Assembly: GCF_023093535.1 (NCBI RefSeq)
Contig: NZ_CP095757.1
Location: forward strand, 62,001 to 126,000
Source of the DNA: Halovivax limisalsi
Lineage (GTDB): Archaea; Halobacteriota; Halobacteria; Halobacteriales; Natrialbaceae
Reading direction: 5' to 3'
Length of the DNA stretch: 64,000 bases
The notes beneath the pieces are model-generated. The model saw only the letters and a list, made by a program, of their open reading frames with translations, had not been told where the DNA came from and ran no database searches. The first letter of the stretch is position 1; each line of letters begins with the position of its first letter. Of the stretch, positions 1-64,000 are shown piece by piece. A program made the position numbers and the translations under genes.

Positions 1-716
1 GAGTTGTCGATCACGTCGCCGATGGCGGCGCCCGGGGCCACGGCGATGACGCTCCCGACGAGCCAGAACAGCAGCGCGAAACTCGCCAGCGTCACCACGA
101 AGTTGTTGGTGACGCCGGCGGCGAACATCCGCGTCTGACCGCCGCGACTCGCGTCTCGACTGCTCTCCTCGTCCGGCTGGACGAACGCCCCGATCGGCAG
201 GACGGCCAGCAGCGCGATCCCCATCGAGTCGATGTCGATGTCCTCGACGCGACAGAGCAGGCCGTGGCCACCCTCGTGGACGACGAGGCCGACGAAGAGT
301 CCGGCGACGATCCCCGGCGTCGCGGACGGCGGCAGGAAGTCGTTGAGCCCCGGGATGATGAGGATGTTTCGTGGCTGCTGGATCTGCGTCGGCTGGGGCG
401 CGAGGACGGAACTGATCGCGGCGCTGAGCAGGAAGAGGAACATCGCGACCATCACGACGAGGGCGATACCGACGCCGAAGTTCGACCACGCCCGCCAGAA
501 GCGCTTCGGACCGGCCAGCCATGAGAGAAACGCCCGACCGCGCTTGGTGTGCAGCGTCACCATCGGACCCTGGACGCTCACCCAGTCGGGCAGGTCGACG
601 CGTTTTCGAACGGCCCACAGGGCGGCCCAGTAGAGCCCGAGTCCGATCAGTATCCAGGTCAATATCGTCGACCCGAAGAGCGGCGGGACGGAGAGTGCGG
701 GGAGCACAGTTCCCAT
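1..716 (-). CDS. Site-2 protease family (M50) membrane metalloprotease, C-terminus beyond window
   Basis: This is an intramembrane zinc protease of the S2P/M50 family, which cleaves membrane-anchored substrates such as anti-sigma or regulatory proteins. The reading frame starts with ATG at 716 and runs off the left edge, so only about 238 N-terminal residues are visible. Hydrophobic segments lie near residues 14-36 and 79-102. The zinc-binding HEGGH motif is at residues 147-151 inside a hydrophobic stretch, and another membrane segment follows near the edge. It lies 128 bp downstream of lysS on the same strand, so it could be the third gene of a pyrH-lysS-protease unit. The family call rests on HExxH within a multi-pass protein; the second catalytic motif lies outside the window. 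The substrate is unknown. Confidence 0.85.
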   Translation of the reverse strand, partial: MGTVLPALSVPPLFGSTILTWILIGLGLYWAALWAVRKRVDLPDWVSVQGPMVTLHTKRGRAFLSWLAGPKRFWRAWSNFGVGIALVVMVAMFLFLLSAAISSVLAPQPTQIQQPRNILIIPGLNDFLPPSATPGIVAGLFVGLVVHEGGHGLLCRVEDIDIDSMGIALLAVLPIGAFVQPDEESSRDASRGGQTRMFAAGVTNNFVVTLASFALLFWLVGSVIAVAPGAAIGDVIDN

Positions 717-844
717 TAGTCGTCACCCCCACCGACGGGGTGGAGTGATTTGTGTCTGGCGCTTCGGCCCCTCCGTCGACGCCCACCGATTCGCCTTCGG
801 GTCCGTCAAACGGTCTGGGTCGGCCCGGTTCCGTCGCGCCCAGG

Positions 845-2683
845 TCAGCGCTCCCGGCGGAGCCGGTCGACGACGAACTCGCGGTCGAGCTTCGCGAGGA
901 ACTGCCCCAGCTTCGGCCCCTGATCGTCGTCGAAGAAGAGGCGATAGCCCGCCGCGAAGAAGTCGCCGACGGGGACGTCGTGTCGCTTCGCCGTCTCGTA
1001 GATTTCGCCTTGCAGTTCGTCGGGATCCTCGTCGCCGCCCGCCGCGACGAAGTCGGCCAGTTCGTCGAGCGCCGCCTCGGTCGCGTCGTCGAAGTCGTGG
1101 TCGGGCAACGCTGCGCGCTTGAGCTCGTAATCGAACTCGTTGCCGGTGCGACGCGCCCACGCCTGGGCGCGTTCGACGCGGGCCAGCGCGTCGGCGACGA
1201 CCGGTTCGGGCGCGTCGTCGGGAATGTGGCCCTCCGTCCGGGCGATCTCCTCGCGGATCGACGGATCGTCGGTCATCCCGAGGACGGCGGCGAACGTGTA
1301 GGGCAAGCGGACGCGATTGGGGTCGGGGCCCTCCCTGCGCCCGCCGGGGGGCTCGGATTCGGCGGCAGTAGCCGCCCCGCTTTCGGCGGCAGTTGCCGCC
1401 CCGACGACGAGTGGATAGACGCGCTCGGCGAAGCGTTTCTCGTCCTCGCTGGCGTCGACCTCCCCGAAGTAGATCCGCTCGAAGCGGTCGAACTCGTCGA
1501 CGAGCTGGTCCAGTCGCTCGACGCTGAAGTCGCGGGCCTTCGCGGGGTCCTTCGCGAAGAAGTAGCGGAGCACTTCGGGCTCGATCAGGTCGAGGACGTC
1601 AGAGACCAGGATGACGTTCCCCTCGGAAGAGGAGAAGGCCGCGCCGTCGAGCGTGAACCACTCGTAGACCATCGGCACCGGCGGCTCGTTCCCCAGGACG
1701 TTTCGGGCGATGTCCTCGCCGCTCGGCCAGGAGCCCTCGGCGTGGTCCTTGCCGAAGGGTTCGAAGTCGACGCCCAGCGCCTGCCACTGGGCGGGCCACT
1801 CGAAGCGCCAGGGGAGCTTGCCCTCGCGGAGAGTCGCGGTGCCCTCGTGGCCGCAGCCCTCGATGGTCCGGTCGCCGGCCTCGAGGTCGGTACAGCGATA
1901 GTCGACCGTGCCACCATCTCCGCCGGTGCCATCGTCGCCGTCGTCGAGATCGACGCTCGTCACCGTCTCGGTGATCTTCCCGCAGTTCTCGCAGATCGGG
2001 TTGAACGGGACGTAATCGCCGTCGGCCTCGACCGTGTCCTGGTACGTCGAGAGTACCTCGCGCGCCTGTTCGCGATTTGCGAGCAGGAATCGGGTGACGC
2101 CCTCGAGCGTGCCGTCCTCGTAGAGGTCGGTGTTCGAGAGCAGGTCGATCGGCACGTCGACCGCGTCGGCGCTCTGCTGGATGATCGTCGCGAAGTGGTC
2201 GCCGTAGGAGTCACAGCAGCCGAACGGGTCCGGGATGTCGGTGTAGGGGTGCCCCAGGTTCCGGCCGAGCGCGCCCGCGTCGACGTCGCCTAGGTCGACG
2301 AGGTTGCCGTCGAGGTCGGCGAGCGTCCGCGGGAGTTTTCGGAGCGGGTCGCGGTCGTCGGCGGTGAACACCTGCCGGACCTCGTGACCGCGCTCGCGGA
2401 GGACGTCCGCGACGAAGTACCCGCGCATGATCTCGTTGACGTTCCCGAGGTGGGGCACGCCGGACGGCGAGATGCCGCCCTTGATCACGATCGGCGCGTC
2501 GGGGTCCCGGTCGCCGGCCTCGATCCGGGAATCGACGCGCTCTTCCACGCGGTCCGCCACGGCGTCCGCCCAGAACGCGTAGTGCTCGCCGTCCCGATCC
2601 CCGTCACGGTCGCGCTGGAGGGTGTAGGGGTCCGTCCCCCCGTTCGTCTCGCCAGCGGTCGTCGATGCGTCGTCGGCGCTCAT
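845..2683 (-). CDS. lysS: Lysyl-tRNA synthetase, class I
   Basis: This enzyme charges tRNA-Lys with lysine using ATP in the cytoplasm. It is the class I form typical of archaea, not the class II LysRS of most bacteria. The 612-residue length is somewhat long for the family. The HIGH-like signature is SGVPHLGN at residues 74-81, and the KMSKS-like loop reads SSSEGN in the middle of the protein. Cysteine pairs near residues 250-275 resemble the zinc-binding insertion of this class. The N-terminal 30 residues are a low-complexity acidic stretch. Its ATG overlaps the last 4 nt of pyrH, indicating translational coupling and an operon. A short Ala/Glu-rich insertion near residues 430-450 looks like a lineage-specific halophilic loop. 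Confidence 0.95.
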   Translation of the reverse strand: MSADDASTTAGETNGGTDPYTLQRDRDGDRDGEHYAFWADAVADRVEERVDSRIEAGDRDPDAPIVIKGGISPSGVPHLGNVNEIMRGYFVADVLRERGHEVRQVFTADDRDPLRKLPRTLADLDGNLVDLGDVDAGALGRNLGHPYTDIPDPFGCCDSYGDHFATIIQQSADAVDVPIDLLSNTDLYEDGTLEGVTRFLLANREQAREVLSTYQDTVEADGDYVPFNPICENCGKITETVTSVDLDDGDDGTGGDGGTVDYRCTDLEAGDRTIEGCGHEGTATLREGKLPWRFEWPAQWQALGVDFEPFGKDHAEGSWPSGEDIARNVLGNEPPVPMVYEWFTLDGAAFSSSEGNVILVSDVLDLIEPEVLRYFFAKDPAKARDFSVERLDQLVDEFDRFERIYFGEVDASEDEKRFAERVYPLVVGAATAAESGAATAAESEPPGGRREGPDPNRVRLPYTFAAVLGMTDDPSIREEIARTEGHIPDDAPEPVVADALARVERAQAWARRTGNEFDYELKRAALPDHDFDDATEAALDELADFVAAGGDEDPDELQGEIYETAKRHDVPVGDFFAAGYRLFFDDDQGPKLGQFLAKLDREFVVDRLRRER

Positions 2684-3405
2684 CGCTCGTCGCCCGCCCA
2701 GTAGGTCGGTTCGTCCCCCGCGCCCGCGGGGAGGATGTCGGTGCCCTCGTGCGATCCGGAGCGGACGGCGCGCGCGATGCGGTCGGGATCCGTCCCGTCG
2801 AGGACGATCGTCCGCATGCCCGATCGCTCGATGATCTTCGCGGCGAGCAGGTCGACGGGCGCGGACGCTCCCGCGGTCATCTCCAGGTCCGCGATCACGT
2901 CGACGAGATCGCCGGCGGTGAGGTCGTCGAACTTCGTCGCGTCGTCGTGCTCGTTCGGATCGTCGCTGTAGACGCCGGGGACGCTCGTCGCGTAGACGAG
3001 CAGATCCGCGTCGACGTACTCCGCGAGCGCCGCGCTCACCGCGTCGGTCGTCTGGGCCGGCGCCACGCCGCCCATGACGGAGAGGCCGTCCCGCCGGAGC
3101 GCCTCGCCCGCCTCCTCGTAATCGTGGGCCGGCGCCGTCACCGAATCCTCCCCGAGCGCGGCGATCAACAGCCGCGCGTTGAGTCGCGTCACGTCGATCC
3201 CGATCTGGTCGAGTTCGATCTCGTTCGCCCCCAGACCGCGCGCCGCCTCGATGTACTCCCGGGCGACGCCGCCGCCTCCGACGACGCAGCCGACGCGACA
3301 GCCCTCGGCGACGAGGTCCTCGACGACGGCCGCGTGTTTCGATACCCGCTCCGATCCGGGTTCGGGTATCAACACGCTGCCACCGATGGAGACGACTACT
3401 TTCAT
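2680..3405 (-). CDS. pyrH: Archaeal-type UMP kinase
   Basis: UMP kinase phosphorylates UMP to UDP in pyrimidine nucleotide synthesis and belongs to the amino-acid-kinase fold. The 241-residue protein begins MKVVVSIGGSVL, the nucleotide-binding start of the fold. It contains the glycine-rich loop VVGGGGVAR and a late ASAPVDLLAAKI segment, both typical of archaeal PyrH. I chose ATG 3405 because the conserved core begins there; a 14-residue upstream extension to 3447 has no family support. It is the first gene of the pyrH-lysS pair and overlaps lysS by 4 nt. The about 200 bp upstream contain GC-rich palindromic sequence and no gene. Confidence 0.93.
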   Translation of the reverse strand: MKVVVSIGGSVLIPEPGSERVSKHAAVVEDLVAEGCRVGCVVGGGGVAREYIEAARGLGANEIELDQIGIDVTRLNARLLIAALGEDSVTAPAHDYEEAGEALRRDGLSVMGGVAPAQTTDAVSAALAEYVDADLLVYATSVPGVYSDDPNEHDDATKFDDLTAGDLVDVIADLEMTAGASAPVDLLAAKIIERSGMRTIVLDGTDPDRIARAVRSGSHEGTDILPAGAGDEPTYWAGDER

Positions 3406-3612
3406 GCTGTCGCGTCGTAACTCGGTTGGAATCTTAAGGGTTGTCAAGTGCGAGGGCTCGAGCCCAGGCGAGAGCCCTCGGGATACCGAACGGGGAGCGG
3501 AGCGACCCCCTTCGCCGTTCCGCGGTTCTCGCTCGCTTCGCGGCTCGCGGTTTCCCCGCTCGCAATTCCGAGGCGGTCACTTCGTTCCCGCCTCGCGCTC
3601 GTTCGAATCTCG

Positions 3613-4137
3613 CTACTCTTCGGGATCGATGTCGTGGCGTTCGTAGAATTCCTCCGGTGTGTCGGAGATGCGGTCGAAATCGGTGTCGAAGTAGTGTTCG
3701 TGGTGGCGGGCGACCTGCTCGACGATCCACTCGCTGAAGGCCTCGTCGAAGCGCCAGTGGCCGTCGCGCGCCGGGACCGAAAAGCGGTCGTCGGTCGCGA
3801 TGACGGCGAAGACGTGGTAGAATCCGAGGATGACGTCGCCGAACTCGCGGGCGTTCGTCGCGGTTTCCTCGCGCCGGTCCGCGAGTTCCTCGGTCCCCGC
3901 CGCCGTGAGTTCGAAGTACTTCCGGTCGGGTTCGTCCTCGCGTTCGATGCGCTCGGCCCACCCCTTCTCCTCGAACTTGTAGAGGATCGGGTACACCGAC
4001 CCGTAGGAGGGTTCCCAGTGGCCGCCGCTTAAATCCTTGATCTCCTTGAGGATCTCGTAGCCGTACCGCGGTTTCTCCTCGAGGAGTTCGAGAACGAGAT
4101 AGGCGATGAGGCCCTTCGGCGGTCCACTTTTCCGCAT
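3613..4137 (-). CDS. PadR-family transcriptional regulator
   Basis: This 174-residue protein has the PadR winged-helix signature near its N-terminus: GLIAYLVLELLEEKPRYGYE, then a segment around GGHWEPSYGSVYPILYKFEE, and a wing ending in RKYFELTAAG. PadR proteins are usually ligand-responsive repressors that bind DNA as dimers through this domain. The C-terminal half is helical and would be the dimerisation or sensing part. The ATG at 4137 follows an AT-rich TATA-like stretch, which suits a leaderless or short-leader haloarchaeal transcript. It is transcribed divergently from the haem-protein gene pitA across 172 bp, so control of pitA, of itself, or both is plausible. That last point is inference from position. 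Confidence 0.88.
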   Translation of the reverse strand: MRKSGPPKGLIAYLVLELLEEKPRYGYEILKEIKDLSGGHWEPSYGSVYPILYKFEEKGWAERIEREDEPDRKYFELTAAGTEELADRREETATNAREFGDVILGFYHVFAVIATDDRFSVPARDGHWRFDEAFSEWIVEQVARHHEHYFDTDFDRISDTPEEFYERHDIDPEE

Positions 4138-4309
4138 GTGTTGAACGATAATAAACGGGCGGTGGTAAAGGGTTTCGGATGCGCACACAAACCGCCGATC
4201 CCGCGCCGCCGGGCGCCTGTGGCCGACGGTGAGCCGAGCGCGGCCCGTCGAACGGCGAAGGTGGGCCGGAATCCGGTCATTCTTGTCGAGTGCGCGCGAA
4301 GCGTGGGCT

Positions 4310-5902
4310 ATGGAACGACGGACGCCACCCGACACCGCCGAAGGCTGGTACGTACTCCACGACTTCCGGACGGTCGACTGGAACGCCTGGCGCGAGGCCC
4401 CCGACCGGCGCCGCGAGCGAGCGATCGCCGAGGGCGTCGACTACCTGCGGGCGGCCGAGCGCGTCGCGGACGCCGAGGAGGGCGCCTCGGCGACCGCCGC
4501 GATCCTCGGCCACGAGGCCGATCTCCTCGTCGTGCACCTGCGCCCGTCGCTCGCCGACCTGAACGTCCTCGAACGCCGATTCGAGCAAACGGCGTTCGCG
4601 ACGTTCACCGAGCGCAGCGACTCCTACGTCTCCGTCACCGAAGCCTCCGGCTACGCAGGCGCCAGCGACTACTTCGACCCCGACGCGGAGGCCGATCCCG
4701 GCATGAAACGGTACATCGAATCGCGGCTCTATCCCGACATCCCCGACGCGGACTACCTGAGCTTCTACCCGATGGACAAGCGGCGCGATCCAGAGTACAA
4801 CTGGTACGACATGCCGTTCGACGAACGGGCCGAACACATGTCCAGTCACGGCGAAATCGGCAAGACCTACGCCGGCAAGGTCCGACAGATCATCTCCGGC
4901 AGCGCCGGCCTCGACGACCACGAGTGGGGCGTCACGCTCTTCGGCGACGACCCGGCCGACATCAAGGACCTGCTCTACGAGATGCGCTTCGACCCGTCCA
5001 GTTCGAAGTACGCCGAGTTCGGCCGGTTCCGCCTCGGTCAGCGCTTCGACCCGGCGAACCTCCGCGCGTTCATGGCCGGCGAATCGCTGACCGGCGAACC
5101 GGACGCCGGCGACGGGCACCCACGCGCGGCCGGAACCGGACGCGAACACGGCGGCGAGGCGAACGGCCACCCGACCGGTGGCGAGTCGGGCGGCCACCAC
5201 GACGGCGCTCGCGGCGATTCGCCGCACGGGCAGGACGACTCGGCCCACGGACACGGTGGCGGTGACGGCCATCACCACGGGGGCGAGTCCGGGGACCCGC
5301 CCGGCGACGTCCGGAGCGAACTCGACGAGCTCGGCGTCTACGCCGGCCAGCCCCACGGCGAGGACGTCCGCGCGGTCGTCCTCTACTCCGCGGCCGATCC
5401 CGACGAACTCTTCGGGGAGGTCGACGGGCTCCGGACGAACTTCGACCACTACGACACGCACGTGAAGACGGCGGTGTACGAACCCACGGAGGTCGCGAGC
5501 GACGACGCCGAGACCGCCGTCGTCAGCCTCTGGGAGACCGAGAGCGCGGCGGAGACGGCGGCCGGGTTCCTCGCGGACCTGCCGGAGGTCGTCAGGCAAG
5601 CAGGAGACGATTCAGCGGATTCCTGGGGGACGATGGGGATGTTCTACGCCGTCAAACCCGAGCGCAGAGCCGACTTCGTCGGCACCTTCGCCGACGTCGG
5701 CGAGACCCTGGACGGGATGGACGGCCACCGCAAGACCGACCTGCTCGCGAACCGCGAGGACGAGAACGACATGTTCATCGCCAGCCGCTGGGACTCCCGC
5801 GAGGACGCGATGGAGTTCTTCCGGAGCGACGACTTCGCCGAAACCGTCGAGTACGGCCGGGACATCCTCGAAGAGCGGCCGCGGCACGTCTTTCTGGCCT
5901 GA
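4310..5902 (+). CDS. pitA: Chlorite dismutase-like / antibiotic-biosynthesis-monooxygenase fusion haem protein (PitA type)
   Basis: This 530-residue fusion is characteristic of haloarchaea. Residues 1 to about 245 form a chlorite-dismutase/HemQ-like domain; His180, in the context SHGEIGKTYAGKV, matches the family's proximal haem ligand position. Residues about 265-330 are a hydrophilic linker very rich in His, Gly and Asp. Residues about 335-530 look like antibiotic-biosynthesis-monooxygenase/Dabb-type ferredoxin-like repeats. The Cld-like half may act in haem synthesis (coprohaem decarboxylation) or haem-based oxidant handling. The His-rich linker could bind metals. I chose ATG 4310 because the recognisable domain begins there. 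It is divergent from the padR-like gene. The function of the second half is not evident from sequence. Confidence 0.85.
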   Translation: MERRTPPDTAEGWYVLHDFRTVDWNAWREAPDRRRERAIAEGVDYLRAAERVADAEEGASATAAILGHEADLLVVHLRPSLADLNVLERRFEQTAFATFTERSDSYVSVTEASGYAGASDYFDPDAEADPGMKRYIESRLYPDIPDADYLSFYPMDKRRDPEYNWYDMPFDERAEHMSSHGEIGKTYAGKVRQIISGSAGLDDHEWGVTLFGDDPADIKDLLYEMRFDPSSSKYAEFGRFRLGQRFDPANLRAFMAGESLTGEPDAGDGHPRAAGTGREHGGEANGHPTGGESGGHHDGARGDSPHGQDDSAHGHGGGDGHHHGGESGDPPGDVRSELDELGVYAGQPHGEDVRAVVLYSAADPDELFGEVDGLRTNFDHYDTHVKTAVYEPTEVASDDAETAVVSLWETESAAETAAGFLADLPEVVRQAGDDSADSWGTMGMFYAVKPERRADFVGTFADVGETLDGMDGHRKTDLLANREDENDMFIASRWDSREDAMEFFRSDDFAETVEYGRDILEERPRHVFLA

Positions 5903-5920
5903 TCGGCCGCGAAATTCCGT

Positions 5921-6103
5921 CTAGATGCCGTCTCGGGTCGGCTCGTAAAAGAAGTAGCCAGCGACGGCCGCGAGGCCGAGGACGAGCGTGAGGTAGGGCC
6001 AGTTGCCGCGCTCGGTACCCGTGAGATGAGCGTGCAGCTGCACGAAGATAGCGAGGCCGACGTGGGCGAACGCCGTCGCCAGGAGGAAGCTCTGGAGTTG
6101 CAT
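5921..6103 (-). CDS. Small two-helix membrane protein, unknown function
   Basis: This 60-residue protein begins MQLQSFLLATAFAHVGLAIF, a first transmembrane helix, and has a second at about residues 38-55 followed by a charged tail. An alternative start at 6136 would add 11 polar residues, which is less likely ahead of a membrane helix. It lies convergent to pitA, 18 bp beyond its stop. I see no motif that suggests a function. Small two-helix proteins of this kind are common in haloarchaea. Confidence 0.6.
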   Translation of the reverse strand: MQLQSFLLATAFAHVGLAIFVQLHAHLTGTERGNWPYLTLVLGLAAVAGYFFYEPTRDGI

Positions 6104-6222
6104 CTCGTATCGTCGGCGTTCGTGCGAACGAGCCAAATCGGTTACGAAGGAGCCCGGACGGTTCGAGCGAGCCGATCCGGTACGCTCGGGTTCGGTCGAG
6201 GCAACCGGCTTTCGGGGCCGGC

Positions 6223-6807
6223 TCAGTCCTGCTTTCGCCCCAGCGTGTGAAACTCCTCGTTCGGGCGCATGTCGGCGAACATGGCCATCCGATTCGAGAG
6301 GTTAAACAGCGCCGTCACGGCGCCGATGTCCCAGATTTCCTCCTCGCTGAAGCCGACCTCCCGGAGCCGGTCGAGGTCCTCGCGGGTGACCTCGGCCGGG
6401 CGCTCGGTGAGTTTCACGGCGACGTCCAGCATCGCCTTGTGTTGATCGCTGATATCGGCCGTCCGGTAGTTCGCGACCAGCTGGTCGGCCAGCAGCGGGT
6501 CCTCGGCGTAGATGCGAACGAGCGCGCCGTGGGCGACGTTGCAGTAGTAGCAGTGGTTGACGCCCGAGACGGCGACGATCAGCATCTCGATCTCCGCTCG
6601 TTCGAGGGCCGCGTCGTCGACGATCGCGTCGTGATACGCGAAGAACGCCCGGAAGTGCGAGGGTTTGTACGCGAAGCCGGCGAAGACGTTCGGGGTGAAG
6701 CCGGCGCGCTCGGTCTCGTCCTCGATTCGGTCTCGCAGGTCCTCGGGCAGGGCTTCGACGTCCGGGACCGGGAAGTTCTCCATCGCGTCGTCCGCGAGTT
6801 CGACCAT
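6223..6807 (-). CDS. AhpD-like peroxidase-related protein (carboxymuconolactone decarboxylase fold)
   Basis: This 194-residue protein carries the AhpD-type redox motif NHCYYCNVAHG, a CxxC pair followed by the catalytic His. It sits in an all-helical carboxymuconolactone-decarboxylase-like fold. Members reduce alkyl hydroperoxides or act as thiol-dependent peroxidase-related enzymes. The ATG at 6807 gives MVELADDAMENFPVPDVEAL, the usual N-terminus. A longer frame up to 6954 adds Arg-rich sequence unlike a haloarchaeal protein, so I rejected it. The next genes on the same strand are small and unrelated, so no operon role is evident. Confidence 0.85.
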   Translation of the reverse strand: MVELADDAMENFPVPDVEALPEDLRDRIEDETERAGFTPNVFAGFAYKPSHFRAFFAYHDAIVDDAALERAEIEMLIVAVSGVNHCYYCNVAHGALVRIYAEDPLLADQLVANYRTADISDQHKAMLDVAVKLTERPAEVTREDLDRLREVGFSEEEIWDIGAVTALFNLSNRMAMFADMRPNEEFHTLGRKQD

Positions 6808-6964
6808 ACGGGTACTCCAATCGGGGCTCACTTGTCGACATCGGTCCGCCCGCACGTCAGACTCGAAGCGTCGCGAACGACGTTCCCCCGCGGCGCGGGC
6901 GCGCCGGAGACGGGCGGGCGAGAATCGAACGAATGGGCTGGGGATGGCGCGCAAACCCGACGCG

Positions 6965-7129
6965 TTACTCGGTTCGGTCGACGTCGACGCGCTCTTTCAG
7001 CGCTTCCAGTCCGTCCGCGTCGGCGAGCTCCTCCAGGCGCTCCTTGAAGTGGCGCTCGCAGAGACCGACCGTGATCCCGCCGGACTCGGCGGTGAACGCG
7101 GCCGATCGATCGCAGTAGTGACAGTGCAT
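6965..7129 (-). CDS. Small zinc-ribbon-like protein (54 aa)
   Basis: This 54-residue protein starts MHCHYCDRSAAFTAESGGI and continues GLCERHFKERLEEL. It therefore has a CxxC pair and a later C-x2-H pair that could bind one zinc ion, followed by a charged helix. It resembles a haloarchaeal family of very small zinc-binding proteins (I recall DUF6757, unverified). The ATG at 7129 begins directly at the metal motif. The function is unknown; such proteins are often nucleic-acid or protein adaptors. It lies between the AhpD-like gene and the PHP gene, all on the minus strand. Confidence 0.7.
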   Translation of the reverse strand: MHCHYCDRSAAFTAESGGITVGLCERHFKERLEELADADGLEALKERVDVDRTE

Positions 7130-7211
7130 GGTCGGCCTAGGACCGCGGCCCGTTTGAACCCACCGCTCTCCACCGAACCTACCGCGACCGACGGCCCGCC
7201 GCGTCGACCGG

Positions 7212-8009
7212 TCAGTCCTCGATCGGGAGCGACGTCCAGTCCGCTCGATCCAGCCCTGCACGTCCGAGTCGATCGTCGTGGGCGTCGCTCCCGCCGGTGA
7301 CGGCCAGCCCGTGTTCCTCGATCGCTCGATCGACCGGCGAGAGATCGACGGCGTCGCCGTACGGGTACGCTCGTTCGACGGCGTCGACGTTTCTCGCGAG
7401 CGCGAGGGCGTCGCCCGGATCGCGATATCTGAGCGGGTGGGCGAGCGAAACGAGGTCGCAGGCGTCGGCGAGCAGGTCCCGGCCGCGGTCGAACGAGGGG
7501 ATCTCCCGCGGGACGTAACACGGCCCGTCGTCGCCGATCAGTTCGTCGAACGCATCCCCGTAGTCGAGGTCGGTCGCCGGGCTGGCGTCGATCGCGCGGG
7601 CGATGTGGGGCCGGCCGAAACCGCGCCCCGGATCGACGTCGAGGTCGATATCGAGGCGGGATTCGACTCGCTCGCTCATCGCACGTCCCCGTTCCCGTCG
7701 GTTCGCCTGGATCCCGTCGAGGGCCTCCAGAAGCGCGTCCGTGTGGTCGACGCCGTAGCCGAGCAGATCGATTCGCGCGCCGGTCGCCGTCTCGACCCTG
7801 AGTTCGATCCCGCTCACGACCGTGATCGGTCGATCGCCCGACCGGTCCGTCCGGATCCCCGAAAACGGCGCGACGGCGTCGTGATCCGTGATCGCCACCA
7901 CCGAGAGGCCCGCCGTCCTGGCCGCATCGGCCACGGCCGCCGGATCCAGCGACCCGTCCGATCGCGTGGTATGGACGTGCAGATCCGCGTACGGACCAGT
8001 TTCAGTCAC
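7212..8009 (-). CDS. PHP-domain metal-dependent phosphoesterase
   Basis: The 265-residue protein is a complete PHP domain. The motifs appear in order: ADLHVHTTRSDG at the N-terminus, AITDHD near residue 40, a GIELR segment, SLAHPLRY, and GGSDAH near the C-terminus. These supply the His/Asp ligands of a multinuclear metal site that hydrolyses phosphoesters, often nucleotides or short RNA ends. I chose GTG 8009 because it begins a few residues before the first motif; a TTG at 8036 would add nine residues. It is divergent from the DUF5789-like gene at 8217. The substrate cannot be read from sequence. Confidence 0.82.
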   Translation of the reverse strand: MTETGPYADLHVHTTRSDGSLDPAAVADAARTAGLSVVAITDHDAVAPFSGIRTDRSGDRPITVVSGIELRVETATGARIDLLGYGVDHTDALLEALDGIQANRRERGRAMSERVESRLDIDLDVDPGRGFGRPHIARAIDASPATDLDYGDAFDELIGDDGPCYVPREIPSFDRGRDLLADACDLVSLAHPLRYRDPGDALALARNVDAVERAYPYGDAVDLSPVDRAIEEHGLAVTGGSDAHDDRLGRAGLDRADWTSLPIED

Positions 8010-8216
8010 ACGCAATCGGACGGTCCAGCACGCCAAAGGCGTTGTGTCGCGTCCGGTCGCGAGGCCTCGCGTCGGCGACGAGCGGTTCGTTTGGCGGTGG
8101 CGATTCGCCGTCCGGGGCTGGCAATGGGTTCGAGTGTCGGCCCCGTTCGAGACGGTGTCGCACCCCTTTCTTCATGGTAAATAGTTAAGTTTGGGGCCGG
8201 CGTCGGGTCCCACGTA

Positions 8217-8504
8217 ATGCCCACAGCCGGCACCGTCAGATTCACGGACGATATCGAGTACCCGATCACGTCGGCGGCCCTGGTCGACGCGTACGGAAAT
8301 CGGTCGATCGACCTCCCGAACGGCACCGAGACCGTCGGCGAGGTGCTCGACCGCGTCGCACCCGAGACGTTCGAGACGGCAGAGGAAGTCGAACTCACGC
8401 TGCAGAGCGCGCTGAGTCGGAAAGCCATCGGCCGCTACGGGTACAGCGACCGCGATCCGACGCCGCCGGGAAGTCCCTACAGCCCCGCCACCCTCTCCTT
8501 CTGA
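8217..8504 (+). CDS. DUF5789-like small haloarchaeal protein
   Basis: This 95-residue acidic protein contains a compact domain with a TVGEVLDRVAPETFETAEEV segment followed by AIGRYGYSDRDP. I associate that pattern with the haloarchaeal DUF5789 family (recalled, not searched). The family often occurs as small stand-alone proteins of unknown role, possibly regulatory. The ATG at 8217 lies about 30 bp downstream of an AT-rich stretch (aaatagttaa near 8178), which fits a leaderless promoter. No functional partner is evident next to it. Confidence 0.72.
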   Translation: MPTAGTVRFTDDIEYPITSAALVDAYGNRSIDLPNGTETVGEVLDRVAPETFETAEEVELTLQSALSRKAIGRYGYSDRDPTPPGSPYSPATLSF

Positions 8505-8610
8505 CGTCGCGTCGACGGCCTGGCAAGCGGCCGGGAAACCCCCGTCGACGGCCGTGAACTCCCTCGTCGAGCAACGGCGACCGACGACCCGGAAAGTAAA
8601 GTAGTACGGC

Positions 8611-8844
8611 ATGGTACCAGTGAGCATGGTACCGTCGATCGGGTTCGGGATTCCCGTCGCCGGCCTCTTCGTCGGGCTGGTCGTCATGCTGGTCGGGATC
8701 TTCATGGGCGGTCTCACGCCCGTCGCGTTCGCCGGCATCGCTATCGCCTTCGCCGGCATCGTCGCCCTCCTGCTGGCAGTGGTCTCGGCTCCGCGCGATA
8801 CGTCGGAACGCGGCGAACGGGCGACCGACGAACGGGCACACTGA
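8611..8844 (+). CDS. Small two-helix membrane protein
   Basis: This protein of up to 77 residues has two hydrophobic helices, about residues 10-30 and 37-60, joined by a Gly-rich turn, and a hydrophilic C-terminal tail ending in a charged segment. Two in-frame ATG codons, 8611 and 8626, are both plausible; the second removes only five residues. No catalytic motif is visible. It is a small integral membrane protein of unknown function, possibly found only in haloarchaea. Confidence 0.55.
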   Translation: MVPVSMVPSIGFGIPVAGLFVGLVVMLVGIFMGGLTPVAFAGIAIAFAGIVALLLAVVSAPRDTSERGERATDERAH

Positions 8845-8983
8845 CGGAAGGGTGCGTGACGGACTCGAGCGCAGCCGAGCACGAGCGACCGGGCCGAGAC
8901 CGGCCGCGCATCGACGGTCGATCACCGACGAACGCGATCACCGCGCGGATCGTGAACTCGACGCCGTCACTAGACGCGTTCGC

Positions 8984-10054
8984 TCAGTCGACGTACTCGA
9001 TCGCTACGTCCAGATCGAGCGGAACGGACCCCTTCCGATAGCCCTCGATGCGGCTCGCGGGTCGTCGACGCTCCCCGCTCTCTCGATCCGAGGCCTCTTT
9101 GGGATCGGCCTCGCGGCTCATGGGTCGAACGCGATAGACGACCGCGGGGCGGTGTCTGACGTCGGGCCGCTCGTCGCGAACGGCCCGCCAGGCGTCGTCC
9201 GGGAACGACGAACAGTCCACGAAGAGGACCGCCCCGCCGCCGTGGGCGGCGAGCTGGCCGTCGGTCTTCGTCTGTGCCGTATCCCGGATCGCAGCGACCG
9301 GGCCGTTCGCCGCTCGCGTCGCGGGCGGTTGCGGGCGCGTCACCTCCACGAGGACGTTCGTCGCGTCGTCCTCGGCCCTGAAATCGAGCGAGTGACCGGT
9401 CGTCACTTCGATCTCCGGCGTGACGTCGTAGCCGGCCGTCGTGAGGAGGTCCGCCGCGACGAACTCGGCCATCGCGGCGCTCATTCGGACCCGGTCGACC
9501 GTCTCGCTCGTCCCGAGTTTGCCCGACATCGTGTGCCGGTAGGGGTCGAGCGTCCCGCGGTGCAGGAGGTCTTCGAAAAATTGCAGCGCCGTCTCGCGGT
9601 CGACGTCCGGAAAGCCGCCCGCGTGATCGCGGAAGAACGCCCGCGTCGAGTCGCGACCGTCCTTCGACATGAAGACCGGCAGGAAAAACCACGAGAGGTG
9701 CGGATAGTCGGCCAGCCATGGATCCTCCTCGTGCAGCGTCGCGAGCAACTCCCGCTGGGCCCAGCGAGCGACGTGGTAGGGGACCTCGCGCCAGCCGTAC
9801 TTCTCCGTCCGCCAGAGCGCCTTCGGCGTCTCCGTGTTTCCCATCCAGTAGGCCTCGTCGTCCCGGCGCGCGAAGAGGGCGACGTCGCCGTTGTCCATCT
9901 CGAAGCGGTGGGTCGTCCAGCCGCCGCCCGCCTCGAATCGCGGGGAAACGGCCTCGGCACCGATGTTGTCCTGCAAGGACGACAAAAGCTGGCGTTCGAC
10001 GCGCCCCTCGCTCCAGGCCTCGGGCGAGTGTCGAAATCTGAGCGGACGGGCCAC
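8984..10054 (-). CDS. DUF5784-like haloarchaeal protein
   Basis: This 356-residue soluble protein begins VARPLRFRHSPEAWSEGRV from GTG 10054. An upstream frame reaching 10177 adds Gly/Arg-rich, unconserved sequence. I associate the N-terminus and overall length with haloarchaeal DUF5784 (from memory). The middle has several Trp/Tyr-rich segments. The region around residues 235-285 alternates a possible nuclease-like core (a GHSLDFRAEDD segment followed by NVLVEVTRP), so a restriction-endonuclease-like fold is possible but unproven. The C-terminal tail is rich in Arg, Ser and Glu. The neighbours give no clear clue. Confidence 0.65.
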   Translation of the reverse strand: MARPLRFRHSPEAWSEGRVERQLLSSLQDNIGAEAVSPRFEAGGGWTTHRFEMDNGDVALFARRDDEAYWMGNTETPKALWRTEKYGWREVPYHVARWAQRELLATLHEEDPWLADYPHLSWFFLPVFMSKDGRDSTRAFFRDHAGGFPDVDRETALQFFEDLLHRGTLDPYRHTMSGKLGTSETVDRVRMSAAMAEFVAADLLTTAGYDVTPEIEVTTGHSLDFRAEDDATNVLVEVTRPQPPATRAANGPVAAIRDTAQTKTDGQLAAHGGGAVLFVDCSSFPDDAWRAVRDERPDVRHRPAVVYRVRPMSREADPKEASDRESGERRRPASRIEGYRKGSVPLDLDVAIEYVD

Positions 10055-10244
10055 GCGTAGTCGTTGGCACGGCGACCGTGATACCTCTTCGGCTTCGTCC
10101 GCGCCGTCGAATCCGCCACACCACGGGTGAATACCGCCGTGACCCCGCCGGAGGGGGCCCGTATTGGTTTCATACACTCGACAGATAGGTGTGAACGACC
10201 GTTACATTGATATCTCCGACCCCCCTACGATGCGTATACTTACC

Positions 10245-10418
10245 ATGTCAATGGGTGCCTATGACGAGGACGAGCACGAGCGCCGTGAAAAGCAGGCCTC
10301 GACCGTGGACGCGGACTTCGACGACGAGCGAACCATCTACCACGGACAGGTGGAGTACGATTCCGGCGAGTCGACCGAAGCTCTGCTGAACCAGTTCGAG
10401 GAGATCAAATCGAACTGA
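10245..10418 (+). CDS. DUF5786-like small acidic protein (57 aa)
   Basis: This 57-residue, strongly acidic protein begins MSMGAYDEDEHERREKQAS and ends STEALLNQFEEIKSN. I recognise the pattern as a small haloarchaeal family (DUF5786, recalled). It lacks cysteines and membrane segments. I chose the first ATG of the MSMG motif at 10245; a longer frame from 10164 adds sequence that does not look coding. A TATA-like element lies in the preceding about 40 bp. The function is unknown, and the size and charge suggest a regulatory or binding protein. Confidence 0.75.
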   Translation: MSMGAYDEDEHERREKQASTVDADFDDERTIYHGQVEYDSGESTEALLNQFEEIKSN

Positions 10419-10573
10419 TCGACCCGTTTCTCCGCGACACCCACCGGCGGACAGCGCCGCGACGGCTCCTCGACGCTCGCGGTTCGACCGGTGGTGCTCC
10501 GCCGGGATCACCGACCCGGCAGGATCGAAGCGGATCCGAACCACGAAGCGCCGTCGATTCGGGCGGTCGCCGG

Positions 10574-11545
10574 TCACCCGGACGGGTCACCGGCCAGATC
10601 CTCCCACCCCGGCGTCTCGGGCGCTCCGCGGGCAGTTTCGACTCGTTCGGCGAGCGACGGATCCGCCGGCGCGTCCTCGGCCAGCCGCTCCCACTCCTCG
10701 ATCGCCCGCCCGGCCCAGGAGGAGGCCTCGATAGTTCGCTCGAGGGCCTCCTCGTAGTGGCGATCGGAGATTTCGACCATCCCGGGACTCGACGCGGCGG
10801 CCACGGCGACGAACGCGGCGCGATCCGCGGCGGTCGCCTCGCCGCGGGCGAGTCGGTCGACCGCCCCCTCGATCTCGGACGGATCGGGGTGGCAGAACAC
10901 CTTGCCGCCGATCGCCTGCGGGCCGAGCAGGAGGCGATCGTCCGGCGGGGTCGGATCGTCGTCGCCGACGGACAGTAACCGGGGTTCGCCCGTCGCGTCT
11001 TCGACGCGCTCGCACTCCGTTTGGCGGGAGAGCGCCAGGTTGTGCGCCGGGTACGCGCCGCACTCTGCCGGGTAGCGCTCGTCCTCGTGGATGCGACACT
11101 GCAAGGTCTCCGGATCGAGGAAGGTACACGTCGGCAACCAGGTCGGCTCCTCGCGACCGAACGGCGCCACCGGCTTCGGCGGTTTTCGAAGGCCCACGAA
11201 GAACGCGGGGCGGCCCGCGACCGCCGCGACCCGGTGGTCGCCGACCTCGACGCGGGGATCGTCCGGCCCGGCCGCCCAGAGCCGCGGCGCCAGGACGTCG
11301 CCCAGCCCGTCGTCGACGAACGCCCGCACTTCGTCGCGCTCCAGCGGGACGAGGTTGTAGACGTCGTCGAGGGATGGGAACGGACCGCGGTTGGGATCCT
11401 CGAACTCGCTCGCTCCGCCGGCCGGGTCCGCCACGTCGGCGACACGTCCGTCGCCCGACTCCGGCTCGCCGACCCGCCCGTCGGCGCCGACCAGCGGCCG
11501 CCAGTCGAGGCAGCACCCAGCACAGCCGCGACACCGTAGCTCCAT
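10574..11545 (-). CDS. YkgJ-family cysteine-cluster protein
   Basis: This 323-residue protein opens with a dense cysteine cluster, MELRCRGCAGCCLDW (Cys5, 8, 11, 12), and has further cysteines near residue 145-165 in a CTFLDPETLQCRIHE context. That arrangement is typical of YkgJ/CxxCxxCC (UPF0153-type) proteins, thought to bind zinc or an Fe-S cluster. ATG 11545 is chosen because the cluster starts immediately. The C-terminal third is acidic and low in complexity. The next gene (11636, divergent) also encodes a CxxC protein, but a link is only positional. The biochemical role is unknown. Confidence 0.82.
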   Translation of the reverse strand: MELRCRGCAGCCLDWRPLVGADGRVGEPESGDGRVADVADPAGGASEFEDPNRGPFPSLDDVYNLVPLERDEVRAFVDDGLGDVLAPRLWAAGPDDPRVEVGDHRVAAVAGRPAFFVGLRKPPKPVAPFGREEPTWLPTCTFLDPETLQCRIHEDERYPAECGAYPAHNLALSRQTECERVEDATGEPRLLSVGDDDPTPPDDRLLLGPQAIGGKVFCHPDPSEIEGAVDRLARGEATAADRAAFVAVAAASSPGMVEISDRHYEEALERTIEASSWAGRAIEEWERLAEDAPADPSLAERVETARGAPETPGWEDLAGDPSG

Positions 11546-11635
11546 GTGCGGTCGTTCGACGGTCGACGGCAAAACGTTCACCCCCACGGCGGGTGCCGGC
11601 CGAATCGCTTTCAGGGACAGTCGATCATCTCCACT

Positions 11636-11902
11636 GTGACTCGAACCGCGTGCGACGGCTGTGACCGCCAGATCGTCCCCGCCGGGTCGATCGTCACCCT
11701 TCAGGGGCTCGACGAGCGCCGCGCGACCGGCGGCACCGGGCTGACGCTCGAACTCACCGGCGGGACGACGCACGAGCTGTGTTACCCGTGTATCCGACTC
11801 CTGCCCGAGGAACCGACCGAGGCCGACGTCGCGGCCCTCTCCGAGCGCGACCTCGAACACGCGGACCGACCGGTCGAGGAGGACCCGGCCGCCCCCGAGT
11901 GA
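11636..11902 (+). CDS. Small CxxC zinc-binding protein (88 aa)
   Basis: Starting at GTG 11636, this 88-residue protein has TACDGCDRQIVPAGSIV and later ELCYPCIRLLPEE. These two CxxC pairs about 45 residues apart could form a zinc ribbon. The C-terminal part is a highly acidic helix. A longer frame from 11546 has an unlikely Arg/His/Pro-rich start. It is divergent from the YkgJ-type gene, whose ATG lies 90 bp away, so the two could share a promoter region. No enzyme signature is present. Confidence 0.65.
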   Translation: MTRTACDGCDRQIVPAGSIVTLQGLDERRATGGTGLTLELTGGTTHELCYPCIRLLPEEPTEADVAALSERDLEHADRPVEEDPAAPE

Positions 11903-11974
11903 TCGAGACTAATCGGGAAGCGAGCCATCCGTGCAAATTACAGTCACCGCTTTCCTCGCCGGCGATGTAATAAG

Positions 11975-12062
11975 CGGAAGGGGTGGGATTTGAACGCCAC
12001 GCGGCCGGATGGCCGCCACGGGCAAGCGGCGCCGTGGTGCTCTGCCGCTGAGCGACCCTTCC
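11975..12062 (-). tRNA. tRNA-like gene with long variable arm; isotype not resolved
   Basis: Read on the minus strand, the ends pair perfectly over 7 bp (GGAAGGG with CCCTTCC) and a G follows as discriminator. The D-arm is canonical (GCTC-AGCGGCA-GAGC), with G18G19 and the flanking A positions present. The T-loop reads TTCAAAT between G and C. A 6-bp, GC-rich variable-arm hairpin (GCGGCC-ATCC-GGCCGC) makes this an 88-nt class II-like molecule, as in Ser or Leu tRNAs. The anticodon arm (CCACG with CGTGG) and the T-stem each seem to contain an extra C, so I cannot name the anticodon. It could be a functional unusual tRNA or a recently decayed copy. Confidence 0.55.
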
Positions 12063-12243
12063 ACACTCGAACGACCGTCCGGCCGTCGTATTCGTAATCG
12101 ATCGGCTACCGTCGGAAACGGTCGGTTGACCGGTCCCTAGGGGCCGATTTCCGGTCGTCGTCGGGCGGTCGTCGACGGCTTCGACCGTCACCGGCCGCGG
12201 ACAGTCGTCAGGTTTAGGACGACCCCGGCCGCCCTCTCTGACA

Positions 12244-14115
12244 GTGCAACCAGCACGGATCTTCGACGCCTTTCCCGCGCCGACCTACCGCGGGACCCAG
12301 GAACGCGCCCTCCAGGACATCCGTGACGCGTTCGCGGCCGGCAACGACGTGGTCTTCGTGCGCGCGCCGACGGGCAGCGGCAAGTCCCTGCTCGCTCGCG
12401 CCATCGCTGGCTGTGCCCGCACCGCCGCGGAGGCCGAGCCGAGCGAGGCCAGCAGCGCCTACTACACGACGCCGCAGGTCTCCCAGCTCGACGACGTCGC
12501 GGCGGACGACCTGCTGGCCGACCTCAACATCATTCGGGGGAAGGGAAACTACAGCTGCATCCTCCCCGGCGAGGAGAACACGCCGGTGAACCAGGCGCCC
12601 TGCGTGCGCGAACGGGGCTACGACTGCGACGTCAAACACCGCTGTCCGTACTTCTCCGACCGCGCCATCGCGTCGAACCGCGAGATCGCGGCGATGACGC
12701 TCGCGTACTTCATGCAGACCGCGGGCAGCGAGGTCTTTCGCAAGCGCGACGTCGTCGTCATCGACGAGGCCCACGGCCTCGCGGAGTGGGCGGAGATGTA
12801 CGCGACGATCCACCTCGGCCCGCGAACCGTTCCGTTCTGGGACGACCTGCGCGTGCCGGACCTCGAGGCCGCCGACCGCGATCCGCTCGAACGCGCGGCG
12901 ACCTACGCCGAGAGCCTCGCGGACGTCTGCACCCGCCGGAAGGACGACCTGCTCGCCCAGGAGCAACTGACGCCCGCCGAAGTCCGCGAGCGGGACCGCC
13001 TCCAGGAGCTCGTCGGCGACCTCGACTGGTTCGTCTCGGACTATCGCGATCCGCAGAGCCCGACGACGTGGCTGGTCGACCAGACGGCGCCGTCCGGAGA
13101 TCCGTCGGCCGGCGCCGCAACCGCAGCCGACGCCGCGGCGGCGGGCGGCGAGGGCGGACAGTCCGCCGACGAACCGGCCGGCGGTCCGGTGACGATCAAG
13201 CCGATGAACCCCGAGAAGTACCTCGCCCACACGGTCTGGGATCGGGGCAACAAGTTCGCCCTGCTCTCGGCGACGATCCTCAACAAGGACGCGTTCTGCC
13301 GACAGGTCGGGCTCGACCCCGACGACGTCGCGCTGGTCGACGTCGGCCACACCTTCCCCGTCGAGAACCGGCCGCTGTACGACGTCACGCGGGGGAAGAT
13401 GACCTACGAGCACCGCGACGAGACGCTCCCGAAGATCGCCCGCGCGATCGTCCGGATCATGGCCGCCCACCCCGACGAGAAGGGCATCGTCCACGCCCAC
13501 TCCTACGACATCCAGGAGCGCCTTCGCGACACGCTCTCGGATTTCGGCGTCGGCGCCCGGGTTCGAAGTCACGACCGCGACGACCGCGACGCCGCCCTCG
13601 AGCGCTGGAAGGCCGCCGACGATTCCGACGTCTTCCTCTCCGTGAAGATGGAGGAGGCGCTCGATCTGAACGGCGACCTCGCGCGCTGGCAGGTGCTCTG
13701 CAAGGCGCCGTTCCAGAACACCGGCGACTCCCGCATCGCCCACCGCCTCGCCGAGGGGCAGTGGGCCTGGTACTATCGGGCGACGCTTCGAACGGTCATG
13801 CAGGCCTGCGGCCGCGTCGTCCGCGCGCCCGACGACTACGGCGCGACCTATCTCGCCGACGAAAGCCTGCTCGATTGCTTCGAACGGGCCCGATCGGACA
13901 TGCCCGACTGGTTCGCCGCGCAAGTCGATCGCCTGTCGACGCCCGACTTACCGCCGTTCGACCCCGCCGCCGCGGTCGGCGACGCCACCGCGTCGACGGC
14001 ACCCGCGACCGATCGCTCCCCGTCGCGGTCGGAACCGACCGACCACTCGACCCAAACCGACGCGCGACGCGAACGGGCGAGTCCGCTCGCCGACGTCTGG
14101 GACACCGAGAGCTGA
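12244..14115 (+). CDS. XPD/Rad3/DinG-like Fe-S superfamily 2 DNA helicase
   Basis: This 623-residue ATP-dependent helicase has Walker A APTGSGKS at residues 41-48 and the DEAH box at 174-177. Between them are four cysteines (Cys105, 120, 128, 134) spaced like the 4Fe-4S cluster of XPD-family helicases, which unwind DNA 5' to 3' in repair. The helicase C-terminal domain follows, with a GKIVHAHS-like motif region near residue 415 and a QACGRVVR motif (motif VI) near residue 520. The start is GTG 12244. The C-terminal 60 residues are a Ser/Thr/Arg-rich tail without a recognised fold. A 45-residue Ala/Gly-rich insertion lies near residues 280-315. It is monocistronic here. Confidence 0.88.
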   Translation: MQPARIFDAFPAPTYRGTQERALQDIRDAFAAGNDVVFVRAPTGSGKSLLARAIAGCARTAAEAEPSEASSAYYTTPQVSQLDDVAADDLLADLNIIRGKGNYSCILPGEENTPVNQAPCVRERGYDCDVKHRCPYFSDRAIASNREIAAMTLAYFMQTAGSEVFRKRDVVVIDEAHGLAEWAEMYATIHLGPRTVPFWDDLRVPDLEAADRDPLERAATYAESLADVCTRRKDDLLAQEQLTPAEVRERDRLQELVGDLDWFVSDYRDPQSPTTWLVDQTAPSGDPSAGAATAADAAAAGGEGGQSADEPAGGPVTIKPMNPEKYLAHTVWDRGNKFALLSATILNKDAFCRQVGLDPDDVALVDVGHTFPVENRPLYDVTRGKMTYEHRDETLPKIARAIVRIMAAHPDEKGIVHAHSYDIQERLRDTLSDFGVGARVRSHDRDDRDAALERWKAADDSDVFLSVKMEEALDLNGDLARWQVLCKAPFQNTGDSRIAHRLAEGQWAWYYRATLRTVMQACGRVVRAPDDYGATYLADESLLDCFERARSDMPDWFAAQVDRLSTPDLPPFDPAAAVGDATASTAPATDRSPSRSEPTDHSTQTDARRERASPLADVWDTES

Positions 14116-14283
14116 GCGGTCGAGTTGCCAGTGATTTCAGCGACTCGCACCGCACCGCCGAACGACCGGCACACAGCACCGATGAGGAACGATAGCGCCA
14201 GCCTGCCGACGGCAACAGACGGCGCGGCCCGGGCGGTCCGGGCGGCGGTGGACCGTCGGGGTAGCGCTGCGTGGACCGCCGGG

Positions 14284-14370
14284 TCAGATGAGCGTCGACA
14301 CGCCGTAGGCCACCATCGACGACACCATGAGGAACGCGAACAGGAGCGCGATGAGCTGGTTCCGATTCAT
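14284..14370 (-). CDS. 28-residue hydrophobic microprotein
   Basis: The reading frame MNRNQLIALLFAFLMVSS... (28 residues) starts at ATG 14370 and consists almost entirely of one transmembrane or signal-peptide-like helix. It closely resembles the first 20-25 residues of the scaffoldin (MILNRSQLIAVALAVFM) and of the large protease at 47329 (MTLNRTQIVAVLFAVLM). It could be a genuine haloarchaeal one-helix microprotein; I have a general impression that such proteins are widespread. It could also be a leftover signal-peptide fragment of an island gene. It sits just outside the island's last gene, on the same strand. Confidence 0.5.
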   Translation of the reverse strand: MNRNQLIALLFAFLMVSSMVAYGVSTLI

Positions 14371-14515
14371 ACCGGTCAGTGGACGCCGGACCGACATTAA
14401 CCTCACGACCCCCTCGATCCGTGGGCGGCCGATCCCGCGTGCGGTCCGGGACGGTCGGTCTTGCCGGTCGCAGGCGACGGATCCGCTCGGCCCCGAGCGA
14501 CGACGCCCAAGTCGA

Positions 14516-15361
14516 TCACCCGATCCGCCGGCCAAACGCGAGTAGGGCCAGCACGGCCAGGACACCCGCGCTACCGGCGAATCCGGGGACGGCGTCGTCA
14601 CCGCTCGGATCGGCCACATCGGGCGACCCGCCCTCGCCGCCGTCCGACCGGTCGGCATCGTCGCCGGACGCACCCGGATCGGCCGTGCCAGCCGACGAAC
14701 CGGGGGCCGCAGCGTCCGAATTATCCGTCGCGTCGGTCCCGGAGTCCGCCGACTCGTCGGACGCATCCGGATCGCGATCGCCCGTGTCGGGCGCTCCGGC
14801 CGAGCCGCCGTCGGCGTCGATCGTGACGCCCTGCATGGAGAGCGGAACTTCCTCGATGTCGGCGTTTTCGACGATGGTGTCGCTCTCGACGAACGAGAGT
14901 TCCGTCTCGCCCGCCGCGAGGTCGAACGTGATCCGGGCGAGTTCCGGCGCGTCGACGGCCTCGTCCGGGATCGTCGACTGCGTGAACGTCACCCGGCCGT
15001 CCTCAACGTTCGCGTACGGCGACTCGAAGTCGACGCCGTCGATCGACTCGACCGTCGCCACGTCCGGATCGAACTCGAGAGCGGCGGCGTAGGCGACCGT
15101 GTTCTCGGCGGTGGTCGAGAGCGACACCGTCACCGTCTCCGGCGACTCCTCGACCACCTCGAGTTCGAGTTCGGCCGCGGATTCGTCCGTCGGCGCCGTC
15201 GACGAATGGGCCGTTGCGGGCAACTGATCGGTTGGTTCCTGGTCGGCGACGAGACCAGCCGTCGAGGCGGGCGAAGCGGTGCCGACGCCACCGACGAGGA
15301 TAGCAGTGACCAGGACGACGCACAGTAGTCGGGTCAGCGGGGTCGATTTCGAGCGTATCAT
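14516..15361 (-). CDS. Surface-anchored single-cohesin protein with PGF-CTERM-like tail
   Basis: This 281-residue secreted protein has a signal peptide (about residues 1-30), one cohesin-like module (about 62-185), a long Asp/Ser/Gly-rich stalk (about 186-255), and a C-terminal VPGF motif at 258-261 followed by a hydrophobic segment and GRRIG. The tail matches the PGF-CTERM signal that archaeosortase processes to attach proteins to membrane lipid. The cohesin contains AYAAALEFDPDVATVESI, equivalent to the AGYxAxVTFDP core of the other island cohesins, but it is the most divergent of them. ATG 15361 starts the signal peptide. Its likely job is to hold a dockerin-bearing protein at the cell surface, and it is next to the protease at 15632. 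Confidence 0.82.
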   Translation of the reverse strand: MIRSKSTPLTRLLCVVLVTAILVGGVGTASPASTAGLVADQEPTDQLPATAHSSTAPTDESAAELELEVVEESPETVTVSLSTTAENTVAYAAALEFDPDVATVESIDGVDFESPYANVEDGRVTFTQSTIPDEAVDAPELARITFDLAAGETELSFVESDTIVENADIEEVPLSMQGVTIDADGGSAGAPDTGDRDPDASDESADSGTDATDNSDAAAPGSSAGTADPGASGDDADRSDGGEGGSPDVADPSGDDAVPGFAGSAGVLAVLALLAFGRRIG

Positions 15362-15631
15362 CGATTGGTTTCGAGAGGGGTGTTTCGGGCGACCGGGCGA
15401 TATCCGGTTATCGCGCGTGTGCTTCGTCGACGATGTCGACGGACGGTGCGACGTGAGGCCCGTCGGGCGGTGTGAGCGCCCGGACGGGTGGCGGCAGACG
15501 ACGGCGGCGATGTGGTCGAGCGGTCGTGCCGCGGCCGCACGTCGTCGGCGCGACGCCACTCAGCGACGCGCCGGCGAGACCGGCACGGATCGGTGCCGGT
15601 CGGAGAGTGTGACGTTCGTGACGTGTCTGGG

Positions 15632-18600
15632 TCAGCCGGCGATGGCGTCCGGACCGTGGGTGTCGACGATGTCCTGCAGGATGAGGGTCACGTCGGCCGG
15701 CGTGACGACGCCGTCGGCGTTCACATCCGCACAGGAGTCGTGGAACGTGTCGGTCGGCTCCTGGCCCACGATGAACTGCTGGGTGAGCGTCACGTCGTAG
15801 GTGGTGACGTCACCGTCCGCGTTGACGTCGCCGGGGTCACACGGCGCGACGCCGATCGAGCCGTCATCGGTCGCGACGAACAGGTGGCCGTTCGCGTCGT
15901 TGACCGCGGTCTCTTCCTCGTCGAAGACGAGGTCGGTCTCGTCGCCGGCGTCGCCGACGTGTTCGAACTCGATCGAGGCGACGGTCGGCGCCGGAACCTC
16001 GTCGGCCTGGCCCTGCGCGAGCGAGATGGTGCCCGCGTCGTTGTCGACGTTGACGATCGGGTCGGCCATGTCGACGCCGTCGACGTCGGTGACCTGGACG
16101 ACGTCGGGGTCGAAGGAGACAGTCGCCTCGTAGCCCGCGATGGCCGTATCGACCGAGAGGTCGACGTCGACCGTCTCGCCGGGACTGGTCGTGACGTCCT
16201 CGAGCGAGATCGTCGCCTCGGGTCCGGACGATTCGACGAGGTACTGGACGCTGTTGGCCAGGATCGCGTCGGCGTCCTCGGTGTAATCACCGCTCCCGGC
16301 CCACGGCGTGTAGCCGAGCGAGGACGCGAAGATCGTCGCCGACTCCTCGTCGATCGCGAACGCGTCGCCGTGGATCCCGTCCTGGTCGCCGGACGCGGCG
16401 AGCACGTCGTACGACGTGTTCTCGAACCACGAGAGGTCGGCGAACGATCCGGTGTGGATGTCGACGGTATCGCCGGCATCGCCCACGCCGTCGAAGATCG
16501 GGTGGTCGGCCTGGAGTTCGTAGATGACCGGGGGCGTCCCCAGATCGTCCTGGAACGTGTCGGCCGGCTCGCCCGTCACGTCCGAGTGAACGGGGATGCC
16601 GTTACTGGTACTGCCCCACTGGTCGAGGTAGACGACGCCGGTTTCGATCGAGTCGGTCGCGTTGACGAGCTCCGCGCCCATCGCGGGATCGACGTTCTGG
16701 ACGACGATCGCGTCGTAGTCGTCGACGTCGGCGGTTCCCTCGAGCAGGTCGCTCGACGTGACGGTCGAGGGTGCGTACTCCATCGGCAGTTCGTCGTCGA
16801 GCGTCGCCGCGACGTCGGCACCGAAGGTTTCGGTGTCGTCGACCACGGCGACGTCGACGAGGTCTTCGAACACCATCGTCGGCCCGGTCTCGATCGAGAG
16901 CGTCTCACCGAGGCCGTCGAGGCCGTGTTCGAGGCCGAGTTCGCCGCTCGTGTCGGCGCTCGTCTCGACCATCACCTCGAGATCGCCCGTGAACGGGTCG
17001 TCGAAGGTGACCGGCTCGCCGAAGTCCGTCTCGGTACCGTCCACGTAGAGCGCGGCGTCGGCTTCGTCGTACTCGCCCGTGAGCGACACCGTGATCGACT
17101 CGAGGTTCGCGACCGACAGCGTGGTCGAGAGCGACTCGCCGCCCTCGATGCGGTCGGGCTGGTCCGCGGCGACCGCGGCGTCGAGCTGCGGCTGGAGCGC
17201 GAAGTCCGCGTCGGCGACGTGGCTGTGGTTCTCGATCGTCACCGACTGCTGGGCGGCCTCGTAGCCGAACGGGTCGACGCTGACGGTGTGATTGCCGGGC
17301 AGTTGCGTGAACGCGTACGCGCCGTTCTCGTCCGTTTCGGCGGTGAATTCGTCGTCGACGGTGACGGTCACGCCCTCGATCGGCGTGCCGTCGGCGTCGG
17401 TCACCGTACCCTCGATCCCGGCGGAGGTGTTGGCGAGCGCCGCCGCGGTGTGGACGTCGATGATGCCGTGACCGTACCGGGTGTCTTTCTCGCCGATGGC
17501 GTCCTCGGCCATCGACTCGTCCCAGTAGTCGGGCTTCCAGGCCGTTCCCGTCAGCAGATCCGTGAGTTCGTACGGGTCGATGTCCTCGCTCGCGGTCGAC
17601 AGGATCGCCGCCGCGGCGCCGCTCTTGTGCGGCGCCGACATCGACGTGCCGCTGACCTCGCAGTACTCGACGTCGCCGCACATCTCGCCGCCGTAGGCGT
17701 TCGAACTGAAGACCTCCGCGCCGGGCGCGGCGGCGTCGGGCGTGATGTACTCGGCCGGCCAATCGTCGGGGGCGGCCTCGCCCCACGCCTCGTCGGTGTC
17801 GATCAGCATCCCGCCGGAGAACGCCGTGACGTTCCCGGCCTCGTCGGTCGCGCCGCTGGCGAGCGAGTCGTAGACGGCGCCGGGCGATCCGGCCGTCCCC
17901 TCGCCGGAGTTACCGATCGAGGCGACGACGAGGGTCCCCGCCGCCATCGAGTTGCGGACGGGCTCGATGTAGTCGCCGGTGAGCGGGCCGCCGAGGCTCA
18001 TACTCAAGACGTCCGAGTCGGTCTGGACCGCCCACTCGAACGAGTCGAGGATCGCCTGGCCGTCGCACGCGCTCGTGAGACAGACGCGAGCGACGCCGAG
18101 TTCGACGTCGGGCGCGACGCCGATCGCCGTGCCGGAGGCGTTCCCGCCCGAGATCGTCCCGCTGACGTGCGTCCCGTGGCCGTGATTGTCGACCGGTTCC
18201 GTCGAGTTACCGGCCAGGTCGACCCAGCCGTCCGCTTCGGCGAGTTCGATGTCCGGGTGATCGTCGTCGACGCCGGTGTCGGCGACGGCGACGCGAACCC
18301 CGTCGCCGGTCGCGTTGAACGCGTCCCACGCTTCGGGCGCGTCGATCTGGTCGAGGCCGTACGTAACGTTCTCGACCGCTTCGGTGGCCGGCGACGCCTC
18401 GATCGGCGCCGGGGCCTCGAACTGGCGATCCGCGTGCAGGCGTTCGATCCCGTCGATCGACGCGAGCGACGAGAGATCGACCCGATCGAGATCCGCCGTG
18501 ACCATGATGGCGTTCGTGATCCACCACGTTCGCTCGACGGTGACGCCGTCCATTCCCTCGATCTCGTCGAGAACCGGCGCCTGCGTCCGACTCGCGTGCG

Positions 18601-18871
18601 ATTGCAGGGCGTCGATCACCGCCTCCCGATCGCCGTCGAGGGCGGCTTCCTCGGCGGCCGGGAGGCGAACGACGATCTCCGTCTTGCCCGATTCGCGCTG
18701 GAGCGCCGGATCGACGGTCGCCGTCGTCTCCGTCGACGCGTCGGGCGCGACCGCCGCGTCACCGATCGACGACGCGGCCGGCGTGGCCGCCACCGCGACG
18801 GGCGCGAGGACGGACGTCGCCAGGAAACAGGCGAACAAAACGGCGACGAAACGCGTGATTCGTGTCGTCAT
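15632..18871 (-). CDS. Secreted subtilisin-like (S8) protease with accessory domain, cohesin and dockerin
   Basis: This 1079-residue multidomain protein has a signal peptide (1-29), an I9-like propeptide (about 50-148) and an S8 catalytic domain (about 165-480). The triad is intact at Asp198, His232 and Ser410, with oxyanion Asn321. A carboxypeptidase-regulatory-like beta module (about 485-560) is followed by a linker and beta-rich region (560-660), an uncharacterised alpha/beta domain shared with other island proteins (about 665-880), one cohesin (about 885-1008) and a C-terminal dockerin (about 1011-1079) with calcium loops at DVNADGDVTTYD and DVNADGVVTPAD. ATG 18871 is preferred over an upstream frame that lacks a signal sequence. 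Its dockerin is the most divergent in the island, so it may dock with a different partner, perhaps the adjacent anchor at 14516. The triad is clear; the complex role is inferred. Confidence 0.9.
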   Translation of the reverse strand: MTTRITRFVAVLFACFLATSVLAPVAVAATPAASSIGDAAVAPDASTETTATVDPALQRESGKTEIVVRLPAAEEAALDGDREAVIDALQSHASRTQAPVLDEIEGMDGVTVERTWWITNAIMVTADLDRVDLSSLASIDGIERLHADRQFEAPAPIEASPATEAVENVTYGLDQIDAPEAWDAFNATGDGVRVAVADTGVDDDHPDIELAEADGWVDLAGNSTEPVDNHGHGTHVSGTISGGNASGTAIGVAPDVELGVARVCLTSACDGQAILDSFEWAVQTDSDVLSMSLGGPLTGDYIEPVRNSMAAGTLVVASIGNSGEGTAGSPGAVYDSLASGATDEAGNVTAFSGGMLIDTDEAWGEAAPDDWPAEYITPDAAAPGAEVFSSNAYGGEMCGDVEYCEVSGTSMSAPHKSGAAAAILSTASEDIDPYELTDLLTGTAWKPDYWDESMAEDAIGEKDTRYGHGIIDVHTAAALANTSAGIEGTVTDADGTPIEGVTVTVDDEFTAETDENGAYAFTQLPGNHTVSVDPFGYEAAQQSVTIENHSHVADADFALQPQLDAAVAADQPDRIEGGESLSTTLSVANLESITVSLTGEYDEADAALYVDGTETDFGEPVTFDDPFTGDLEVMVETSADTSGELGLEHGLDGLGETLSIETGPTMVFEDLVDVAVVDDTETFGADVAATLDDELPMEYAPSTVTSSDLLEGTADVDDYDAIVVQNVDPAMGAELVNATDSIETGVVYLDQWGSTSNGIPVHSDVTGEPADTFQDDLGTPPVIYELQADHPIFDGVGDAGDTVDIHTGSFADLSWFENTSYDVLAASGDQDGIHGDAFAIDEESATIFASSLGYTPWAGSGDYTEDADAILANSVQYLVESSGPEATISLEDVTTSPGETVDVDLSVDTAIAGYEATVSFDPDVVQVTDVDGVDMADPIVNVDNDAGTISLAQGQADEVPAPTVASIEFEHVGDAGDETDLVFDEEETAVNDANGHLFVATDDGSIGVAPCDPGDVNADGDVTTYDVTLTQQFIVGQEPTDTFHDSCADVNADGVVTPADVTLILQDIVDTHGPDAIAG

Positions 18872-19160
18872 CTGGTACTTCCTCCGTTCGGTGACAGTCT
18901 CGATCGTCTGACTATCATGCGAACGGAGGCATTGCAGCCACAAATAAAGTATTGTGGCCGGCAATCATCAATTGAGACTTTAGTTAGATATTCGTTTCAA
19001 ACTTTAATATTCGAAGGTATATCTGGGAGCCGCCGGAGTTTCGAAAACAGTGTCAGCCGTGCGTTCGAGCGGAACAATCTGCAACAGTAGTCAGTGAAGG
19101 TACATATCTGCGGTCGTAACCGTTTGCGGACCGCCGAGTCGCGGCGGCTTGCCTCGCCGA

Positions 19161-22100
19161 TCAGTTGCCGATCCGGAACCGGGCGATAAGCGCCGTCGCG
19201 AAGAGGGCGATAAGCGCACTCGCCGCGGCGAACCCGGGCATGCCGTCGGTGCCGTTCGGCGAGACGGAGTCCGATTCGGCATCGCCGTCTGACGAGGCAC
19301 CGTCGTCCGCGCCGTCGTCATTCGCAGCACCGTCGGAATCGGTCGACCCGTTCTCCGCCGACTCGGCGCTCGCGGACGAACCGGCGGTTGATTCGGTGAC
19401 CGCCACGTCGCCGACGGCGGTCCCGTCGACGGAGAGAGTCACCGTACCGGCCGACTCGAACGCGTGCGAGACCTCGATCGTCGTCGTCTCGCCACCGCCG
19501 AGTGTGAGCTCCTGGACGCTGACCGGCGTGGATCCGACGTCGATCGGGAACTCGTACTGCCCCTCGACGTCGCCCGTGTTCGAGACCGTGATTCGGAGCG
19601 TGATCGATTCACCGACGGTGACCGACGTCGCGGAGAGTTCGACCGAGTCGATCTGGAACGACGCAGGATTCTCGACTTTCGGCGGCGGCAAGTAGACGCC
19701 ACCACTGCTCGACGACGCCTCGACCTGGATGGAGGTACCCATCGGTTCGAACGGAATGTCCTCCGGCGGCGACTGCCCGTCGTTCAGCGTCGTGTCCGCC
19801 CCGACGAACGACAGCTCCGTCTCACCCGTCGCGGCCACGTCGAACGTGATCTCGGCCAGTTCGGGCGAATCGATCCCGCTCGCCTGGCTCTGCGTGAAGA
19901 ATACCCAGCCGTCCTCGTTGTTGACGTTCGTCGTCGGATCGCTCATGTCCACGCCCGAGACGGACGCGACCTCCACGACAGACGGATCGAACGTCACGTT
20001 CGCACCGTAGCCCGCGACGTCATCCGCGTTCGTCTGGGCCGTCACCGTTATCTGGTCGCCTTCCTGTTCACCGGCCTCCAGCGAGAACGTGTTCTCCGGC
20101 GGCTCCTCGCCGCCGTCGTCCTCGACCGAGATCGTCGTCCCGACCGGCTCGAACGGAATATCCTCCGGCGGCGACTGTCCGTCGTTGAGCGACGTCCGCT
20201 TTTCGACGAATTCGAGGTCCGTCTCGCCCGTCGCAACAACGTCGAACGTGATTTCGGCCAGTTCGGGCGCGTCGATGCCGCTCGCCTGGCTCTGCGTGAA
20301 GAAGACCGACCCGTTCTCGTTGTCGACGTTCGTCACCGGATCGCTCATGTCGATCCCGGAGACGTCCGCGACCTCCACGACCGAGGGGTCGAACGTCACT
20401 TCCGCGCCGTAGCCCGCGACGTCGGCCGCGTTCGTCCGGGCGGTGACGCTGATCTGGTCGCCCTCTTGCTCGCCGGCCTCCAGCGAGAACGTGTTCTCCG
20501 GCGGCTCTTCGCCGCCGTCGTCCTCGACCGAGATCGTCGTTCCCTCGAGGTCGACCGGCACCTGCTCGTCCTCGTTGTTGACGAGCGTGTCTTCGGCGAC
20601 GAATTCGAGGTCCGTCTCGCCCGTCGCGACCACGTCGAACGTGATCTCCGCGAGCGTCGGCGCATCCACGCCCTCGGCCTGGCTCTGCGTGAACGAGACC
20701 TCCCCGGCCTCGTTGTCGACGTTCGTCACCGGATCGGCCATGTCGACGCCAGAGACGGACGCCACTTCGACGACCGACGGGTCGAACGTCACCGTCGCCT
20801 GGTAGCCAGCCGTGTTCGCGACCGTCGTCTCCGCCGTCACGGATATCTGGTCGCCGTCCTGTTCACCGGCCTCCAGCGAGAACGTGTTCTCCGGCGGCTC
20901 CTCGCCGCCGTCGTCCTCGACCGAGATCGTCGTCCCGACCGGCTCGAACGGGATCGGCTCCGGCGGGCTCGAACCATCGTTAAGACTCGTTTCTTCCTCG
21001 ACGAACGATAGCTCCGTCTCCCCCGTCGCGACCACGTCGAACGTGATCTCGGCCAGTTCGGGCGCGTCGATCCCGCTCGCCTGGCTCTGCGTGAAGAAGA
21101 CCGACCCGTTCTCGTTGTCGACGTTCGTCACCGGATCGCTCATGTCGACGCCCGAGACGGACGCCACTTCGACGACCGACGGATCGAACGTCACTTCCGC
21201 GCCGTACCCGGCCACGTCTGCAGCGTCCGTCCGGGCGGTGACGCTGATCTGATCGCCGTCCTGCTCACCGGCCTCCAGCGAGAACGTGTTCTCCGGCGGC
21301 TCCTCGCCGCCGTCGTCCTCGACCGAGATCGTCGTGCCGACCGGCTCGAACGGAATGTCCTCCGGCGGGCTCGAATCGTCGTTCAGCGTCGTGTCCGCCC
21401 CGACGAACGACAGATCGGTTTCGCCCGTCGCGACCACGTCGAACGTGATTTCGGCCAGTTCGGGCGCATCGACGCCACTCGCCTGGCTCTGCGTGAAGAA
21501 CACCCAGCCGTTCTCGTTGTTCACGTTCGTCACCGGGTCGCTCATGTCGATCCCGGAGACGGACGCCACTTCGACGACCGACGGATCGAACGTCACGTTC
21601 GCGCCGTAGCCCGCGACGCTCCCCGCGTTCGTCTGGGCCGTCACCGTTATCTGGTCGCCCTCCTGCTCGCCGGCCTCCAGCGAGAACGTGTTCTCCGGCG
21701 GCTCCTCGCCGCCGTCGTCCTCGACCGAGATCGTCGTGCCGACGGGTTCGAACGGAATGGGTTCCGGCGGCGACTGCCCGTCGTTGAGCGACGTCCGCTC
21801 CTCGACGAACGACAGTTCCGTCTCGCCCGTCGCGACCACGTCGAACGTGATTTCCGCCAGTTCGGGCGAATCGATGCCGCTCGCCTGGCTCTGCGTGAAG
21901 AAGACCGACCCGTTCTCGTTGTCGACGTTCGTCACCGGATCGCTCATGTCGATCCCGGAGACGTCCGCGACCTCCACGACCGAGGGGTCGAACGTCACTT
22001 CCGCGCCGTAGCCCGCGACGTCCGACGCGTTCGTCTGGGCCGTCACCGTTATCTGGTCGCCGTCCTGTTCGCCGGCCTCCAGCGAGAACGTGTTTTCGGG

Positions 22101-25100
22101 CGGCTCCTCACCACCGTCGTCCTCGACCGAGATGGTCGTCCCCTCGAGGTCGACCGGCACCTGCTCGTCCTCGTTGTTGACGAGCGTGTCTTCGGCGACG
22201 AATTCGAGGTCCGTCTCGCCCGTCGCGACCACGTCGAACGTAATCTCCGCGAGCGTCGGCGCATCCACGCCCTCGGCCTGGCTCTGCGTGAACGAGACCT
22301 CCCCGGCCTCGTTGTCGATGTTCGTCACCGGATCGGCCATGTCGACGCCAGAGACGGACGCCACTTCGACGACCGACGGATCGAACGTCACCGTCGCCTG
22401 GTAGCCAGCCGTGTTCGCGACCGTCGTCTCGACCGCGACGCCGATCTGATCGCCGTCTTGCTCACCAGCCTCGAGCGAGAGCGTGTCCGTCGGCGGCTCC
22501 TCGCCGCCGTCGTCCTCGACCGAGATCGTCGTTCCTTCCGGCTCGAACGGAATGTCCTCCGGCGGGCTCGAACCATCGTTCAGGCTCGTATCCGCCTCGA
22601 CGAATTCCAGATCAGTCTCGCCCGTCGCCACGACGTCGAACGTGATCTCCGCGAGTTCCGGTTCGTCGATCCCGCTCGCCTGGCTCTGCGTGAAGAATAC
22701 CCAGCCGTTCTCGTTGTCGATGTTGACGACCGGGTCGCTCATGTCGACGCCCGAGACGGACGCCACTTCGACGACCGACGGATCGAACGTCACGTTCGCA
22801 CCGTATCCGGCCACGTCTGCAGCGTCCGTCTGGGCCGTCACCGTTATCTGGTCGCCCTCTTGCTCGCCGGCCTCCAGCGAGAACGTGTTCTCCGGCGGCT
22901 CCTCGCCGCCGTCGTCCTCGACCGAGATCGTCGTGCCCACCGGCTCGAACGGAATGTCCTCCGGCGGGCTCGAATCGTCGTTCAGCGTCGTGTCCCCCTC
23001 GACGAACGACAGATCGGTTTCGCCCGTCGCGACAACGTCGAACGTGATTTCGGCCAGCTCGGGCGCGTCGATCCCGCTCGCCTGGCTCTGCGTGAAGAAC
23101 ACCCAGCCGTTCTCGTTGTCGATGTTGACGACCGGGTCGCTCATGTCGATCCCGGAGACGGACGCCACTTCGACGACCGACGGATCGAACGTCACGTTCG
23201 CGCCGTAGCCCGCGACGCTCCCCGCGTTCGTCTGGGCGGTGACGCTGATCTGATCGCCCTCCTGCTCGCCGGCCTCAAGCGAGAACGTGTTTTCGGGCGG
23301 CTCTTCGCCACCGTCGTCCTCGACTGAAATGGTCGTCCCCTCGAGGTCGACCGGCACCTGCTCGTCCTCGTTGTTGACGAGCGTGTCTTCGGCGACGAAT
23401 TCGAGATCGGTCTCGCCCGTCGCAACCACGTCGAACGTGATTTCGGCCAGTTCGGGCGAATCGATCCCGCTCGCCTGGCTCTGCGTGAAGAAGACCCAGC
23501 CGTCCTCGTTGTTGACGTTCGTCGTCGGATCGCTCATGTCCACGCCCGAAACGGACGCGACCTCCACGACGTCCGGGTCGAACGTCACGTTGGCCTGGTA
23601 GCCAGCGGTATTCTCGACGGTCGTCTGGGCGGTGACGCTGATCTGGTCGCCCTCTTGCTCGCCGGCCTCCAGCGAGAACGTGTTTTCGGGCGGCTCCTCA
23701 CCACCGTCGTCCTCGACCGAGATGGTCGTCCCCTCGAGGTCGACCGGCACCTGCTCGTCCTCGTTGTTGACGAGCGTGTCTTCGGCGACGAATTCGAGGT
23801 CCGTCTCGCCCGTCGCAACCACGTCGAACGTGATCTCCGCGAGCGTCGGCGCGTCCACGCCCTCGGCCTGGCTCTGCGTGAACGAGACCTCCCCGGCCTC
23901 GTTGTCGACGTTCGTCACCGGATCGGCCATGTCGACGCCCGAAACGGACGCCACTTCGACGACCGACGGGTCGAACGTCACCGTCGCCTGGTAGCCAGCC
24001 GTGTTCGCGACCGTCGTCTCCGCCGTCACGGATATCTGGTCGCCGTCCTGCTCGCCCGCAACGAGGGAGAGCGTGTCCGTCGGCGGCTCCTCGCCGCCGT
24101 CGTCCTCGACCGAGATCGTCGTGCCTTCCGGCTCGAACGGGATCGGTTCAGGCGGGCTCGAATCGTCGTTCAGGCTCGTGTCCGCCTCGACGAACGATAG
24201 CTCCGTCTCGCCCGTCTCGACCACGTCGAAGGTGATCTCCGCGAGTTCCGGTTCGTCGACGCCACTCGCCTGACTCTGGGTGAAGAAGACCCAGCCGTTC
24301 TCGTTGTCGACGTTCGTCACCGGATCGCTCATGTCGACGCCCGAGACGGACGCGACCTCCACGACAGACGGATCGAACGTCACGTTCGCGCCGTAGCCCG
24401 CGACGCTCCCCGCGTTCGTCTGGGCCGTCACCGTTATCTGGTCGCCGTCCTGTTCACCGGCCTCCAGCGAGAACGTGTTCTCCGGCGGCTCCTCGCCGCC
24501 GTCGTCCTCGACGGCGATCGTCGTGCCCTCCGGCTCGAACGGGATCGGCTCCGGCGGGCTCGAACCATCGTTAAGACTCGTTTCTTCCTCGACGAACGAC
24601 AGCTCCGTCTCGCCCGTCGAAACTACGTCGAAGGTGATCTCGGCGAGTTCGGGCGAATCGATGCCGCTCGCCTGGCTCTGCGTGAAGAAGACCGATCCGT
24701 TTGCGTTGTCCACGTTGACGACCGGATCGCTCATGTCGATTCCGGAGACGGACGCCACTTCGACGACCGACGGATCGAACGTGACTTCCGCACCGTACCC
24801 GGCCACGTCTGCAGCGTCCGTCCGGGCGGTGACGCTGATCTGGTCGCCCTCCTGCTCGCCGGCAACCAGGGAGAACGTGTTTTCGGGCGGTTCTTCACCG
24901 CCGTCGCCGAGGTCGAGCGTCGTGCCAACCAGCTGGTCGATCGGGATATCCTCCGGCGGACTCGAATCGTCGTTCAGCGTCGTGTCCGCGCCGACGAACT
25001 CGAGCTCCGTATCGACCGACTGCTGCACGGAGAACTCGATCTGGGCGAGTTCGGGCGCATCGACCCCGCTCGCCTGGCTCTGGGTGAAAAAGACCCAACC

Positions 25101-25424
25101 TTGCTCGTTGTTGATGTTCGTCACCGGATCGCTCATGTCGACGCCGGTGACCGACTCGACCTGAACGACATCCGGGTCGAACGTGACGTTCGCGCCGTAA
25201 CCAGCGACCGACGACGCGTCGGTCGAGACGCTCACCGTCGCCGATTCATCTCCAACCGATACCGATTCCAGTACAATAGAAGCTTGTTCATCTGTGGCGG
25301 TCGAGGCCGAATCGAGCGGGCCCTGCGGGCCGGCACCCATCGCTGCACCGATCGGTGCCAGCACCGACCCGAGCATGAAAACGGCCAGCGCGACCGCGAT
25401 AAGTTGACTTCTGTTCAGTATCAT
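19161..25424 (-). CDS. Giant scaffoldin with 14 cohesin modules and PGF-CTERM-like anchor
   Basis: This 2087-residue secreted protein has a signal peptide (1 to about 30) and then 14 consecutive cohesin-like modules of about 130-134 residues (about residues 48-1900). Each has the pattern AGYG/QAxVTFDPSVVEVASVSG, then FTQSQA, then ELAEITFDV. Modules are joined by short acidic EDDGGEEPPENT linkers. A PPPKVENP linker leads to a CARDB-like beta domain (about 1905-2000), a Ser/Asp/Gly-rich stalk and a PGF motif at 2063-2065 with a hydrophobic helix and a basic end. This is the architecture of a cellulosomal anchoring scaffoldin. It could present up to 14 dockerin proteins on the cell surface. It has no dockerin and no enzyme domain. 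It is flanked on both sides by dockerin proteases, so they are its likely clients; binding is inferred, not shown. Confidence 0.92.
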   Translation of the reverse strand: MILNRSQLIAVALAVFMLGSVLAPIGAAMGAGPQGPLDSASTATDEQASIVLESVSVGDESATVSVSTDASSVAGYGANVTFDPDVVQVESVTGVDMSDPVTNINNEQGWVFFTQSQASGVDAPELAQIEFSVQQSVDTELEFVGADTTLNDDSSPPEDIPIDQLVGTTLDLGDGGEEPPENTFSLVAGEQEGDQISVTARTDAADVAGYGAEVTFDPSVVEVASVSGIDMSDPVVNVDNANGSVFFTQSQASGIDSPELAEITFDVVSTGETELSFVEEETSLNDGSSPPEPIPFEPEGTTIAVEDDGGEEPPENTFSLEAGEQDGDQITVTAQTNAGSVAGYGANVTFDPSVVEVASVSGVDMSDPVTNVDNENGWVFFTQSQASGVDEPELAEITFDVVETGETELSFVEADTSLNDDSSPPEPIPFEPEGTTISVEDDGGEEPPTDTLSLVAGEQDGDQISVTAETTVANTAGYQATVTFDPSVVEVASVSGVDMADPVTNVDNEAGEVSFTQSQAEGVDAPTLAEITFDVVATGETDLEFVAEDTLVNNEDEQVPVDLEGTTISVEDDGGEEPPENTFSLEAGEQEGDQISVTAQTTVENTAGYQANVTFDPDVVEVASVSGVDMSDPTTNVNNEDGWVFFTQSQASGIDSPELAEITFDVVATGETDLEFVAEDTLVNNEDEQVPVDLEGTTISVEDDGGEEPPENTFSLEAGEQEGDQISVTAQTNAGSVAGYGANVTFDPSVVEVASVSGIDMSDPVVNIDNENGWVFFTQSQASGIDAPELAEITFDVVATGETDLSFVEGDTTLNDDSSPPEDIPFEPVGTTISVEDDGGEEPPENTFSLEAGEQEGDQITVTAQTDAADVAGYGANVTFDPSVVEVASVSGVDMSDPVVNIDNENGWVFFTQSQASGIDEPELAEITFDVVATGETDLEFVEADTSLNDGSSPPEDIPFEPEGTTISVEDDGGEEPPTDTLSLEAGEQDGDQIGVAVETTVANTAGYQATVTFDPSVVEVASVSGVDMADPVTNIDNEAGEVSFTQSQAEGVDAPTLAEITFDVVATGETDLEFVAEDTLVNNEDEQVPVDLEGTTISVEDDGGEEPPENTFSLEAGEQDGDQITVTAQTNASDVAGYGAEVTFDPSVVEVADVSGIDMSDPVTNVDNENGSVFFTQSQASGIDSPELAEITFDVVATGETELSFVEERTSLNDGQSPPEPIPFEPVGTTISVEDDGGEEPPENTFSLEAGEQEGDQITVTAQTNAGSVAGYGANVTFDPSVVEVASVSGIDMSDPVTNVNNENGWVFFTQSQASGVDAPELAEITFDVVATGETDLSFVGADTTLNDDSSPPEDIPFEPVGTTISVEDDGGEEPPENTFSLEAGEQDGDQISVTARTDAADVAGYGAEVTFDPSVVEVASVSGVDMSDPVTNVDNENGSVFFTQSQASGIDAPELAEITFDVVATGETELSFVEEETSLNDGSSPPEPIPFEPVGTTISVEDDGGEEPPENTFSLEAGEQDGDQISVTAETTVANTAGYQATVTFDPSVVEVASVSGVDMADPVTNVDNEAGEVSFTQSQAEGVDAPTLAEITFDVVATGETDLEFVAEDTLVNNEDEQVPVDLEGTTISVEDDGGEEPPENTFSLEAGEQEGDQISVTARTNAADVAGYGAEVTFDPSVVEVADVSGIDMSDPVTNVDNENGSVFFTQSQASGIDAPELAEITFDVVATGETDLEFVEKRTSLNDGQSPPEDIPFEPVGTTISVEDDGGEEPPENTFSLEAGEQEGDQITVTAQTNADDVAGYGANVTFDPSVVEVASVSGVDMSDPTTNVNNEDGWVFFTQSQASGIDSPELAEITFDVAATGETELSFVGADTTLNDGQSPPEDIPFEPMGTSIQVEASSSSGGVYLPPPKVENPASFQIDSVELSATSVTVGESITLRITVSNTGDVEGQYEFPIDVGSTPVSVQELTLGGGETTTIEVSHAFESAGTVTLSVDGTAVGDVAVTESTAGSSASAESAENGSTDSDGAANDDGADDGASSDGDAESDSVSPNGTDGMPGFAAASALIALFATALIARFRIGN
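19718..25283 (-). repeat. Tandem array of fourteen about 400-bp cohesin-coding repeats
   Basis: Within the scaffoldin gene, units of about 390-402 bp repeat 14 times with high nucleotide identity, including the linker codons. Modules 4, 8 and 12 form a distinct subtype (AGYQA core, EVSFTQSQAEG, and an NNEDEQVPVDL end). The others are mostly AGYGA/WVFFTQSQASG or AGYGA/SVFFTQSQASG. Spacing of the minority subtype every fourth unit suggests duplication of a four-module block. Module 5 is a hybrid, with the subtype-4 ends and the majority middle. Confidence 0.9.
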
Positions 25425-25844
25425 GGCATTTTATGCCACCGGAATGGTGACTCATTCTACGTTGATTGCTATAGCATAATAGTCTTTTCCACAGCTGTAG
25501 AAGCTGTAATTATACGTTTCCTATCGTACATTTCCGGGGAGAATTTCCGATACTAAAATGAGGAGCCGTTAGTCACTAATAAATAAAAAGTTCACCGGCG
25601 TCGATCGGATAGATGCCTGGTCCGGCGGTAAACTGCTGAATCCGGGCCACGGCACCGGCGTACCGCCCCGACCGCTGACGAATCAGTGCGGTTAGCACCG
25701 GGACGATTCAGTCACATTTGTATAGCTATAATACAGTATAATATTCTGGTTGCTTCGACCAGTCCGAATTCGAGTCGAGAAACGACGAAGTGCGGGGAAC
25801 GCAGCCGAAGCCGGTGCCGGACGTGGACCGGCCCAATTCCGTGT
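25425..25844. other. Intergenic region: scaffoldin promoter, no gene
   Basis: This 420-bp AT-rich stretch holds no convincing reading frame. Near the scaffoldin start it has a TATA-like CTATAG element at about 25469-25474 and a short CACC/GGTG stem at 25437-25449. The rest separates the scaffoldin from the stop codon of the protease at 25845. Confidence 0.6.
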
Positions 25845-27800
25845 TCAGGACCCGACGATGGTCTGGTGGATCGCCGTCACGTCGGCCGGCGTGATATCGC
25901 CGTCTTCGTCCAGGTCCGCACAGTCCTCGTCGAAGGTGTCGGGTTCGAGGCCCGCGATGAAGCGCTGGGTCTTCGTCGCGTCGAGCGAGGACACCTGCCC
26001 GTCGCCGTCGACGTCACCCGGCAGCTCACAGCCGGGGTCGGACTCGTCCGATTGGATCTCGACCGGCACCGAGTCGCCGTGATCCGAGCTGCTGACCGTC
26101 ACCTCCCCGGAGCCGGCGTCGCCGGGCTTCGTGCTCCAGGTCAACTGGATCGACGTCGACTCGTTCGCCTCGAGCGAGACGGACGCCGAATCGGCGGTCA
26201 TCCCACCGAGATCGGCGAGCTCGACCGTCTGCTCGCCGCTCGCGTCGCCGACGTTCTCGACGGTGGCGTCGACGACCAGGTCCTCCCCCTCGGTCACGGG
26301 CGAGTTCGTCCCCGCGACCTCGACGTCGAACTCGGCCACGCCCGGCTCGGCGGCCAGCTGCACGGCCTCGTAGGCGTCGACGATTCCCATGCCGTAGCGG
26401 GAGTCCCGCCCGGTCTCGGGGTTGAAGTGGTCCGCCTCGGATGGGTCCCAGGAGTCCGGCTTCCAGGTCGACTCGAGGATGACGTCCTTGACCGCTCGCG
26501 GCCCGAGGTCCGGGTTCGCGGACAGGACCAGCGCCGCGACGCCGGTCACGTGCGGCGTCGCCATCGAGGTCCCTTGCAGGGTGCAGTACTCGCCCTCCTG
26601 ACAGCCGAGCATCCAGGCGTCCGGCGCACGCGCGCTGTAAATGGCCACGCCCGGCGCGGCCGCGTCGGGAACGATGAACTCGCCGGGCCAGTGGTCGTAG
26701 TAGTTCCCGTCGAAGTCGCCCTCGCTCACGAGGTCGCCGCTGGAGAACAGCGCGATCTCCCGTTCCTCGTTCGTCGCCCCAACCGAGATCGAGTCGTACG
26801 CCGCGGCGGGGGTGATGACCGACCCCTCGTTTTCGTTTCCGCTTCCCGCGACGACGAGCGTGCCCGCCTCCATCGTGTTGTGGACGACGTCGGCGAACGT
26901 GCCGAGCTCGGTCGTGCCGAGGCTGAAGTTGATGACGTCCGAGTCCGTCTCGACTGCCCACTCGAACGCCGCCATCACGTCGGCGTCGGCGCAACTCCCG
27001 GTGGAATCACAGACTTTCGCGTGCGCGAGGTCGGCGTCGGGCGCGACGCCGATCGCCGTTCCCGATGCGTCGCCGCCAGCGATCGTCCCGCTGACGTGCG
27101 TGCCGTGACCCATGCGGTCGACCGGCTCGCTCTCGTTGTTGAAGATGTCGTTCCAGCCGTTTTCCTCGGTGAGATCGATGTCCTGGTGGTCGGCGTGGAC
27201 GCCCGTATCGGCGACCACGACGCGGACGCCCTCGCCCGTCGCGCCGAGTTCCTCCCAGGCCTCCGTGACGTTCAGTTGATCGAGTCCGTAAGTGACGTGG
27301 TCGTCCCGGGGCTCGACAGGATTCGACACGGGTACCAGGTCGGGAACCTCGAATTCGACGGTCGGCTCGAGACGCTCGACGCCGTCGATCGCCGCCAGCG
27401 TCTCGAGGTCGACCCGATCGAGATCGGCCGTCACCCGGACGCTGTTGCGAATCCAGAAGGTGTCCTCGACGGCGACCCCGTCGAGGCGCTCGAGCTCGGC
27501 GACCACCGGCTCCTGGGTCACCGCGGCTCGGGCCTTCAACGCGTCGACCACCGCGTCCGGTCCGCCCTGCAGGTCGGTCGTCGCGACGCCCGGCAATACC
27601 AGCCAGAGTTCAGTCGGGCCCGTTTCATCGTTAAGCGATGCGTCGATCGTCGCCGTCGTCGGATCGTCCGATACCGTCTCGGTGGTCGTCGCAGACGACG
27701 GGAGCGGGCCGCTCGCCCCCGCACCGAGGGGCGCGAAAATCGCGCCGGCCATCGCGACCGCGAGCAGTACGGCGATCAGTGTCGTGCGTTGACTTCTCAT
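25845..27800 (-). CDS. Secreted subtilisin-like (S8) protease with CARDB-like domain and dockerin
   Basis: This 651-residue protein has a signal peptide (1-30), an I9-like propeptide (about 50-150) and an S8 catalytic domain (about 165-485). Asp198, His232 and Ser412 form the triad, with oxyanion Asn322. A CARDB-like adhesion module (about 487-582) precedes a C-terminal dockerin (about 590-651) with loops DVDGDGQVSSLD and DLDEDGDITPAD, each preceded by a Cys. ATG 27800 opens the signal peptide. It has no cohesin and no membrane anchor, so it is the simplest client type. A 5-bp hairpin lies 12 nt before the ATG, at the predicted transcript start. It is the first gene upstream of the scaffoldin. 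The substrate is unknown. Confidence 0.92.
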   Translation of the reverse strand: MRSQRTTLIAVLLAVAMAGAIFAPLGAGASGPLPSSATTTETVSDDPTTATIDASLNDETGPTELWLVLPGVATTDLQGGPDAVVDALKARAAVTQEPVVAELERLDGVAVEDTFWIRNSVRVTADLDRVDLETLAAIDGVERLEPTVEFEVPDLVPVSNPVEPRDDHVTYGLDQLNVTEAWEELGATGEGVRVVVADTGVHADHQDIDLTEENGWNDIFNNESEPVDRMGHGTHVSGTIAGGDASGTAIGVAPDADLAHAKVCDSTGSCADADVMAAFEWAVETDSDVINFSLGTTELGTFADVVHNTMEAGTLVVAGSGNENEGSVITPAAAYDSISVGATNEEREIALFSSGDLVSEGDFDGNYYDHWPGEFIVPDAAAPGVAIYSARAPDAWMLGCQEGEYCTLQGTSMATPHVTGVAALVLSANPDLGPRAVKDVILESTWKPDSWDPSEADHFNPETGRDSRYGMGIVDAYEAVQLAAEPGVAEFDVEVAGTNSPVTEGEDLVVDATVENVGDASGEQTVELADLGGMTADSASVSLEANESTSIQLTWSTKPGDAGSGEVTVSSSDHGDSVPVEIQSDESDPGCELPGDVDGDGQVSSLDATKTQRFIAGLEPDTFDEDCADLDEDGDITPADVTAIHQTIVGS

Positions 27801-27812
27801 GAATCGTGTCAC

Positions 27813-27827
27813 ACCTCTCGGCGAGGT
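27813..27827 (-). promoter_or_regulatory. 5'-end hairpin before protease gene at 25845
   Basis: Inverted arms ACCTC and GAGGT (5 bp) enclose a 5-nt loop, ending 12 nt upstream of the ATG. A TATA-like TTTATA sequence at about 27847-27854 is about 24 bp upstream, so the hairpin would sit at the very 5' end of the mRNA. Confidence 0.5.
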
Positions 27828-28091
27828 AATCGGCATATTTTTTCTACTATAAAATTAGTTGCTGCAATGGCTAATATTGACTATATTTTCTTAGGTACTA
27901 GTGTAATAAGTACATAAAACGGCTCGTGGGTGCGAACTGTACCGGACGATCTGGGAATCGGTCCGCCCGACGGGGTCGCTCGCGTCACGCTGGGCGGCCC
28001 GGTCGAGGAAGGTAAGAACGAAACGAAATACAACGTGGATCGCGACACCGGCTGGCGCTTACGCGGGGCGTTCCCCGCGCAAGAGCCGGCC

Positions 28092-30818
28092 TCAGCCCGT
28101 CATCCCGACGATGATCTGCTGGATCTGGGTCACGTCCGCCGGCGTGATCTCGCCGTCGCCGTTCAGATCCGCACAGGCCTCGTTGAAGGTGCCCGGATCC
28201 ATCCCGACGATGTGCTGCTGGGTCTTCGTCGCGTCGATGGAGGTCACCTGTCCGTCGCCGTCCACGTCGCCCGCGAGCGCGCAATCGGACTCGCCGACGG
28301 CGAAGGACCCATCCAGGTACTCCGCGGGTTCGACGATCTCGTCCTCGGTGTTGAGCCGGGTAAACTCGGTGTCGAAGGTGAGATCCGTCGCGTCACCCGC
28401 CGAGCCGACCGCCTCGAACGTCAGGTTCGCGAGCGTCGGTGCGTCGGTGCCCTGGGCCGCGCTGGCCGAGAGCGTCAGCGTCCCGTTCTCGGCGTTGACC
28501 GTCGGGTCCGGAAGGTCGACGCCAGCGGCCTCGACGAACGAGACGACCGACGGATCGTAGTCGATACGGGCCTGGTAGCCCGCGATGCCGTCGAGGTCCG
28601 AATCGAGCGAAACCGTCGCCGTCTGGCCCGCACTCGCCTCGGCCTCACCCAGCCGGATGAAGCCCTCCTCCGGTGGCTCGTCCGCCTCGATGGTGAGCGA
28701 GCCGTCGGCGTATTCCGTGGGCTGGACGATCGCATCCTCGGTGTTGAGCTGCGTCTCCGACTCCGCGAACGCCAGGTCCGTCGAGTCGCCAGCCGACCCG
28801 ACCGCCTCGAAGGTCAACTCGGCGAGCGTGGGCGCATCCACACCCTGCGCCTGACTCGCCGAGAGCGTCAGCGTCCCGTTCTCGTCGTTGACGGTCGGAT
28901 CGTTGATGTCGACGCCCGACGCCTCGACGAAGTCGAATGCGCTGGCGTCGTAGCTGATCTGGGCCTGGTAGCCCGCGATGTCGTCGAAGTCGGTGTCGAG
29001 GTCGACCGTCACTTCCTCACCGGCTGCGACGCTGGCCGATCCCAGCCGGATGACGCCCTCCTCCGGCGGCTCGTCGCTCTGAATCTCGACCGTCGCGGTG
29101 TCGCTCTGGTCGCCGCTGCTGACGGTCACCTCGCCGGAACCGGCGTCGCCGACGTCGGTGTTCCAGGTCAGCTCGATCGACGTCGACTCGCCGGCGTCGA
29201 GCGAGACCGACTGGCTGTCGACGACCGCACCGTCGAAGTCGGCGAGTTCGATCGTGTCGTCACCGCTCCCGTCGCCGACGTTCTCGACCGTGGCGTCGAC
29301 GACGAGGTCCTCGCCCTCGGTCACGGGCGCGTTCGTCCCGTCGATCGAGACGGCGAACTCGGCCTCGCCCGGGGGCTCGGCGACCTGACTCACGGCCTCG
29401 TAGGCGTCGACGATGCCGACGCCGTACCGGGAGTCGCGCCCGGTGTCCGGATTGTAGTGCTGGGCCTCGCCGGGGTCCCAGTCCTCGGGTTTCCAGGCCG
29501 CCTCCATCAAGACGTCCTTGACCTCGTACGGACCGAGGTCGGGATCGGCCGACATGACCAGCGCGGCGATCCCCGAGGAGTGGGGCGTCGCCATCGACGT
29601 GCCGCTGACGCGGCAGTACTCGGCGTCACCACAGTCGGCCATGCTACCGCCCGAGTGAGCGCTGTAAATGTTAACGCCGGGCGTAGTGACGTCCGGCGCG
29701 ATGTACTCCTCGTCCTCGGGCCAGTGACTCATCCACTCGCCCAGCTGGAAGTCCTCCGGCGTGATCAACTTGCCACTCGAGAATCCGGCGACACTGTGGT
29801 TCTCGTGAATGGCACCGGCGGCGACGGAGTCCCACGGTGCGGCCGGCGAGATGACGGTTCCTTCCCCGCTGTTGCCGGCGCCAGCGACGACGAGCGTTCC
29901 CGCGTCCATCGTGTTGTAGACGGGCTCGATGTAACTCCCGTACGGCGTGCCACCCAGACTGAAGTTGAGAATGTCCGAATCCGTTTCGACCGCCCACTCG
30001 AAGGACTCCATGATGGCCTGCGAGTCGCAGGATTGGCCCGGGCAGACGCGCACGGCCCCGATCTCGACGTCGGGCGCGACGCCGATGGCGGTTCCCGAGG
30101 CGTCGCCGCCCGAGATCGTCCCGGTGACGTGGGTCCCGTGGCCGAAGGTGTCGACCGGCTCCGAGGAGTCGCCGGTCGCGTCGTACCAGCCGTCCTCCTC
30201 GGCGAGTTCGATGTCGGGGTGGTCGGCGACGACGCCGGTGTCGGCGACCGCGACGCGGATGCCCTCGCCGGTCACGTCGAAGTCCTCCCACACCTCGGGC
30301 GCGTTGATCGCGTCGAGACCCCAGGTGGGCTCGCCAGTACCGGCCTCGGCCGGCGTCGCACCATCGGGTTCGGGCACCTCGAGGGTCGGCGCCGGCAGGA
30401 TGCGCTCGACGCCGTCGATCGCCGCCAGCGTCTCGAGGTCGATTTCGTCCAGATCCGCCGTCACGAGCACGCTGTTGCGGATCCAGAACGTATCCCGGAC
30501 GGACACCGCATCGTACTCATCCAGCGCGTCGAGCACCGGTCCCTGGGTCCGCTCGGCGGTCGACTTCAGCGCCGATTCCACCGCGTCCGGACCGGCCTGC
30601 CGGGTCGACGCGTCGATGTCCGGCAGGTACAGGAAGAGGTCGGTCTCTCCGGATTCGTCGAAGAGCGATTCGTCGATCTGCGCCGTCGCGTCGGCTGCGT
30701 CCGCGGGCTCGGTAGACTGCGACTCGAGCGTGGTCGGGCTCGCCGCTCCCAGCGGAGCGAAGACGGCCCCGAGCAGCACCACAGCCAGTACGACGGCAGT
30801 ACATCGGTTCGTGTTCAT
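28092..30818 (-). CDS. Secreted subtilisin-like (S8) protease with CARDB-like domain, two cohesins and dockerin
   Basis: This 908-residue protein has a signal peptide (1-27), an I9-like propeptide (about 45-145) and an S8 domain (about 160-480), with the triad Asp193, His227, Ser408 and oxyanion Asn316. A CARDB-like module (about 485-580) is followed by two cohesin-like modules (about 588-712 and 718-842) and a dockerin (about 846-908; loops DVDGDGQVTSID and DLNGDGEITPAD). Carrying both cohesins and a dockerin, it could dock to a scaffold and recruit further dockerin proteins. ATG 30818 starts the signal peptide; a frame extending to 30842 is not needed. Its promoter region has a CCATC/GATGG hairpin at the predicted transcript start. 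The N-terminal half is close to that of the protein at 33089. Confidence 0.92.
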   Translation of the reverse strand: MNTNRCTAVVLAVVLLGAVFAPLGAASPTTLESQSTEPADAADATAQIDESLFDESGETDLFLYLPDIDASTRQAGPDAVESALKSTAERTQGPVLDALDEYDAVSVRDTFWIRNSVLVTADLDEIDLETLAAIDGVERILPAPTLEVPEPDGATPAEAGTGEPTWGLDAINAPEVWEDFDVTGEGIRVAVADTGVVADHPDIELAEEDGWYDATGDSSEPVDTFGHGTHVTGTISGGDASGTAIGVAPDVEIGAVRVCPGQSCDSQAIMESFEWAVETDSDILNFSLGGTPYGSYIEPVYNTMDAGTLVVAGAGNSGEGTVISPAAPWDSVAAGAIHENHSVAGFSSGKLITPEDFQLGEWMSHWPEDEEYIAPDVTTPGVNIYSAHSGGSMADCGDAEYCRVSGTSMATPHSSGIAALVMSADPDLGPYEVKDVLMEAAWKPEDWDPGEAQHYNPDTGRDSRYGVGIVDAYEAVSQVAEPPGEAEFAVSIDGTNAPVTEGEDLVVDATVENVGDGSGDDTIELADFDGAVVDSQSVSLDAGESTSIELTWNTDVGDAGSGEVTVSSGDQSDTATVEIQSDEPPEEGVIRLGSASVAAGEEVTVDLDTDFDDIAGYQAQISYDASAFDFVEASGVDINDPTVNDENGTLTLSASQAQGVDAPTLAELTFEAVGSAGDSTDLAFAESETQLNTEDAIVQPTEYADGSLTIEADEPPEEGFIRLGEAEASAGQTATVSLDSDLDGIAGYQARIDYDPSVVSFVEAAGVDLPDPTVNAENGTLTLSASAAQGTDAPTLANLTFEAVGSAGDATDLTFDTEFTRLNTEDEIVEPAEYLDGSFAVGESDCALAGDVDGDGQVTSIDATKTQQHIVGMDPGTFNEACADLNGDGEITPADVTQIQQIIVGMTG

Positions 30819-30838
30819 TTGTAATATTTCGAAGGTAA

Positions 30839-30852
30839 CCATCTCTCGATGG
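30839..30852 (-). promoter_or_regulatory. 5'-end hairpin before protease gene at 28092
   Basis: Arms CCATC and GATGG pair around a 4-nt loop, ending 20 nt upstream of the ATG. A TAATTAA box at 30874-30880 lies about 25 bp further upstream, placing the hairpin at the predicted mRNA 5' end. Confidence 0.5.
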
Positions 30853-31039
30853 CAGTTTGGTTCACTATTCGACTAATTAAATCAGTTATGCTACTGGCGT
30901 AATTTGTGCCCGTTCCGACCGACGAAACGGGACGCTGGGAAGGTGCGGAGACCACAGGAAACTCGAAGATAATCGGGCCGAACATTCCCAACGCGAGCCG
31001 CTCGAGTCGAGCAGGAACCGAAACCGGCTCGGGACCGTA

Positions 31040-32953
31040 TCAGGCCGCGAAGCCGACGATCGCCTGGTGGATCGCCGTCACGTCCGCCGGCGTTATCGCG
31101 CCGTCGTCGGTCAGGTCCGCACAGTTCTCGTCGAAGGTGCCCGGATCGAGGCCGGCGATGTGCTGCTGGGTCTTCGTCGCGTCCAGCGAATTTACTTCGC
31201 CGTCGCCGTCGACGTCACCGGGCCGTTCGCAGCCGGGGTCGGATTCGTCCGGTTCGATTTCGACGGCCGCCGAAGCGGTGTCGTTTTCGCTGCTGACGGT
31301 CACCTCGCCGGAGCCAGCGTCGCCGACGTCGGTGTTCCAGGTCAGCTCGACCGTCGTCGACGCGCCCGCCTCGAGCGAGACCGACCGGCTGTCGACGACC
31401 GCGCCGTCGAAGTCGGCCAGTTCGATCGTCTCGTCACCGCTCTCGCCGCCGACGTTCTCGACCGTCGCGTCGACGACCAGCTCGTCGCCCTCGGTCACGG
31501 GCGCGTTCGTCCCGTCGATCGAGACGTCGAACTCGGCGGGTTCGGGTTCGCCCGCTCGCTCGACCGCCGCGTAGGCGTCGACGATGCCGACGCCGTACCG
31601 GGAGTCCCGACCGGTGTCGGGGTTGTAGTGCTGGGCCTCGTTCGGATCCCAGTCGTCGGGCTTCCAGGCCGTCTCCATCATGATGTCTTTGACCTCCCAG
31701 GCGGTCAGGTCTGGATTCGCCGAGAAGATCAGGGCCGCCGTGCCGGCCTTGTGCGGCGTCGACATCGACGTCCCGGCCTTCTCCTCGTACTCGCCGCCGG
31801 GGACGGCGCTCAGCACCAGGAAGCCGGGCGCCGCGAGGTCCGGCTTGATGTAGCCGCCGTCGGGCCAGTGGTCGAGATAGTTGTCGCCGAAGTCACTCTC
31901 CGTCAGCTTGTCGCCGCCGGAGGTGCCGGTTACGGCCAGGTTTTCGGCGATCGACCCGCTACCGACCGTGTCGTACCCCGAACCGGGTTCACCCGCCGTT
32001 CCCTCGCCGTTGTTCCCCATCGAGGAGACGACGAGCGTGCCCGCGTCCATCGTGTTGTAGACGACCTCGGAGTACATGCCGGTCGTCTGGCCGCTGAGAC
32101 TCATGCTGATGACGTCCGAGTCGGTCTCGACGGCCCACTCGAAGGCTTCGACGAGCGGGTCGGGACCGGTTCCGTCACCGCCGAGGACGCGCGCGTGCGC
32201 GAGTTCGACGCCGGGAGCCACGCCGATCGCCGTTCCGGAGGCGTTGCCGCCGGCGACCGTTCCGCTGACGTGCGTGCCGTGGTCGTTGCTATACTCCGGC
32301 GTGTCGGAGCCCTGAGCCGGGTCCAGCCAGCCGTCCTCCTCGGCGAGATCGATATCCGGATGGGTCGGATCGACGCCGGTGTCGGCGACGACGACGCGAG
32401 CGCCCTCGCCGGTCACGCCGAACTCCTCCCAGACGTCCGGGGCGTTGATCGCGTCCAGCCCCCAGGTGACGTGATCGTCGGTCGGTTCGGGGTCGGGGTT
32501 CTCGGCGACCGGTTTCGGCGTCTCGATCGTCGCCCGCGGCTCGATGCGCTCGACGCCGTCGATCGCCGCCAGCGTCTCGAGGTCGATTTCGTCCAGATCC
32601 GCCGTCACGAAGACGCTATTTCGGATCCAGTACGTCGCCTCGACCGTCACCGCGTCGTAGCGTTCGACCGCCTCGATAACCGGCTCCTGGGTCCGTTCGG
32701 CCGTCGACTGCAGGGCCGAGACGACCGCGTCCGGCCCGCCCCGGCGCTCGACGGCGGGTACGTCCGGTAACACCAGGTGGAGTTGGGTCTCGCCGGACGC
32801 GTTCGAAAGCGATTCGTGTACTGACGCCGCGTCCGTCGCCGCGTCGTCGGCGGACGACAACGGGTGCGTCGCCGCACCGAGCGGGACGAACATCGTCCCC
32901 GCCAGCAGCGCGGCGAACAGTACCGCCAGCAGTTGGGTGTTGCTCAATCTCAT
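31040..32953 (-). CDS. Secreted subtilisin-like (S8) protease with CARDB-like domain and dockerin
   Basis: This 637-residue protein has a signal peptide (1-29), a propeptide (about 43-140), an S8 domain (about 160-468) with Asp191, His225, Ser396 and oxyanion Asn314, a CARDB-like module (about 470-568) and a dockerin (about 573-637; loops DVDGDGEVNSLD and DLTDDGAITPAD). It lacks the Cys pair seen in the catalytic domain of several siblings. ATG 32953 is preferred to ATG 32968 because a conserved 5'-leader hairpin (32966-32980) would otherwise overlap the start codon. No own anchor is present, so surface retention would depend on docking. Confidence 0.92.
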   Translation of the reverse strand: MRLSNTQLLAVLFAALLAGTMFVPLGAATHPLSSADDAATDAASVHESLSNASGETQLHLVLPDVPAVERRGGPDAVVSALQSTAERTQEPVIEAVERYDAVTVEATYWIRNSVFVTADLDEIDLETLAAIDGVERIEPRATIETPKPVAENPDPEPTDDHVTWGLDAINAPDVWEEFGVTGEGARVVVADTGVDPTHPDIDLAEEDGWLDPAQGSDTPEYSNDHGTHVSGTVAGGNASGTAIGVAPGVELAHARVLGGDGTGPDPLVEAFEWAVETDSDVISMSLSGQTTGMYSEVVYNTMDAGTLVVSSMGNNGEGTAGEPGSGYDTVGSGSIAENLAVTGTSGGDKLTESDFGDNYLDHWPDGGYIKPDLAAPGFLVLSAVPGGEYEEKAGTSMSTPHKAGTAALIFSANPDLTAWEVKDIMMETAWKPDDWDPNEAQHYNPDTGRDSRYGVGIVDAYAAVERAGEPEPAEFDVSIDGTNAPVTEGDELVVDATVENVGGESGDETIELADFDGAVVDSRSVSLEAGASTTVELTWNTDVGDAGSGEVTVSSENDTASAAVEIEPDESDPGCERPGDVDGDGEVNSLDATKTQQHIAGLDPGTFDENCADLTDDGAITPADVTAIHQAIVGFAA

Positions 32954-32965
32954 GTGTGCTCGTGC

Positions 32966-32980
32966 CATCGTGTCGCGATG
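32966..32980 (-). promoter_or_regulatory. 5'-end hairpin before protease gene at 31040
   Basis: Arms CATCG and CGATG pair around a 5-nt loop, ending 12 nt before ATG 32953. An AT-rich box (TTTATTTA) near 32996-33006 is about 20-25 bp upstream. Confidence 0.48.
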
Positions 32981-33088
32981 ACTCGTCCCGGAACTAAGTT
33001 TATTTAGTAAAAATAGTTTCTGAGAAAATACGAGTAGTGTCACGATCTGCCGCAACCGAAACGGGTTCACACCGGGGTTAGACGGCCC

Positions 33089-35095
33089 TCAACTTCCGAT
33101 CCCGACGATGATCTGCTGGATCCGGGTCACGTCTGCGGGCGTGATCTCGCCGTCACCGTTCAGATCCGCACAGGCTTCGTTGAAGGTGCCGGGATCCATG
33201 CCCACGATGTGTTGCTGGGTCTTCGTCGCGTCGATCGACGTCACCTGCCCGTCGCCGTCCACGTCGCCCGGCAGTTCACAGGCGGACTCGCCGACAGCGA
33301 TGCTGCCGTCGAGGTACTCCGCGGGCTCGACCATGCTATCTTCCGTATAGAGTCGCGTGAACTCGGTATCGAAGACCAGGTCGGTGGCATCACCTGCCGA
33401 GCCGACCGCCTCGAAGGTTACCTCGGCGAGCGTCGGCGCGTCCACGCCCTGGGCCTGACTCGCCGACAGCGTCAGCGTCCCGTTCTCGTCGTTGACCGTC
33501 GGATCGTTGATGTCGACGCCCGACGCTTCGACGAACGAGACAACGGACGGATCGTAGTCGATGCGCGCCTGGTAGCCGGCGATGCCCTCGAGGTCGGTGT
33601 CCAGCGAAACCGTCGCGGTGTCACCTTCGGCCGCGGTAGCGTTGCCGAGCCGGAGGAACCGCTCCGTCGGCGGATCGGGCTCGGTGACCCGGCTCACGGC
33701 GGCGTGCAGATCGATGCTGCCGACCCCGTACCGGGAGTCGTGCCCGGTTTCCGGGTCGTGGTACTGCGCCTCGGTCGGGTCCCAGTCGTCCGGCTTCCAG
33801 GCCGTCTGCGCCAGCAGCTCCCGGATCGCCCAGCTGTCGACGGTCGGATCGGCCGAGCGTATCGTCGCCGCGGCACCCGCCACGTGCGCCGCGGCCATCG
33901 AAGTGCCGGAAAACTCCTCGTACTCGCCACCCGGCTGGGCACTCAGCACGTAGACGCCGGGCGCCACGACGTCCGGCGCGACGTACGACTCCTCGGGCCA
34001 GTGGTCCATCCAGTTCCCGCCGAAGTCGCCCTCGTCCAGCCGGTCGCCGCCGGAGAAATCCGCGACGCCGCCGTCCTCGTCGGTCGCCCCGACGCCGATC
34101 GAGTCGTAGCCGGCGCCCGGCGAGGCGACCGTCCCCTCGCCGTCGCCGCCGATCGACGCCACGACGAGCGTCCCCGCGTCCATCGCGTTGTAGACGGCGT
34201 CGACGGTATCGCCGGTGACCGATCCGGGGATGGCCAGATTGATGACGTCCGCGTCAGTCTCGACGGCCCACTCGATCGATCCGAGGATCGCGTCCAGCGG
34301 ACAGCCGTCCACCTCGCAGACCCTGGCGACGCCGAGTTCGGCGTCTGGCGCGACGCCGATCGCGGTGCCCGTGGCGTTTCCGCCGACGAGGGTCCCGCTG
34401 ACGTGCGTGCCGTGGCCGCTGTCGTCGACCGGGTCGTCGGCATCGCCGACGAGATCGATCCAGCCGTCCTCGTCGGCGAGGTCGATATCGGGATGGTCGG
34501 CGTCGACGCCCGTGTCGGCGACGACGACGCGGGCGCCCTCGCCAGTCACGCCGAACTCACCCCAGACGTCCGGGGCGTTGATCGCGTCCAACCCCCAGGT
34601 GACGTGATCGTCCTGCGAGTGCGCGACCGACGTCGCCTCGACGGGTTCGGGCGCCGGAACCGAAACGTGAGGTTCGATCCGCTCGACGCCGTCGATCGCT
34701 GCCAGCGTCTCGAGGTCGACCGCGTCGAGATCCGCCGTCACGAGCACGCTGTTGCGGATCCAGAACGTATCCTCGACGGTCACCGAATCGTACTCGTCGA
34801 GCGCGTCGAGCACCGGTCCCTGGGTCCGCTCGGCGATCGACTTCAGCGCCGATTCTACCGCCTCGGGATCGGTCTGTCGGGTCGCCTCGCCGACGTCCGG
34901 CAGATATAGGAAGAGGTCGGTCTCTCCCGATTCGTCGAAGAGTGAGTCGTCGATCTGTGCCGTCGCGTCGGCCACGTCCGCGGGCTCGGTGGCCTGGGGA
35001 TCGAGCGTTGTCGGGCTCGCCGCTCCTAGCGGTGCGAAGACGGTCCCGAGCACCAGGACAGCCAGGACGAGGGCGATAAGTCGTTTCGGAGTCAT
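33089..35095 (-). CDS. S8 protease homologue with altered oxyanion site, cohesin and dockerin (possible pseudo-enzyme)
   Basis: This 668-residue protein has a signal peptide (1-26), a propeptide (about 45-145), an S8-fold domain (about 160-470), one cohesin (about 480-602) and a dockerin (about 606-668). The triad residues Asp194, His228 and Ser399 are present. The oxyanion-hole Asn found in all seven sibling proteases is Gly317 here (SIGGDGEG instead of SIGNxGEG). The substrate-binding SLGG loop has become AIPG, and the motif after the nucleophile reads GTSMAAAH instead of GTSMxxPH. Activity is therefore probably reduced or lost. It may be a structural or regulatory decoy that still docks. 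It has no CARDB module, unlike its nearest relatives at 28092 and 31040. The promoter is AT-rich but lacks the hairpin seen upstream of most siblings. Confidence 0.9.
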   Translation of the reverse strand: MTPKRLIALVLAVLVLGTVFAPLGAASPTTLDPQATEPADVADATAQIDDSLFDESGETDLFLYLPDVGEATRQTDPEAVESALKSIAERTQGPVLDALDEYDSVTVEDTFWIRNSVLVTADLDAVDLETLAAIDGVERIEPHVSVPAPEPVEATSVAHSQDDHVTWGLDAINAPDVWGEFGVTGEGARVVVADTGVDADHPDIDLADEDGWIDLVGDADDPVDDSGHGTHVSGTLVGGNATGTAIGVAPDAELGVARVCEVDGCPLDAILGSIEWAVETDADVINLAIPGSVTGDTVDAVYNAMDAGTLVVASIGGDGEGTVASPGAGYDSIGVGATDEDGGVADFSGGDRLDEGDFGGNWMDHWPEESYVAPDVVAPGVYVLSAQPGGEYEEFSGTSMAAAHVAGAAATIRSADPTVDSWAIRELLAQTAWKPDDWDPTEAQYHDPETGHDSRYGVGSIDLHAAVSRVTEPDPPTERFLRLGNATAAEGDTATVSLDTDLEGIAGYQARIDYDPSVVSFVEASGVDINDPTVNDENGTLTLSASQAQGVDAPTLAEVTFEAVGSAGDATDLVFDTEFTRLYTEDSMVEPAEYLDGSIAVGESACELPGDVDGDGQVTSIDATKTQQHIVGMDPGTFNEACADLNGDGEITPADVTRIQQIIVGIGS

Positions 35096-35305
35096 CTGAA
35101 TCGTTCTGGATATAACCTTTCCTCGACGGCATAATAATTCTTTTCTAGAAATAATAAATTATAATTACTATGTTGGATGTGAAAAACCTGCCAGCGAGAC
35201 GGGGTGCGACGAATACGCGCGAAAAGAGACGCGACGAGGTCGGGCCGAATAGTCCGGAACGGAGCCGCTCGATTCGAGTAGGAATCTCGATCGAACCGTC
35301 CCGGA

Positions 35306-37117
35306 TCAGCTCTCGATCCCGACGATGATCTGCTGGATCTGGGTCACGTCCGCCGGCGTGATCTCGCCGTCGCCGTTCAGATCCGCACAGGCTTCGTTGA
35401 AGTTGCCGGGGTCCATACCCACGATGTGCTGCTGAGTCTTCGTCGCGTCGATCGACGTCACCTGCCCGTCGCCGTCCACGTCGCCCGGCAGTTCACAGGC
35501 GGACTCGCCGACGGTGACGCTGCCGTCGAGGTACTCCGCGGGCTGGACGATCGCGTCCTCGGTGTTGAGCCGGGTAAACTCGGTGTCGAAGGTGAGATCC
35601 GTCGCGTCACCCGCCGAGCCGACCGCCTCGAACGTCAGGTTCGCGAGCGTCGGCGCGTCCACGCCCTGGGCCTGGCTCGCCGACAGCGTCAGCGTCCCGT
35701 TCTCGGCGTTGACCGTCGGATCGTTGATGTCCACGCCAGCGGCCTCGACGAACGCGACGACCGACGGATCGTAGTCGATGCGAGCCTGGTAGCCCGCGAT
35801 GTTCTCGCGGTCCGTATCGAGCGAAACCGTCGCCGTCTGGCCCGCACTCGCCTCGGCCTCACCCAGCCGGATGAAGCCCTCCGGCGGCGTATCGGTTTCG
35901 ACCGCGATGGAGCCCGCGACGTACTCGGCGGGCTGGACGATCGCGTCCTCGGTGTTGAGTTGCGTGAAGTCGGCGTCGAAGGTGAGGTCGGTCGCCTCAC
36001 CCGTCGAGCCGACCACCTCGAAGGTCAGGTCCGCGAGCGTCGGCGCGTCGACGCCGTTCGTCTGGCTCGCCGAGAGCGTCAGCGTGCCCTCGTCGTCGTT
36101 GACCGTCGGGTCGGCGATGTCGACGCCCGACGCTTCGACGAACGAGACGACGGACGGATCGTAGTTCAGCCGGGCCTGGTAGCCGGCGATGTTCTCGAGG
36201 TCGGTATCGAGCGAGACGGTCGCCGTCTGGCCTTCGGCCGCCGTCGCGTCACCGGCGCGGATGAATCCCTCGTCCGGCGTCGGGTTCACGTGCGCGACGG
36301 CGCTGGCCAGCAGCGAGGCGGCGGCGTCGGTGTGGGCGGTGGCGTTGGCGTACTGGTTGAGGCCCGAGGAGGCCGCGAGGACGGTGGCGCTCGAATCGTC
36401 GACCGCGAGGCCGACGCCCTTCGTCTCGCCGTCCACGGAGACGTCGGCGATGGCGTCGAACGTCGTCCCGTTGATCCAGGCGTGATCGGCGAACGGCTCG
36501 GTGTGGATCGGGATCGACTCGCCGACGGCGTAGTCCTCGACGATCGGGTGCGAATCCGTCACGACGTAGTTCGGCCCGTCCGCGCTCTCGTTCGGATCGT
36601 AGTCGCCCTCGACCCGATCGACGGCGTCGCTGACGGAAGCGAACTGTTCGACGCCGTTGGCGTCCTGGCTCGCCTCGTTCCACTGATCGAGGTAGACGAC
36701 GCCGACGTCGGCACTACTCGTCGCCTCGACGAAGTCTTCGACGGCGGCGTCGTCGATGTGCTGGACGACGTAGACGCTGTAGCCGGCGCCGGCAGCCTCG
36801 TCGCCGGAGACGACCTCCGCGCTGATTTCGCCCCCGGAGGCGTCCTCGATCATGCCGGCGACGTCGGCCGCGTACGCGCCGTCGCCGACGACGCCGACAG
36901 TGACCGCCGCGGTCGAAGCGACCTCGTTCGTCGATTCGGAACCGTGTTTCGCGATCGATGCGTCGATGTCGTCCGCGCCAGATACTGCTGTCGCCGATGC
37001 GCCGACGTCCGTCGACGTCGCGGTCCCGCTGACCGCCCCCGCGATCGGCGCGAAGGTCGCGCCCACGAGGAGCAAAGCCAGCGAAACGGCGAGCAGTCGA
37101 GTCATATTCCGCTTCAT
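35306..37117 (-). CDS. Non-enzymatic adaptor: uncharacterised alpha/beta domain, two cohesins and dockerin
   Basis: This 603-residue secreted protein has a signal peptide (1-29) but no protease domain. Residues about 70-280 match the uncharacterised domain found in the island proteases at 15632, 44242 and 47329, with a VGVVGDGAYAADVAGMIE start, a YSVYVVQHID strand, and GVVYLDQW. Two cohesins (about 284-408 and 414-538) and a dockerin (about 542-603) follow. That layout is what an adaptor scaffoldin would need: it can bind a scaffold through its dockerin and hold two more clients. ATG 37117 begins the signal peptide (MKRNMTRLLAVSLALLL); 37132 adds five residues. The alpha/beta domain loosely recalls ThuA/class I amidotransferase-like folds, but I cannot assign an activity. 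Confidence 0.88.
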   Translation of the reverse strand: MKRNMTRLLAVSLALLLVGATFAPIAGAVSGTATSTDVGASATAVSGADDIDASIAKHGSESTNEVASTAAVTVGVVGDGAYAADVAGMIEDASGGEISAEVVSGDEAAGAGYSVYVVQHIDDAAVEDFVEATSSADVGVVYLDQWNEASQDANGVEQFASVSDAVDRVEGDYDPNESADGPNYVVTDSHPIVEDYAVGESIPIHTEPFADHAWINGTTFDAIADVSVDGETKGVGLAVDDSSATVLAASSGLNQYANATAHTDAAASLLASAVAHVNPTPDEGFIRAGDATAAEGQTATVSLDTDLENIAGYQARLNYDPSVVSFVEASGVDIADPTVNDDEGTLTLSASQTNGVDAPTLADLTFEVVGSTGEATDLTFDADFTQLNTEDAIVQPAEYVAGSIAVETDTPPEGFIRLGEAEASAGQTATVSLDTDRENIAGYQARIDYDPSVVAFVEAAGVDINDPTVNAENGTLTLSASQAQGVDAPTLANLTFEAVGSAGDATDLTFDTEFTRLNTEDAIVQPAEYLDGSVTVGESACELPGDVDGDGQVTSIDATKTQQHIVGMDPGNFNEACADLNGDGEITPADVTQIQQIIVGIES

Positions 37118-37128
37118 GGATGGATGGG

Positions 37129-37144
37129 CCATCTGGTCCGATGG
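37129..37144 (-). promoter_or_regulatory. 5'-end hairpin before adaptor gene at 35306
   Basis: Arms CCATC and GATGG pair around a 6-nt loop, 11 nt upstream of ATG 37117. An ATTATA box at 37168-37173 is about 26 bp upstream of the outer end. Confidence 0.5.
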
Positions 37145-37328
37145 TGCATCGTTCTTGGACCTCGAACATTATAGATGTTACCGAAGGATTAAAATTAGTG
37201 TTATTTTTGATTGAAAAGGTCCGGGACGGGGCGAGATCAGCGCCTGCGACGGGTCGAACGTCCGTGACGCGCCGGTACCGCAGCGAAACCGAGACGGGAT
37301 CGAAAATCGCCGACACGGATTCGCGAGG

Positions 37329-39299
37329 CTAGGTCGAGGCGCCGACGATCGTCTGGTGGATCGCGGTGACGTCCGCCGGCGTAATTTGGCCGTCGCCGGT
37401 CAGGTCCGCACAGGCCTCCTCGAAGGTGCCCGGATCCAGACCGGCGATGTGTTGCTGGGTCTTCGTCGCGTCGAGCGAGGACACCTGCCCGTCGCCGTCG
37501 ACGTCGCCCGGCAGCTCACAGCCGGGATCGGACTCATCCGGGTCGATCTCGACCGACGCCGAGTCGCTGTGGTCGCCGCTGCTGACGGTCACCTCGCCGG
37601 AGCCGGCGTCTCCGGACTCCGTACTCCAGTTCAGTTCGACCGTCGTCGACGCGCCCGCCTCGAGCGCGACCGACTGACTGTCGACGACAATCCCGTCGAA
37701 GTCGGCGAGTTCGATCGTGTCGTCACCGCTCGCGTTACCGACGTTCTCGATGATCGCGTCGACGGTCAGGTTCTCGCCTTCCGTCACCGGCGCGTTCGTG
37801 CCGTCGATCGAGACGGCGAATTCGGCTTCTTCGGGCGGGCCCGGATCGGCGACCTGGCTCACGGCCTCGTAGGCGTCGACGATGCCGACGCCGTACCGGG
37901 AGTCGCGTCCGGTATCCGGGTTGTAGTGCTGGGCCTCGTCGGGGTCCCAATCGTCGGGCTTCCAGGTCGATTCGGGGAGTTGCTCTCTGAGTTCCCACGG
38001 GCCGAGGGAGGGGTCCGCCGACAGGGCCAGCGCCGCGATACCGGTCATGTGCGGCGTCGCCATCGACGTGCCGCTGACCTCGCAGTACTCCGCACCGTCA
38101 CAGCCGGGCATCTGCCCGTTGGCGGAGTTCGCGCTGTAGACGTCGACGCCGGGCGTGGCCGCGTCGGGGACGATGTAGGATCCCTCCGGCCAGCGGTCCC
38201 GCCAGAGGCCGCCGAAGTCGCTCTCCTCGATCTTGTCGCCGCTCGAGAACCCGGCGACGCTACGGTTCTCCGCGACGGCCCCGACGGAGAGCGAATCCCA
38301 GGGAGCGGCGGGCGAGATGGCGTCGCCGTCACCCTCGTTTCCGGCGCCGGCGACGACGAGCGTGCCCGCGTCCATCGTATTGTAGACTGACTCGGCGTAG
38401 ATGCCGTACGCCCCGACGCCGAGGCTGTAGTTGACGATGTCCGAGTCGGTCTCGACGGCCCACTCGAACGATTCGACGATCGCATCGCTGGAGCACCCCA
38501 GGGCGTTACAGACCCTGACTGCCCCGATCTCGACGTCGGGCGCGACGCCGATCGCCGTCCCCGAGGCGTTACCGCCGGAAATCGTTCCGGTGACGTGCGT
38601 GCCGTGGCCGAAGTCGTCGACCGGTTCCGCGGAGTCGCTCATCGGATCGTACCAGCCGTCCTCCGCCGCGAGTTCGACGTCGGGGTGGTCGGTGTAGACG
38701 CCGGTGTCCGCGACGGCGACGCGAACGCCCTCGCCAGTTGCCCCGAAGTCCTCCCAGACCTCGGGCGCGTCGATCAGATCCAGTCCATAGGTGACGTTGT
38801 CGTCACGCGCATCGTCGGCCGGCGTCGCCTCGACGGGCTCGGGGGCGTCGAAGACGACGTTGGGTTCGATGCGCTCGACGCCGTCGATCGTGGCGAGCGT
38901 CTCCAGGTCGATCTCGTCGAGGTCGGCGGTGACGAGGACGCTGTTGCGAATCCAGAAGGTCTCTTCGACCGTCACGGCGTCGTAGTCATCGAGCGCCTCG
39001 ATGACCGGACCCTGCGTTCGGTCGGCCGTCGACTGCAGCGCGTCGACCACCGCGTCGGGCCCGCCCCGCCGGTCGACCTCGGGCGCGTCCGGAAGAACGA
39101 GGAACAGTTCCGTCTCGCCGGATTCGTTCGAGAGGGAATCGTGAATCTCGGCCGCGTCCGTCGGAGACGGGGAGCCAGGGTCGATGCCCGTCTTCGAACC
39201 GAGCGACGGCTCGGCTGTTACCCCCGGCGGTGAGAATACGACACCGATCAGGAGCGCGGCGAACAGTACGGCGATGAGTTGCGTCGTGCGCGCGTTCAT
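37329..39299 (-). CDS. Secreted subtilisin-like (S8) protease with CARDB-like domain and dockerin
   Basis: This 656-residue protein has a signal peptide (1-29), a propeptide (about 48-150) and an S8 domain (about 165-485) with Asp198, His232, Ser412 and oxyanion Asn321. A CARDB-like module (about 488-588) precedes the dockerin (about 593-656; loops DVDGDGQVSSLD and DLTGDGQITPAD). The catalytic domain has Cys pairs (near residues 264-269 and 400-406) that could form disulphides, uncommon in haloarchaeal proteins but shared with several siblings. ATG 39299 opens the signal peptide MNARTTQLIAVLFAALLIG. It is the next gene downstream of the three-cohesin anchor at 39619, on the same strand, but has its own promoter and leader hairpin. 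Confidence 0.92.
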   Translation of the reverse strand: MNARTTQLIAVLFAALLIGVVFSPPGVTAEPSLGSKTGIDPGSPSPTDAAEIHDSLSNESGETELFLVLPDAPEVDRRGGPDAVVDALQSTADRTQGPVIEALDDYDAVTVEETFWIRNSVLVTADLDEIDLETLATIDGVERIEPNVVFDAPEPVEATPADDARDDNVTYGLDLIDAPEVWEDFGATGEGVRVAVADTGVYTDHPDVELAAEDGWYDPMSDSAEPVDDFGHGTHVTGTISGGNASGTAIGVAPDVEIGAVRVCNALGCSSDAIVESFEWAVETDSDIVNYSLGVGAYGIYAESVYNTMDAGTLVVAGAGNEGDGDAISPAAPWDSLSVGAVAENRSVAGFSSGDKIEESDFGGLWRDRWPEGSYIVPDAATPGVDVYSANSANGQMPGCDGAEYCEVSGTSMATPHMTGIAALALSADPSLGPWELREQLPESTWKPDDWDPDEAQHYNPDTGRDSRYGVGIVDAYEAVSQVADPGPPEEAEFAVSIDGTNAPVTEGENLTVDAIIENVGNASGDDTIELADFDGIVVDSQSVALEAGASTTVELNWSTESGDAGSGEVTVSSGDHSDSASVEIDPDESDPGCELPGDVDGDGQVSSLDATKTQQHIAGLDPGTFEEACADLTGDGQITPADVTAIHQTIVGAST

Positions 39300-39618
39300 G
39301 CATTTTCTACCATCTCTGAGGATGGTTAATCCCGAATGTTAGCGCGTGAATAAAAACACTATGAATGATGGTCAAATTAGCCGTCGACCGGTAGGTATAA
39401 ACGCCAGATTGCGAAGCGAGCGGCGCCGTCCCCGAGAGTGGTGCAGGCGCCGTCCTCGTCGGAGGGGATCGGCAAAAACGAGCACCGCACCGGGTTGAAT
39501 CTGGCGACGTCCGAACCTCACCGGCAGAAAACGGTGAACAGACCGTAATCGATGCGCACGCCCGTGGACCGGCGGCCGCGACCGGCGACCCGTCGCGCTG
39601 GGAGGGTCGCCCGCGGAA
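39300..39618. other. Intergenic region: protease promoter, no gene
   Basis: This 319-bp stretch contains the leader hairpin at 39309-39326 and a TAAAAA/TTTTTA box at 39351-39356. The remainder, up to the stop of the three-cohesin gene, shows no supported coding frame. Confidence 0.6.
39309..39326 (-). promoter_or_regulatory. 5'-end hairpin before protease gene at 37329
   Basis: Six-base arms ACCATC and GATGGT enclose a 6-nt loop, 9 nt upstream of the ATG. The TTTTTA box at 39351-39356 lies about 26 bp upstream of the outer arm. This is the longest stem of the set. Confidence 0.55.
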
Positions 39619-41490
39619 TCATCGTCGTCGAGTCACCAGCGCGAACGCGAGCACGGCCGTCACCCCGGCCACGACGCCGAATCCGGGGATGCTGTCGCCC
39701 GATCCGGTGTCGGGACCCGTGGCATCGGCACCGTCGGCTCCGTCGTCGCCACCGTCGGACTGGTCGCCGTCCGACGCTCCGTCGTCACCCTCGTCCGATC
39801 GGTCGTCGCTCTCGTCCGACCGGTCCGTCGACTCCGTGACCTCGATCGATCCGAGCGACTCGTCGTTGAGCGACAGGGCGTACGTTCCCGCCGATTCGAA
39901 CGTGTGCTCGAACGTGACCGTCGTCGACGCCCCGCCGTCGAGCGAGACCGTTTCGGTGACGATCGCCGCCGACTCGTTCGCCAGCGTCAGTTCGTACTCG
40001 CCAGCCTCCTCGCCGACGTTGGTGACCGCCACCGGCACCTCGATCGACTCGCCGACCGTAAGCGTCGAGACCGGGGCCTTCTGGATCTCGAACTCGAACT
40101 CGGCCGGGTCGGGCGTCGGCGGCGGGAGGGTCGGGCCGCCACCGCCGTCGTCCGAATCCTCCTCGACGGAAACGGTCGTTCCATTGTAGTCGACTGGGAC
40201 CCGTTCGCTCTCGTTATTGACGAGGGAGTCCGCCTCGACGAATTCGAGGTCCGTCTCGCCCGCCTCGACGACGTCGAACGCGATCGTCGCGAGCGTCGGT
40301 GCGTCGACGCCCGTGGCCTGGCTTTGCGTGATGGAGACCCAACCCGACTCGTTGTCGACGTTCGTCACCGGGTCGGCCATGTCGACGCCCGAAACGGACG
40401 CGACCTCGACGACCCCGGGGTCGAACGTTACGTTGGCCTGGTAGCCGGCCGTATTCGCGACCGTCGTCTCGAGCGTGACGGGGATCCGCTCGCCATCCTG
40501 CTCGCCCGCCACGAGCGAGAGCGTCTCCGTCGGCGACTCGTCATCACCCTCGTCCTCGACGGAAATGGTCGTGCCGACCGGCTCGAACGGGATCGGCTCC
40601 GGCGGCGACTGCCCGTCGTTCAGCGTCGTGTCCGCCCCGACGAACGACAGCTCCGTCTCACCCGTCGCGGCCACGTCGAACGTGATCTCGGCCAGTTCGG
40701 GCGCGTCGATACCGCTCGCCTGGCTCTGCGTGAAGAATACCCAGCCGTCCTCGTTGTTGACGTTCGTCGTCGGATCGCTCATGTCCACGCCCGAGACGGA
40801 CGCGACCTCGACGATATCCGGATCGAACGTGACGTTCGCCCCGTAGCCCGCGACGTCTGTGGCGTTCGTCCGGGCTGTGACCGTGACCTGGTCACCGTCT
40901 TGCTGGCCAGCCTCGAGCGAGAACGTATTTTCGGGCGGCTCCTCGCCGCCATCGCCCTCGACGGATATGGTCGTGCCGACCGGCTCGAACGGGATCGGCT
41001 CCGGCGGCGACTGACCGTCGTTCATCGTCGTCTCCCGCTCGACGAACGCCAGTTCCGTCTCGCCTGCCGCAAGGACATTGAACGTGATCGCTGCGAGTTC
41101 GGGCGAGTCGATCCCGCTCGCTTGACTCTGCGTGAAGAAGACCGACCCGTTGGCGTTGTCGATGTTCGTCACCGGATCGCTCATATCGACGCCCGAGACC
41201 GACTCGACCTCGACGATATCCGGATCGAACGTCACTTCAGCACCGTAGCCCGCCACGTCTGTGGCGTTCGTCCGGGCCGTCACGGTAATCTGATCGCCAT
41301 CCTGTTCCCCCGCCACGAGCGAGAAGGCGTTCTCGGTCGAATCGCCAGTTCCGTCGATCGGCTCGTCGGCTGACAGTTCGCGCACGTCGACCGCACCAGC
41401 GGCCGGCACGATCAACCCGATGCCGACCAGCGCGATCGTGACGACGAGCACGACGTCCACCGCGTTCACCCCATCGGTCCTTTCTAACAC
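39619..41490 (-). CDS. Three-cohesin surface scaffoldin with PGF-CTERM-like anchor
   Basis: This 623-residue protein starts at GTG 41490 with a hydrophobic export segment (about residues 10-33). It has three cohesin modules (about 56-189, 190-323, 324-445), each close in sequence to the giant scaffoldin. A Gly/Pro linker is followed by a CARDB-like domain (about 460-560), a Ser/Asp/Gly-rich stalk and an IPGF motif (601-604) with a hydrophobic helix and Arg-Arg-Arg end. It is a smaller sibling of the 14-cohesin protein. Module order (two AGYGA types, then one AGYQA type) repeats the order seen at the end of each four-module block there. It is probably surface-anchored through archaeosortase processing. 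Confidence 0.9.
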   Translation of the reverse strand: MLERTDGVNAVDVVLVVTIALVGIGLIVPAAGAVDVRELSADEPIDGTGDSTENAFSLVAGEQDGDQITVTARTNATDVAGYGAEVTFDPDIVEVESVSGVDMSDPVTNIDNANGSVFFTQSQASGIDSPELAAITFNVLAAGETELAFVERETTMNDGQSPPEPIPFEPVGTTISVEGDGGEEPPENTFSLEAGQQDGDQVTVTARTNATDVAGYGANVTFDPDIVEVASVSGVDMSDPTTNVNNEDGWVFFTQSQASGIDAPELAEITFDVAATGETELSFVGADTTLNDGQSPPEPIPFEPVGTTISVEDEGDDESPTETLSLVAGEQDGERIPVTLETTVANTAGYQANVTFDPGVVEVASVSGVDMADPVTNVDNESGWVSITQSQATGVDAPTLATIAFDVVEAGETDLEFVEADSLVNNESERVPVDYNGTTVSVEEDSDDGGGGPTLPPPTPDPAEFEFEIQKAPVSTLTVGESIEVPVAVTNVGEEAGEYELTLANESAAIVTETVSLDGGASTTVTFEHTFESAGTYALSLNDESLGSIEVTESTDRSDESDDRSDEGDDGASDGDQSDGGDDGADGADATGPDTGSGDSIPGFGVVAGVTAVLAFALVTRRR

Positions 41491-41708
41491 TGTGTTCCCC
41501 TCTTATTCTACAATTTACTCAGCGGTAATATATCTTATTGAATGCGATAAAAAGTCGGAGGGAGTAGAATCCGACGAAATACACAGTTGGAGCGGTTATG
41601 TATCGAAGAAACCCCGGCAGGTTCGTCTGCGACAGTCGATACGCGAATTTCGCCCGCCCGTCCGCGTCACGTTACCCACGTGCAGCCGGAAGGGAACCAA
41701 GAGTGCGG

Positions 41709-42431
41709 TCAGAATCGGCGTCGAAGCGACGACGCGACGAACAGCGCGCAGATAGCGATCAACGTCGGGACGAGGATCAGGACGGGGATCACCGCGAAGT
41801 GGGCGTCCTCGTCGATGCGAGCACCGGTCGAGCCGTCTCCGGTCGAGCCGGCACCCCCGTCCGTACCGTCGCCGACCGAACCACCGCCGTCGGCACCGTC
41901 GCCGGCACCCCCGGCGGAGACCGTCGTTCCGACAGGATCTACCGGAATCTGTTCGGGCGGCACCTGCCCGTTGTTCACCGTCGAGGCACCGTCGACGAAC
42001 GAGAGTTGCGTCTCGCCCGGTTGCCGAACGGAGAAGGTGATCTCGGCCAGCGTCGGCTGGTCGACCCCGCGAGCCCGACTCTGGGTGAGAAACACCCAGC
42101 CCGCCTCGTTGTTGCGATTGACGATCGGATCGCTCATGTCGACGCCCGAGACCGACTCGACCGCGAGCGCAGCCGGATCGAACGTGACGTTCGCGCCGTA
42201 ACCCGCGACGTCCGTCGCGTCCGTCGAGAGTCGAACCGTGATCCGATCGCTACTTCGCTCGGCGACCGCAAGCGACAGCGTCGCGTTCGACGACTGACGC
42301 TCCATCGCCGCCTCGCCGCTCGCCGGATCGACCCGTTCGTCGACCGCGCCGGCGGGTGAGACGACCAGCAACGCACTCACCAGCACGATCGTGGCGACGA
42401 TCGCCGGTCGTGTCGCGGACGGCCTGCCCAT
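41709..42431 (-). CDS. Single-cohesin membrane-anchored protein
   Basis: This protein of about 240 residues has a signal peptide beginning MGRPSATRPAIVATIVLVSAL, one cohesin-like module (AGYGANVTFDPAALAVESVSG and VFLTQSRARG), a Gly/Ser/Asp-rich stalk and a C-terminal transmembrane helix ending SSLRRRF. Unlike the other anchors it has no PGF motif, so it is more likely held as a plain membrane protein. The start is uncertain: ATG 42467 would add 12 residues. A TATA-like TACATTAT just upstream of 42467 suggests the transcript begins close to that codon, so I prefer 42431 with moderate confidence. It is one of three anchors clustered between the two groups of proteases. Confidence 0.78.
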   Translation of the reverse strand: MGRPSATRPAIVATIVLVSALLVVSPAGAVDERVDPASGEAAMERQSSNATLSLAVAERSSDRITVRLSTDATDVAGYGANVTFDPAALAVESVSGVDMSDPIVNRNNEAGWVFLTQSRARGVDQPTLAEITFSVRQPGETQLSFVDGASTVNNGQVPPEQIPVDPVGTTVSAGGAGDGADGGGSVGDGTDGGAGSTGDGSTGARIDEDAHFAVIPVLILVPTLIAICALFVASSLRRRF

Positions 42432-42694
42432 CGTCTCGAACTCGGGTAGCCACACAGTGGTATCCATGCAGCCATACGATAATGTATCTTTCCAATCTCG
42501 ATATTGAATAGACCACTTGGTAGCTCGAAATGAACGCTCTCTGCGAGCGGTTATCGGACAGCGTCGGCGACTCGCAGGCGAAAGCGAAGATGCACGGATG
42601 GGCGACCGATCCGCCGAGGGTAGCGACGGCCTCGAGTCAGGGCGTCGAACGCCACGGTGTGTCGGCGGTCGCCAGTCGGAATCGCCCCCGATCG

Positions 42695-43321
42695 TCAGTC
42701 GCGACGGGCGCTCGCGGCGACGAGCAGCGCGCAAACGGCGGCCAGCGCGGAGAGGGGTCCAAAGCCTGGAAGGCCGTCGCCCGAGTCGTCCACCTCGAGC
42801 GTGGTGCCATCCAGTTCGGGCGCCAGCATCGTGCTTTCGTTGTTCACGAGCGAGTCGTCGGCGACGAACGCCAACTCCGTCTCGCCCGATTCGACGACGT
42901 CGAACGTGATCTCCGCGAGCGTCGGCGCCTCGGTACTGGTGGCCTGGCTCTGGGTGAACGACACCCAACCCGCCTCGTTGTCGACGTTGACGACCGGATC
43001 GCTCATGTCGACGCCCGAAACCGACTCGACCTGGACGACGTCCGGATCGAACGTGACGTTCGCCTGGTACCCCGCAACCGCTTCGACGTCGGTCTCGAGC
43101 GTGACCGTCGCGCTTCCGTCGCTCGACGAGCCGGAGACGAGCGAGAGCGTCCCGTCGACCTGTTCGGCCTCGACGGCCGCCACCCCGTCAGCGGCGCCGA
43201 TCGTGTCCGTTCGGTCCGCGACGGCCCCGCCGACGGGGCCGAGCGCGGCTCCGACCAACAGAACGCTCAGTGCGATGGCGACGACGGCTATTCGGTTTCG
43301 CTGCGAAAGGTGTTGTAACAC
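42695..43321 (-). CDS. Single-cohesin surface protein with PGF-CTERM-like tail
   Basis: This 208-residue protein starts at GTG 43321 with a signal peptide (about residues 10-35). It has one cohesin module (about 57-180) with AGYQANVTFDPDVVQVESVSG and WVSFTQSQAT, and a very short linker to LPGF at about 183-186, followed by a hydrophobic helix and SARRD. The near absence of a stalk would hold its cohesin close to the membrane, unlike the long-stalked anchors. Its cohesin belongs to the AGYQA subtype, like modules 4, 8 and 12 of the giant scaffoldin. Together with 41709 and 39619 it forms a block of three adjacent anchors. Confidence 0.82.
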   Translation of the reverse strand: MLQHLSQRNRIAVVAIALSVLLVGAALGPVGGAVADRTDTIGAADGVAAVEAEQVDGTLSLVSGSSSDGSATVTLETDVEAVAGYQANVTFDPDVVQVESVSGVDMSDPVVNVDNEAGWVSFTQSQATSTEAPTLAEITFDVVESGETELAFVADDSLVNNESTMLAPELDGTTLEVDDSGDGLPGFGPLSALAAVCALLVAASARRD

Positions 43322-43584
43322 GAGTGGCTCACACCTTATTGTACTGTGGAAGAAGCGTATTATAATTTTCCATTAGGAGGGAGAAAAAGAGCGTGTTCCA
43401 TCGCGCCGACCCCCGATGCCCGGAGGTGTGGCGACCGTTCGCACGACCGAATCGGATAGAGGGCGGACCGGTCGCCACCGAGAGCGATCGGCGCGAACGG
43501 AACCGCGCGTCGCTGGGTGTGCGGGACTCGTGATATCGAACAACTGAAGGGACGTTGACGGGTCCGATCCACCGTCGTCGGGTC

Positions 43585-44172
43585 TCAGACCGTCGTGCCG
43601 ACGGTCGTCTGGTGGATCGGCGTCACGTCGGCCGGCGTAATCTGGTCGTCACCGTTGAAAACCGCACAGGCCTCGTCGAAGTTGCCGGGTTCGAGACCCG
43701 CGATTTGCTGCTGGGTCTTCGTCGCGTCGAGCGACGACACCTGGCCGTCGCCGTCGACGTCACCGGGGAGGTCACACTCGCCGGGGTCGCCCTCGCCGAC
43801 GTCGACCGTACCGGCGCGGTACGCCGAGGGCTGGACGATTTCGTCGCCAGCCGCCAGCTCCGTGTTCGACTCGTCGAAGCTCAGCTGCGTCGAGTCACCC
43901 GCCGAACCGGTCAGTTCGAACGTCAACTCGGCCAGCGTCGGCCCACCGACGCCCGAAGACTGGCTTGCCGACGCGTCGAGCGTCCCGCTCTCGTCTGTCA
44001 CCTGCGGATCGGGCAGATCGACGCCCGAGGCTGCGACGAAGTCGACGACGCTCGCGTCGTAGCTGATCTCCGCCCGGTACCCCCAGACGTCGGCGCCGTC
44101 CGATTCGAGTTCGACCGTCACCTGCTCGCCCGCCGCGTCCGAAGCGTCGCTCAGCCGGATGTCCGGCTCCAA
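43585..44172 (-). pseudogene. Truncated cohesin-dockerin remnant
   Basis: This frame of up to 195 residues has no signal peptide and only a weak TTG start. It encodes one cohesin (about residues 4-125) and a dockerin (about 133-195) that closely match the C-terminus of the preceding protease gene. The dockerin is eroded: its second calcium loop reads AVFNGDDQITPAD instead of ADLDGDGQITPAD, losing the first acidic ligand. It lies in the same frame as the stop codon of the gene at 44242, separated by 24 codons that include a duplicated T-rich terminator sequence. It is best read as the 3' end of a lost duplicate gene. Translation by read-through or internal initiation is possible but unsupported. 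Confidence 0.75.
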
Positions 44173-44199
44173 ACGCCCGCTCGGGTCACTCGCGGCGGC

Positions 44200-44213
44200 G
44201 AAAAATAACGAAA
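44200..44213 (-). terminator. T-rich terminator-like sequence after protease gene at 44242
   Basis: Read on the minus strand, a GTTATTTTTC run follows the stop codon by about 30 nt. The same sequence occurs after the gene at 47329 (about 47287-47304), and haloarchaeal transcripts often end in such T-tracts. Confidence 0.5.
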
Positions 44214-44241
44214 CCGAATCGAACCGCGGGTCAGTCGCGTC

Positions 44242-47118
44242 TCAGGCCGTCATGCCGACGATCGTCTGGTGGATCGCCGTCACGTCGGCCGGCGTGATCT
44301 GACCGTCGCCGTCCAGGTCCGCACAGTTCTCGTTGAAGTTGCCCGGATCGAGGCCGGCGATGTGCTGCTGGGTCTTCGTCGCGTCGAGTGACGACACCTG
44401 GCCGTCGCCGTCGACGTCACCGGGGAGGTCACACTCGCCGGGGTCGCCCTCGCCGACGTCGACCGTACCGGCGAGGTACTCTGCCGGCTGGACGATTTCG
44501 CCGCCAGCCGCCAGTTCCGTGTTCGACTCGCCGAAGCTCAGCTGCGTCGAGTCGCCCGCCGAGCCGGTCAGCTCGAACGTCAGTTCCGCCATCGCCGGCG
44601 CGTCGACACTGCTCGACCCGCTCACCGCCAGGCCCAGCGTCCCGCTCTCGTCGTTGACCTGCGGGTCGTCGAGGTCGACCCCGCTCGCGCTCACGAAGTC
44701 GACGACGCTCGAGTCGTAGTTGATCTCGGCCTGGTAGCCCGAGACGTCCGCGACGTCGCTCGAAAGCGTCACCGTCACTTCGTCACCCGCGCTGCCAGAG
44801 GCGTCGCTCAGCTGGATGGAGCCTTCCGGCTCGGGGTCGTCCTCGCCCGACGCGAGGTAATCAACCGCGTTCGCCAGCAGCGTCACCGAATCGGACGTGT
44901 GATCGCCCGATCCCACGTACTCGTTCAGCCCCGACGACGTCGCCAGCACCGTCGAACTCGATTCGTCGACCGCCAGGCCGGTCCCGACGGACGAACCGTC
45001 GACCTCGACGTCGGCGATCACGTCGTAGCTCGTGCCCGTCGCCCAGGCGTGGTCCGAGTCGCCGCTGGTGTGGATCTCGATCGAGTCGCCCAGACCCTCG
45101 ACGATCGGGTGCGAGTTCTGGACCGCGTAGTACGGCCCGTCCGCGCCGCTCTGGTAGTCGTCCGAGACGCCGTCGACCGCGCTGCTCACCGAGGCGAGCT
45201 GCTCGACGCCGTTCGGGCCAGAGCTGTCCTGGCTCCACTGGTCCAGGTAGACGACGCCCGTGTCGCTACCGCTCGTCGCGTCGTAGAACGCCTGCGCGTT
45301 GTTCTGGATGTTCTGCACGACGTAGACGTCGTGGTCGCTGTCGATCGCCTCCGACGAGGAGATCGACTCGATCATCACGTCGGAGCCGAACTCGCCCTCG
45401 AGCATGCTCGCGACGTCGCTACCGTAGGAGCCGTCGCTGACGACGCCGACGGTGTAACCCTCGAATTCGGCCAGCGTGAAGTCGGCGCGTACCGTCTCCT
45501 CCTCGCCGACCGTCACCGACTGGCTCGAGGATTCGTAACCCGAGGCCTCCGCCGTCACCGTGTGCGTGTCCGCGCTGACCGTCAGTTCGTACTCGCCGTT
45601 CGAGTCCGTCTGCGTGCTCGACGTCCCCGCCGAGACCGTCGCGCCCTCGATGGCCGCGCCGCTCTCGTCGGTCACCGTGCCCTCGATCGTCCCTTGGGCG
45701 CCGCCACCGCCGGCCTGCTCGACCGCCGCGTAGAGGTCGATGATCCCCGTTCCGTAGCGGGAGTCGCGGCCGGTGTCCGGGTTGTACCACTGGGCGCTGT
45801 TCGGATCCCAGTCGTCGGGCTTCCGGGCCGTCTCCATCATCAGGTCCTTGACCTCGTAGGGGCCGAGGTCCGGGTTGGCCGACAGGATCACTGCAGCCGC
45901 ACCGGCCTTGTGCGGCGAGGACATCGACGTCCCGGACATTTCCTGGTAGCCGCCGCCGGGCTGGGCGCTCAGCACCTGGGAGCCGGGCGCGGCGATGTCC
46001 GGCGTGATGTATCCGTCCGACGGCCAGTGACTCAGGTAGTTACCGTTGAAGTCACCCTCCTCGAGGAACTGCCCGCCGGAGAAGTCGGTGACATCCTCGT
46101 TCTCGTTGGTCGCACCGCTGGCGATCGAGTCCCACGGCGCACCGGGCGAACCCGCGGTTCCCTCGCCCGAGTTACCGATCGAAGCGACGATGAGCGTGCC
46201 CGCGTCCATCGCGTTGTTGACCGTGTCGGCGTAGGAGCCGAGGCCGAAGCCGAGGCTCAGGTTGACCACGTCCGAGTCGGTGTCGACGGCCCACTGGATG
46301 GAGTCGATGACGTTGCTGACGGTGCAACTCTGGCCGCAGGCTCGCGCTCCGGCGATCTCCGCGTCGGGCGCGACGCCGATCGCCGTCCCCGAGGAGTCGC
46401 CGCCAGCGACCGTCCCGCTGACGTGCGTGCCGTGCCCGTGATTGTCGACGGGTTCGGAGGTACCCTGTTCCGGATCGAACCACGGATCCTGATCGTCCAT
46501 GTCGATATCGGGGTGGTCGCCGGCGACCCCGCTGTCGGCGACGACGACGCGCACGCCCTCGCCGGTCGCGCCGAAGTCCTCCCACGTCTCGGGCGCGTTG
46601 ATCTGCTCGAGCCCGTAGGTCGGGGCGGTCCCCGACGGTTCGACGTCCTCGGTGACCTCGACGGGTTCTGGAAGGGAGGTCTCGGCGTTCGGCTCGATGG
46701 CCTCGATGCCGTCGATCTCGGCCAGCGTCTCGAGATCGACTTCGTCGAGGTCGGCCGTCACGTGGATCGCGTTCCGGATCCAGAAGGTCTTCTCGACGGT
46801 TACGGCGTCGTAGGATCGGAGCGCGTCGAGGACCGGTTCTTGCGTGGCGTCGGCCTTCGACTGCAGCGCCGAGACCACCGCGTCCGCCGATTGCTGGCGC
46901 ACCTGCTCGTCGATATCGGGCAGGAGCAGGATGAGTTCGGTCTCGCCGGTTTCGGTTTCGAGCGATTCGTGGATCGAGGCTGTCGACGAGTTCGCGATCG
47001 CGTCGTCGGCCGACGTCGCGACCGGACCGCTAGTTGCCACACCGAGCGGGGCGAAGACCGCCCCCAGCATCAGTGCGGCCAGCACGATCGCCAACAGCCG
47101 GTTCGTGTTCGCGTTCAT
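44242..47118 (-). CDS. Secreted subtilisin-like (S8) protease with accessory domains, cohesin and dockerin
   Basis: This 958-residue protein has a signal peptide (1-30), a propeptide (about 45-145) and an S8 domain (about 163-468) with Asp195 (in ADSG rather than ADTG), His229, Ser398 and oxyanion Asn316. A carboxypeptidase-regulatory-like module (about 474-552), the uncharacterised alpha/beta domain (about 553-757), one cohesin (about 765-890) and a dockerin (about 896-958) follow. ATG 47118 begins MNANTNRLLAIVLAALMLG. Residues about 465-880 are almost identical to the next protease at 47329 at DNA level, indicating recent duplication or gene conversion. It carries one cohesin where the neighbour has two. 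It has its own promoter with a leader hairpin. Confidence 0.92.
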   Translation of the reverse strand: MNANTNRLLAIVLAALMLGAVFAPLGVATSGPVATSADDAIANSSTASIHESLETETGETELILLLPDIDEQVRQQSADAVVSALQSKADATQEPVLDALRSYDAVTVEKTFWIRNAIHVTADLDEVDLETLAEIDGIEAIEPNAETSLPEPVEVTEDVEPSGTAPTYGLEQINAPETWEDFGATGEGVRVVVADSGVAGDHPDIDMDDQDPWFDPEQGTSEPVDNHGHGTHVSGTVAGGDSSGTAIGVAPDAEIAGARACGQSCTVSNVIDSIQWAVDTDSDVVNLSLGFGLGSYADTVNNAMDAGTLIVASIGNSGEGTAGSPGAPWDSIASGATNENEDVTDFSGGQFLEEGDFNGNYLSHWPSDGYITPDIAAPGSQVLSAQPGGGYQEMSGTSMSSPHKAGAAAVILSANPDLGPYEVKDLMMETARKPDDWDPNSAQWYNPDTGRDSRYGTGIIDLYAAVEQAGGGGAQGTIEGTVTDESGAAIEGATVSAGTSSTQTDSNGEYELTVSADTHTVTAEASGYESSSQSVTVGEEETVRADFTLAEFEGYTVGVVSDGSYGSDVASMLEGEFGSDVMIESISSSEAIDSDHDVYVVQNIQNNAQAFYDATSGSDTGVVYLDQWSQDSSGPNGVEQLASVSSAVDGVSDDYQSGADGPYYAVQNSHPIVEGLGDSIEIHTSGDSDHAWATGTSYDVIADVEVDGSSVGTGLAVDESSSTVLATSSGLNEYVGSGDHTSDSVTLLANAVDYLASGEDDPEPEGSIQLSDASGSAGDEVTVTLSSDVADVSGYQAEINYDSSVVDFVSASGVDLDDPQVNDESGTLGLAVSGSSSVDAPAMAELTFELTGSAGDSTQLSFGESNTELAAGGEIVQPAEYLAGTVDVGEGDPGECDLPGDVDGDGQVSSLDATKTQQHIAGLDPGNFNENCADLDGDGQITPADVTAIHQTIVGMTA
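44485..45720 (-). repeat. 1.2-kb tract nearly identical to 47953-49188
   Basis: These bases match 47953-49188 at a constant offset of 3468 with only a few substitutions that I can see and no gaps. They cover the regulatory-like module, the alpha/beta domain and most of the cohesin. Flanking catalytic-domain sequence diverges much more, although a shorter identical patch recurs around 45840-45970. Confidence 0.85.
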
Positions 47119-47128
47119 GGGTGGCTCA

Positions 47129-47144
47129 CTATCTGTGGAGATAG
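47129..47144 (-). promoter_or_regulatory. 5'-end hairpin before protease gene at 44242
   Basis: Six-base arms CTATCT and AGATAG enclose a 4-nt loop, 10 nt upstream of the ATG. A GATATAGTAA box lies at about 47168-47177, about 26 bp upstream. The stem sequence differs from the sibling genes but the position is the same. Confidence 0.55.
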
Positions 47145-47286
47145 GCGTCCCCATATTTTATTTCGAGGATATAGTAATTTACTATTAATTCTACTACACA
47201 TGGATACTTCGACCGCGTGGACGAGCGAGTCGGTGTCGTCGAAGCCCAGCCGGGATCAAACTGACGGAGCGAGCGCTCTCCGCGGG

Positions 47287-47304
47287 GAAAAATAACGAAA
47301 AAAG
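47287..47304 (-). terminator. T-rich terminator-like sequence after protease gene at 47329
   Basis: On the minus strand two T-runs (CTTTTTTCG then TTATTTTTCC) begin about 25 nt beyond the stop codon. The arrangement matches the sequence after the neighbouring gene at 44242, which has only the second run. Confidence 0.5.
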
Positions 47305-47328
47305 ATCGAACCGGGGGTCAGTCGCGCC

Positions 47329-50300
47329 TCAGGCCGTCATGCCGACGATCGTCTGGTGGATCGCCGTCACGTCGGCCGGCGTGATCTGACCGTCTTCGGT
47401 GAGGTCCGCACAGTCCTCGTTGAAGTTGCCCGGATCGAGGCCGGCGATGTGCTGCTGGGTCTTCGTCGCGTCGAGCGACGTTACCTGCCCGTCACCGTCG
47501 ACGTCGCCCATCAGTCCACAGCCTTCCTCGATCGACAGTTCGCCGGCGATGTAATCGGCCGGCTGGACCACGCTATCTTCGGTGTTCAGCTGCGTGAAGT
47601 CCTCGTTGAAGCTGACCGTCGTCGTGTCGCCCGCCGAGCCGGTCAACTCGAACGTCAGGTCGGCCAGCGTCGGCGCGTCGACGCCGTTCGTCTGGCTCGC
47701 CGACAGCGTCAGCGTGCCTGGCTCGTCGTTGACCGTCGGGTCGGCGATGTCGACGCCCGAGGCCTCGACGAAGCTGACCACCGAATCGTCGTAGTTCAGT
47801 TCCGCCTGGTAACCGGCGATGTTGTCGAGGTCGGTATCGAGCGACACCGTGACCTCGCCGCCTTCGCCGGCCGACGCGTCACCCACGCGGATGAAGCCCT
47901 CCGGCGGCGCGCCGCCGTCGGAGACGTCGATCGTACCGGCGCGGTACTCCGAGGGCTGGACGATTTCGCCGCCAGCCGCCAGTTCCGTGTTCGACTCGCC
48001 GAAGCTCAGCTGCGTCGAGTCGCCCGCCGAGCCGGTCAGCTCGAACGTCAGTTCCGCCATCGCCGGCGCGTCGACACTGCTCGACCCGCTCACCGCCAGG
48101 CCCAGCGTCCCGCTCTCGTCGTTGACCTGCGGGTCGTCGAGGTCGACCCCGCTCGCGCTCACGAAGTCGACGACGCTCGAGTCGTAGTTGATCTCGGCCT
48201 GGTAGCCCGAGACGTCCGCGACGTCGCTCGAAAGCGTCACCGTCACTTCGTCACCCGCGCTGCCAGAGGCGTCGCTCAGCTGGATGGAGCCTTCCGGCTC
48301 GGGGTCGTCCTCGCCCGACGCGAGGTAATCAACCGCGTTCGCCAGCAGCGTCACCGAATCGGACGTGTGATCGCCCGATCCCACGTACTCGTTCAGCCCC
48401 GACGACGTCGCCAGCACCGTCGAACTCGATTCGTCGACCGCCAGGCCGGTCCCGACGGACGAACCGTCGACCTCGACGTCGGCGATCACGTCGTAGCTCG
48501 TGCCCGTCGCCCAGGCGTGGTCCGAGTCGCCGCTGGTGTGGATCTCGATCGAGTCGCCCAGACCCTCGACGATCGGGTGCGAGTTCTGGACCGCGTAGTA
48601 CGGCCCGTCCGCGCCGCTCTGGTAGTCGTCCGAGACGCCGTCGACCGCGCTGCTCACCGAGGCGAGCTGCTCGACGCCGTTCGGGCCAGAGCTGTCCTGG
48701 CTCCACTGGTCCAGGTAGACGACGCCCGTGTCGCTACCGCTCGTCGCGTCGTAGAACGCCTGCGCGTTGTTCTGGATGTTCTGCACGACGTAGACGTCGT
48801 GGTCGCTGTCGATCGCCTCCGACGAGGAGATCGACTCGATCATCACGTCGGAGCCGAACTCGCCCTCGAGCATGCTCGCGACGTCGCTACCGTAGGAGCC
48901 GTCGCTGACGACGCCGACGGTGTAACCCTCGAATTCGGCCAGCGTGAAGTCGGCGCGTACCGTCTCCTCCTCGCCGACCGTCACCGACTGGCTCGAGGAT
49001 TCGTAGCCCGAGGCCTCCGCCGTCACCGTGTGCGTGTCCGCGCTGACCGTCAGTTCGTAGTTACCGCTCGAATCGGTCTGCGTGCTCGACGTCCCCGCCG
49101 AGACCGTCGCGCCCTCGATGGCCGCGCCGCTCTCGTCGGTCACCGTGCCCTCGATCGTCCCCTGGGCGCCGCCACCGCCGGCCTGCTCGACCGCCGCGTA
49201 GAGGTCGATGATACCCGTGCCGTATCGGGTGTCACGGCCGGTGTCGGGGTTGTACGCCATCGCGTCGTTCGGATCCCAGGAGTCGGGCTTCCAGGCCGTC
49301 TCCATCATCAGGTCCTGGACCTCCCACGGACCGAGGTCCGGGTTGGCCGACAGGATCACTGCAGCCGCACCGGCCTTGTGCGGCGAGGACATCGACGTCC
49401 CGGACATTTCCTGGTAGCCGCCGCCGGGCTGGGCGCTCGTGATCTGCGCACCGGGCGCGGCGATGTCCGGCGTGATGAACTCGCCGGACGGCCAGTGGTC
49501 CATCCAGTTGCCGCCGAAGTCACCCTCCGACATCGTCTTGCCGCCGGAGAAGCTGGTGACCTCCTCGTTCTCGTTGGTCGCACCGCTGGCGATCGAGTCG
49601 TAGACCGCACCGGGCGAGCCGGCCGTTCCCTCGCCGTCGTTACCGATCGACGAGACGACCAGCACGCCGGAATCCATCGCGTTGTAGACGGTGTCGACGT
49701 ACGAACCCGTCACCCCGCCGCCGAGGCTCAGGTTGATGACGTCCGAGTCGGTGTCGATCGCGATCTGGAACGACTCCATGATCGCGTCCCCGCCACAGCC
49801 CGACGAACCGCACACCTTCACGTGTGCGAGTTCCGCGTCCGGAGCGACGCCGATGGCCGTTCCGGAGGAGTCGCCACCGGTGGCCGTGCCGCTGGTGTGG
49901 GTGCCGTGACCGTGACTGTCCGACGGCGTGTCGGAACCGGTCATCGGATCGTACCAGTCCGCGAGGTCAATGTCCGGGTGGTCGGCGTCGACGCCCGTGT
50001 CGGCGACGACGACGCGGACACCCTGCCCGGTCGCGCCGAATTCCTCCCACGTCTCGGGCGCGCGAATCTGTTCGAGCCCGTAGGTCGGGGCGGAGCCCGA
50101 CGGTTCGACGTTCTTGGTGACCTCGACGGGTTGGGGCGGATCGACCATGATGTGCGGCTCGACGCTCTGGACACCCTCGATGGATGCCAGCGTCTCGAGG
50201 TCGACCTGATCGAGGTCAGCCGTCACCTTGATAGCACTGCGAATCCAGAAGGTGTCCTCGACCTGGACGGCGTCGAGCGTGTCCAGCGAGTCGAGAACGG

Positions 50301-50592
50301 GCTCCTGAGTCGTCTCCGCGTGCGACTTCAGCGTTGCTTCGAACTCTTCTGCGCTCTGCTGTCGGGCCGTCTGCGGGAGTTCCGACAGGAACAGCATGAG
50401 TTCGGTCTCGCCCTCTTCGTTGTGAAGCGATTCGTCGATCTGTGCCGGAGTCGTGTCGGTCGCTGTCGCGTCCGACGCCAGGGCCGTCGAGGAAACCGAT
50501 CCCCCGGACGCCGCTCCGAGCGGCGCGAAGACGGCGCCTGCCATCAGGACCGCGAACAGTACCGCGACGATCTGCGTTCGATTCAGAGTCAT
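47329..50592 (-). CDS. Secreted subtilisin-like (S8) protease with accessory domains, two cohesins and dockerin
   Basis: This 1087-residue protein, the largest of the island's proteases, has a signal peptide (1-29), a propeptide (about 48-148) and an S8 domain (about 166-470) with Asp198, His229, Ser400 and oxyanion Asn318. A carboxypeptidase-regulatory-like module (about 476-555), the uncharacterised alpha/beta domain (about 556-758), two cohesins (about 767-891 and 898-1022) and a dockerin (about 1025-1087; loops DVDGDGQVTSLD and DLTEDGQITPAD) follow. The two cohesins are of different subtypes, the first as in 44242 and the second as in the adaptor at 35306. ATG 50592 opens MTLNRTQIVAVLFAVLMAG. 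It is the first gene of the island in transcription direction, with a TATA-like box near 50646. Confidence 0.93.
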   Translation of the reverse strand: MTLNRTQIVAVLFAVLMAGAVFAPLGAASGGSVSSTALASDATATDTTPAQIDESLHNEEGETELMLFLSELPQTARQQSAEEFEATLKSHAETTQEPVLDSLDTLDAVQVEDTFWIRSAIKVTADLDQVDLETLASIEGVQSVEPHIMVDPPQPVEVTKNVEPSGSAPTYGLEQIRAPETWEEFGATGQGVRVVVADTGVDADHPDIDLADWYDPMTGSDTPSDSHGHGTHTSGTATGGDSSGTAIGVAPDAELAHVKVCGSSGCGGDAIMESFQIAIDTDSDVINLSLGGGVTGSYVDTVYNAMDSGVLVVSSIGNDGEGTAGSPGAVYDSIASGATNENEEVTSFSGGKTMSEGDFGGNWMDHWPSGEFITPDIAAPGAQITSAQPGGGYQEMSGTSMSSPHKAGAAAVILSANPDLGPWEVQDLMMETAWKPDSWDPNDAMAYNPDTGRDTRYGTGIIDLYAAVEQAGGGGAQGTIEGTVTDESGAAIEGATVSAGTSSTQTDSSGNYELTVSADTHTVTAEASGYESSSQSVTVGEEETVRADFTLAEFEGYTVGVVSDGSYGSDVASMLEGEFGSDVMIESISSSEAIDSDHDVYVVQNIQNNAQAFYDATSGSDTGVVYLDQWSQDSSGPNGVEQLASVSSAVDGVSDDYQSGADGPYYAVQNSHPIVEGLGDSIEIHTSGDSDHAWATGTSYDVIADVEVDGSSVGTGLAVDESSSTVLATSSGLNEYVGSGDHTSDSVTLLANAVDYLASGEDDPEPEGSIQLSDASGSAGDEVTVTLSSDVADVSGYQAEINYDSSVVDFVSASGVDLDDPQVNDESGTLGLAVSGSSSVDAPAMAELTFELTGSAGDSTQLSFGESNTELAAGGEIVQPSEYRAGTIDVSDGGAPPEGFIRVGDASAGEGGEVTVSLDTDLDNIAGYQAELNYDDSVVSFVEASGVDIADPTVNDEPGTLTLSASQTNGVDAPTLADLTFELTGSAGDTTTVSFNEDFTQLNTEDSVVQPADYIAGELSIEEGCGLMGDVDGDGQVTSLDATKTQQHIAGLDPGNFNEDCADLTEDGQITPADVTAIHQTIVGMTA
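47953..49188 (-). repeat. 1.2-kb tract nearly identical to 44485-45720
   Basis: Partner copy of the duplicated tract described for 44485-45720, at a constant offset of 3468. The identity ends where the second cohesin of this protein begins on one side and within the catalytic domain on the other. Confidence 0.85.
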
Positions 50593-50937
50593 TGTATTTG
50601 TGCCACCATGGTACGGTGACTCATTGAAACACTTGTGGACGTGAATAATAATACTTTCTATGCCGGTATAGAAGTTGCATTTTAATCACAATACGGAGAA
50701 TGATATTCGTCCCCGACGGTCCCTGATTGCCAAAATAACCCTACAGAAGCCATCTATCGCCAGATTTGCCCGACAGTAGTTCGGCCGAAACGCGACATCC
50801 ACGGGCGCGACGGACCCGTGGGCACGCCGAGCGGCATCGACCGAGACGAGAGATCGACCGGAGGTGCCACCGCCCGCCTGTCCGTGGAGTGCGGGACACC
50901 TACCCGCCTGACGTCGAGAAGGGGCGTCGCGCCCGAC
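50593..50937. other. Intergenic region at island border: promoter, no gene
   Basis: This 345-bp region separates the island from the TYW2/Trm5-like gene. It holds the promoter of the protease at 47329 (an AATAATA box near 50643-50650 and a CACC/GGTG mini-stem at 50604-50618). I see no coding frame, tRNA or obvious attachment-site repeat at this border. Confidence 0.55.
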
Positions 50938-52236
50938 TCACGAAACCGCGACGTCGAGGACGACGTGAACGACGCCTGCGCTGTGGGTCTTGACCCGGCG
51001 GCGGTCACGAATACGCGCGGATCGACCCCGGGACGCGACCGCGTCGGTGATGCGATCGTCGAGGACTGCCCGCGGATCCGACTCGTGGACGGCCGCGTGA
51101 AGGTGAATCACGCCGTCGGACGCGAGGGACTCGAGCGCGGCCGGAAGAAAGGATACGGCCGACTCACGCCGACGGCCGGCCGCCGAATCGTCCCCCGAAG
51201 CCGCGTCCGAACCGGTCGTCGGATCGGCGTCCTCGGACTCGTCGGCTGATCGCTCGTCGTCCGGTTCCGCAGCGGCCCCGATCCCGTAGTAGCCCATCAC
51301 GACGCGGTCGGCGTCGACGGACCCGGCGAGCTCGCGACAGTCGGTGTTGTACGCCGCCACGTCGTCGGTCACGTCGTTTCGGACCGCGTTCTCGATGAGG
51401 TATCGAAACGCGGTCGGGTTCAGTTCCGTCGCCGTGACGTTCGCGCCCGCCCGAGCCATCGGCAGGGTGAAGTAGCCGATCCCGGCGAACATGTCGAAGA
51501 CCCGCTCGTCCGGTTCGACGACCTCGCCCATGCGAACGCGCTCGGCCTGGTTCCCCGGCGAGAACATGACTGCGGCCGGATCGAGCGCGTACGCGGTGCC
51601 GTGCTCGACGTGGACCGTCTCCGTGTCCGTCTCGCCGGCGAGGTGACGCGTCCGCGGTTCGCGAAAACGTCCGGACACCCCCTCGTCGGCCAGCACCGTC
51701 TCGGCGCCGCCGTGTAACTCGAGCAGGGCGTCGGCCACGTCGCCCTCGTCGGGACAGTCGGGTGGGATCGTGACCAGAACGACGTCGCCGACGACGGCCC
51801 ACGACCCCGGCGCGCGCTCGCGGTCGCGCTCGCGCTCGCTCCAGCCTCGCTCTCGCAGCAGGGTGTCGAGATCCGTCGGGCGGTACTCGGGATCGACCTG
51901 CCGAACGACGCGGTCGATCCGCGTCGCCGCCGGCGGGCGCTCGACCGGCAGGGCCGTCCGCCCGTCGTCGAACGGCCTGACGGCGCGGGCGTCGTCGTAG
52001 ACGCCTTCCGCGCGGAGGGACTCGATCGCGATCTCGGTGCGGCGCTCGTCGACGACGACCGCGAGGGGGTCCTCGTCCGTCGACGACGCTTCGACGGGCG
52101 TCTCCTCGTTCGCCGACGGCGCTTCGACCGACGGTTCCTCGTCCGTCGACGCCTCCCCACCCGTCGCCACGTCCTCGTCTGCCGACACGTTCACGTCCGG
52201 CGATGCGTCCGCGTCCGTCGGTGGCTCCTCACCCAT
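50938..52236 (-). CDS. TYW2/Trm5-like SAM-dependent tRNA-modifying enzyme (Taw2-type)
   Basis: This 432-residue enzyme has the Rossmann SAM-binding motif DMFAGIGYFTLP at about residues 248-259, preceded by FSPGNQAERVRMG and followed by ELNPTAFRYLIENAVRNDV. The FSxGNxxERxRMG plus AGIGYFTLP combination fits TYW2/Taw2, which transfers an aminocarboxypropyl group during wyosine-type modification of tRNA-Phe G37. A Trm5 methyltransferase is the close alternative. The N-terminal 57 residues are an acidic, repetitive Asp/Glu/Thr/Ser stretch absent from most homologues. The ATG overlaps the nmd3 stop region by 8 nt, which supports the start and an operon with nmd3. The insertion at about residues 322-355 is likewise acidic low-complexity sequence. 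Confidence 0.78.
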   Translation of the reverse strand: MGEEPPTDADASPDVNVSADEDVATGGEASTDEEPSVEAPSANEETPVEASSTDEDPLAVVVDERRTEIAIESLRAEGVYDDARAVRPFDDGRTALPVERPPAATRIDRVVRQVDPEYRPTDLDTLLRERGWSERERDRERAPGSWAVVGDVVLVTIPPDCPDEGDVADALLELHGGAETVLADEGVSGRFREPRTRHLAGETDTETVHVEHGTAYALDPAAVMFSPGNQAERVRMGEVVEPDERVFDMFAGIGYFTLPMARAGANVTATELNPTAFRYLIENAVRNDVTDDVAAYNTDCRELAGSVDADRVVMGYYGIGAAAEPDDERSADESEDADPTTGSDAASGDDSAAGRRRESAVSFLPAALESLASDGVIHLHAAVHESDPRAVLDDRITDAVASRGRSARIRDRRRVKTHSAGVVHVVLDVAVS

Positions 52237-53350
52237 CGTCGGGGAGGACGTGCAGGCCAGCCCGACTCTTCAGGACGGGGACGGTCTCGGCCTCGGGGTC
52301 GACGTAGTCGGGCCGGGCGATCGTCTTCGCCTCGTACGTCTCGGGATCGAGCACCTGGATGGAGCGCTCGTCCTCGACGGTGACGACGGTCGTCTCCTCG
52401 GCGTCGGCCACCGTCCCGAGTTTGCGCGCCTCCGGGGCGATCCCGTCCTCGTGGGCGGCCTCGTAGCGCTCGCCCGTCCGCAGGCGAATCCCCTTGAGAT
52501 TGCCGCGGGCGCTGCGCACGAGGACCGGCCCGTCATCGTCGTCCGCGAGGTCGATCACGTCGCCGGACGTAAACGGCGGCAGGCGAACCGCGAAGGTGAC
52601 GCGGTAGACCTCGTTGCCGTCCTCGTCCTCGGTGACCAGCGTCTCGGAGTCGGTGACGGTCCCGCCGAAGGCCTCGACGACGCGGTTGGCGATCTTCTTG
52701 CCGATCTTCGTCGTCGAGACCTTCACGTCCAGGCCCGCGTCCACCTCGCCCATCTCGGTGACGAAGGCGTTGCGATCGCCGGTCGCCTCCATCTCGGCGA
52801 CGACCTCGGTCGCGATCGCCTCCGTCCGCTCGATCTCGTCGTCGGTCGGCGTCCGATCCGCCGCGCGAAGCTGGACGACGCTCGCGTAGTAGTCGCCCGC
52901 GATCCGCCCGCAGCGGGTGCAGGTGCCCCGCGCGATCGTCACGGGGACGACGACCGTCTCCTCGACCGGTTCGCCGCGGACGACGCCGGTGAAGTGACAG
53001 TGCATCCGGATCGTGTTCTGGTCGACGTGTTCGGGCTCGACCTGCCAGGCGACGTCGTCGACGTCGACGTGAACCGAGAGCGCGTCGCTCACCGCCTCGA
53101 TGGCGACGTCGGTGTAGTCCCTCGCGTCGACGTCGACCCAGCGCTCGCCCTCGCGAACCGCGCCGCAACGCGCACAGACCTCGACCACGAGCTCGTCGGG
53201 CGCGTCGACGAACGCGAAATCGTCGAAGTAACACGACCGACAGAGATCGACCGTCGAAGCGGGCCTGATCGGGTCGCTCGCGTCCGACTCCGGCGGGCGC
53301 TCCGGAACCGGGTCCCCGCACCGGGGACAGAACGCACGTGTCTCGCTCAT
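52229..53350 (-). CDS. nmd3: NMD3-family ribosomal protein (archaeal Nmd3)
   Basis: This 373-residue protein is the archaeal counterpart of eukaryotic Nmd3, which binds the large ribosomal subunit during maturation. The N-terminal zinc-ribbon region has four CxxC pairs (CPRC, CRSC, CARC, CTRC). It is followed by the conserved NMD3 body (about residues 60-300) and a small OB-like C-terminal part. ATG 53350 starts directly before the first CxxC. It overlaps the TYW2/Trm5-like gene by 8 nt. The pair is divergent from htpX. Confidence 0.9.
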   Translation of the reverse strand: MSETRAFCPRCGDPVPERPPESDASDPIRPASTVDLCRSCYFDDFAFVDAPDELVVEVCARCGAVREGERWVDVDARDYTDVAIEAVSDALSVHVDVDDVAWQVEPEHVDQNTIRMHCHFTGVVRGEPVEETVVVPVTIARGTCTRCGRIAGDYYASVVQLRAADRTPTDDEIERTEAIATEVVAEMEATGDRNAFVTEMGEVDAGLDVKVSTTKIGKKIANRVVEAFGGTVTDSETLVTEDEDGNEVYRVTFAVRLPPFTSGDVIDLADDDDGPVLVRSARGNLKGIRLRTGERYEAAHEDGIAPEARKLGTVADAEETTVVTVEDERSIQVLDPETYEAKTIARPDYVDPEAETVPVLKSRAGLHVLPDDG

Positions 53351-53829
53351 CGAGCGTCGTTCGGCCCGGATCCGGATAAGCGCCGCGTTCGACCGTCAGC
53401 CCGGGTCGAGCGCGTACGCGGTGCCGCCGACCGATCGCGACCCGCCCGACCGGACGACGGTTCCGCCGCCAGCACGTGGGTCGCAAGCCGCCCCGTCAGA
53501 TCGACCGAGCGCACTCGCCGCGAGCCATCGTACCGGCCGACATCGTCCCGGTTTCCACCCGAAACGAAGGGGTCGACCGTCGGTGCTGGCCGGCGTTTAT
53601 TCCCGTTAGAAACGCCCCGTCGTCACTCGTCCGCGAAGCGGTGGTCCCCCGACTCCAACTCGGTGGCCGTCAGATCGCCGCGCAGCCCCTCCGCAGGCGA
53701 TGGGCCGTCGAACCGCTCGGACGGTCGGGCGTTCGACGAACCCTCCCCGATCTGGCCCGGAGCGGGTCGGTCGCGGCGCCAGCCGCACCTATCATCGCGT
53801 TTATCCCGGCGCGAGCCGTACGGTTTCGC
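53351..53829. other. Intergenic region between nmd3 and htpX, no supported gene
   Basis: This 479-bp, GC-rich divergent promoter region contains several open frames with Arg- and Pro-rich translations that look like frame shadows. I see no RNA gene or repeat in it. Confidence 0.55.
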
Positions 53830-54714
53830 ATGGAGTGGAAGCCGGACTGGGGTCTCAGAGGCCGAATGTTCGTCACGATGTTCCTGTTGTTTCTCCTGTA
53901 CATCGTGTTCGCGGGCGGGATCACCGCCTACACCGGCGGCGGGCCGCTCATCTTCGCCGTCATCTTCGGCGGGTTCTCGATCGTCCAGTACTACTTCAGC
54001 GACACGCTGACGCTGAAGAGCATGGGCGCGAAGACGGTCTCGGCCGAGGAGTACCCGGAGCTGCACCGCTCGATCGAACGGCTCGCCCAGCAAGCCGACC
54101 TGCCGAAGCCGAAAGTGGCCGTCGTCGACGAGAACGTGCCGAACGCGTTCGCGACGGGGCGCAACCAGAAGAACGCGGCGGTCGCCGTGACGACGGGGCT
54201 GCTGCGAACGCTCGATCGCGACGAACTCGAGGGCGTCCTCGCCCACGAACTCGCCCACGTGAAAAACCGCGACATGATGGTGATGACCTTCGCCTCGCTG
54301 CTGGGCACCATCGCGTTCATGTTCGTCCGCTGGGGCGCCTTCTTCGGGGGCGGCCGCGGCCGCGGCAACCGCGGCGGTGGCGGAATCGTGGTCGCCATCC
54401 TCATCTCGCTGGTCGTCTGGATCGTCAGTTACTTTCTCATGCGCGCGCTCTCGCGCTACCGCGAGTACGCCGCGGATCGCGGCGCCGCAGCGATCACCGG
54501 CAACCCCGGCGCCTTGGCCTCGGCGCTCGTCTCCATCTCCGACGGCGTCGCGAAGATCCCCGACAGCGACCTGCGCGACGAGGCCGAGATGAACGCCTTC
54601 TTCATCATCCCGCTGAAGTCCGGCGTCGTCGGCCGGCTCTTCTCGACCCACCCGCCGACGGAGAAACGCATCGAGCAGCTCCAGCAGCTCGAACGCGAAC
54701 TTGAACGCGCGTGA
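53830..54714 (+). CDS. htpX: HtpX-like M48 membrane zinc metalloprotease
   Basis: This 294-residue membrane protease of the M48 family degrades misfolded membrane proteins. Two N-terminal hydrophobic segments (about residues 12-32 and 38-58) precede HELAH at 139-143, the zinc site. A transmembrane pair spans about 150-215 around a Gly/Arg-rich cytosolic loop. The third zinc ligand is in the YREYAADRGA motif, and the C-terminal FSTHPPTEKRI signature is typical of HtpX. ATG 53830 starts MEWKPDWGLRGRMF, the usual N-terminus. It is monocistronic and divergent from nmd3. Confidence 0.93.
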   Translation: MEWKPDWGLRGRMFVTMFLLFLLYIVFAGGITAYTGGGPLIFAVIFGGFSIVQYYFSDTLTLKSMGAKTVSAEEYPELHRSIERLAQQADLPKPKVAVVDENVPNAFATGRNQKNAAVAVTTGLLRTLDRDELEGVLAHELAHVKNRDMMVMTFASLLGTIAFMFVRWGAFFGGGRGRGNRGGGGIVVAILISLVVWIVSYFLMRALSRYREYAADRGAAAITGNPGALASALVSISDGVAKIPDSDLRDEAEMNAFFIIPLKSGVVGRLFSTHPPTEKRIEQLQQLERELERA

Positions 54715-54900
54715 GGACGGCGGCCGGTCTCCAGCTCGAACGCACCACGACGGAAACCGCCGTCCTCGCCGAAAGCAGGTGCGGCCGTAGTCCGACGGCT
54801 CCGTGAGCGAAGGGAACGGCGGCTCGTTCTGGCGCAGGGACGACCGCCGGCCCGCCGCGCACGAAAGTTCGGCGGGCGAACGAAGCGGATCCGACGCCTC

Positions 54901-56190
54901 TCAGGCGCCGGTCTTTTCGACCTGATACCACTCGCCGTCCCAGCTGAGGAAGTACTCGAAGACACACCGGATGGTCACCAGGCCGAAACCGGGGTAGATC
55001 AACGGCGCCAGGAGGACCGTCCAGGAGAGGTCCGGGACGTGACCCTGCCGCCAGTCGTTGATCAACACCGGCACGACGGTGGCGGTCACCGCGAGCAGGG
55101 GCAACAGGGCGTACTCGTAGAAGCCGTAGTAGACGAGGACGGCGACCTTCGAGAGCAGCGCGACCATCAGCACGCTCGCGGTGAGACTGGTCGCGAGCCG
55201 GAGCGTTGAGGCGTGACCGCGCATGCCGCTCGGCGCGAAGCCGCCGGTGATCGCCTTCTGGAACACCTCGATGTGCCCGAGGCGCCAGCGCTTGCGCTGG
55301 CCCCAGAGATCTCGCAGTGTGTGGGGCGCCTCCATCTCGTTCGAGATGTTGCGGGCCTGGCGGACGTCGAGGCCGTGGCGAAAGCAGGTGTGCGCGAAGT
55401 CGATGTCCTCGGTGATGACGTCGTTGAACCCGCCGACCTCCTCGATGGCCTCGCGCGTAAAGGCCGACGAGGAGCTCCGACAGTAGGTGAAGCCGAGCGG
55501 TTCGATGAGCTTGTAACTCGCGTGAAAGAGCAGGCGCTCGCAGTACGCGAGCGTCTCGACCGCGCCGTTGGCCCGCGGAACGCGTCGCGCCTGGAAGATG
55601 TCCCGGTCGTTCTCGATGAGTTCGTACATCGCCCGCGGGACGAAGTCGGGGTCGACCCACTCGTCGGCGTCGAATGCGCAGTAGTAGTCGGCGTCGAGTT
55701 GCGAGATCGCGTCGTTGATCGCGCGCGCCTTCGATCCGGGCTGGCGATTCGTCAGCACGCGGACGTCCGGGTGCTCGGCGAGTTCGCGGGCGACCTCGAT
55801 CGTCTCGGTGTCGCCGGGTTCGGTGACGATCGCGACGCCGACGTTCTCGTAGTTGGACTCGAGCAGGGACTCGACGCTCGTCGGGAGGACGCCGCCGTCT
55901 CGGTACACCGGGACGACGGCCTCGATTCGCGGGCCGTCGAGCAGTCGTTCGTCGGGGTCGGCACTCGTGTATACCTCGCGGGTCAGCAGGACCCCCGAGA
56001 GGGTCGCCAGAAACGTGAACAGAAGGATCGCCGGGATGGCGCTCACGGTCGCGACTTCGAACGCGATCCACGGGAGGTCAGGGATGATCGTCATCTCCTG
56101 GACCCCATTGTAGACACCGACTGCGAGGCAGAGTCCCGTTCCGAAGAACGATCCTCCGAGACCCGCCACTCGGCGTACGTCGATACTCAT
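54901..56190 (-). CDS. Family 2 glycosyltransferase, membrane-bound
   Basis: This 429-residue protein has two N-terminal membrane helices (about 8-28 and 42-68), a GT-A domain (about 88-320) and three C-terminal helices. The sugar-nucleotide site is visible as VVPVYRDGG, FDADEW (a DxD-type motif) and EDIDFA (catalytic base region). QRKRW (QxxRW motif) follows, typical of processive or lipid-linked GT2 enzymes. It probably makes a surface polysaccharide or glycosylates lipid or S-layer components. ATG 56190 sits at the end of an AT-rich promoter stretch. The acceptor is unknown, and no companion sugar genes lie next to it. Confidence 0.88.
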   Translation of the reverse strand: MSIDVRRVAGLGGSFFGTGLCLAVGVYNGVQEMTIIPDLPWIAFEVATVSAIPAILLFTFLATLSGVLLTREVYTSADPDERLLDGPRIEAVVPVYRDGGVLPTSVESLLESNYENVGVAIVTEPGDTETIEVARELAEHPDVRVLTNRQPGSKARAINDAISQLDADYYCAFDADEWVDPDFVPRAMYELIENDRDIFQARRVPRANGAVETLAYCERLLFHASYKLIEPLGFTYCRSSSSAFTREAIEEVGGFNDVITEDIDFAHTCFRHGLDVRQARNISNEMEAPHTLRDLWGQRKRWRLGHIEVFQKAITGGFAPSGMRGHASTLRLATSLTASVLMVALLSKVAVLVYYGFYEYALLPLLAVTATVVPVLINDWRQGHVPDLSWTVLLAPLIYPGFGLVTIRCVFEYFLSWDGEWYQVEKTGA

Positions 56191-56502
56191 TAAGGAAAAC
56201 CTGTTATTAGTCTATATTAAATCCACCTGTCTCGCGCCGCCCGCGCCAGAAGCGGGTTCTCCGACCGCTACCAGCCCGTCAGCGACCATAGCGCGGCTCG
56301 ATCGCTGGGTCCGTCGGGGGCCGACGTGGGCACGACCCGGTCGCTTCGATCGCCCGGACGCGTCCGCGTAGACTCCGTCGCGGGCCGAGTCGCCTCGGCG
56401 TATCAGGGTCGACCTGACGCGACAGCCGGCGCCATTTTCTGCGGACCGGCCCCCACATCCGGACCGCCTACGCTTTTGGGCGAACGCGACTCAGTGTCGG
56501 GT
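56191..56502. other. Intergenic region, no supported gene
   Basis: This 312-bp divergent region between the glycosyltransferase and the PspAB-like gene has an AT-rich patch (ttattagtctatattaaat) near 56202-56221, probably the glycosyltransferase promoter. No other feature is evident. Confidence 0.55.
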
Positions 56503-57123
56503 ATGGGACTACTCGACGGGTTGCGAGCGGCGCTCGGCCTGCGCGCCGAGGCGGACGCGCGCCGGGACGCCGATCCGGAGGACCTCTTCGGGATGAGTAC
56601 CGCCTACCTCACGATGCACGCGGAACTGGGATACGACGCGATGGACGAAGCGGCGCTCTGCTTCTCCGGCGTCGACGCCAGCGGCTTCGAGCAGACCGTC
56701 GACGAGGTCGAGGCCATCCTCGAGAGCGGCCGGGCGGAGACCGGCACCGACTTCGCCGTCCAGGCCGACGACCACGGCTACCAGTGGGTCGTCCTCAGGG
56801 ACGACGACCCGGAGGACCTCGTGACGAGCATGCACTTCGCCGCCGACACGTTCGTCGAGAACGGCTACGGCTCGCGCCTGCTCGCCGCCGTCTTCGCCTA
56901 CCAGAAGCCGAGCCGAGACGGCGAGGACGGCCGCGCCTACTGGATCTACTCCTTCCGACGGGGCTCGTTTTACCCGTTCGCGCCCAGACCCGGCCGCGAG
57001 CGCGACAACGGCGTCGAGTTCAAACTCGAGTCCGTCCTCGACGGGGAACTCGAGATCGAACCCGACAAGGAGTACTGGTACCCGCTCTGGCCCAGCGAGC
57101 ACGGAACTCACCCCTGGGAGTGA
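56503..57123 (+). CDS. PspAB-like haloarchaeal protein
   Basis: This 206-residue acidic protein begins MGLLDGLRAALGLRAEADA. It has a conserved core with LFGMSTAYLTM near residue 28 and YWIYSFRRGSFYPF near residue 145, and ends in a YWYPLWP motif. I recall the family as PspA-associated protein PspAB, a partner of phage-shock-type membrane-stress proteins, but I could not check this. There is no signal peptide or membrane segment. ATG 56503 is preceded by typical leaderless spacing. It lies upstream of radA with a 106-bp gap, so a common transcript is possible but not shown. Confidence 0.7.
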   Translation: MGLLDGLRAALGLRAEADARRDADPEDLFGMSTAYLTMHAELGYDAMDEAALCFSGVDASGFEQTVDEVEAILESGRAETGTDFAVQADDHGYQWVVLRDDDPEDLVTSMHFAADTFVENGYGSRLLAAVFAYQKPSRDGEDGRAYWIYSFRRGSFYPFAPRPGRERDNGVEFKLESVLDGELEIEPDKEYWYPLWPSEHGTHPWE

Positions 57124-57229
57124 CGGTTCGAGCGAGCGCTCTCGAATTCCACCGCCGCGCACGCCGGCACTTTCACTTTCACTTCCCTGTTAACGAGGGT
57201 TTATCCCCCATCCGGGGCAACCGGCTGGT

Positions 57230-58261
57230 ATGGCAGACGCAGACTTAGAAACGCTGCCGGGCGTCGGCCCGGCCACGGCGGACAAACTCACAGACGCCGG
57301 CTTCGACTCCTTCCAGAGCCTGGCGGTCGCCTCACCCTCGGAACTCTCGAACACGGCGGACGTCGGCGAATCGACGGCCGCGGACATCGTCTCGGCCGCG
57401 CGCGACGCGGCCGACGTCGGCGGCTTCGAGACCGGTTCGACCGTCCTCGAACGGCGCAACAAGATCGGGAAGCTCTCCTGGCACATCGACGAGGTCGACG
57501 ACCTGCTGGGCGGCGGGATCGAGACCCAGTCGATCACCGAGGTCTACGGCGAGTTCGGCTCCGGGAAGTCCCAGGTCACCCACCAGATGGCCATCAACGT
57601 CCAGCTCCCGAAGGAGGTCGGCGGCCTCCACGGCAGCGCGATGTTCATCGACAGCGAGGACACGTTCCGCCCGGAGCGGATCGACGACATGGTCCGCGGA
57701 CTCCCGGAGGAGGCCATCCAGGCCGCGATGGACGACCGCGAGATCGAGGGCTCGCCCGACGACGAGGCCGCCGTGGAGGAACTCGTCGAGTCCATCCTCG
57801 AGAAGATCCACGTCGCGAAGGCGTTCAACTCCAACCACCAGATGCTGCTCGCCGAGAAGGCGAAGGAACTCGCGAGCGAGAAGGAAGACTCCGAGTACCC
57901 GATCCGCCTGCTCTGCGTCGACTCGCTGACCGCCCACTTCCGCGCGGAGTACGTCGGCCGCGGCCAGCTCGCCGATCGCCAGCAGAAACTCAACAAGCAC
58001 CTCCACGACATCGACAAGGTCGGCAACCTCTACAACGCCGCCGTCATCGTCACCAACCAGGTCGCCTCGAACCCCGACTCGTTCTTCGGCGACCCGACCC
58101 AGCCCATCGGCGGTAACATCCTCGGCCACAAGTCCACCTTCCGCATCTACCTCCGCAAGTCCAAGGGCACCAAGCGGATCGTCCGCCTCGTCGACGCGCC
58201 AAACCTCGCCGACGGCGAGGCCGTCATGCGCGTCGAGGACGAGGGCCTCGTGGCGGAATAA
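57230..58261 (+). CDS. radA: RadA recombinase (archaeal RecA/Rad51 homologue)
   Basis: This 343-residue recombinase coats single-stranded DNA and drives strand exchange. It has an N-terminal helix-hairpin-helix DNA-binding domain (about residues 1-60, [19 protein letters not shown]) and an ATPase core with Walker A GEFGSGKS at 107-114. Walker B ([12 protein letters not shown]), the DNA-binding loops and the [15 protein letters not shown] segment near the C-terminus are also visible. The length matches haloarchaeal RadA and there is no intein. ATG 57230 is standard. A 113-bp palindromic element begins 7 bp after the stop and probably serves as its terminator. Confidence 0.97.
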
Positions 58262-58267
58262 CAACAA

Positions 58268-58380
58268 CGAACTTTTTACGCCTCGGGTGCGCGAAGCGCA
58301 CCGCTCGGCGCAAAAACTTCGATGAAAAAGTGCCGGCGGCTTCGCCGCCGGAGAACCGCTCGCTTCGCTCGCGGATGCTC
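58268..58380 (+). repeat. Inverted-repeat element, left copy (downstream of radA)
   Basis: This 113-bp element contains an ACTTTTTACG T-run and several small internal palindromes. It is repeated in reverse orientation at 59008-59120 with only about five differences that I can see. It begins 7 bp past radA, so it may act as a terminator. Confidence 0.85.
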
Positions 58381-58453
58381 TTCCTACCGCACACCGGTTG
58401 TGAGGTTCCGCTGCAAGGCCCAGCCATACCCGACAGGAAAGTGATTACCAACT

Positions 58454-58864
58454 ATGGCGGCGACTGCGACCGGGTTTGTCCTGGGAGCGCTCATCGGATC
58501 GATCACGACCGCCGTGGGCTCCGGAATTCTCTACTGGAAGCGTGAACGGGATCGAACCGATCGGCTACGAGGGGCGCTGGCCGCGGAGCTTCGGACCTAC
58601 GACTATCTCGATGAGATGATCGAAGACGGACAGTACGAAGCCGTAACGGAGCGTATCGAACCGCCGACGGTCTACGGTTCGGTCGGCGGCGATCTGGGGA
58701 GACTCACTGACGACGAAATCACCGCCCTCGTCGCGTTCTACGCGGACTGCCGCTGGCTCGACGGCCTGCAGGATCCCGAGGACAAGAAGGAAGGGATCGA
58801 CCGAGTCGTCAACCACCGCCGGACTGCGCTCGAGGCGCTCGAAAATCGGAGCAATGCTGGATAG
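58454..58864 (+). CDS. Unknown membrane-anchored protein between inverted repeats
   Basis: This 136-residue protein has one N-terminal transmembrane helix (about residues 5-28, GFVLGALIGSITTAVGSGIL). A charged, helical cytosolic domain of about 105 residues follows, with no motif I recognise. It lies between the two inverted 113-bp elements at 58268-58380 and 59008-59120. It encodes no transposase-like motif, but the setting suggests a cargo gene or a gene acquired by recombination between the elements. ATG 58454 begins at the hydrophobic segment. Confidence 0.6.
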   Translation: MAATATGFVLGALIGSITTAVGSGILYWKRERDRTDRLRGALAAELRTYDYLDEMIEDGQYEAVTERIEPPTVYGSVGGDLGRLTDDEITALVAFYADCRWLDGLQDPEDKKEGIDRVVNHRRTALEALENRSNAG

Positions 58865-59007
58865 CTGTCCAAGAATAGCAATTAGCCCCGGTTTCCCGTA
58901 TGGGTATCATGCAGTCATCGTAAATGCGGTGTGAAACGCGTCCGCTAACGGACATTCTCACGAGCACCGAGCCTTACTCGTAATTCAACGCCCTAGTACT
59001 GTAGAAC

Positions 59008-59120
59008 GAGCATCCGCGAGCGGAGCGAGCGGTTGCCCGGCGGCGAAGCCGCCGGCACTTTTTCATCGAAGTTTTTGCGCCGAGCGGTGCGCTTCGCGCA
59101 CCCGAGGCGTAAAAAGTTCG
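59008..59120 (-). repeat. Inverted-repeat element, right copy (downstream of sufU-like gene)
   Basis: This is the inverted counterpart of 58268-58380. Relative to the Fe-S scaffold gene at 59139 it occupies the same 3' position as the left copy does relative to radA, again ending in a T-run next to the stop codon. Confidence 0.85.
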
Positions 59121-59138
59121 GCGGTGAAAAGTTCGGTG

Positions 59139-59570
59139 TTACTCGCCGTCCTCGATCGTCGTCTTCTCGGTGTCGAGTTCGCCCCGGTGGATCTCGACGC
59201 CGTCCTGCGCGACCTTCTCGGCGAGGACGGCACACTTGATGCGCATCGGCGAGATGTCGACGCCCAGCAGGTCGATGACGTCGTCGCGGTCCATCTCGAG
59301 GAGTTCCGCGACGGTGGTGCCCGGCAGTTCCTCCGAGAGGAGGCTCGCAGACGCCTGACTGATGGCGCAGCCGTCGCCGCTGAACGCGACGCGTTCGATG
59401 ACGGCGTCTTCGCCCTCGCCGGAGAGGGCGACGTCCATCCGGATCTCGTCGCCGCACATCGGATTCTCGCCGACGTGGCTGAACGTTGGATCCTCGAGTT
59501 CCCCGTAGTTGCGCGGGTTCTTGTAGTGATCGAGGATCTGCTGTCGGTACATATCCGAACCAAGTCCCAT
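59139..59570 (-). CDS. SufU/IscU-type iron-sulphur cluster scaffold protein
   Basis: This 143-residue protein has the three conserved cysteines of the scaffold family: NPMCGDE, GDGCAIS and KCAVLAE. The Asp after the first Cys completes the metal site. The start motif YRQQILDHYKNPRNYGEL is typical of IscU/SufU. The protein builds Fe-S clusters with a cysteine desulphurase or, in the SufU type, transfers sulphur. ATG 59570 (MGLGSDMYRQQ) is chosen because upstream residues are Pro/Ser-rich and unconserved. No desulphurase or other suf genes lie next to it. Confidence 0.9.
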   Translation of the reverse strand: MGLGSDMYRQQILDHYKNPRNYGELEDPTFSHVGENPMCGDEIRMDVALSGEGEDAVIERVAFSGDGCAISQASASLLSEELPGTTVAELLEMDRDDVIDLLGVDISPMRIKCAVLAEKVAQDGVEIHRGELDTEKTTIEDGE

Positions 59571-59997
59571 TTGGACGTACTTCGGTCGGTTCGGCCAAAA
59601 GGATTGCGCTGACGGTGAGAATGCGGGCCACCGGTGCGGCGACAATCCGAGAAGGCTGTGGCGGTGCGAGCGCCGTAGGGAGGAGATCGCACGATAGAGA
59701 CACCGACAACGCCCAGGAGTGGCGAGACCGTCGGTCGGACGGCGCTCTGGCGGTCGGTCCCCGCACGGACGTCGCCGTCGTCAGGCCCGAAACCGTCTCG
59801 GGCGATACAGGGGCGAACGAGGAGCCTCACACGGCCTGCACAGTTAGTTATTATTAGCAATTACCTTTTATAGATGGGGTACGTGGGCCCAGATACCGGC
59901 AACTGTAGTCGGCGAGCGATCCCCCACCCACCGGCGACGGGCCGAGCGTCGGCTCGATCGGCCGCCGGAATCGCCCGCCGGCACACCCATCACAGCC
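59571..59997. other. Intergenic region: divergent promoters, no supported gene
   Basis: This 427-bp region between two divergent genes has an AT-rich segment (ttagttattattagcaatta) at about 59843-59862 followed by a possible TATA box, but it is about 140 bp from the next ATG. Open frames here are GC-rich shadows. Confidence 0.5.
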
Positions 59998-60324
59998 ATG
60001 ACAACGAACATCGCATCCGACCCGCTGGATACCAGCGACGTCCTGACCGCACTGTCGAACGAGTGCTGCCGCGCCGTCGTGGCGTACGGCCGGGAACACG
60101 ACGCCAGCACCGTCACGTTCTCCGCGCTTTCGCACGCCGCCAGCCGGCTGACGAGTCTCGATCCGCCGCAGATCGACGTCCAACTCCACCACAGCGCGCT
60201 CCCCAGGCTGGACGACCTCGGACTCGTGGAGTACGACTACGACGCCCGCACCGTCCGGTTTCGCGACCATCCCGTCCTTGAATCGGACCTGTTGGAACGG
60301 GCCGTCGCCGACCAGCGGTTGTGA
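59998..60324 (+). CDS. DUF7344-like winged-helix regulator
   Basis: This 108-residue acidic protein has the arrangement LSNECCRAVVAYGREH near residue 19 and LHHSALPRLDDLGLVEYDYDARTVRF near residue 63. It is a winged-helix fold of the kind seen in haloarchaeal DUF7344 proteins (family number recalled). Such proteins are probably transcriptional regulators. A Cys-Cys pair (residues 23-24) could sense redox state. ATG 59998 is chosen. It ends 20 bp before the distal end of the CRISPR array but shows no functional tie to it. Confidence 0.72.
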   Translation: MTTNIASDPLDTSDVLTALSNECCRAVVAYGREHDASTVTFSALSHAASRLTSLDPPQIDVQLHHSALPRLDDLGLVEYDYDARTVRFRDHPVLESDLLERAVADQRL

Positions 60325-60343
60325 GGCGGTGGCGTCGGTGCCG

Positions 60344-62086
60344 GCTTCAATCCCACCAGATCCGTCTGAAACTCCAGCGATCTTCATCGTCGTAATCCGA
60401 TGGGGTGCCCGCTTCAACCCTAAAGGATCATTCTGGAACTCCTACCAGACGGACGAGAGCGCCGGTTGCGGGATGCTTCAACCCTACAAAGGTCCTTCTG
60501 GAACTGTGACATTAGTCAGTTTGGTGTCGGTTCCCGCAATGCTTCAACCCTACAAAGGTCCTTCTGGAACGAGTAGTGGCCGCTCAATCTCGACTTGTTC
60601 CTGTATCGGCTTCAACCCTACAAAGGTCCTTCTGGAACTTTCTTCCTCGCTATTCTTGGCAAGACGCTCATCAATGCTTCAACCCTACAAAGGTCCTTCT
60701 GGAACCGAGGAGGTCGATCGCGATGTCTGAGGGCGGCTTCAACCCTACAAAGGTCCTTCTGGAACAGGCCGCCTGGAGGACGTCATCAACCATAGTGAGG
60801 TTGCTTCAACCCTACAAAGGTCCTTCTGGAACTCGCCGGTGTACAGCCGGCCGGTCGACTGGTGGACGCTTCAACCCTACAAAGGTCCTTCTGGAACCCA
60901 GGGCGAAGTCGCGATCCTGCTGGTCCGAGTTGGAGCTTCAACCCTACAAAGGTCCTTCTGGAACCGCGGCGGCGCTCGCCTCGAACGGCGGCGACTCCGC
61001 TTCAACCCTACAAAGGTCCTTCTGGAACCGTCTCCGTCGTCGCTGCCGTCCTGATACTGCTGCTGGCTTCAACCCTACAAAGGTCCTTCTGGAACGATGA
61101 TCGGCTCGGCGTTGTAGTCGTTCCGCGACGCGCTTCAACCCTACAAAGGTCCTTCTGGAACCGGCTTCGCGGTGAGTCGACGTCGTCGAACCCCGGCGCT
61201 TCAACCCTACAAAGGTCCTTCTGGAACGGGATCTCGACCGTCCCTTCCAGCGCCTCCATCATGCTTCAACCCTACAAAGGTCCTTCTGGAACCTCGGAGA
61301 TCGCGTAAACCCCGACGAAGAGGATGACCGCTTCAACCCTACAAAGGTCCTTCTGGAACTCGATCAGGGTGGTCGGCCCGGTCTGTCGCTCGGCGCAGCT
61401 TCAACCCTACAAAGGTCCTTCTGGAACCGTTCTGTTCCTCCTTCTCGCGGATCTCTCGGGCTGCTTCAACCCTACAAAGGTCCTTCTGGAACGCTCCACC
61501 ACGTCGAAGACCTCGAGCCGAATAACGAGCTTCAACCCTACAAAGGTCCTTCTGGAACCTTCTCGTTGACTACGACGTCTGCAGCGGCGGAGTCAGCTTC
61601 AACCCTACAAAGGTCCTTCTGGAACGGCCGGTCCGAATGGATGCGTCTGACCTGCAGCATCGCTTCAACCCTACAAAGGTCCTTCTGGAACCATCGATCG
61701 CATAGAGGTAGTTATCGTTCGATCCGACGCTTCAACCCTACAAAGGTCCTTCTGGAACTCGAGATGGCGAAAGATAGGCCAGTCTCCACCGCGCTTCAAC
61801 CCTACAAAGGTCCTTCTGGAACAGCCGGGATATCCTTCGCGAGCGATTCGTCGATAATCCGCTTCAACCCTACAAAGGTCCTTCTGGAACGTGGCTGCAA
61901 GGGTTGGGTTGCAGCAACTCGGATACGCTTCAACCCTACAAAGGTCCTTCTGGAACAACATCTCGTCCGCCGGGTCCTGGCTTGGTGCGGCGCTTCAACC
62001 CTACAAAGGTCCTTCTGGAACTCGGACCGCGCTCGAAGAGCAGGGCCACGAACTGAGCTTCAACCCTACAAAGGTCCTTCTGGAAC
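60344..62086 (-). CRISPR. CRISPR array, 27 repeats (25 identical plus 2 degenerate), type I-B
   Basis: Twenty-five 30-bp repeats are identical at 60475, 60541, 60609, 60676, 60736, 60803, 60868, 60935, 60999, 61066, 61132, 61198, 61263, 61330, 61398, 61463, 61529, 61596, 61662, 61729, 61793, 61861, 61927, 61992 and 62057. On the crRNA strand they begin GTTCCAGAAGG and end GTTGAAGC. Two degenerate copies at 60411 (29 bp) and 60344 mark the distal end. Spacers are mostly 34-38 bp, with one of 30 bp at 60706-60735. The 3' GTTGAAGC end resembles known haloarchaeal type I-B repeats. The cas1 and cas2 genes lie at the other end, so the leader is on the right and transcription runs on the minus strand. 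Confidence 0.97.
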
Positions 62087-62187
62087 CATGGCCGATATCG
62101 GGCCATATACCTCTCTATAGGCGGATTTCACATCAAGGTTTTCGTCGACCCGCAATAGTGTGTCAACCCCCGGGGGGTCGACGAAAC
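62087..62187 (-). promoter_or_regulatory. CRISPR leader with 12-bp inverted repeat
   Basis: This is the A/T-rich stretch between the youngest repeat and cas2. It contains perfect 12-bp arms TTTCGTCGACCC (62140-62151) and GGGTCGACGAAA (62175-62186), separated by 23 bp that include a CCCCCGGGGGG palindrome. The arms could be a Cas1-Cas2 or regulator binding site. Confidence 0.65.
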
Positions 62188-62448
62188 TTACGTGAACTTA
62201 CTTCCTGGTTCGTCTGCGTCACCGAGAACAGTGCACTCCACTGAGGCAGATACATTTGATTCGAAGATGTAGACCGAGTCGTCCGAGTCGAGGACGTTAT
62301 GGATTTCGTTCTGGATTGTGACGAGTTGCCCCTCTGTGATGTCGCCGTAGAACACAGAGTACTGAATGTGTTCTAAATGTTTTCGTAGGAGCTTTCGGTA
62401 AATCCGCGTCCGTTTCGCCGGCACGTCGTACGTGACGAGGACGAACAT
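62188..62448 (-). CDS. cas2: Cas2, CRISPR adaptation protein
   Basis: This 86-residue Cas2 starts MFVLVTYDVPAKRTRIYRKL, with the conserved Asp of the ferredoxin-like fold in the first strand. It continues HIQYSVFYGDITEG, as is usual for the family. Cas2 dimers bridge Cas1 during spacer integration. ATG 62448 is correct because a longer frame upstream overlaps cas1 and is Arg/Pro-rich. It follows cas1 with a 2-nt gap and lies next to the array leader, the standard position for an adaptation operon. Confidence 0.94.
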   Translation of the reverse strand: MFVLVTYDVPAKRTRIYRKLLRKHLEHIQYSVFYGDITEGQLVTIQNEIHNVLDSDDSVYIFESNVSASVECTVLGDADEPGSKFT

Positions 62449-62450
62449 CG

Positions 62451-63446
62451 TCACCACCACCGCTCCGTGGGCCGGTACGGCTCGCCGGCGAGGACGTGTT
62501 TCTTTAGCGAATACACGTCGGTTTGGACTAAAGTCTTGTAACTCACCTTCCGTTTCAATCTCGGGTGCTTCACGGTCTGATCGAGCAGTTGTTCGTAGAC
62601 TTCCAGTACGGTCAACCGACCATCCTCGTTCAACAGGCATCCCTCGAGTTCCCGCTCGAAGTCGTCAATCCCTAACTGCTGCCGATTGATGACTCTAAAC
62701 ATCACCCGGTCCGCAAGAATTGGTTTGAATATGTCTGCCAGGTCTAACGACAGGGTGAATCGTCTATCTCCGGGTTGGTGAACGTAGCCGACGGTGGGAT
62801 CGAGCGCGGTATTTCGAATCGCGGAGACGCAGGTCGTGTATACCATCGCATTGAGAAACGAAATGAGAGCATTGGCTTCGTTCGACGGCGGATTGTACTC
62901 CCGTCGCGTCAGTTCGAACGGATCTCTGAGAATGTCGTCGAAACAGCCGTAATACGCTTTACGCGCCGTCGCCTCGACACCGAGAAGTTCCTCTACGTCA
63001 CTGACGGCGCTTACTCGCTTGCGTTGTTGGTCGAGCGTCTGAATCTCCGGGCCAAAGTCGTGATCACGAGTATGGTAATACCTGAGATTCGCACGCATAT
63101 TGTGAATACTCGCCTCGATCATCGACCGAGCAATCCGCATACGGCGCTCGTCGTCATCGTATGCGCGAACCTGCTCGACTACCGTGTTCCCTGACTGGTG
63201 CTGTCGCTTCGGTAGATAGGATCCTTTGTAGTAATCCTTCCAGCCGAAAATGTGGACCGCCGTCCCGTGTTCGTTGAGTAACCCGAGTGCCCGGGTGTTG
63301 AAATCAATCTGGCCGTGCAGGTAGATCGTTCCGACGCTCTCGACCGGGAGATACTTCGTTTCGCCATCGAGGGTATCGATCCTGAGCGTGTCTTCGCTGC
63401 GCGACAATTCGCCGTCGGCAAAGATGTGGTGGTTATCCTGTGGCAT
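62451..63446 (-). CDS. cas1: Cas1 integrase (type I-B)
   Basis: This 331-residue Cas1 is the metal-dependent integrase that inserts new spacers. The metal ligands match the family: Glu158 (LGVEATARKAYY), His223 (GYVHQPGD) and an acidic residue at 238 (LSLDLADIF). The N-terminal beta domain (about 1-85) includes YKGSYLPK. The length is typical of subtype I-B enzymes. It is flanked by cas4 (3 bp upstream) and cas2 (2 bp downstream), all on the minus strand, so cas4-cas1-cas2 form one operon next to the array. Confidence 0.96.
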   Translation of the reverse strand: MPQDNHHIFADGELSRSEDTLRIDTLDGETKYLPVESVGTIYLHGQIDFNTRALGLLNEHGTAVHIFGWKDYYKGSYLPKRQHQSGNTVVEQVRAYDDDERRMRIARSMIEASIHNMRANLRYYHTRDHDFGPEIQTLDQQRKRVSAVSDVEELLGVEATARKAYYGCFDDILRDPFELTRREYNPPSNEANALISFLNAMVYTTCVSAIRNTALDPTVGYVHQPGDRRFTLSLDLADIFKPILADRVMFRVINRQQLGIDDFERELEGCLLNEDGRLTVLEVYEQLLDQTVKHPRLKRKVSYKTLVQTDVYSLKKHVLAGEPYRPTERWW

Positions 63447-63449
63447 GGG

Positions 63450-64000
63450 TTACAACCAGCAGATGTCCTGGTAGAGACACGAGTCGCAGTACGGTTTCTT
63501 CTCGAGGGGTGGTGGACTATCAGACTCCACGACGTCGATAATTCCGTCGAGGGTTTCCTCGACGCTGATGGCGGTGTCCTCGGTCAACTCCACCTGCTCG
63601 CGGGAACGTTCACGCGGATACGCCAATACACCCGACTTCTCGACGCCGTGGATCCGGTCCAGATACCAGAGATAGTACAGCAGTTGCATTCGCGGCGGTT
63701 TCTCCAGCGACGAGGAGACCTTCACTTCCATCACGTCGCCGTCGTCGAGTACGTCCAAGGCGATGCGACCGTCGATCGAAAACGATCGGCGACTGTCCCG
63801 GTAGCTCGTCTCATCGGTATAGCTTCCTCGTTGGATATTTGGCGTGCTTCTATCGATGTCGATACCCCTGGACATGAACCAGAGTTCTCGCCGGCAGACG
63901 TGATAGTACTGGACCATCAACCCGGTGATCCGGACGGGCGGTTCACGGTGCGGATTCCGTTCGCTATCGATGAGATCGTCGATCCGACTCTTCTTCGAAT
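63450..64000 (-). CDS. cas4: Cas4 nuclease, N-terminus beyond window
   Basis: The visible 182 or so C-terminal residues contain the Cas4 signature. One Cys sits in YYHVCRRELWF and three in the final YCDSCLYQDICWL, which together bind a 4Fe-4S cluster. A RecB-like nuclease core lies between them, with DGRIALDVLDDGDVMEVKVSSS providing the acidic and Lys catalytic residues. The reading frame continues upstream through the right edge of the window, so the start is not seen. Cas4 trims pre-spacers and selects PAMs with Cas1-Cas2. The interference genes are expected further right. Confidence 0.93.
   Translation of the reverse strand, partial: SKKSRIDDLIDSERNPHREPPVRITGLMVQYYHVCRRELWFMSRGIDIDRSTPNIQRGSYTDETSYRDSRRSFSIDGRIALDVLDDGDVMEVKVSSSLEKPPRMQLLYYLWYLDRIHGVEKSGVLAYPRERSREQVELTEDTAISVEETLDGIIDVVESDSPPPLEKKPYCDSCLYQDICWL

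Follow-up and report, generated by a model that had tools for sequence, protein, structure and literature searches.

A fourteen-cohesin, scaffoldin-like protein encoded beside a cluster of dockerin-bearing subtilases in a halophilic archaeon

Halovivax limisalsi encodes a 2087-residue protein with 14 cohesin modules within a 36.8-kb island that also encodes eight subtilisin-family proteases with C-terminal dockerins. The arrangement suggests a cell-bound analogue of the cellulosome that digests protein rather than plant fibre, although cohesin-dockerin binding and anchoring by archaeosortase A (ArtA) are inferred and not shown. The protein was recognized in a 64,000-nucleotide window of genomic DNA (the whole stretch analyzed, to which all positions refer), and the original prediction of a 14-cohesin archaeal scaffoldin with a CARDB-like domain, an acidic stalk and a terminal PGF motif followed by a helix and basic residues was confirmed as an observation.

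The open reading frame at 19161-25424 lies on the minus strand, which the original prediction had not given, and the plus-strand reading has internal stops. The Pfam cohesin profile (PF00963) matched the protein in 14 stretches (278.4 bits against a cut-off of 24.1; whole-protein E = 1.4e-83), a scan of the genome gave 14 separate matches in this frame, and a profile rebuilt from the modules placed them at residues 48-1904, 131-134 residues apart. Modules were classed as type A or type B. The parts of the gene are as follows.

19161..25424 (-), the complete scaffoldin gene, 2087 aa, 14 cohesins
25335..25424 (-), hydrophobic, signal-peptide-like N-terminus (residues 1-30)
24882..25283 (-), cohesin 1, the divergent N-terminal module, orthologous in three species (tree support 100/100)
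24480..24881 (-), cohesin 2 (type A)
24078..24479 (-), cohesin 3 (type A), modelled by AlphaFold2
23685..24077 (-), cohesin 4 (type B)
23292..23684 (-), cohesin 5 (A/B chimera)
22890..23291 (-), cohesin 6 (type A)
22488..22889 (-), cohesin 7 (type A)
22095..22487 (-), cohesin 8 (type B)
21693..22094 (-), cohesin 9 (type A)
21291..21692 (-), cohesin 10 (type A)
20889..21290 (-), cohesin 11 (type A)
20496..20888 (-), cohesin 12 (type B)
20094..20495 (-), cohesin 13 (type A)
19710..20093 (-), cohesin 14 (type A)
19389..19670 (-), CARDB-like domain (residues about 1919-2012)
19245..19388 (-), acidic Ser/Asp/Gly-rich stalk, read from the sequence
19164..19244 (-), PGF-CTERM-like tail (GMPGF, helix, RFR)

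Structure prediction of a single module, which had been set beforehand as a test of the cohesin assignment, supported it. The AlphaFold2 model of module 3 (pLDDT 89.1) had the cohesin beta-sandwich (jelly-roll) fold, with a best Z of 16.6 to PDB 4uyp, and 49 of the 50 listed structural matches were cohesins, which rejects a chance match to low-complexity acidic sequence. The modules are 52-98% identical in protein sequence, a setting in which assemblies can fail. However, the gene lies on a single 3.895-Mb contig, the longest exact repeat inside it is 158 bp, no two modules are identical, and orthologous scaffolds with other module counts are present in sister genomes. An artefactual repeat number or module identity is therefore very unlikely, as judged from assembled sequence and the predicted fold.

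The ends of the protein were assigned with less certainty. The N-terminus was judged signal-like by eye only, and it scored 11.7 bits with the halo_sig_pep model TIGR04207, below the cut-off. The CARDB-like domain was not a Pfam CARDB hit in this protein itself, but was 34% identical (E = 2e-22) to the C-terminus of the 3-cohesin protein at 39619-41490, whose CARDB hit passes the cut-off. The tail scored 23.4 bits with the PGF-CTERM model TIGR04126, just under the cut-off of 24.5, while the neighboring 3-cohesin protein scored 25.4. The genome contains one archaeosortase A gene (TIGR04125, E = 1.2e-84). No dockerin and no carbohydrate-binding module was found by Pfam. Weak Pfam and NCBIfam hits on the scaffold (DUF4940, HNF_C, the phage tail family TIGR02217 and others) were disregarded because they lie inside the cohesin repeats and most are below cut-off.

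The island surrounding the gene contains eight subtilases with Asp-His-Ser motifs and dockerins, five of which also carry cohesins, one non-peptidase cohesin-dockerin protein, and four smaller cohesin anchors with 3, 1, 1, and 1 modules. The remaining members are as follows.

14516..15361 (-), single-cohesin anchor with a PGF-like tail, directly after the 15632 protease; hit by our own profile but not by Pfam; start position chosen
15632..18871 (-), subtilase, cohesin, and dockerin, the conserved pair partner; start position chosen
25845..27836 (-), subtilase, CARDB-like domain, and dockerin
28092..30842 (-), subtilase, CARDB, two cohesins, and dockerin
31040..33070 (-), subtilase, CARDB, and dockerin (start may be 32968)
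33089..35095 (-), subtilase, cohesin, and dockerin
35306..37132 (-), non-peptidase protein with an unassigned domain, two cohesins, and dockerin
37329..39299 (-), subtilase, CARDB, and dockerin
39619..41490 (-), second scaffoldin with three cohesins, CARDB, and PGF-CTERM
41709..42467 (-), single-cohesin protein with a C-terminal TM helix and no PGF
42695..43321 (-), single-cohesin protein with an LPGF tail
43585..44172 (-), decayed duplicate of a cohesin-dockerin tail, with no signal, no peptidase, and a broken second calcium loop
44242..47154 (-), subtilase, CarboxypepD_reg, cohesin, and dockerin
47329..50592 (-), subtilase, CarboxypepD_reg, two cohesins, and dockerin

The neighboring dockerins were assigned to type I (PF00404, Dockerin_1), with two calcium-binding loop-helix repeats, by matches over the cut-off. 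The end Asp residues of both calcium loops were kept in 21 of 22 aligned dockerins, that is, in all but the decayed copy. A dockerin profile built from the cluster matched mostly dockerin-bearing PDB chains (best E = 5.7e-9), including a bacterial "serine protease" dockerin. There were 15 dockerin matches in the genome, and four dockerin proteins outside the island are beta-propeller proteins. The dockerin partners in the island are S8 subtilases plus one protein with an unassigned domain, and not the plant-cell-wall-degrading glycoside hydrolases of a cellulosome. A cohesin-dockerin tail was also modelled (pLDDT 90.7, pTM 0.67), but the structural searches covered only its cohesin half and gave no information on intramolecular docking.

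The island occupies one site, between a helicase gene and a TYW2 gene. Two sister species have smaller versions of the island, so that scaffolds of 14, 8, and 4 cohesins occupy it in three species, and in two other sister species the site is empty and 317-318 bp wide. Module 1 is orthologous across the three scaffolds and most internal modules group by species. Within the gene, DNA identity was 89.1% between modules at lag 4 compared with 78-82% at lags 1-3 and 5-6, indicating period-4 homology. In the sister genome designated G002, the scaffold ORF has an in-frame stop before its tail, so anchoring may be dispensable there, or the stop is a sequencing error. Elsewhere in Halobacteria, a dockerin-subtilase gene was directly followed on the same strand by a single-cohesin gene with a C-terminal TM helix in 16 of 18 regions examined; four named records show the same arrangement, and the anchors in regions L047-L050 of this set carry PGF motifs. 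The 14-module protein looks like a lineage-specific amplification of such an anchor. Six of the most cohesin-rich archaeal genomes in a 393-genome sample have at most about four cohesins in one frame.

We consider it fairly likely that the 14-cohesin protein is a surface-anchored scaffoldin that gathers secreted subtilases, the protein counterpart of a cellulosome scaffoldin. In this view, the scaffold would be exported by its N-terminal signal, and ArtA would remove the PGF tail and couple the protein to a membrane lipid, with the acidic stalk and CARDB-like domain spacing the cohesin string from the S-layer. Calcium-loaded dockerins of the neighboring proteases would plug into its 14 near-equivalent cohesins, so one molecule could hold up to 14 proteases at the surface. 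The smaller anchors would hold others, and cohesins on the proteases may take further dockerin proteins and extend the complex. The modules, the predicted fold, the gene neighborhood and its evolution rest on the present analysis, whereas expression, export, anchoring, docking and extension of the complex are inferred from sequence, from which cohesin-dockerin specificity cannot be read here. A fuller version of this reading, in which the locus encodes a true protein-degrading analogue of the cellulosome, with the largest single scaffoldin described, lipid-anchored by archaeosortase and extended into networks by the protease-borne cohesins, is not excluded but remains tentative.

The original interpretation was partly supported. 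Its scaffoldin-like architecture, the absence of a dockerin or carbohydrate-binding module and a probable archaeosortase tail were upheld, and the cohesin count, which it gave as equalling or exceeding that of well-known bacterial scaffoldins, exceeds the largest published count for a bacterial scaffoldin that we found, 11 in P. cellulosolvens ScaA1 (PMC5590126). The tail described as sortase-type should be ascribed to archaeosortase A, which is unrelated to bacterial sortase. The original prediction, which proposed that the substrate is probably reached through the enzymes themselves, did not say that the dockerin-bearing neighbors are subtilases, most with cohesins of their own, nor that the protein is an amplified form of a recurrent haloarchaeal pair of protease and single-cohesin anchor.

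Because five of the eight local subtilases and the non-peptidase 35306 protein carry their own cohesins, the dockerins may prefer those. The proteases would then chain head to tail or fold back on themselves, and the 14-module protein would be a separate adhesion or S-layer protein built from the same fold. Enzyme-borne and anchor cohesins do separate in the tree, where the 40 anchor cohesins form one side of a branch (93/88). We regard this alternative as unlikely, since the pairing of a dockerin protease with a separate single-cohesin membrane anchor recurs across genera and families, and three local subtilases have a dockerin but no cohesin of their own and so need a partner elsewhere.

It is also possible, though doubtful, that the anchored subtilases serve not for feeding but for processing surface or secreted proteins, including activation of antimicrobial precursors, with the scaffold setting their local dose. 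Haloarchaeal subtilases (halolysins) activate antagonistic precursor proteins (PMC12893001), and S8 proteases on bacterial cellulosomes are proposed to act in maturation, turnover or nitrogen recycling (PMC12484212). However, eight paralogous proteases in one island is more than a single processing step needs, and no precursor gene was recognized in the island. This alternative concerns the purpose and not the assembly, and so overlaps with the favored explanation.

Scaffolded multi-enzyme degradation is known almost entirely from cellulose-degrading bacteria, and archaea were reported not to be known to have large scaffoldins (PMC9012536, citing Peer 2009). The locus would show that the cohesin-dockerin strategy was elaborated in archaea for a different polymer, protein, at high salt, and the series of one, four, eight, and fourteen cohesins, with an empty site in sister species, lets the growth of a scaffoldin be followed step by step. 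Halotolerant cohesin-dockerin pairs and clustered proteases would also be useful tools. A literature search for 14 cohesins gave nothing, and searches combining dockerin or cohesin with haloarchaea gave no protease-based scaffold system, a weak negative because most subscription papers lay outside their reach.

Bacterial primary and anchoring scaffoldins (CipA; P. cellulosolvens ScaA1/ScaB) likewise have tandem cohesins on one secreted protein, dockerin-bearing hydrolases in the same genome and cell-surface attachment. The archaeal protein differs in its inferred subtilase cargo, its lack of a carbohydrate-binding module, dockerin and SLH, its probable archaeosortase lipid anchor, and its 14 cohesins against at most 11 reported on one scaffoldin in 2017 (PMC5590126). 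Scaffoldin-like proteins of ANME archaea are also multi-cohesin but have up to five cohesins plus a dockerin, as reported in 2022, and their common dockerin partners are ABC substrate-binding proteins (PMC9012536). The Clostridium thermocellum S8 protease with a double dockerin (dDoc_0689) is a subtilase that prefers a cell-bound scaffoldin (PMC12484212), but it is one accessory protease in a cellulase complex, whereas here proteases would be the main cargo. The non-cellulosomal cohesin of Archaeoglobus fulgidus, for which no multi-cohesin scaffold or protease cluster is known, shares the archaeal cohesin fold (PDB 2xdh; Z 14.8 to the module 3 model).

The repeat-bearing ORF is encoded on the minus strand at 19161-25424. 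Pfam detected 14 cohesins in it (E = 1.4e-83), and a whole-genome scan placed 14 of the 30 cohesin matches of this genome in this one frame. The modules are 131-134 aa apart and 52-98% identical in protein, and they fall into a type A (VAGYGA) and a three-residue-shorter type B (TAGYQA; modules 4, 8, and 12), with module 5 being an A/B chimera. The array has a period of four modules, as DNA identity is 89.1% at lag 4 compared with 78-82% at lags 1-3 and 5-6, and the longest exact repeats are about 1.6 kb apart. The cohesins are followed by a CARDB-like domain, an acidic stalk and a PGF tail.

Sequence profiles alone gave only weak PDB matches, all of them to cohesin-bearing cellulosomal proteins, so a test of the predicted fold was needed. 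An AlphaFold2 model of module 3, built with an alignment of 12 sequences, had a pLDDT of 89.1. Foldseek and a second structural alignment both returned cohesins; the best match was 4uyp (Z 16.6), the archaeal cohesin of A. fulgidus was matched with a Z of 14.8, and 49 of the 50 listed rows were cohesins.

All genes assigned to the system, from 14516 to 50592, are on the minus strand. Those considered individually are listed below and are named by their lower coordinate.

19161-25424, minus strand: the ORF with 14 cohesins
14516, minus strand: single-cohesin gene, the second member of a two-gene pair
15632, minus strand: dockerin subtilase, the first member of that pair
35306-37132, minus strand: protein with two cohesins and a dockerin behind a domain without a significant match
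39619, minus strand: anchor with three cohesins, CARDB and PGF-CTERM over its cut-off
43585-44172, minus strand: decayed cohesin-dockerin copy
44242, minus strand: protease
47329, minus strand: protease

Eight of the genes encode subtilases with Asp, His and Ser motifs and a type I dockerin at the C-terminus. Five of the eight also carry one or two cohesins, while the other three carry a CARDB-like domain and no cohesin. In the 35306 protein, the domain in front of the two cohesins and the dockerin comprises about 220 aa (residues about 60-280; TVGVVGDGAYA...YLDQW...HPIV...H) and had no significant match in Pfam or the PDB. Similar stretches occur in the 15632, 44242 and 47329 proteases and are visible in the smaller-form proteases of other genera described below. 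Four more cohesin anchors were detected, namely the 39619 gene product and three proteins with single cohesins. The decayed copy at 43585 is a duplicate of a cohesin-dockerin tail with a damaged second calcium loop and neither signal nor peptidase. An alignment of the dockerins in the window revealed three classes (SID...QIQQ, SLD...AIHQ, and TYD...LILQ), which may mark different cohesin partners. Archaeosortase A is present in the genome.

The same locus was compared among this genome (G000) and four sister genomes (G001 to G004). It is flanked by a helicase gene on one side and by TYW2-NMD3 on the other. In G003 and G004 these flanks are 317-318 bp apart, and neither genome has a cohesin or dockerin match. 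In G000, G001 and G002 the gap holds about 36.8, 25.6 and 11.7 kb of this system, and the main scaffold has 14, 8 and 4 cohesins, respectively. In the tree, module 1 is shared by all three species (100/100) while most internal modules group by species, indicating that the expansions happened, or were homogenized, separately in each lineage. In G002 the frame of the 4-cohesin scaffold is closed by an in-frame stop inside the CARDB-like domain (around 8728 of region L024); the rest of the domain and a TM tail follow in the same frame.

A smaller form of the system recurs elsewhere. A scan of named genomes identified Haloarchaeobius iranensis, Haloarchaeobius sp. FL176, a Halobacteriales MAG and Halomicrococcus gelatinilyticus, each with a dockerin subtilase directly followed by a single-cohesin protein with a C-terminal TM helix. 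In a class-wide search, 58 of 391 genomes had a match to the cohesin-dockerin tail alignment at E <= 1e-15. Of 18 regions from other genomes that we examined, 16 had this two-gene order on one strand, three of them being judged the same records as the named ones. Most of these regions were chosen because two matches lay close together, and the value of 16 of 18 shows that the arrangement recurs across genera and families but not how frequent it is. In the window, the corresponding pair is 15632 and 14516.

In a tree of 65 modules, the 40 cohesins of anchors and scaffolds formed one side of a branch (93/88, short of firm support) and the enzyme-borne cohesins formed the other. This pattern fits two roles, with receptors on the cell and a second set on the enzymes.

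We favor, with reasonable confidence, the interpretation that the system is a cell-bound scaffold for subtilases that grew from a single-receptor anchor. The analysis itself established the modules, the fold, the dockerins with their calcium-loop residues, the catalytic motifs, the recurrent pairing, the empty site and the amplification. In contrast, export, lipid anchoring, binding (including any docking of dockerin proteins encoded elsewhere in the genome), stoichiometry and the digestion of protein as the purpose are inferred.

Bacterial scaffoldins had reached 11 cohesins by 2017 (PMC5590126). ANME archaea have up to five, and archaea were said to lack large scaffoldins (PMC9012536). Haloarchaeal dockerins have been noted on a mannanase and a GAG lyase and were called substrate-binding (PMC10963439, PMC13260240), and a single S8 protease with a double dockerin is known in C. 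thermocellum (PMC12484212). We found no report of a scaffold system whose main cargo is proteases, although most subscription papers were outside the literature searched. The system would work like a cellulosome but is not one, as neither the glycosidase cargo nor the CBM was found when each was looked for.

Dockerins were also detected elsewhere in the genome. Four proteins of over 2000 aa with PQQ-type beta-propeller and CARDB domains, encoded at 550-577 kb and 1.06 Mb of G000 (regions L025, L026, and L027), end in C-terminal dockerins; they are possible further cargo and could also dock. A secreted protein of about 900 aa, encoded at 14953-17664 of region L028 (about 1.91 Mb of G000), has a weak dockerin match, and a cohesin match below cut-off lies about 6.5 kb away; this protein is apparently unrelated to the island.

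Follow-up and report, generated by a model that had tools for sequence, protein, structure and literature searches.

The nearest described counterparts of the protein analyzed here are the bacterial adaptor scaffoldins. In its available text, PMC4959524 presents ScaB of Acetivibrio cellulolyticus and of C. clariflavum as amplifiers and also describes monovalent adaptors. Archaeal cohesins and dockerins are reported outside cellulose degradation in the accessible sections of papers on Archaeoglobus fulgidus (PMC9705933) and on ANME archaea (PMC9012536), the latter having proteins that combine a dockerin with up to 5 cohesins. The part of PMC9012536 that cites a 2009 survey states that archaea are without large multi-cohesin scaffoldins. 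Recent haloarchaeal papers, in the portions available, take dockerins as substrate-binding domains (PMC10963439, PMC13260240). No description of a haloarchaeal multi-cohesin scaffoldin was recognized in the openly licensed literature searched.

The window, meaning the whole stretch of DNA that was analyzed (64,000 nucleotides, at 62-126 kb of the 3.89-Mb single-contig genome of Halovivax limisalsi), carries a large island of cohesin and dockerin genes. One of them, the target of this analysis, encodes a secreted protein with two cohesins and a dockerin that is probably an adaptor scaffoldin.

Results

The island extends from 14516 to 50592 and holds 15 ORFs with a cohesin, a dockerin or both, every one on the minus strand. 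Their content amounts to 30 cohesins, 29 recognized by Pfam and 1 by the island's own cohesin profile, and 10 dockerins. Five ORFs have a hydrophobic tail and no dockerin, with cohesin counts of 14, 3, 1, 1 and 1. The giant anchored scaffoldin (19161-25424; 2087 aa, 14 cohesins) ends in a PGF-CTERM-like tail that scores just below the cut-off, and the tail of the three-cohesin anchored scaffoldin (39619-41490) is a PGF-CTERM above it. The single-cohesin proteins lie at 41709-42968 (hydrophobic tail, with an uncertain start codon and an overlap with the next ORF), 42695-43321 and 14516-15559. PGF-type tails were read by eye in the last two, and the cohesin of 14516-15559 is the one missed by Pfam.

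The island also encodes eight S8 proteases, each with a dockerin. All have the Asp/His/Ser motifs, with DSG in place of DTG in one. Proteases 25845-27836, 31040-33070 and 37329-39299 have no cohesin, and the remaining 5 of the 8 add one or two cohesins to the dockerin. Protease 28092-30842 has two cohesins and protease 33089-35095 has one. The others share an S8 / CPreg / GATase-like / cohesin(s) / dockerin layout with one cohesin in 15632-18964, which is of the ancestral-type architecture, one in 44242-47154, and two in 47329-50592, whose layout comes nearest to that of the target plus S8. The GATase-like domains of proteases 44242 and 47329 (44848-45462 and 48316-48930, minus strand) are identical in protein sequence, as are the cohesin cores downstream of them, which suggests a recent gene conversion. 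A cohesin-dockerin stretch at 43585-44172 follows in frame right after the TGA stop of protease 44242-47154; its dockerin is slightly degenerate, and the stretch may be a small gene in its own right or the copy of a tail that the stop has severed.

Chromosomal housekeeping genes (TRM5/TYW2, NMD3 and the Rad51 family) lie to the right of the island, and a Cas1 gene is located close to the window's right-hand end (62451-63446, minus strand). Five dockerins were found off the island in the same genome. Four belong to giant proteins, one of them read incomplete, at about 551, 557, 569 and 1063 kb; these contain PQQ propellers and/or PKD and CARDB domains. The fifth dockerin is weak. The dockerins of the four giants are of the island's Ser-Leu type, and the giants may dock on the same scaffold as non-enzymatic clients.

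The target ORF (35306-37132, minus strand) encodes a secreted protein of 608 aa and measures 620 aa from stop to stop. The earlier note had placed the gene at 35306-37117. That is the right ORF, and the longer frame starts at 37132; position 37117 is an alternative ATG five codons inside it. The protein begins with a probable secretion signal read by eye (residues 1-34, 37031-37132), followed by a linker of about 40 residues, a 210-residue domain (residues 75-284, 36281-36910), cohesin 1 (35942-36241), cohesin 2 (35552-35851) and a dockerin (35330-35488) just before the stop. Pfam matched Cohesin in two stretches (E 4e-18, whole-protein score 66.3 against a cut-off of 24.1) and Dockerin_1 at residues 549-601 (E 2e-10, 41 bits against a cut-off of 22.9). 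Chance can be set aside for these matches, given their E-values. Pfam searches at E up to 1 detected neither Peptidase_S8 nor any other enzyme family. The combination of a dockerin and two cohesins without a protease domain, proposed from the bare sequence, is therefore confirmed above the curated cut-offs. Both modules are present as described, and the 210-aa GATase-like domain at the N terminus had been missed. The cohesin-plus-dockerin tail is common in the island, the target being its protease-free form, and adaptor capacity is not exclusive to the target.

A predicted model of the two cohesins and the dockerin (residues 286-608) has a pLDDT of 85.5 and a pTM of 0.48. The model resembles solved cohesins, with the cohesin dyad of the adaptor scaffoldin ScaA from A. 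cellulolyticus as the best match. At this pTM there is no sign of a fixed intramolecular clasp between cohesin and dockerin, and a model of this kind does not distinguish partners.

The region of residues 75-284 is modeled as a separate folded domain (pLDDT 93) and is common to the target and to S8 proteases of its own and other haloarchaea. It had no Pfam family above the cut-off, and a sequence search of the PDB up to E 10 was empty as well. Fold comparison, which included a Foldseek run, aligned 187 residues with the ThuA-like protein 1t0b (Z 17.4, rmsd 2.9) and also matched class I glutamine amidotransferases (Z about 15) and domains of the IFT52 and GMP-synthetase types. The modeled domain thus has a ThuA/class I GATase-like fold, its exact family not being pinned down by these matches. 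Domain residue 75 is an Asp in all 27 rows compared, and a His at residue 121 occurs in 25 of them. A role as an amidotransferase is unlikely because no row has a cysteine (0/27) and the catalytic Cys of the GATases is missing; another activity is conceivable. Haloarchaeal S8 proteases commonly carry this domain as an accessory, as seen at 21 of 21 loci.

The descent of the target was traced through this domain. A genome contig collection was scanned with an alignment of the target N-terminal domain alone, with no S8 sequence included, and 21 loci were returned; S8 lies upstream in the same frame at every one of them. The whole target protein as query returned zero loci from the same collection. 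In 125 genomes of the family the domain was matched 82 times, in 49 genomes. S8 status was examined in the short frames, the remaining 77 matches sitting in frames longer than 900 aa. Two matches occur in S8-less frames shorter than 650 aa, namely the target and a 558-aa frame of a sister species. Another three short frames, of 724, 814 and 893 aa, were rejected as S8-less copies. Two of them run off the contig end; for the third, the S8 end is in a different frame that overlaps it and is likewise cut by the end of the contig.

The sister-species ortholog consists of the GATase-like domain, one cohesin and a dockerin, and has no S8 domain. In a tree of 33 GATase-like domains it forms one clade with the target (100/99) among S8-bearing rows. 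The nesting of these two S8-less genes as a single clade within S8-bearing copies makes it most likely that the S8-CPreg part was lost once, in the common ancestor of the two genes; the tree yields the number of changes, and its direction rests on the presence of S8 in the other copies. The suggestion that a protease domain had been lost is borne out to this extent. Residues 35-76, which follow the signal, were aligned locally to the eight proteases as a possible prodomain remnant and scored no better than shuffles. The target signal peptide beats shuffles against all eight proteases, but this similarity is weak evidence of descent because shuffling destroys the hydrophobic run.

Of the 477 residues compared between the target and its ortholog, 34% differ. 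The dN/dS ratio (NG86) is about 0.37 overall, and by part it is 0.26 for the GATase-like domain, 0.34 for cohesin 1 and 0.35 for the dockerin. The most conserved part is the GATase-like domain, with 73% identity. An overall value of 0.37 indicates a gene that is kept under purifying selection and hence a protein that is maintained. Within the island, the two target cohesins are 82% identical to each other in DNA, and the target tail shares 85% DNA identity with that of protease 28092. These identities fit a history of duplication and exchange of tail cassettes.

The island cohesins fall into two classes by carrier. In a tree of 57 rows from three species, one branch parts the 37 cohesins of dockerin-free, hydrophobic-tailed carriers from the 20 cohesins of dockerin-bearing carriers. 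The split is supported at 100/99 with flanks and at 99/97 in a rerun on domain cores alone, made to rule out linker effects, the bootstrap being not fully settled. An initial tree of 76 rows, from which 19 rows of other genera and off-island loci were later dropped, also explained the carrier split by one change, with a support of only 65. In a held-out test, profiles built from the other two species placed 30 of 30 window cohesins in the correct carrier class. Both target cohesins clearly belong to the dockerin-borne class and score normally for it. A division into anchor and dockerin-borne cohesins would be the pattern expected of a two-tier scaffold with different partners, with the qualification that class is not specificity. 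It resembles the division of cellulosomes into anchoring and enzyme-binding cohesins.

One cohesin position was compared between the classes. It presumably corresponds to residue 39 of the C. thermocellum cohesin. Among 30 dockerin-borne cohesins, 18 carry Gln here, 10 carry Glu and 2 another residue; among 46 anchor cohesins, 22 carry Gly, 20 Gln and 4 another residue. The giant scaffoldin interleaves two anchor subtypes at this position, AGYG in 10 cohesins and AGYQ in 4. An eight-cohesin scaffoldin of the sister species has four of each. The residue that varies between AGYG and AGYQ is probably close to the dockerin contact, and two client specificities on one giant scaffoldin are conceivable. 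The differences between the cohesin classes at this residue are a lead on specificity, not a result.

According to the available text of PMC5772552, recognition in C. thermocellum involves dockerin residues 11-12 and 45-46 and cohesin residues 37, 39, 123 and 125. The island dockerin positions were equated with these sites by eye. The first-repeat pair is Ser-Ile in 3 dockerins, Ser-Leu in 5 and Thr-Tyr in 1. All nine have Pro-Ala as the second-repeat pair, and 1 of the 10 island dockerins is outside the pattern. Ser-Ile occurs in the target and in proteases 28092 and 33089, all of which bear dockerin-borne cohesins, and also in the sister-species orthologs of the target and of protease 28092. 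Two clean dockerin classes paralleling the cohesin classes were not found in the island; Ser-Ile versus Ser-Leu is a weak split. In each island dockerin that was read the first half differs from the second, and symmetric dual binding in the manner of type I dockerins is therefore not to be expected. A Cys was seen by eye just before each of the two calcium loops in 24 of 24 dockerins from the genus and one further genome. This pair, a probable disulfide staple, is absent at 7 loci of Natrialba type (Natrialba, Halobiforma and Natronorubrum).

The spread of these genes was surveyed in 293 genomes sampled from the order, and a cohesin was detected in 96 of them with an E-value of 0.001 or lower. 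The window genome has at least 14 cohesins in this sample and a genome of the same genus at least 13, and the next highest count is 5; fuller counts of the islands are 30 and 19. A third species of the genus, seemingly outside the sample, has 8 cohesins at its island, and two more species of the genus have none in the sample. As far as sampled, the expansion is limited to part of one genus. Natrialba, Halobiforma and Natronorubrum have a two-gene unit at 7 of the 21 loci of the contig scan, comprising an S8 / CPreg / GATase-like / cohesin / dockerin protease and a single-cohesin, hydrophobic-tailed protein. The island looks like an expansion of such a module.

Discussion

The best explanation of the target, with a probability of roughly 60%, is that it is a secreted adaptor scaffoldin without proteolytic activity that belongs to a protease complex on the cell surface. 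An adaptor architecture, as proposed in the earlier note, is backed by the domain content, by conservation in a second species and by the split between anchor and dockerin-borne cohesins. Compared with its relatives, the target retains their layout without the S8-CPreg part. Its dockerin would plug into the anchor-class cohesins of the membrane-anchored scaffoldins (the 14-, 3- and single-cohesin proteins), and its two cohesins would take up dockerins of the island proteases. Each adaptor would then convert one anchor site into two, a net gain of one. Cohesin-bearing proteases could do likewise while cutting, and the target would add branching without an extra protease. Retention of the GATase-like domain after the loss of the protease suggests that the domain has a role of its own; it may be a targeting or spacer module, standing in place of the CBM of a clostridial scaffoldin.

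Several points temper the adaptor reading. A dedicated adaptor may add little because 5 of the 8 proteases already have a cohesin plus a dockerin. The doubling of sites is not conserved, since the ortholog has one cohesin. The island dockerins are similar, and two dockerin classes that would match the cohesin classes are not apparent from their sequences. The wider picture, a two-tier, cell-anchored archaeal protease megacomplex whose adaptor tier arose from a protease that shed its catalytic domain and recruited the GATase-like domain for CBM-style targeting, is offered tentatively and has somewhat less than an even chance of being right.

If dockerin-borne cohesins instead bound dockerins of their own type, the island proteins would assemble head to tail into polymers or a mesh without tiers, and the target would be a protease-free link. 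Six island proteins including the target, plus the 43585 fragment, carry a dockerin together with one or more dockerin-borne cohesins, and all three Ser-Ile dockerins are found on proteins with cohesins of this class. Chain formation is nonetheless unlikely, as it leaves the cohesin split by carrier unexplained, yet anchoring and linking classes could share dockerins. The target could also be cargo, with the GATase-like domain as the working part, docked by the dockerin, and the cohesins as leftovers of small import from a protease ancestor. Such a role would accord with the domain being the best conserved part of the protein (dN/dS 0.26, 73% identity) and with its invariant Asp 75 and nearly invariant His 121 (25 of 27 rows). 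It is judged quite improbable, because cohesin 1 is likewise under purifying selection (dN/dS 0.34), the ortholog has one cohesin where the target has two, and the GATase catalytic Cys is missing.

A protein that has a dockerin and no catalytic part might fill anchor sites as a cap or competitor, and so limit or space proteolysis or shield the cell surface. Such a cap would have no need of two cohesins, both of which score as normal members of their class, and there is only a slim chance that this is what the target does. Least credible is a decaying, functionless protease gene: the target does have a shortened protease layout, but its frame is intact, the signal sequence is retained, the S8-less form is common to two species and dN/dS is well below 1.

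The island places a large multi-cohesin scaffoldin in an archaeon, set among proteases, against the absence from archaea reported in the cited part of PMC9012536. The target is a traceable case of an adaptor scaffoldin arising from an enzyme. The dockerins that PMC10963439 and PMC13260240 read as substrate-binding in their available portions may be tethers. Halophilic cohesin-dockerin pairs would also be useful building blocks for enzyme assembly at high salt.

The predicted clients in the island are eight S8 proteases, and the plant-cell-wall-degrading clients by which a cellulosome is recognized are not among them. The C. thermocellum S8 protease with a double dockerin in PDB 8x39/8x3a is taken here to be the protein of PMC12484212. 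Like it, the island S8 proteases have dockerins as their putative tie to a scaffold; as that protein is described in the available text, it is a cellulosome accessory with two dockerins, whereas each island protease has a single dockerin, in many cases accompanied by cohesins. The mucinolysome, in the accessible part of PMC12997984, similarly reuses the cohesin-dockerin logic for a non-cellulose substrate, but it is bacterial and mucin-directed, and the island enzymes are S8 proteases only. Compared with A. fulgidus and ANME archaea, as presented in the excerpts of PMC9705933 and PMC9012536, the island differs in its 14-cohesin anchored scaffoldin, its eight S8 clients and its 30 cohesins at one locus. 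The closest likeness is to the bacterial adaptor scaffoldins as described in the available text of PMC4959524. The target likewise has cohesins and one dockerin without a recognized catalytic domain, anchoring scaffoldins are encoded elsewhere in the genome (the 14- and 3-cohesin proteins with PGF-CTERM-type tails), the target cohesins differ in sequence class from those of the anchors, and the top fold match is an adaptor cohesin dyad. Unlike those proteins, the target is archaeal and protease-derived, has S8 proteases as its predicted binding clients, and carries a GATase-like domain in place of a CBM.
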